This document shows positions 1 to 26,675 of a stretch of 26,675 nt of DNA, piece after piece. How positions within the stretch are numbered: position 1 is the first letter of the stretch; every line of letters starts with the position of its first letter. The stretch lies in contig VXIS01000476.1 in the NCBI GenBank assembly GCA_008704415.1, positions 1-26,675 on the forward strand. Direction: 5' to 3'. Position numbers and translations under genes: made by a program. The DNA comes from Sphaerosporella brunnea (Eukaryota; Ascomycota; Pezizomycetes; Pezizales; Pyronemataceae). The notes beneath the pieces are model-generated. The model was not told the DNA's origin. It was given only the letters and a program-made list of their open reading frames with translations, and did not search any database.

Positions 1-1360
1 CGTCAGCCATATCGTCTCAACTAGGAAGGCGGGAGCGGGGATTCCATCCACTTACGAGCTGCATTGCAAAGCGAGCCGAACGTCAGCCATATCGTCTCAA
101 CCAGGGAGGCGGGAGCATGGATTCCATTTCTTACCCACTTCATACCCACGTGAGAACGTCAGCCATATCGTCTCAACCAGGAGCGGTGGTTCCATTCACT
201 TACCGCCTGCATGTCAAAGCGAGCCGAACGTCAGCCATATGGCCTCAACCAGGAGCGGTGGTTCCATTTACTTACCTTCTGCATTGCAAAGCGAGCCGAA
301 CGTCAGCCATATGGCCTCAACCAGGAGCGGTGGTTCCATTCACTTACCGCCTGCATGCCAAAGCGAGCCGAACGTCAGGCATATCGTCTCAACCAGGAGC
401 GGTGGTTTCATTCACTTACCGCCTGCATTGCAAAGCGAGCCGAACGTCAGCCATATGGTCTCAACCAGGGAGGCGGAAGCGGGGATTCCATCCACTTACC
501 ACCTGCATGGCAAAGCGAGCCAAACGTCAGCCATATCGTCTCAACTAGGGAGGCGGGAGCGGGGATTCCATCCACTTACCACCTGCATGGCAAAGCGAGC
601 CGAACGTCACCCATATCGTCTCAACTAGGGAGGCGGGAGCTGGGATTCCATCCACTTACGAGCTGCATGACAAAGCGAGCCGAACGTCAGCCATATTGTC
701 TCAACCAGGGAGGCGGGAGCATGGATTCCATTTCTTACCCACTTCATACCCACGTGAGAACGTCAGCCATATCGTCTCAAGCATGGAGGCGCGAGGGAAT
801 CGGGTTCACTTACCACCTGCATTGCACAGTGAGTCAAACATCAGCTATATCGTCTCGTCCAGAAAGGTGCGGTGATATAATTCTCTTACGCGCTGCCACA
901 ACAAATGAGTCGAATGTCAGCTGTACCATTAACATGAAGCGAAATTAATGTCATCCTCTTACAAACTGCAGTAGGCAGTCAGCACAACGTCAACCGTATT
1001 GTCAGTGAGTGAGGAGTGGCAATGTGGCTTACTTACTTCCTGCCGCGCCAAGTGATCCGAGCATCAGCCATGTTGTCAGAAAGGGAGGTATCGTGAGCTA
1101 GTTCACTCACCTTCTATCAAGGGTAGAGAGCTGAATGTCAGCGGTACGGCCTCAATGAGGGGCAGTGTAGAAGTTCAGTTCACCCGCTGCGACACAAAAA
1201 GGAGTTGAATGTTAGCGATTCTCGGCGCTTGTTGGATGGTGGCAGTGCTCATACTCGCTGCCACAAATTTCAGCCATAGCTTTGGAGAGATAGCAAGGGA
1301 GTCTGCTTACTGTCTGCAACGCAATACGAGTTGATAATTAGCCGTAGCTTCAGTCATGGA
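1..1360 (-). repeat. Minisatellite of 72-80 bp units, graded from young (left) to old (right)
   Basis: On the plus strand, units begin near CGTCAGCCATAT at 1, 81, 157, 229, 301, 373, 445, 525, 605, 685 and 761, then become progressively degenerate (about 840, 913 and on to 1360). Unit lengths fall into classes of 80, 76 and 72 bp. The order is structured: the pair at 1-156 (80 then 76 bp) is nearly identical to the pair at 605-760, which suggests a higher-order duplication. Left units are mostly alike outside a few sites; right units share little beyond a core. The array begins directly after the last long exon of the minus-strand NLR gene and runs off the window edge. Three overlapping plus-strand open frames span it. 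I do not consider them genes, because 80- and 76-bp units shift frame and there is no gene-like composition. Confidence 0.95.
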
Positions 1361-1381
1361 AGGTTAAAGGTATCTGTTAAC
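1..1381 (-). other. Candidate chain of at least 18 one-codon (3-nt) exons and 18 short introns continuing NLR gene A
   Basis: Read on the minus strand, the last long exon ends CAG at 1382 with a donor at 1381. Each unit then shows a branch-like CTRAY site, NAG, exactly three bases, and GT. The 3-nt exons are 1311-1313 ACA, 1255-1257 CGA, 1184-1186 CGG, 1111-1113 AAG, 1037-1039 GAA, 963-965 TTT, 890-892 CGC, 814-816 GTG, 739-741 TGG, 660-662 CTC, 580-582 GTG, 500-502 GTG, 420-422 GCG, 348-350 GCG, 276-278 AAG, 204-206 GCG, 135-137 TGG and 56-58 CTC. Implied introns are 53-77 nt, the usual fungal size. Acceptors are CAG in 15, AAG in 2 and TAG in 1. Seventeen of 19 donors have G at +5. All exons are phase 0 and none is a stop codon, so skipping any of them keeps the frame. 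Splicing is inferred, not shown. The chain could instead be a recursive-splicing track. Confidence 0.65.
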
Positions 1382-3395
1382 CTGTAATAGGTTTCTACAC
1401 TCGTCCCCATATAGATAAACAAAGGCTCCGTTTTCGAGCAGCATCTTGACGACCTTATCGTGCTCCCTGATAGCTGCTGCATTCAAAGCACTGCCGTATA
1501 GGTCATCCCGACCGTTGATGTCGGCTCCATTCTCCAGTAGCTGCTTCACCGCCGTGTCGAGCCCAAGATATGACGCCACCATCAGGCTGGTAACGTTTCG
1601 AGGGTGAGCGTGGGAGGATTCATGGGCCGTCTGGTACACAAGGAACCATGTCAGCAATCGCCTTGACGCACTATCCAAAACTTCCAACGCAGAACCGGAT
1701 AATTCCCGCTTCTCCCATATCTTGGCCTCTGAAACGTGATATAGCCAATTTTTAGCTGCATAATCTAGAAAGGCATGCTTTCTGGTGTAATGATCGATTT
1801 CGTGTTCAGTTATTCGTGTCCGGTGGACGGAAGTTAGGACTAGAGGGTGGGTTTCGAAGACAGTAAACGAGAGATAATAGATACAGCGCATAGAGAGGGT
1901 GAGGTTTGATTCGATCGGACACAGTGAGTGCTTCCACGCGGAACTTTCCGTGGTAGGAGTGGTGGTTGTTGGCTCCTTTATCAAGAATTCCCTCGCCGTT
2001 TGGTGGATCAGGTAGATCTTCGAGTCTATGGCTCTAACGAAAAGTCCACATATATCCTTCACAACGGTTTCAGCAGAGTATAGGCGGTACGACTCGAGGT
2101 CTTCGATTGATTTGTGATCAGATTGTATTGCCAGTGCGATGTTCATCTCGTCGAATGTGAGGGGTCTTGCAGCCGCGATGACTATTTGGAGAATAGTTTT
2201 AGCCTTTTCGGGGTTGCAACTGTCCTGAAGAAGTTTTTCATAAATGGCATCCAGGTTGGGCGGTAGGTTGTTAAGGGCTTCATGAAATTCGCTTTTGCTG
2301 GCCACTGGACAGTCTTGGAGTATTTGGAGGATAAGGGAAACCCAAAGGAATGTTTGGTCGGCGCGCTTGACAAGCTTATCTCGAAGATCTTTCCGTACGT
2401 CATCAGGGAGGTTCCACTTTTCCCCCAGTGCTTCAACTTCGGTGTTGATGACGAGGTCGATGTCGGTGTTGATGGCGAGTGTTTGGTCCTCCGCTTTCAA
2501 TCTGATTGTTGGAAGCTTTCGGAATAGACTTTCGATAGAGCCATATGGACGACTAGTGAGAATGAATTTCAGGTTACGGCCTGTGCGATCCGCCGGCGTG
2601 TAAATGCTGACTAAAGACTTGATGAATTCGTTTCGAGTCAAATCTTCGCATTCGTCCAAACCATCGACGATACAAATGACATTGCCGCAGTCCGGGTCAG
2701 TTGTCGCTGCCGTGAAGATACGCCACAACGTGCCCAATTCTTTCGTAAATTTCTCGCCCTTGCCTTCGAACTCTGTCATGGCGTGTCTGATGAGGGATGT
2801 TTTCGCTTTGAAGAGCTGGTGCAGTAGCGCGGAAAGCGCAAATGTCGCAGTTTTCTGTTCTTCATTGTCATCTTTGAAGAAGAAAAAACAGACGGTGCTG
2901 GGTAGTTCTGATTGAGACACAAGTCTGTTGAGCTGGTCGACCAGGAATGAGGCCAACACAGACTTCCCACATCCCGGATCCCCCGACACCCACAAAAGGC
3001 TCGAGTTCTGTTCATGCCACCAGTGTCGATACTTTTCATGGTTGAGGAACCATTCAAGCGTTCCTGGCACTCGTGGTGGGTTTCTGCCCTTGTGGGACTC
3101 ATAACTCGAAGTGTAGAGAGAGCGCAAGCATGACTGGGGGGCTGAAGGATCGAAGTCAGATCGAAGTTAACGTCTTTCCGATCGAACAAAGTCACTTACT
3201 TGAGGATCTGCCAGAGCGCTCCGGTTAGCCAACCCTAAGTGCCATCAAGCAGGACCATGCCACCACGCATATCCGATCAAAACATCATCGCTCGAGGGAG
3301 ACTCACCCGCTAGAACCGTGAAAGTGCTGACCACCGTTCAAAGTTGACCCTTCGAAACTATTGTGTTGGGCGTGGATGTAGTTCGTGCCGTTCAT
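1382..3395 (-). CDS. NLR gene A: short N-terminus, NACHT NTPase, start of ankyrin domain (3' end beyond window)
   Basis: A STAND NTPase, probably a cytosolic fungal immune-type receptor. The model is exon 3307-3395, an 8-nt exon 3200-3207, then exon 1382-3141. Introns are 3208-3306 (branch GGCTAACC) and 3142-3199 (branch TCTGACTT); this combination keeps the frame. I chose the ATG at 3395 because it opens a frame into the first donor GTGAGT and has a TATA box about 120 bp upstream. The protein starts with about 30 Gly/Asn/His-rich residues and has no room for a folded effector domain. Then come a CLRSLY-type linker, Walker A GDPGCGKS, Walker B VICIVDGLDE, a TSRP sensor motif, the IHQTAREFL motif after the winged-helix region, and about two ankyrin repeats ending in NLLQ. 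No frame break is visible. If the intron starting at 1381 is retained, translation ends five codons later at 1364. Confidence 0.85.
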
Positions 3396-3511
3396 GTCGT
3401 GACTGGTGGGTTTAGTCGTGTGTTCGTGTTCGGTGCTTTAGTTGTTGTTGCCGTTGAGATCGGTGATGAGAAGCAAGTCGCTAGGGCAAAAGAGAGGAGG
3501 AAGCTTGGGGC

Positions 3512-3518
3512 ATATATA
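3512..3518 (-). promoter_or_regulatory. TATA box of NLR gene A
   Basis: A TATATA run on the minus strand lies about 120 bp upstream of the ATG at 3395. It is followed by a pyrimidine-rich stretch (3481-3510, read on the minus strand) and then an A/C-rich leader, a common layout for ascomycete promoters. Inferred from position only. Confidence 0.45.
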
Positions 3519-4877
3519 GAGCTTTCGGCAATGCGGAAATTGCAATTGTCCCCACGTTACCCCGCTGCCCCTCATTTCTGCGGATGTGACGACGTTCAGT
3601 TGGCTGCGCTGTGTTCTGTTTGCAGACCGGCTTGCACAGACCCTACATGCATGAGCATGCGTTGCTGCTGCATAGATAGCCATCTGTTCTTGCGATTCGT
3701 CGCCAGCCGTGCCAGTCAGCAGTGTGTGCAACCCCAGCAATGCGGCGCTCAGTCGCCTGTCCCGCAGTTCACCATCAATCGCTCGCCCACCCTCTTTTCT
3801 TGGTGTGGGATCGTGAGTTCAGGATATTTGTCTATGCATGTACTCGATATTGTGTTGTATGTATCGTTAAAGCTATATGTAGCTCCATTGCTGCTCTCGA
3901 ATACGGTCCGCTGCTGAAAACGCACTGATTTCGGCTATTCGTCGTCAAGATCGCAGGGTAGGGCTGAAATAGAGTAGACAGGTGGAACAGGGTGACAAAT
4001 CCCGGTTGTCGATCGGGTGACCTCCGCCGCTGCAGCAACGAACGATGAGCACCGACGGATCCGGATCCGCTTTGGCAAGACGGCAGGACAATGCATAATG
4101 CATTCGTTGAGCACACTCACACCACCCAGCAGGGCCAACACCCCCACAGCTATATTTACCGAACATACACTGAAAGATTGCAGGCTCTGGTGCACTGACA
4201 TCTAGCGATGGAAAAAAATTACGATCGGATACCGCCTCATACGGTGCGCGAATGTCCGGTCTGGGACGTCATTTTCGTGGTTTCTGAGCGGGCGTGGCGA
4301 GGCTCGTATGTATCCAGATCTCGTCACTTTGTCGTTTGTTAACTAGTTACGCCCGGAGCCGACAAATCGACTGCGGGTCTACCTTTCAAAGTGGTCTATT
4401 CATCATGTAGAGTAGGGCTGGCAATTCGTTCTGAGAACTGAACGGTTTAGCGACCGCTACCTGTGCCACAATGCGGGCTGTTTGGAGAAAGTTACACCAA
4501 AAAATCACAACAAAGGAAGCGAGCAGAGGTTCTCACTAAGAGAGTGAAGAAGCGGCAAAAGCGCACCAGGAGCCTCAGGCTGGCTATCTTGGCAGCCCGG
4601 CCGTCACGGCCCGGCTGAATGGGTAAGCCGGGCTGCCTCATGACGAGTGATCCCTCGTGCAGCGCTCCGCGTTGCTCAGCCCCCTTCAATGAACATTCGC
4701 AATGTAATGGAACTGTTGGCCTTGTGCCTATACAATGGTTTCTCCACCAATGAAAGTAAAATCTTTCGACCTGGGGCACTTTCTGGGCGTGGCGAGGTGA
4801 ACCTTGGCCGGTCAAGAGGTTTCAGTCAAGCCATAAGTCAATCACTGCAAGGCCGGCCACTAAATCTGGAAGCAAAT
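3519..4877. other. Gene-poor interval, no supported gene
   Basis: Short open frames occur on both strands but overlap one another, lack recognisable motifs and show no coherent intron signals. At 4593-4640 a GC-rich palindrome pairs GGCAGCCCGG with CCGGGCTGCC. It resembles the GC-rich inner motifs of the hAT-like element at 8898 and may be a fragment of a related element. Nothing else is supported. Confidence 0.6.
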
Positions 4878-5097
4878 GGGTGACTTCCCGTCGCTCTATT
4901 TGGACCGAATAGAACAATTACCTATACGCTGGATTGGAAGTTTCGACCTGATTTTTGGCGTTCTATCGCCGCCAAATAGACCGTTGCTACTCAGGTATAG
5001 ACAGGGGGGGTCCCCACCATACAGCACGTTGAGATTGGTTATTTGTTGCATAGAACATCGATCTATTCGGCCGCTATAGGGCGACGGGAAGTCACCC
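4878..5097. mobile_element. MITE-like element, 220 bp, 22-bp terminal inverted repeats
   Basis: The ends are near-perfect inverted repeats: GGGTGACTTCCCGTCGCTCT at the left matches the reverse complement of the right end with one mismatch in about 22 bp. Weaker pairing continues to the CCGAATAG motif. A possible 3-bp target duplication AAT flanks it (4875-4877 and 5098-5100). There is no coding capacity. The transposon family is not assigned. Confidence 0.8.
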
Positions 5098-5706
5098 AAT
5101 ATATTCACAGAAATAACTTCAGAGAACACAGTCATGCATGCAGTGGCGATCGGTGTTTTGTCGAAGGTTTTGCCGCGGATGCACCTAATTGAACTGCGGT
5201 GCGAGTCAAACAGCCGGGCCGCCGAGGTAGCCCATGCAGCCATTGGGCATGAGAAAGCCGAGGCCGAGTGTACCTCGGCAGGGATAAAATTCTTTAAATC
5301 CCGATCCTATTTCTGTTTCTATTCGGCGGGGGGGGGGGCCCACCTCCTATCGCTATCCTTTAGATACCCTGTTCTAACGCCCGATCGGCTCTCTAACGGC
5401 CTCTATAGACTCGCGGGAAGTCCTCCAGCACTGGACGGTTCCCCTGGACTCGGCAACTTGGGACGCCGGCGCGGCGGCATGGACTCAGCGGTGGTAGATG
5501 GGCTTTCTCTCGGCACTGGGAGCTTGTATACGTACTATAGATCTGGGAGTTTGTTGAGTAGATCGATGTTGTTGTTTATGACTGGAGTGGTGGCGACATT
5601 ATGGAGTTCCCACCAACGGATAAGCAACGGTTGGGATTACGGACGGGTTATTGATACCCGTTTAAACAGTCGCTAACGGAAGTCGATTTGCCAAACGCGC
5701 CCTAAC
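5098..5706. other. Interval without a supported gene
   Basis: A 180-residue open frame lies here (5134-5676, plus) but has no family motif and no neighbouring splice structure, so I do not call it. An 11-base G run sits at about 5328-5338. Otherwise I see nothing. Confidence 0.5.
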
Positions 5707-5921
5707 TACTATCGCGTTGCCCCCAATGTCGTTTTTTCCCCAATGTCGCGCTGAAAAATACGCCGGCTGGCTCAGAAATACGCGGGCAGCTTTGTCGGGG
5801 ACCTCGCGTAGCAACCACCACTCAGAAACGTTGCCCGTTGCCATGCGTATTTCTGAGCCAGCCGGCGTACTTTTCAGCGCGACATTGGGGAAAAAACGAC
5901 ATTGGGAGCAACGCGATAGTA
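5707..5921. mobile_element. MITE with about 75-bp terminal inverted repeats and TA target duplication
   Basis: The left arm (5709-5783) and right arm (about 5845-5919) are inverted copies with about two mismatches over 75 bp, separated by a short loop. Both ends are flanked by TA (5707-5708 and 5920-5921), the target duplication typical of Tc1/mariner-type elements. There is no coding capacity. The high identity of the arms suggests a recent insertion, and the RNA would fold as a long hairpin. Confidence 0.9.
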
Positions 5922-7390
5922 AGCGCGCGATGTAACCTCCGACCCTTAACCCTGACCCTAGGTATCTCAACGTACACCCTTACCAGGTACAGAGTGATTG
6001 ATACTGCTCATGCTAAAGGAGTCTTCGTGGGACGCTAAAAAGGCATATGGATATGGGTCACCGAGGTGCTCAGAAGGTCTCGACTGGTGACAAAACCACT
6101 GAATGGGTCGCCCGTCAAAAGCCAATAACGTCCCAATTCCCAGTTGTCACCCGTCAATATCGAGCTGTACCGCTCTTTATCGGCCAGTAACGGCACATCT
6201 GTATAGCTACCAGCTCTAAACCAGAGCTAAAGGACCCTGTGCTGAGATACAGTACCCGAGTGACACCCTGTGTTTGTGTGGCGGAGAGACGCAGTGCAGC
6301 GGATGAAGCAAAACGCTTTCTTGTAGGATCACCAACCGGAGAAGGACTTCGAATTCTGTACTACGCCTGTCCCCGAAGGCCTCTGACCCAGTAATACCTC
6401 CACACTTGCGCTTTCGGTGGTTCGAGGGGTTGATGCGGCGATATTACTTTGATCTGAACCGGTCTGCCTCGGGTTTATAGAAGCGTTACCAGAGCCGGCA
6501 CAGCCATCCGATACAGGTACAGTAGATAGATTCACAACTCGTCCCAGCCGCCTTCCGAGCGCCCGCAAGATCCACTACGGACCGGTAGGGGGATGGGATG
6601 CTAAAATTCTTAGTTCGGGGTTTTCCCGAACACCAGTGGTCAACCGAGAAATTTGAGGTGTACCGTGCAGGATAACGTTTCCACGCCCAATTGTCGACCG
6701 CAGATGCGGACAGTTCACCCAGTTTGACTTCTGCCATCGCCAGATCGGCAGCGCTGATTGGAGAGGTTAAGCCGGCCTGAATACGAGCCGAAGCGGAGAA
6801 ATCGGAGAAAACAGAGATGTTCGGCTGAAACGAGCTGCAAACGGCATCAGATTACGGGTTAGCTTGCATATCGCAGAACCAACCAACGGGCGCCAGCGAG
6901 CTCGAAGGCCAACCTTCAGCCAAAAGTTTAATTAACCATTAGAGAGCACACGTTGCGATGTTTCAGTCGCGAACTTTGCAGGCCCGCTGTCGCGAGGCTT
7001 GCACTATCCAGATGTGGGAGGTACTCCGATACACATGTAGAGTACTAGTACATACATACAAGAGAACCGATCCAAGGCAAGAATACCGATTTTTAGCGCG
7101 TTGCATCATGTCTAGTTGCATCATGCACCAAGCTGTTATATAAACAGCCAGCAAAGTAGCGTACTCAGGTAGGCATCCAACCACCTCCTCTTCCAATCAC
7201 GACAAATCACCTCCATCGCTCTCACCATTCGTCTGGCGCGCCCGCGCTAGGCTTTTGCAGATCAACAGTTTTTTGATTGTTTGTGCGGGGGAAAACCTCC
7301 GCATTATTGTCATTTGTTTTGTTGAGTGCGGGGAATGCGGGGAGCAATTGTGACCATAGATTCGGTTGGCCTTGTTGACGAGTAGTGTTG
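5922..7390. other. Gene-poor interval upstream of the 7.5-kb gene
   Basis: No frame longer than about 85 codons carries a recognisable motif. A TATATAAA sequence at about 7136-7143 could be a promoter element, but no gene starts shortly after it. I see no RNA gene and no transposon ends. Confidence 0.5.
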
Positions 7391-7395
7391 TGAAG

Positions 7396-7524
7396 GCCAT
7401 AAATATATGAGCACCATTTGACTAGTACTTACAAAGAGTCCTCCAACTTCATCACATTGCTGAACCTTTTCCACCTCTCACAACTCCACGAGTCTTTCCA
7501 TCGCTACAAACCAAACACTTCACG
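7396..7524 (+). promoter_or_regulatory. Core promoter and leader of the 7525 gene
   Basis: A TATA-like CATAAATATA lies at 7399-7408, about 120 bp before the ATG. The leader is C/A/T-rich and nearly free of G, as in strongly expressed fungal genes. The start context is CACGATGG. Inferred from position and composition. Confidence 0.5.
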
Positions 7525-8475
7525 ATGGTCTTATTTCCCGGTGTGAAGCAGGCTAAATCTGGCGCCTACTACTACGACGACAACGACGTCAAGATGATCA
7601 AAATCCCTGTCGGAAACTGCACAGGCGACTACATCCTCACTCCGGCCGAGCTCAAGCGCTACTTCGGTGTCGACCCTGCGCGCATGGGGCCGCTTCCCGA
7701 ATACCTCATTGCGCCGCATCTCGACAGTACCTGGAACGAAGGTCGTTCCAAAAACACGGGACGCACCTGGTGGGACATCACCGGCGAGGTCGTCGCCTAC
7801 AGGCCCATCGAGTGGGTTCCCATCGTGCGCGAGCTGAACACTATCCCCTACAGCCACTTCGAGGTTGAATACAAAAAGACGACGACCAAAATTCAGACCT
7901 CCGAGCTCTACGGCCACGCTGAGGCCTCGTTCACCATCGCCCTCGGCGCGAGCTGGAAGGGCATCAAAGTCGAGGCTTCCACCACCACCAGCATCGAGGC
8001 CAGCTATAAAACTTCCACCGAGCTCCACGAAGAGATCGTCGAGAAGGGCAAGCGAGGTGACGTCGTCATCAAGGAACTCGCCATGGGCATGGCTCTCAAG
8101 GTGAAGCGTGTTTATGAACGCAACGTCAAGCTGTACCTCAACGACGAAAGCAAGAAGGATTCTCTCACCTGGGACGGACCAGCTTGGGGCGAGCTCTGGG
8201 TCGGTGCTAATGACCTCCGTGATGTCGGCGCTCTGCAATTCAATCCCATCATTATGTCCGGAAGCGGATACAGCAAAAGCTTGTACTTGCAGGTCCTTCC
8301 AGTCTTCAACGCAGACAAGAAGTTGACGAATATGCATCTGGCGCTTAGCAACAAGGGCTGGACCGATTGGTATGCTTACCCTGGCGGGTCGCATATTCCC
8401 AACCCCCCTAGGGTAGAGACGATTCCTCTTCCCGACAACAAGAAGCCTTTGGTTACTTTTATTGCTGTGAATTAA
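7525..8475 (+). CDS. Intronless 316-residue protein, possibly beta-pore-forming-protein-like; function unknown
   Basis: A single uninterrupted exon from an ATG in good context. No signal peptide or transmembrane helix is visible, so it is probably cytosolic or released without a classical signal. Codons end mostly in C, with AAG, GAG and CTC forms favoured, unlike the NLR genes. This suggests high expression or a different origin. Residues 1-115 are aromatic-rich with two close Trp and look globular. Residues 119-170 are rich in Ser/Thr with alternating polar and apolar residues, and a second such stretch follows at 178-204. That pattern resembles the insertion hairpin of aerolysin-like beta pore-forming proteins. 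The last hundred residues are Trp/Tyr/Pro-rich. I do not recognise the family from the sequence; the pore-forming reading is a guess from pattern. The gene itself is well supported. Confidence 0.8.
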   Translation: MVLFPGVKQAKSGAYYYDDNDVKMIKIPVGNCTGDYILTPAELKRYFGVDPARMGPLPEYLIAPHLDSTWNEGRSKNTGRTWWDITGEVVAYRPIEWVPIVRELNTIPYSHFEVEYKKTTTKIQTSELYGHAEASFTIALGASWKGIKVEASTTTSIEASYKTSTELHEEIVEKGKRGDVVIKELAMGMALKVKRVYERNVKLYLNDESKKDSLTWDGPAWGELWVGANDLRDVGALQFNPIIMSGSGYSKSLYLQVLPVFNADKKLTNMHLALSNKGWTDWYAYPGGSHIPNPPRVETIPLPDNKKPLVTFIAVN

Positions 8476-8845
8476 TTGCTGTAAAGAATGGTAGAGAGGC
8501 TGGACATCATAAGCTGGTCAACAGCCAGTGTCTGCACCTGTATCTCTTTTTGTCTTTATCTTCCTGTCTCCCCTTCTGGTAGCTTGTTGCAAGCTTTTCC
8601 CTGGAAGGCTTTGGTTTGCAGGCAAATAGCTATGTCGTCAATTCAGACTGGAGTTTGGCCAAATACTTCAAAATGGGATGTTGTCCTTGTAATGATTAGC
8701 GGTGATAAATGCGTCGGGGGTTGGTAAGTCGACATGTGGGACGTCAGGGTTGTTAATAAGCGGTGTTCGGTCGACGTCAACGAACGATTAGAGGAAGCCG
8801 TTGTCTGCGCGATGTCCAGGGTTGGTGGGTTAAGAGAATGATAAA
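8476..8845. other. 3' flank of the 7525 gene
   Basis: Presumed 3' untranslated region and spacer. No convincing frame, motif or repeat is seen. Confidence 0.5.
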
Positions 8846-8897
8846 TGGATGTACCCTCTAGGCTTCTCCGCTTCGACTCCGATTGGGCAGGCGACAG

Positions 8898-9352
8898 CAG
8901 TGTTCTCAGTAGCCAGCCCAAACAGCCGGGCGGGCTGGGCCGGCTGCTTTAAGCAGCCAGCCCGGCGGGCTTTTTGCATCAGCCCAAACGGCCCAGCCTG
9001 CTTTCGGGCCAGCCCGGCTGCCAGAGCTTTGAGTGATCTCCGGTGAAGACCGGCCAGTGCAAGTGGCGGGGTTCAATCGGCGCCGATAGACTTATCAGGC
9101 TCTGTGATGTTATACTAAACTCCTATCTAGTGATCTCCTCCTAGTCATCATTTTATACGGCGAACATCTTTACGTACTTTTCATTTCATAGCAGTAGTTT
9201 ACATCACGGTGGTGGTATTTGTCGTCATTGTGGGCTGCAGCCCAAACAGCCGGGCGGGCTTTTTGATCAGCCCAAACAGCCAGCCGGGCTGTTCGATCAG
9301 CCCACATCCGCCCAACGAAGCCGGCCGGGCGGGCTGGCTGTTGAGAACACTG
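8898..9352. mobile_element. Non-autonomous hAT-like element, 455 bp, with 8-bp target duplication
   Basis: It starts CAGTGTTCTCA and ends TGAGAACACTG, a perfect 11-bp inverted repeat of hAT style. It is flanked on both sides by GGCGACAG (8890-8897 and 9353-9360), an 8-bp target duplication as expected for hAT. Inside each end are repeated GC-rich motifs such as CAGCCCGGC, CCGGGCGGGC and CCCAAACAGCC, which could be transposase binding sites. No transposase is encoded. The target site is the WAGD-encoding stretch of the copia relic. Confidence 0.92.
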
Positions 9353-9558
9353 GGCGACAGCTCTACTATGATAGCAAAAACATGAGCTAGTCGTCCTCTC
9401 AACCTCGAAGCCGAATACATTGCCTGTCTGCTCTGAAGCCTCCAGAGAAACTCAGCGGCAGAAGGATACGCCCGACAAGACTATCAATCTCAAACCGCTT
9501 ATCTTCCTATCACATCCGGAAACACCAAGGCGCGCACGAAGCACATCGATATCCGATT

Positions 9559-9702
9559 AGGGCCGCTCAGTCGGGCGTTTTTGACTTGGATATCCGAATT
9601 TTCAACCGCCTGTTTATCGATGTCTGCAAGCCATTTGACGCTGAAACTGGCCTTAAATCCAGAAACGTCGAAAAAAATATAAATGCCTGTCTGAGCGGCC
9701 CT
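9559..9702. mobile_element. Short 144-bp inverted-repeat element inside the copia relic
   Basis: The ends are AGGGCCGCTCAG and its inverse CTGAGCGGCCCT, flanked by ATT on both sides (9556-9558 and 9703-9705). It interrupts the copia relic just after the KHIDIR motif. There is no coding capacity and the family is unassigned. Confidence 0.75.
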
Positions 9703-9900
9703 ATTTCACAACAGGACACCTCCAGGACCACGAGCGCTCGATCGTCGAATTCGCGTATGTCAACATCGACGACAACCTCGCTGATACCATGACGAGGCCC
9801 CTGACTGCGGAGAAGCACAGGAGCCTTATCTCTCGGATGAGCTTGAAGCGATGGATATCTGAGCTTGTTTTCGCTATTTCTTACGGCAAACTTTTCTAAT

Positions 9901-10326
9901 TGCTAGGAAGTATCCACCCGAGCGCTCTATTGATTACCGTATTTTTTGGAGCGAAAGGTTGTCTTTCTTAAGGCGCCACCAAGAAATCTACAGCGTTTTT
10001 TTCATCCAGCGAGTGATGGGCTCGCCTCAGTGCGACTGCCGAATATCCATAGTTTTCAACCACGACATGAGAACGCGAGTGGCTTCATTCACCGAAGTCC
10101 AAGCCCAGCGGCTTACTCATCCCTAACAGTACCTCGACGGGAATCGAAATTGGTTGCGTTTGCTACCAGTAGTGTGGGCATAAACCTTGTCCTAGACATC
10201 GCCCACTCGGAGGAGGTCCGGTTTTGTTTGGCTTCGAGGCACTGCTGATCGCCCGAGTTGCAGCCATTTGGCGCCGATGGAGCATTGGATCAAAACCGCG
10301 TTGCTTAGAATGGACCCTCCTTCTAC
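9901..10326. other. Interval without a supported gene
   Basis: A 100-codon plus-strand frame (9946-10248) has no recognisable motif. Part of this may be further decayed retrotransposon sequence beyond the copia 3' end, but I cannot show it. Confidence 0.45.
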
Positions 10327-10570
10327 TGGATGACTTCCCGTGAGACTTTAGAACGGGTTTGAAACCGGGAATTTAGATTTGGAAGTTGTCGCACTCCCGT
10401 AAAAATTAGAACCAGAATTTGGAAAATCTTAATTATCTAGACTTTATTATGCAGCTTTACCCTAACCCAGCAATTAGCGCTCTAATTATTAGGAGCTGCG
10501 TTCCAAAGGGCTTAGGAGAGGGTAACTGTTAGGGGTCCTTAGAATCTAAAATCTCACGGGAATTCATCCA
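10327..10570. mobile_element. MITE-like element, 244 bp
   Basis: The left end TGGATGACTTCCCGTGAGA pairs with the reverse complement of the right end with two mismatches in about 24 bp. CTAC flanks both sides (10323-10326 and 10571-10574), a possible target duplication. The end motif TGACTTCCCGT is shared with the element at 4878, so the two may use related transposases. The inside carries CCCTAACCC, a telomere-like motif. Confidence 0.72.
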
Positions 10571-10667
10571 CTACCTACTCTACCTAGCAAGAAATGCTGA
10601 TCCAACTCGACATTTTGGAACGCAGCTTCTGATTGGAGCGCTAATCGTTGGGTTAGGATAAAGCTGC
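10451..10667. repeat. Inverted repeat of about 55 bp straddling the right end of the 10.3-kb element
   Basis: Sequence 10451-10506 (GCAGCTTTACCCTAACCC and onward) recurs inverted at about 10615-10667 with roughly 80-85% identity. One arm lies inside the 244-bp element and the other just outside its right end. This suggests a second, differently bounded element overlapping or nested with the first. Confidence 0.7.
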
Positions 10668-10976
10668 GTGATGAAATGGTAACTGTGTACTAGAGTACGC
10701 CGCGTTGTTTTGATTCTGCCGACCCACAACTTGTGTTGGTGGTGTCCCAAATGAGCTGCAAGCAGCTGAGACATCACATGAGGCTGAGAATGAGGGCAAC
10801 GATTGGTGCAAATGTAACGAGGACGCGCTGCATGTTCTCAGACCTGTTGACGAGGCCTTCTCCGCTTTTAAATCCATTTCCGTGAGCGAAAGGAAACACT
10901 CTCTTCGACTGTCCCGAGGAACAGCACCCTGCGCGATCTTGTCGACAGCCAGGTTCGCGTTTCTGTCACTGTCGAC

Positions 10977-13900
10977 ATGTCCCCAGCAGAGAACCGGGAA
11001 GCTACGGCTATCAAGCAGAAGCCAGGTCGCCGTCCAATGTTTGCCTGTGGCTTTTGCGGGCGTTTTTCACAGAAAGAGCAGATCTCCGGCTTCCCCCTCG
11101 ACCACCCCACATACGCGCACGAGCGCCGAGGGAAGCCAGGTACAAATAGATGTCCGTGAGCCCAAAGCGACTGTCAAGGAGGCCATCAAAGAGTCGAGAG
11201 GATTGCCACACTCCAAGCCGCCAACTTATCCCGAACCTTCGCTACAGGTCCCAGGCACGCTCGGTTCGGAAGCCCAAGCGTCGCGCAGATCCTCTGTGAG
11301 CTTCGCCCCGACTCATGGCGATAAGAAGAACTTGTGAGTAATATTGACACTCAGAAAACAAGGGCTTACTGATGTGTTGCTCCTTAGAATCTCATGGAAA
11401 AAGGCGCATGATATCGCAACCGAAAAATTGACTGATGAGGAGAGGTTGGAACTGCAAACAGACTTAGCATCTGAATACACAGTCTTTTCGGTGCTCGAAG
11501 CAGCTGAGGTGGCTCGGAAAGATCGCGATGAGAGCAAATGGCGATATACTAAGAAGAACGGCGACGTGGTGATTCTGAGGGAAAGATTTGACACAGATAG
11601 TGGAGGGATTTGAAAAGTACGCAACAATTATCGATGTGGCGATTCAACACCACCCGGATGTAACGAGTCTTGTGTGGGCGTCTGCGAGGTTCCTTCTACA
11701 GGTATCGTATAGTTTCTTTGCCATCAGCACGCCATAACTAAACACACCCTAGGTCTATCTCAACCACCAAGAGACGGTGGAAAGGCTGGAAGCGGCTCTT
11801 AAGACCATCATCAATTCAATGGCAAACTGCGAGTTTTATGCCAACATATACACGGAGGCATTAAATGTGTATTTTCGAACTCCGTCAACGGCCATCGCAT
11901 GGGTAGAGAGGTTGGAAAGTGCACTGCCCCAATTCTATGCTGCCATTCTTGTCTTTGCTGTCAAGGCGAAAAGATACTTCACTCCTTCAACCCGAGGTAT
12001 GATTGCATCTTACCATGTTTAGAAACGAGGACTGAAAGTGATGGTCGCGCTTTAGGGAAATTTACGAATCCTTTGAAGCCCTTTGCCACTACACTCCAGA
12101 CATACCTCAACAACATCGATGAGACAGAAAGAGCCCTGAAGGAGTTGGCTGGAATGGCCACAATGCAAGGGGTGAAAGGTATGCAGATTGTCCGGCTCCA
12201 GTTTGGGCTTGCGTTCTAATTGTTCTCGTTGGTAGACCTTCGGGACAACACGCTGAATATGGTCGGCGAAATGAGAGGCCTCTTCACTGAGATCTCGGAC
12301 GATAAAGCGAAGCAGTGGCTCAAAGCTGTCAATCCGGACCCCATGTACGATTTCAATAAGGAACGCCGACTAGAAGGGACTTGTGAATGGATCTTCAAAA
12401 ACGAACGTTATAACACTTGGATAAACGGCGATGGAAATCGTGACCTTTGGGTAGTTGGCATACCAGGTAAGAACTACAGACGCACCTGACTCCAAACGAA
12501 GCTGAAAGCTGTATGTAGGTGCCGGAAAGTCGGTTCTCGCCACCAACCTGGTTGACAACCTACGCAAATCAGGGGTCGTGGTCCTGTTTTTCTTCTTCCG
12601 AGATGGCGATGACCGAACCACATCACCATTAGAGATGGTTGCCAGCATAATCGCCCAGCTCACCAATTCGGGCATAGACCGGGAACGGCTCATGCGCATT
12701 CTGAAGCTACGGATGGAGTCCAGTTCTTATTTCACAAATGACGTGAGCGAGCCAAGAGACTTCAAAAAACTTTGCGCAACTCTCATCGAGATGCTCCAAG
12801 GTTATGCAGCAAAAGTGATCATTCTTTTGGATGCCCTCGATGAATGCAGCAACCCTAAGGATGTCGCCACTCACCTTATAAAACCCTCACTTGATCCCTC
12901 CACTATCACCAGCCAGATGATGTTGCCCGGTATTGGCGAGCTGATCGACGTTCGATTTCTTCTCACTGGTCGTCCAGTCGTTCACGATATCTTTGCAAGC
13001 TTGCCCAATGTATCGACGATCGACATGGACGTCAACGATGATATCCGCCGCTTCGTCACCGAAAGTGTAGCCGATAATGAAAGCTTAAGACTCCACAAAG
13101 AGAAAATCATTGCGACGATCTACGAAAATTCAGCGGGGATGTTCCGATATGCAGGTACCTTTTCCCCAAGCCTCTACCGACTTGCCAATCAGTGTATGTA
13201 CTAACGTTATTGCCAGCACTTGTACTGGAAGAGCTCAACGAGCCTTCTCCTGTGGAAATCTCGAAGCGTCTCCAGACCATGCCAAAGGGGATATCTGGCA
13301 TGTACGAGCTTATCCTTCGCCGCTTGGGTTCGAAAGGAAGTGACTGGGACCTCGAGATGCGGCGCAGGCTACTAATGTGGGTAACCATGGCTTTCCGGCC
13401 GGTGACGGTTGCCGAAATGCAGTACGCTTGCGTGGTTGTGGACGGATACAAGTCTTTCGATCCAGATCAGGTCGTATTGCCGAGTGAGAAGCAGATGCTG
13501 ACATGCTGTGGATCCCTACTGGAGGTGTTCGACGGCAACAAGCTGCGCTTCACCCACCGTACTGTGAAAGAATTTTTGCTACAGCCGCTCGAAAAGTTGT
13601 CCGAAGTCGCCCGTCCGGATAAACGCGTGACACGATGTATGGTGGTACATGAAGGAGAAGCACACGCTTCCATGGCGGTGACCTGTGGTGAGTGGATCCG
13701 GAAAGTTGCACCTCAACGTTGCTAAAGAACAGTACAGTTACCCAACTCTTCTCAAAGGATTTAAGCGGCGTGCCCTTCTGTTACGCTGTCCAAGAGTGGC
13801 TAAAGCACGCGAAAGCGGTTCCTCGAGGCCGCGATGCAACATCTCTTTCGCAGACTCTGTGGAAGCTTGTCGCAGACGTCTTCTGGGATCGCGACACAAC

Positions 13901-14450
13901 TTTCCGCGAATGGCGCAGGGTATACCGCCCCGATCATGACGGGTTCCACAAGAAGCAAAATTCGAGCACCAGCAGCGCCCTGCGGTGCCTGCATCCGAGA
14001 TTCACCCACGGCACCACTTGTACCGGTCAACATGTAGCTGCGTCGTATGGACTTGTTGATAACATCGATTGGGCCCATCCAGAAAGAATCGATTTCAACG
14101 AAAGAGACGGCGAGCGTTGGACTCCACTCATTCATGCCGCGCACGCTGGAGAAGAAGAAGCAGTCATGGCAATTCTGACCAAGGAAGGTGTCGATATCAA
14201 TTCGGCTAACAACTTCGGACGCACTGCGCTGATTGTGGCATCGGACAATCGCCCCAAAGGCATCATAGAAATACTTTTGAGACAAGCTGGGATTGAGGTC
14301 GACCATATATCTAAGCAGGGCCACTCAGCACTAGGCTATGCCCTATATAACGAGGACCAGAAAGTTATTGAGATGCTAAAGCAGAAGGGAGCAACTGTGG
14401 CAAAATATGGATGGAAGGATTTAGCTATTGGCGGTTTTGATCCACGTTAA
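10977..14450 (+). pseudogene. NLR gene B: helical N-terminal domain, NACHT, ankyrin repeats; two apparent 1-nt insertions
   Basis: A STAND protein with eight exons: 10977-11333, 11388-11701, 11753-11996, 12056-12178, 12236-12466, 12519-13154, 13217-13687 and 13738-14450. All seven introns are 50-62 nt with good signals; 13155-13216 carries TACTAAC. The N-terminal helical region includes LVWASARFLLQ and resembles the helical N-domains of fungal NACHT proteins (NACHT_N or DUF7708 type). Walker A GIPGAGKS is split by the intron at 12467. Walker B is VIILLDALDE and the sensor LLTGRP, followed by FRYAALVLEELNE, HRTVKEFL and about three ankyrin repeats. The frame breaks near 11060 (T5 run) and near 11595 (ACACAGATAG), each fitting one extra base. 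Total exon length is 3089 nt, a multiple of three after removing two. Either a recent pseudogene or assembly errors. The start codon is uncertain. Confidence 0.8.
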
Positions 14451-15086
14451 GTTACGGGATTCGGAAATAGTTTCCGTATAGATAGTGTTTTCTATACCGC
14501 TTAGGGGTGTTCATGTTAGCTTTTTATATTTTTTTGCTTATTTGCTCTGCGGGGCGGGGTGTGGGAACTAGTCTTCGGCGGCAAGACCTCTGTGGATTCG
14601 AGGAAATCACTTGATCACCCGATTTTCACCCAAAATAGCGACTTTCGATTGTGAGTTGACATCATGCACTAGAAACATTTGGCTGCCGAAAGGTGCTTCT
14701 GCAGGGGAAAGTTTGGTGGCCGCAGTACGTACTCTTACTGCTCGGATTTCCCTTGCTCTGCTGGACCTGTAAGATCTATCCCGATATCTCATGACGTGAT
14801 CTGCCAGTCCTCCGTGCAGCATCCGCAAGAATGCCTCGCCTTGTAGTGTAGCTGAGGCCTTTTTGGAGGTGGAGGGGGCCGGAAGAACCCAACAAATGCC
14901 CTTTCTACTCGACGGCACTCGATAGCCTTTCTGGTTGGCTAGCCGGCCCACCCAGCAGATACCCTTTTTGCTCGGTTGGCCAGTCTACCCACCAGGAATC
15001 TGGTGGGCCGGCCGACTTGACAGGTCGACATATCCCCATGACTGTCCCAATTGGCCGAGCGCTGGCTCTCCGGATCTACTCGACAC
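14451..15086. other. Spacer after NLR gene B
   Basis: Presumed 3' region of gene B, then sequence with partly repeated GC-rich motifs. GCCGGCCCACC near 14941 is inverted as GGTGGGCCGGC near 15002, and CTACTCGACG recurs at about 14906 and beside the next element. This may be transposon debris. No gene is supported. Confidence 0.45.
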
Positions 15087-15361
15087 TACTCGACGATTTT
15101 TTAAGTATCCGGATGCCCAGAAACCCTAACCCAGGCCGGCGCTTAGAGGTGATTGGGAAGCTCCCCCGAGCTTCCCAGAGCTTCCCTGAGCTCGCGTAGG
15201 GGCTCAAAAAAAACAAGGGCCCTCAGTGGTGTGCTGGGGGTTTATTATGTGAAAGAACGGAGTGATCTCGCGCGGGCGCTCTCGTTGGGGAGGATTTTCT
15301 CTAAGCCCGGGTCTGGGTTAGGGTTTCCAGGGCTTCCGGATACTTAAAAAATCGTCGAGTA
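15087..15361. mobile_element. MITE with about 55-bp inverted ends and TA target duplication
   Basis: The left end CTCGACGATTTTTTAAGTAT at 15089 is repeated inverted at the right end. Pairing continues with a few mismatches through AAACCCTAACCCAG, about 55 bp in all. TA flanks both sides (15087-15088 and 15360-15361), as for Tc1/mariner-type elements. There is no coding capacity. Confidence 0.85.
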
Positions 15362-16381
15362 AGGAAATGTAGCAGCAGACCCCGCCGACCGAGCTCCTCA
15401 GGCAATGCATGCAGACGGGGCTGCCGCGCCAGGAGAGCGTGAACGAAGGATGGCCAGAGCAGAGCGCGGGGAAGAAATTCGGTGACGCATCTTGGAAAGT
15501 CACTCGCTTTGTGTTTGAACATGCCAACTCTTTGTGTTTATTTTACATGTCTGGTTTGTTTTCGGGTCCGCGTGTTGTGGCCCAACATGGCTACGGGCGT
15601 GCACCTGGCGCACGTTGCGGATATGGCTGCTGTTCGGAAGCAGAAAGCTCCGCTACTACCGTGCTGCGCCCCGCAGTCCACAGGCGGCGGTGAGCTAGAC
15701 TACTCAATGTACGCATATATATAGTTGTGCATCGTGCAATGTAGACACCACACTTTCCCCCCTCCCCTTCCCCTTCTCCGCCTCTATTGATCAGCCGCCA
15801 AAGGCTGGAGAGTAGGCCAGGCCAACTACTACCCTCCAAACAAACAACATTCTCATAAAACTAACCAAAGCAAGTACGACCAAAGAAAAGCCATCCTCTG
15901 AATAACCCTAAACAACCGCCTGCCGGAGTCCTAGCAAGCTCAACAGCGCGGGCAAGCTCTCTCAGCGGAGAGGGGGTGGATGAGAGGGACGCAAAAACAA
16001 GGACTCTATCGATATGTACTCCTTCAAGCGCCGCTTCCTCCGGCGCTTCACTCTGACTCCCGCCCATCCACTATCATCTCCCGGCGTCGCATACCCGCCC
16101 CCCCGTGACACTAATCATGAGTGTTCCCGGGCCTTAAGATATCAGCCATGCTGACATGGATGACCTCCCAATACTCGGCCCACTAGCGACATAGGAGGAG
16201 CCTCCTTGTCCTGGTAATTCGGCAGCAAGGTATTGCTGTTTGGATGGCGAGCAAACCACATAGAACATCGCGGAGCAAAACTCAATCACAATCCGCAACC
16301 GCGGGCACCGCACACGGAGACACGAAGCCGAGGACACACGGCAAAACAACCACCAACTCCCCAACGCCCCACCACGACTCC
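15362..16381. other. Interval without a supported gene
   Basis: Small frames only. A C/T-rich tract lies at about 15750-15785. Nothing recognised on either strand. Confidence 0.45.
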
Positions 16382-17143
16382 TCACGTTATGTGAACGCAA
16401 GCAGCCCCACCGTCTCCATCCACGGAGTCTTTGACCTTCTTCCGACTCTCCAGCTGTGGCGTTCTCTTTCGTGTGTTCAATCGCCTCCTCTTCTCTTGTC
16501 TCCACTTTTTATCTGCCTCCTTCTGCCGGTGTTTCTTGTCTTCCTCCTCTTCCTGCCACTCTCGCAGTCGCCGTCTGCGCTCTTGCTGCAGCTCTATAAA
16601 CTCCCGTTTCCTCACGCGCGTCGTTTCTTCATTCCTCGCCACCGCCGCCTCCTCGCCCTCGGTGTCTTGCACCGCCCACACGGCTCCAGGAGCATCCGTC
16701 ATTTCCTTTAGATCGGTTGCGTCGTGGTCTGGTGAGTAGAACACGGTGACTGGCCCGCACTTATCAATATCAACGTTTCGGCGAGCGCAGATGCACTCCA
16801 GGTAGGTGTGGGAAATTGTAGCGGTGTAGATGACATAGACAGGTGTCATTGGTCTCGTGAGTCGCGTCTTATAGCAAATAGCGATCAAGTAAGGATGTGT
16901 CGCCGTCACAGTGAGGAGGAGTCGTAGCTGGGCCCGTGCCAGCGCCAGCAGGTAAGCGGCGAGCGTAGCGTGCGAACATCTTCGCCTGGCGAGTTCGGGA
17001 TGTAAGTCGATGAGGGCCATCATCGGTAGGGAGACGTGCTGGTTTTTCCTGCTGGCCTGGAAGCGTAGCACTGCCTTTGAGCCTTGCGGCGGGTCACGAA
17101 TTTCAAAACTTCCGAGGAACTTGGCGTTAGGATAGCAAGGCAT
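16382..17143 (-). CDS. Hypothetical protein, 253 residues, with long charged Arg/Glu-rich tail
   Basis: A single exon. I chose the ATG at 17143 because a TATA box (17208-17215) lies about 65 bp upstream; the frame is open farther but without an ATG. The first 130 residues look like a folded domain. They include a hydrophobic Leu/Ala-rich helix region around residues 50-75, followed by beta-type stretches rich in Tyr, Ile and Val with several Cys. From about residue 165 the chain becomes strongly charged (runs of Arg, Glu and Lys), probably a long helix or coiled coil. There is no signal peptide. I recognise no catalytic motif and propose no function. It seems a real gene because the domain-like composition and the promoter position agree. 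Confidence 0.6.
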   Translation of the reverse strand: MPCYPNAKFLGSFEIRDPPQGSKAVLRFQASRKNQHVSLPMMALIDLHPELARRRCSHATLAAYLLALARAQLRLLLTVTATHPYLIAICYKTRLTRPMTPVYVIYTATISHTYLECICARRNVDIDKCGPVTVFYSPDHDATDLKEMTDAPGAVWAVQDTEGEEAAVARNEETTRVRKREFIELQQERRRRLREWQEEEEDKKHRQKEADKKWRQEKRRRLNTRKRTPQLESRKKVKDSVDGDGGAACVHIT

Positions 17144-17207
17144 TTCAGGTTGCCTGGTAGTTGAGGCTGTATGGAATGCCGGTGCCAGTGTGGGCACAGG
17201 GCTCGGG

Positions 17208-17215
17208 CTTTATAT
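17208..17215 (-). promoter_or_regulatory. TATA box of the 16382-17143 gene
   Basis: ATATAAAG on the minus strand lies about 65 bp upstream of the chosen ATG, leaving a short leader of about 35 nt. Confidence 0.5.
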
Positions 17216-17403
17216 CAATATCTTCTCGCCTTACAGACGTCGCGCTTCAGTTCCAGGACCGGCCTCCCAGACCCGTCTCACTCAAACAAAGTTTTACACC
17301 TCTCCCAAGCGCTGTATTTTACAGTGTAACCTTACTTAAGTTAATAATTTTACCCGACCCGTATGTAATCGAACCGTAATTATCGACCCGTACAGCGGTC
17401 GAC

Positions 17404-18360
17404 AAGAGCTGAAGGAATGGCCGCATAAGGAGATCGCTGCATCTAGCGACTCTCAGGTCTACGAAACGTTGCCGGACGCGGACAAAGAGCAAAGTGAAAA
17501 CCCCATGCACAGTGATACAGGTGGATCCGATGGCTTCCCCAGCAGTCCCCCCAGAATTGCATCGTCGAAATCGTATCGTCCAAGCAGTGAGGCAGGATGC
17601 GAAGATGAAGATGACGATGCGCACCTTGATCGGGAGCAGTGCGAGGCGGTCACGCAGAACATGCTCCTGGCCTTCCTCGAATCACCTCTACCGTCAGACT
17701 GCTGTGGATATCCGCAATCCTGCCATCTCCGGACCGCCTTCTGCTTTCGCTTTCGAGTAAGCTCCAGACCCTTCTGGAGTACTGTCTTGACAATGAAGCG
17801 CCAAACATCATCAAATCGCTTCAGGGAGCCTTCATTTCCATCGACGGTGGATCGCTGGTGGCCAATATCTAGACCAAAAGTGGAGGATGCACGTTGTTGG
17901 AAGACACGATCTTTTGCGTGTGAAGGTAGGATATATGCACCGCTGTTTGGGGCCTGTAGCGCCTACGATTGCACTCCAAGCAGCGAGGCTAATGGAGATG
18001 TCTCCAGGCAAAAGGAAAGGATTCGAGATCAGACTACCATCGCTGGCATCCTGGCCCAGCAAGCCGGCGAGCTGCTTGCGGCCATGCGCGAACGTGTACT
18101 TTTCCTCGCACAAACCTCACAGCAAGCTCCGGAAGACATCGTGGACGCTCTCCCCCAGCATACACGCACCGTACGCCCCCCCCTTCGCTTAGATACTGAC
18201 TGAACTGGGACTAGATGTATCTTATCAGCGCAGAGCAGACAAAGCTTTACTTCGGCGAGATGATGAGTGAGGCCGGCTGGATGCGGCCGAGTCTGTGGTA
18301 AAGATCCTGAACTCGCTGTCTGAGCAGTGGGCGGAGTTTTGGTTGGGTCAAGCTTGAAGC
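17404..18360 (+). pseudogene. Decayed gene of unknown function, open frame split over three frames
   Basis: Protein-like pieces follow one another in changing frames: an acidic Ser-rich start (17469 on), then LQTLLEYCLDNEAPNIIKSL and IDGGSLVANI (about 17760-17870). After a TAG come TKSGGCTLLEDTIFCV, KVGYMHRCLGPVAPTIALQA (17925 on), and TTIAGILAQQAGELLAAMRE. After a likely short intron (about 18171-18214) follow EQTKLYFGEMMSEAGWM and LNSLSEQWAEFWLGQA. At least one in-frame stop and two or three indels separate them. The pieces read as one former helical protein. I do not recognise the family. Confidence 0.7.
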
Positions 18361-19734
18361 GCTGGGCGTCACAGGTCTTTTCGAGTCGACACCGGTTTCT
18401 AGTCACTACAGAACGTAGAGATACAAGTTCCTGCATCCTTTATGTTGACAACGATACTGCCCTACTCGGAGCTCCTGTTTCCGGCAAAAAATCCTCCCAG
18501 CCTCGCCCGGAGAGCTGAAGGCAAAGGTGAGGTCCGTTGATATGGATTCTTAAGGGATTAAAACCCCTTCTATGACCCTGAAAATTCGCCCCCACATCCA
18601 ACTACAACCCTCGAGTCTGTGGTAGAAGATGCAAAACTCCACACACAGATTCTTGCGGAGAGTCACTGCACGGCATTGAAGACAACCATCGAAGCGCCAT
18701 GACGGCCGCCACCACCGCCGAAGTGTAAACATGCCGAGATTCAAACTGAGCAACTGCGCCGCATGAACTCGCCACGCCTCTGTCGGCACTCTTGTGCCCG
18801 AAGCATGCGGAGCACCGCTGCCATCCATCGGTGAATCGGAAAGCAGAAGGGGCGAGAGCTTTGTGATGCACCAGAGTCTGGTCTGGTTATCACACAGCCC
18901 GCCGGAGATAGTCGCTCCTTTTATACTAGTACACCGCAGTGCTCAGCGCGTAAACTCCATAGTTGTCAGACAATCGATGTCGCTATCACAAGCAGCATGT
19001 TTATACATCTAGTCGGCACTCTTTTCCGCGAGGCAAACAACTAGGAAACCACAGCAAGCCACGATCACAAATGGAAACAAACCAAGACAGAGCACCTAAA
19101 GCCCCCAATAACCATCGCAGTGTTGCAAACAGCCAAGCTCCAACCTTCTCATCTGCAGACTGAGCCACTAGAATGAGGTCTAAATGAAAAAAGAAAGAAA
19201 GAAAACGCATGAAGCAAAGGTGAGAGAGCAATTGGTGCGGAGAACAAGAAAGGCCCGGGGCTCGATGTCCTCCTCCCACAGGGCCAGGTCTCCTCCCTAT
19301 ACACCCACCCGAAGCCACCGATGATTCCCGCGACACCGTTTGGCATTGCCATTGGGAACCGTAAGAAAGGCTTACTCGAACTCGAAGATTCAGGCAAGCG
19401 TAATAGTAGATGAGGTCCGAGAGGCCACAAGCCGCGTGAGTTAGGCGATCCAGCTCCCCTGTTACTTGCGATGGAGAAAATCCGAACCGCGTTTGTTTAC
19501 AAAAGGGGCAAGCTTGGATGAGACATAGACGAACGTTGGTGATCGCATGTGCACGGTTCTGCCCTCGTCGAAACATCTTCCAAGATCTCTGCCAATTCAT
19601 GCTTGGTTTTCCGTTGTCTGCACCGTTTGGTTCGAGTGCTCTGCAAAGTAGATACTTCTGTCTTGAATTACCTTATGCCTAATGATTCCCGTATCCATTC
19701 ACGTTATCCAAGGCGCTCTCGTTCCCAGACTTTT
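18361..19734. other. Interval with weak coding traces only
   Basis: The stretch 18605-18700 reads ESVVEDAKLHTQILAES in one plus-strand frame, protein-like but soon closed by stops. It could be a farther exon of the decayed gene upstream. A 199-codon minus-strand frame at 19001-19600 has no motif and is not called. Confidence 0.35.
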
Positions 19735-20250
19735 TCTGTGGATCTAGAAGCTGACCTCGTTTACGTACATTTTGCCATCAATAAATTTTTTTTTGGCCGC
19801 TATTTATTGAGACTCGATGCTCTGGCTAGAGAGCTCAAATTGGAGGCCATTCTCTTCGAAAATACAGGCGCAGCCCTCTGGTCTCGCCGGAGCGAGTGAC
19901 GCGATTGATGGATAGATACGACTGGAACAACTCAGAGATTCTAACATTGCTCAATCATCAAATGTGATGATGCCGCACAACCATTCATTGCGTCAGTAAT
20001 GTTATTGAGCATGGCTCTGCAGATCAGGATAAATTGAGAAACAAACTTGGGCTTGTTGAAGATATGAAGGTGCGAGACCAAATGTTTGTGCTCTGAGTTC
20101 TCTGCTCACTGTTATCTACAGTCCAAACTCGGTGGGACGAAATTGTATCGGCCTTCGAATAGGGAGATTTACTTGGCGAACTCTCCAAAATCAACCAGAG
20201 CATCGAACGATTGACAAAGGTGAAGTCGATACCGACTGCTGGTAGGCTGC
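19735..20250 (+). pseudogene. Possible relic of an N-terminal domain of a STAND or HeLo-type protein
   Basis: Helical, protein-like pieces lie in order but in broken frames. First comes a segment ending in LDALARELKLEAILFENT (about 19800-19870), then RLMDRYDWNNSEILTLL (about 19905-19955), then VIEHGSADQDKLRNKLGLVE. A plausible intron follows (about 20067-20120), then RWDEIVSAFE, a stop, and GDLLGELSKINQSIERLTK. Spacing and helical character recall fungal HeLo-like N-domains. This identification is weak. It is convergent with NLR gene C and lies about 360 bp from its 3' end. Confidence 0.4.
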
Positions 20251-20612
20251 CATGCAGGTTCAAGGAAGTGTTTTCAAATTGTGCTATACACTACTATTGT
20301 ATAGGAAGTATATCACAAGATTCGCTTAAAGAGAGGAGAAAGCGAACGTTGTATATTCATCATTCGCCACCTCCTTACTCCGTTCCGTTTCCTATCAGCC
20401 CACTCCGCTCCTAGACATATAGACCCTTTCTTTCTCTCCGACTTCCTCCGACTCCTATCTATTAGACTTCCAGCCATCCATCCATCGTCACTCTCCTCAC
20501 CCTTCCTCTCTGCCGATACGTATCGCTGCTCTCGAGGATGAGTAACATCTCTGCCTCCGACCTCGGTCGGGCCTTTCCTCCAAAAACCCGGCATTATCAA
20601 GGCTCCCTCACA
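20251..20612. other. Spacer between relic and NLR gene C
   Basis: Contains a pyrimidine-rich tract (about 20415-20510) and presumed 3' sequence of NLR gene C. No gene seen. Confidence 0.5.
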
Positions 20613-20744
20613 GCTACTTAAGCAACCTCAGTACCCTCAGTGATGCCCGGTCTGCCCCATAATCGATTCCTCGCCTCAGTTTCAACACTACTTTCTTGTC
20701 GACGCCTAGCTCGATGAGTACTCTGACCGTGGAGTCGTGGCCAT

Positions 20745-23700
20745 TTAAGGCAGCCCAGTGGAGCGCCGTTGATCCTTCATAGTCATTTCCTCCTTATCGT
20801 CGCCCATATTTATGGGCGCTCGGACTGTAGAATGGCGGCCATCCAAAGCTGCCAAGTGCAGCGGTGGTTTACTCGCTTCGTCTCTTGCTTCTTTGCGGGC
20901 CCCTATCCCGTCGAGCAATCGGACCGTGGAGTCGTGACCTTTCGAAGCAGCCCCATGGACCGCGGTCCTCCCGAATTTGTCGCTTGCCTCCTTGTCGACA
21001 CCCATCTCTATGAGCACCCGGACTATAGAATCGAGGCCATTTATGGCAGCCCAGTGGAGCGCCGTTAATCCTTCATTGTCCTTTGCCTCCTTGTCGACAC
21101 CCATCTCTATGAACATCCGGACTATAGAATCGTGGCCATGTATGGCGGCCCAGTGGAGCGCCGTTAATCCTTCATTGTCCTTTGCCTCCTTGTCGACACC
21201 CATCTCTATGAACATCCGGACTATAGAATCGAAGCCACGTATGGCGGCCCGGTGGAGCGCCGTTAATCCTTCACTGTCCTTTGCCTCCTTGTCGACACCC
21301 ATCTCTATGAGCACCCGGACTGTAGAATGGCCGCGATATACGGCGGCGGCCCGGTGGAGTGCCGTTGATCCTTCGTTGTCCTTTGCCGCCTTGTCGACAC
21401 CCCTCTCTATGAGCACCCGGATTGTAGAATCGTGGCGATTTAAGGCAGCCCAGTGGAGCGCCGTTAATCCTCCATTGTCCTCTGCCTCCTTGTCGGCACC
21501 CATCTCTATGAGCATCCGGATTATAGAATCGTGGCCATGTATGGCGGCCCAGTGGAGCGGCGTCTTGCCGAAGTTACACCTTGCCTCCTTATCGGCGCCC
21601 CTCTCTATGAGCACCCGGACTATAGAATCGAGGCCATTTTTGGCAGCCCAGTGGAGCTCCGGTAATCTTTCATTTTCCTTTGCCTCCTTGTCGGCACCCA
21701 TCTCTATGAGCACCCGGACTACAGAATCGAGGCCATTTATGGCGGCCCGGCGGAGCGCCGTTAATCTTTCATTGTCCTTTGCCTCCTTGTCGACACCCAT
21801 CTCTATGAGCACCCGGACTGTAGAATGGCGGCTTTCCAAAGCCGCCAAGTGCAGCGGCGTTTTACTCGCCTGGTCTCTTGCTTCCTTGCGGGCCCCTATC
21901 CCGACGAGCAATCGGACCGTGGAGTCGTGACCTTTCGAAGCAGCCCAATGGAGCGCGGTCCTCCCGAAGTTGTCGCTTGCCTCCTTCTCGGCGTGCCAAA
22001 TCGGCATTGTGAGCAGGCGAACAGTTAAATCATCCCCTCTCTCTGCAGCAACAATCAAAGGCGTTTTCCCATGCAGACGGGCTTCAACGTCCGCACCAGC
22101 AATCAATGCCACTTCAGCTGCGCCTGTAAAGTTTCTTCTGGCCGCTGCGTGTAGAAGATAACGCCCGAAATGAGCGGCGGGTAGCTGCGGGCGCTCTGAG
22201 AAAATGCCATCCATATTTCCCTCTAGAAGGTACGAGACCGGATTGTCGACCAGTTCTGCCATGAGCTGCGAAAAGAGGCTCGAAATAGTGTCGGCCGGGC
22301 GACAGCCGTTTATGTGCTGCTTCAGGTGCGGTACGATATAGTTGAGCAAAGGTTTCTGGTTGAGAGATTCCGCAATGGCTTCGTATTGTTCCGACCCCCA
22401 AGATGTTGGCGGACCAATCATAGACGGAATGGCGGCCGAACAAACCCGCAGATACTGGATGAACACATTGGATAGTTTCTGGTGCACATCGTGCAGGTTG
22501 CCCATTTTGAACTTCGACTCGCCTATATATCCAGCGGATTGGAGGAAGAACTCGCGAGCCGTTTGATGCATAAATTGAATAGTGCCATCGTCACCTGCAA
22601 ATAGATTAGCCGAGTAGCGGAGAGAGGTTCAATGATGACTGAAATACCATCGGGCTTTGCGTTTTCTAAAATATTTCCGCAACAATGCACAAGTCGTTTA
22701 CCCATACCCTTGATTCGGGATTGCTCGAATAACTGATTGGATGGCTTATTTTGTCCGAGTTCTTGAACGGCCAAAGCATCCCGGAGCTCCATAACTTTAA
22801 GTGGGCGATATGCAAACAACACGAGTTCAAACATGCGGAATCCATCTGTGATGTCGTCGGGCTTCCCTTTTTCCAGTTTCTTGAGTATAAACTGGTAGAA
22901 ATCTTCGAGTTCGGTAGGAAGACTCTGTAAATCATCGAAAATTCTCTTGGTGGTATAACCGTTTTGAGCGCACATAAGCAGCTCCTCCAGAACAAGATGT
23001 ACCCATAAGAACACTCCTTGAGCATGTTCAACTATGTAGGTCGTTGCTTGATCAAGGATATCGCCATCGAAGTGAAGTTCCTGGCTTTGAAGTCTCGAGC
23101 GCGCTAGGTCTGCAATATCTTGCTTTGTCTCTTCTTGTAATGTTATGAGATGATGGGATTCCTGCATGCGATGCATGAGATCCCCAATCGGACGACTTGC
23201 GATAAATACTTTGACGACGAAGCCGGAGGGCGCTATTTCTGTCCGGGAGCAAAGATCATCAAGAAGCAGCTGAACAACTTCGCGTCTGTCTGTTTCTGAA
23301 GCCTCGTCCACAGCATCGATGATTAGGTACAGCCGTTTCGCTCTTGGGTGTCTTCCAATATTTCGAAGTATCTCCTTCAATGACCGATACGGCCACTCAA
23401 GAACATGCCCATAGTGCGCTTCTTTCATATACTGCCGGTATTTAGCCTGGAAGTGGAAAAAGAAGCACTCGTCCTGGTATAGAATATTGTAGAGGATTGT
23501 TCGAAGCATGCTGTAATGGCTTGTTTGCAGTTCACCCTCCCTGTTGCTATAGAAGAACTTGCTGATGATAGTTCGCGCAGATCTCGCTTTCGGCTCGCGT
23601 TCCATGAAATTATCGTTGAAATATTTGGCAAGAGTGCTTTTTCCACAGCCCGGCTTCCCTTGGATGCACAAAAGAGCAGATTTATCTGACGCTGACCATT

Positions 23701-26555
23701 CTTTGTACTGTTTGTGCGCCCAAAGCCACTCCAAGGAGCCTTTGTGCTCTTTAGTTATCTTGTCGTAGCGTGTGTTCTCGAAATAGAGAGAAAAGAGACA
23801 TCCTACAGATATCAGCGGGTTACTGGTAAGGATGGGGTGTGATCAAACCTTGTCTTTCTTTATCGTATTCGATACAAGTCGACCCCAAGCGCTCCGCTAT
23901 TTCTTTAATCCCTTCAGATGACCGGCTCGTAAGCAAGGCCCTGAATTTTGGAAATTTTTGCTGCAGCTTTAAGAGGAATTTGGAGACTTCCCCTTTGGCG
24001 AACTGTTCATCCAGTGCATCGATGACCATCGTAAACTGACCTTCTCCGAGAAAATTTTTCGTCATAACCTCATCCAAAGCTTTCCAATGGAGATCATGGG
24101 AGGCAGTCGAGATCACCTCTGGTATCTTGTCCAGAAATTTAGATTGATTCCTCAACAATTCCAACCAGCTTTCGCTCCTCTCTGGGGTAAAGAATTTTTC
24201 AAGAATGACAAACATGAATTTGGCGATGATGGATTTCCGATCGTCAAGTTGCGGTACCGAGCGGACGATTTGATCGAAAATAGAGCAAACAAATTCTAGC
24301 GCAATGTTCTCCCGAACCACAGCCGAACAGAAGAAATACAGCACAGTGGCCTCATTCTGCTGCTTGATAGCATCCGCGATGTAAGCTGAGGCATGATGGA
24401 TAGAACAATGTTGTGCCGGCCCAAGGAGCCAAAGTGTACCGAAACGATCGTCGTTTCCTTTCCACCTCAAATAGTCAACGTTTCGGAAGATCCAGTAAAA
24501 CTTCGGTTCGTCCGGATCCATTCTGGGGATATGGTCTTTATAATCCATTTGCTTTTTTCCAGCAGATAGCGCGTCTAAGAACTGGTCCGGATCCATAGCC
24601 TTTATCATAGAGAAAAGCATCTTCTGAATGAGACCCGGCGCCGCAGCTATTAAGACAGTCATCAGCACTTTTGATTTACCACTATATACATCCAGCCAAC
24701 TCTTCACCTACCGATACACTCCTGCATAAGATTCACCACCGTTTGATAGTCCGAGTCACCTTGAGAATCGAACTTTACCATATTGGTATGGTCTTTATCG
24801 ATTGGAATCCGGTCCTCAAATGATAGGTACAAATGAGCAGAAAATTTCTTGACCATCTCCACCTCCGGGCCGTCTCTTGAAAGCCTTCCCGAGTTGGACT
24901 AGATGGAATAAGTTTCTGTCTTAACCAAAAAGCGTAGCATACTTACCTTTCGGACAGTTGCCGTATCTCGAATCTCATAAAAGCTCACGACCTTGCCCCG
25001 CTTGACGTACTCCCATACCCGAATCATATCTTCCTTTTGGGTCTGTAGGAATTCCGCACCCTCCCGCAGCTGGAGGATTAGATTTCCTCGTTTATGTGAG
25101 GCGACGTCGATTACGCGTTCCAGTTCCTCAGTTCGGAGTCCTTGATGCGGCGTTCCGAAAAAGAAAAGCCCAATCGTGGCCTCCAGAATTTCTTTGTTCT
25201 GCGGGTTCCGGTATGCATCCACTAAGGTCTGCCACCCAAGCCAATTAATTAGAAAGCAGATTTCTGGAACGGTCTGAGTTACTTACTTGTTGTACCAAGA
25301 TACCACCCAGACTATGCCCGATAAATATTATCGGTCGTTTCTACCTCAGGTTAGTGCACAAAACCTTGTGTTCAAGACAGAATGCAATACTCGGGCACGG
25401 CTCCTTGAATTCTTCAACAGTTGGATGAAGTTCCGTCTATAATCGACAAGTGTTGCGTTGCTGTTGCTACCTTCCTCAAAGCCACTCTCATAACCATAGG
25501 TCATGATCCTGATATTCGTGATATCCTTGGGCAAAAAGTCCTTGAGCCACATCTGATGGGTTTGACGGCTTCTCCAGGATCCGAAACCATGGCCCGCAAG
25601 ACCAGTCACCGCTACAACGCTACAATAGGTCACACGTCAGCACACGACAAGCTAAGGGTGTGGATGGAACGAACTCTGCTACCACTTCATCTTCGGGCGT
25701 ATTCAATGGCGTTAGGCCATGAAAATGGCTGTCGATAGAAAGCCAAGCAGAAGAGACCTTCTCTTGAATGGCTTTCTTTGGATCGAGACCCCCAAAAAAT
25801 TTTGTGCAGATATCCAAGTTGAGTAATGCCGTTTGAGTAGAGCCAAAATATGCCGGGAAACGGGAAATATTGGCGGTTATATCCTTGAGCTCCGGGTCGA
25901 TGGTTTGAAGAGCCTCGGAGATGTTGTTCTCGTCCCAGCTCGGCGGTATATTGGTTATTCGAAAGCACATAGGCGCAGCCTTGGAAATAGAGGTACTACA
26001 AGTCGCTAGTGCCGATTTGTGGAGAGACGCTTTCGGACTGTCATTGTCGATAGTTGGTTCAAGTTGTTGGGCCGGTGACTCAGAGAGAACGCTAAATCCC
26101 GAAGGAGATGGCGTCCTAAGAACTGATGGTGCAACAGCCGGCGTGTGCGTACTGACACCAGTCGGCCCAACGCTCTGGGCTGTAATTGTCGGGGTTCCCA
26201 GGTGATCGCTACGTTGGAATGAAGCAGGGGTTCTGAGAGGCCATGGCACCGCGTCAGGAACCGATGTTAGCACACTGACAGCCGACCCAGGGCGCTGGGC
26301 TGTGTTCCTCCATGTCACCGGGAAACCGTCGAGTTCTGGTGCTGGGGTTTGAGCGACCGATGTTAACCGTGAAATCAGATGGGGCGGGTTGGCCGTCCTC
26401 GCGCTCGTCGGTATGGTGCCATGAGCTGGCAGCATTTCGGAAGCGGGGATGGCACTTCCACTCATACCGGCTTGTGAGTGCAGCCTAGGGCGAATTTCAT
26501 GTTCCCTGGGGCCAGTAGTTTCTGAGCCGTGATGGTTTTTAAAGAAAGATCTCAT
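20745..26555 (-). CDS. NLR gene C: alpha/beta hydrolase, degenerate NACHT, NACHT and ankyrin repeats
   Basis: The largest gene, with eight exons: 25675-26555, 25391-25619, 25287-25340, 24947-25228, 24712-24898, 23849-24646, 22648-23802 and 20745-22594. Total coding length 5436 nt is an exact multiple of three (1811 residues), which supports the model. Introns are 46-65 nt. The first 200 residues are a Pro/Ser/Thr-rich leader. A PGAP1/lipase-like hydrolase follows, with VVAVTGLAGHGFGSW, the nucleophile motif GHSLGG and FFFGTPHQGL. Next is a first NACHT-like domain that keeps TMVIDALDE and LLTSRS but has no Walker A (LWLLGPAQHC instead). Then comes an intact NACHT with GKPGCGKST, LYLIIDAVDE and FIASRP, then FMHQTAREFF and at least 14 ankyrin repeats. 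In this reading it stops at 20745, just after a probable one-base deletion near 20788. One more repeat continues in another frame to 20613. Confidence 0.88.
20785..22190 (-). repeat. Near-identical ankyrin repeat array of NLR gene C (14 repeats plus one out of frame)
   Basis: The repeats are mostly 33 codons (99 bp) with consensus TALHWAAxxGxDSxVRxLIE. They are highly alike at DNA level, which shows recent unequal exchange. Repeats 3-4 (with GIGARKEARDQASK) reappear as repeats 13-14 (GIGARKEARDEASK), so a two-repeat block was copied to the far end. Variation is concentrated at helix and hairpin surface positions. The last repeats are the least well kept. Confidence 0.9.
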
Positions 26556-26675
26556 CGCGCGTGTTTTCTGTGTCTGGTTTCGATGTTAACTAGATACACA
26601 AAGGAGAAACACCGCAGTTGAAGTCGAGAGCAGTGAGATTAGAGATGGAAGGAATCGTCAGCGCAATTGCAAGGA
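26556..26675 (-). other. 5' flank of NLR gene C
   Basis: Upstream leader of NLR gene C as read on the minus strand. It is cut by the window edge, so no promoter element can be assigned. Confidence 0.4.

Follow-up and report, generated by a model that had tools for sequence, protein, structure and literature searches.

How does the receptor gene at the left edge of this stretch of DNA end? The window, by which we mean the whole 26,675 nucleotides analyzed here, comes from contig C419 of the 50.6 Mb genome of Sphaerosporella brunnea and carries on its minus strand a gene, NLR gene A, whose protein (P0001) matches the Pfam models NPHP3_N (5.6e-42), GPIID_WHD (5.3e-08) and Ank_2 (1.5e-07). The organism is an ectomycorrhizal member of the Pyronemataceae in the Pezizales; according to the available parts of its genome report, a single-spore culture was sequenced with PacBio, and genome and transcriptome reads are deposited as SRP214822 and SRP215074 (PMC6908789). 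A preliminary description of the DNA behind the ankyrin exon had proposed that it is spliced as a chain of at least 18 consecutive single-codon exons, each adding one residue to the receptor.

The motifs on which that proposal was built are all present as described. AG, exactly three bases and GT follow each other in 18/18 units on the minus strand between positions 1 and 1381, separated by introns of 53-77 nt, and a CTRAY motif precedes the AG in 16 of these units, its A lying 20-24 nt from the AG in 15 of the 16 (in the TTT unit the distance is 12 or 35 nt). The ankyrin exon ends in CTA TTA CAG at position 1382, and the first donor starts with the G at position 1381, in phase 0. Read in order, the triplets give TRRKEFRVWLVVAAKAWL with no stop among them; the first junctions are predicted to lead from the exon end CTATTACAG to ACA-CGA-CGG-... 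(Table 1). The units closest to the ankyrin exon have diverged from each other; farther away the array consists of tandem repeats, most of them 72-80 nt long. The proximal units (581 nt) form a chain of eight, compared with a maximum of three among 20,000 letter shuffles, reached in 9 of the 20,000.

Table 1. Receptor exon, first intron and predicted codon exons in the window
Feature	Positions	Strand	Description	Basis
NLR gene A, open frame	1382..3166	-	NACHT (NPHP3_N) - winged helix - ankyrin; ends ...CRNLLQ at first donor	translation + Pfam
Predicted intron 1	1314..1381	-	68 nt, donor GTTAAC; in-frame stop if retained (frame ends at 1364)	
Predicted codon exon 1	1311..1313	-	ACA (T)	
Predicted codon exon 2	1255..1257	-	CGA (R)	
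Predicted codon exon 3	1184..1186	-	CGG (R)	
Predicted codon exon 4	1111..1113	-	AAG (K)	
Predicted codon exon 5	1037..1039	-	GAA (E)	
Predicted codon exon 6	963..965	-	TTT (F)	
Predicted codon exon 7	890..892	-	CGC (R)	
Predicted codon exon 8	814..816	-	GTG (V)	
Predicted codon exon 9	739..741	-	TGG (W)	
Predicted codon exon 10	660..662	-	CTC (L)	
Predicted codon exon 11	580..582	-	GTG (V); last unit common to C419 and C105	
Predicted codon exon 12	500..502	-	GTG (V); C419 and C105 arrays diverge from this unit	
Predicted codon exon 13	420..422	-	GCG (A)	
Predicted codon exon 14	348..350	-	GCG (A)	
Predicted codon exon 15	276..278	-	AAG (K)	
Predicted codon exon 16	204..206	-	GCG (A)	
Predicted codon exon 17	135..137	-	TGG (W)	
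Predicted codon exon 18	56..58	-	CTC (L); contig ends in following unit	
Array	1..1381	-	as far as the contig reaches	

The contig stops inside the array at base 1, within the unit that follows codon exon 18. The same locus is also found on contig C105, where it continues through the end of the array for a total of 29 units and then reaches a candidate last exon. Compared over window positions 526-11955 (except base 1953) and 16954-26675, the two contigs are free of mismatches and have 7 single-base gaps between them. They also terminate at one and the same base. C419 seems to be a duplicate. Their arrays are the same through unit 11 and differ beyond it (window 1-525 versus L004 6700-8574): C105 continues with a repeat insertion, 18 more units, of which the outermost are diverged again, and the candidate last exon. 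This difference reflects either turnover in culture or an error in assembling a tandem repeat. The inserted element, a dispersed repeat lying inside a single array intron (L004:8045-8574, equivalent to C105:64044-64573), lengthens that intron to 593 nt. It contains about 452 nt with at least 39 other copies at 97-98% identity (40 of 372 candidates were scored), some of them on contig C172 about 7.8 kb apart, and is perhaps a long terminal repeat.

Comparable arrays lie behind two other NACHT-type receptor genes, one on C65 with 56 units and one on C35 with 36, a 37th unit call there being the exon end. Arrays are present at three (the window locus, C65 and C35) of the 18 receptor places with scannable downstream DNA. 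These 18 comprise the window gene, 15 and a further 2, another with only 144 bases having been left out; other receptor matches within the window went through the scan along with it and stand outside the count. In all, the genome has 61 NPHP3_N matches, the C105/C419 duplicates included. A second receptor gene in the window (20977-21826, minus strand) contains tandem 99-nt repeats with 85% matches, which lie in an ankyrin-matching frame. The intron sequence differs among the three arrays, yet each unit of each of them has three bases between AG and GT. In searches with array DNA, that of the window matches only C419 and C105 and that of C35 only itself. The C65 array additionally matches arrays on C138 and C64. 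These tandem arrays (C138:20.5-21.8k, 23.6-23.9k and 31.6-32.4k; C64:20.2-21.4k) are 64-74% identical to the C65 array over matches at least about 100 bases long, and one C138 match run steps by 154 bases, twice 77. Neither contig has an NPHP3_N, WHD or NACHT match, nor an Ank match among the matches listed; these arrays may belong to other genes.

Since the chain finder itself requires AG-NNN-GT, the telling point is the absence of doubled spacings, which would have betrayed an exon of another length that had been passed over: the unit-to-unit spacing in C105, C65 and C35 is 56-82 nt throughout, except for a single 596 nt at the insertion. When the gap k between AG and GT was varied from 0 to 9 in the window, L004, L005 and L026-L042, chains of at least three appeared only at k=3, plus three k=7 rows on the same arrays; in the window, all listed chains at k=3 fall within 209-1316. 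Under a looser donor rule with k=1-6, applied outside the window to L004, L005 and L008-L044, gaps other than three gave chains of at most four. The single exception, a chain of 10 at k=6 on the L004 plus strand, falls on the strand opposite the C105 array and only repeats that array's unit. Among the 121 units of the three arrays, the donors include 52 GTGAGT and 45 GTAAGT, the introns end in CAG (101), TAG (17) or AAG (3), and CTRAY lies upstream in 108. The lengths of the 117 ordinary inter-unit introns are spread over all three frames (43/35/39), and hence the frame is kept by the three bases alone. The same spread rules out a coding repeat read straight through the array.

The full predicted tails are TRRKEFRVWLVADDDDVKLDERIAGFLET for C105, KTREQYREWWVLLIRPWPTWTPAEWTPAPHIPFEFL for C35 and FPKDTEGRKIYFDDDGVYYRDDGVRGRNRYYGRYYGYYVPRDGVYPPDPEVRTLPPI for C65, the last read in phase 2. 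Tyr, Asp, Gly and Arg, which are frequent in binding sites, are abundant in the predicted C65 tail. Between the window locus and C35 the strings RKEFRVWLV and REQYREWWV can be aligned, with a score reached by 70/5000 shuffles when six comparisons were made, which is only a hint that the codon strings of the two genes may be homologous. The ends of the tails are more tentative: for all three array genes, both the last exon and the frame assigned to it are candidates. The candidate last exon on C105 is a GAG/AAG-rich tract (L004:6340-6685, minus strand) that could be entered at two acceptors, giving either an E/K-rich end of 117 residues, whose frame closes in KKKKKKWWQMLMSRLGRWRSRARW, or an R-rich end of 56 residues. 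Behind the C65 and C35 arrays the phase leads to early stops, and reading by eye found another intron-like stretch downstream.

Are the triplets coding? We took the reading phase from the ankyrin exon, which sets it to 0 in C105, 0 in C35 and 2 in C65, and counted stops against column shuffles. In the reading phase the three arrays together have 0 stops versus 4.6 expected (C105 0.64, C35 2.72, C65 1.25), with a joint probability for zero of 0.479 x 0.024 x 0.243 = 0.003. The six other phases contain 7 stops versus 9.1 expected (C105 1+1, C35 2+3, C65 0+0). The support comes mainly from C35; C65 is free of stops in every phase, so that the test is uninformative on phase there.

A second measure is how fast the triplets change relative to their surroundings. 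We paired each unit with its closest relative, keeping disjoint pairs whose flanking introns were at most 15% different (41 pairs; 8, 21 and 12 in the three arrays). In these pairs the triplets differ at 40/123 sites and the introns at 218/5852, a ratio of 8.7, neighboring units having a common intron so that some introns are counted twice. Restricting the comparison to the intron interior, without the donor, branch and acceptor stretches, gives 76/2032 and again a ratio of 8.7; across four thresholds the ratio is 5.3-11.1. At the strictest threshold the window locus contributes three pairs with no triplet change, and the signal there comes from C65 and C35. In each of the arrays, under another pairing, 0/51 of the remaining three-column stretches reach the difference seen at the triplet. 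The column-by-column contrast over all young units is less clean. With the triplet column of lowest variability as the yardstick, 1/55 flanking columns at the window locus, 13/55 in C65 and 24/55 in C35 equal or exceed it; the C35 flanks had no indel alignment. In paired units the repeat positions do not vary alike, as those of a neutral minisatellite would. In the old units, the mean flank identity is only 0.385-0.438 and the splice sites are nevertheless kept. The predicted exons thus appear to evolve faster than the introns, a reversal of the usual order that marks either selection favoring diversity or some local mutational process. Taken together with the open reading phase, the fast triplets answer in the affirmative the question of whether these codons would be translated.

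As to which of the two processes is at work, the differing pairs of the two phase-0 arrays comprise 11 non-synonymous and 0 synonymous cases, and of the 21 pairs that differ, 14 do so at two or all three triplet bases. The latter pattern, set in nearly identical introns, is what might be seen if the codons were spliced and translated, with their fast change coming from local mutation or template switching at the exon instead of selection on the protein, an explanation that is compatible with the splicing part of our own. We regard it as unlikely, given the avoidance of stops in the reading phase and the lead, weak as it is, of codon positions 1 and 2 over position 3 in pooled pairs (15, 17 and 8 differences). 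The lower variability of position 3 (8/41 versus 32/82, P = 0.04) is a weak effect and is absent in the window's own locus, where the counts are 2, 3 and 3.

The codon exons are missing from both gene models that we examined, P0002 for the window gene (FN846DRAFT_228488) and P0122 for the C35 gene (L029). The latter stops before the ankyrin part; its N-terminal part contains, ahead of the NACHT part, the sequence GHSFGG, which we take to be a lipase-like motif. P0002 reads into intron 1 and ends VNRYL, and its relatives P0004 and P0006 end shortly after NLLQV, as they would if transcripts ended in or retained intron 1 (...NLLQVNRYL) and the array were a minisatellite outside the message. This is extremely improbable in our judgment: a minisatellite would not be expected to give exact three-nucleotide spacing in three unlike arrays, nor splice motifs with fast-changing triplets between them, and models ending just past a donor are also what unmodeled splicing would produce. 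The missing codons could also mean that a single large intron takes in the entire array, or that the codon exons are always skipped, with NLLQ joined to a distal exon and the internal sites as remnants. Such total skipping would be tolerated, as all triplets keep the frame, and C105 does offer a candidate last exon. Still, triplets within an intron should vary as introns do instead of 8.7 times more, their reading phase should not avoid stops, and their splice sites should not persist in old units whose flanks are so little alike; we hold this alternative to be very unlikely.

Accordingly, the three-base spacing, the open phase and the fast triplets favor the proposal with which we began: we are confident that the 18 AG-NNN-GT units are successive introns with predicted single-codon exons, which would add one residue per unit behind the ankyrin repeats of a NACHT receptor and whose codons would be kept diverse by selection. 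The preliminary claim of one residue per unit thereby gains the array's far end, two further arrays, the open phase and the triplet change as support; the splicing itself is predicted from sequence.

At about 72 nt, and with good donors, CAG at their ends and CTRAY motifs, the introns are consistent with fungal intron definition. Sites three nucleotides apart could hardly be bound together; each intron would presumably be defined singly and removed in succession, and the newly joined codon would then occupy positions -3 to -1 of the next donor, every removed intron adding one residue to the receptor tail. Unequal exchange would multiply the units and selection would hold the codons different as the introns stay alike, with the variable tail probably recognizing non-self ligands. 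The earlier suggestion that any subset of exons could be skipped holds for the frame, which would always be kept; in the phase-0 arrays the codons would be kept too, but in the phase-2 array of C65 skipping could change the junction codons. Much more tentatively, one may picture a general diversification of receptors by one-residue cassettes, in which unequal exchange multiplies units, introns are homogenized, whole codons are replaced and splicing strings together or samples the codons; such a process would be common to Pezizales, and the difference between C105 and C419 would be array turnover within one isolate. We consider this rather doubtful as a whole. If true, the genome, and perhaps also the splicing machinery, would compose a hypervariable recognition peptide letter by letter.

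These observations indicate that receptor tails of this kind escape current gene models. The codons differ far more than the surrounding DNA, and such signs of diversifying selection on predicted single-codon exons suggest a diversified recognition surface. They also pose an extreme splicing problem, with at least 29 consecutive three-nucleotide exons and scant room for simultaneous recognition of their sites.

How do these arrays compare with known systems? The microexons of animals and plants and the micro-exon genes of Schistosoma likewise comprise very short exons, with lengths usually divisible by three; to our knowledge, they do not include chains in which 29-56 exons each have exactly three bases. 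The introner-like elements of fungi are families of near-identical introns in many unrelated genes. The S. brunnea arrays are like them in their near-identical introns, but instead of one intron sequence spread across many unrelated genes, the array DNA of the window and of C35 is confined to its own loci. Other fungal NLR repeats, as described in the available part of one account, similarly form a C-terminal tandem array whose repeats are highly similar but for a few variable positions; however, they are wholly coding, whereas in S. brunnea the predicted coding part is just 3 bases in a repeat of about 75, the rest being intron (PMC9815663).

The closest parallel is in the truffle Tuber melanosporum. 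The preliminary description knew of no chain of this kind, a view that has to be given up: the accessible parts of several papers cite Iotti et al. 2012 (Fungal Biology 116:261) for an expanded NACHT-ANK family of this species in which the alternative splicing of many 3-bp exons creates diversity (PMC4986451, PMC3689799, PMC10197012, PMC9815663). In the part of another that could be consulted, functional microexons are said to be undescribed in filamentous fungi, and its reference list includes Iotti et al. 2012 (PMC11121469). Among the 120 listed of 1538 homologues we find the T. melanosporum 'NACHT-ANK domain protein transcript variant 5' (P0090) and other Tuber NACHT-ANK proteins; the tail of P0090 (residues 580-662) matched only P0090 itself in a protein search at E 1e-6. 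Among the papers listed by searches of the open-access literature, outside which most subscription papers lie, none showed codon-sized exon arrays in genera other than Tuber. Both the Tuber nank genes and those of S. brunnea have the NACHT and ankyrin architecture, and both organisms belong to Pezizales. Several array-bearing genes within one family is likewise a Tuber-type trait, encountered in S. brunnea at the three receptor places described above. For the nank genes, the consulted passages report dozens of 3-bp exons in the sensor region and alternative splicing, whereas the S. brunnea arrays (29 units on C105, 18 in the window) are seen at the level of genomic DNA and its splice motifs. 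Codon-sized exon arrays being already known from Tuber, what is new is the second genus and the fast-evolving codons. Their reach beyond Tuber to a second genus suggests that such arrays are part of the receptor repertoire of Pezizales, and S. brunnea adds to the picture tandem expansion, three intron families, one phase-2 array and codons that differ more than their introns.
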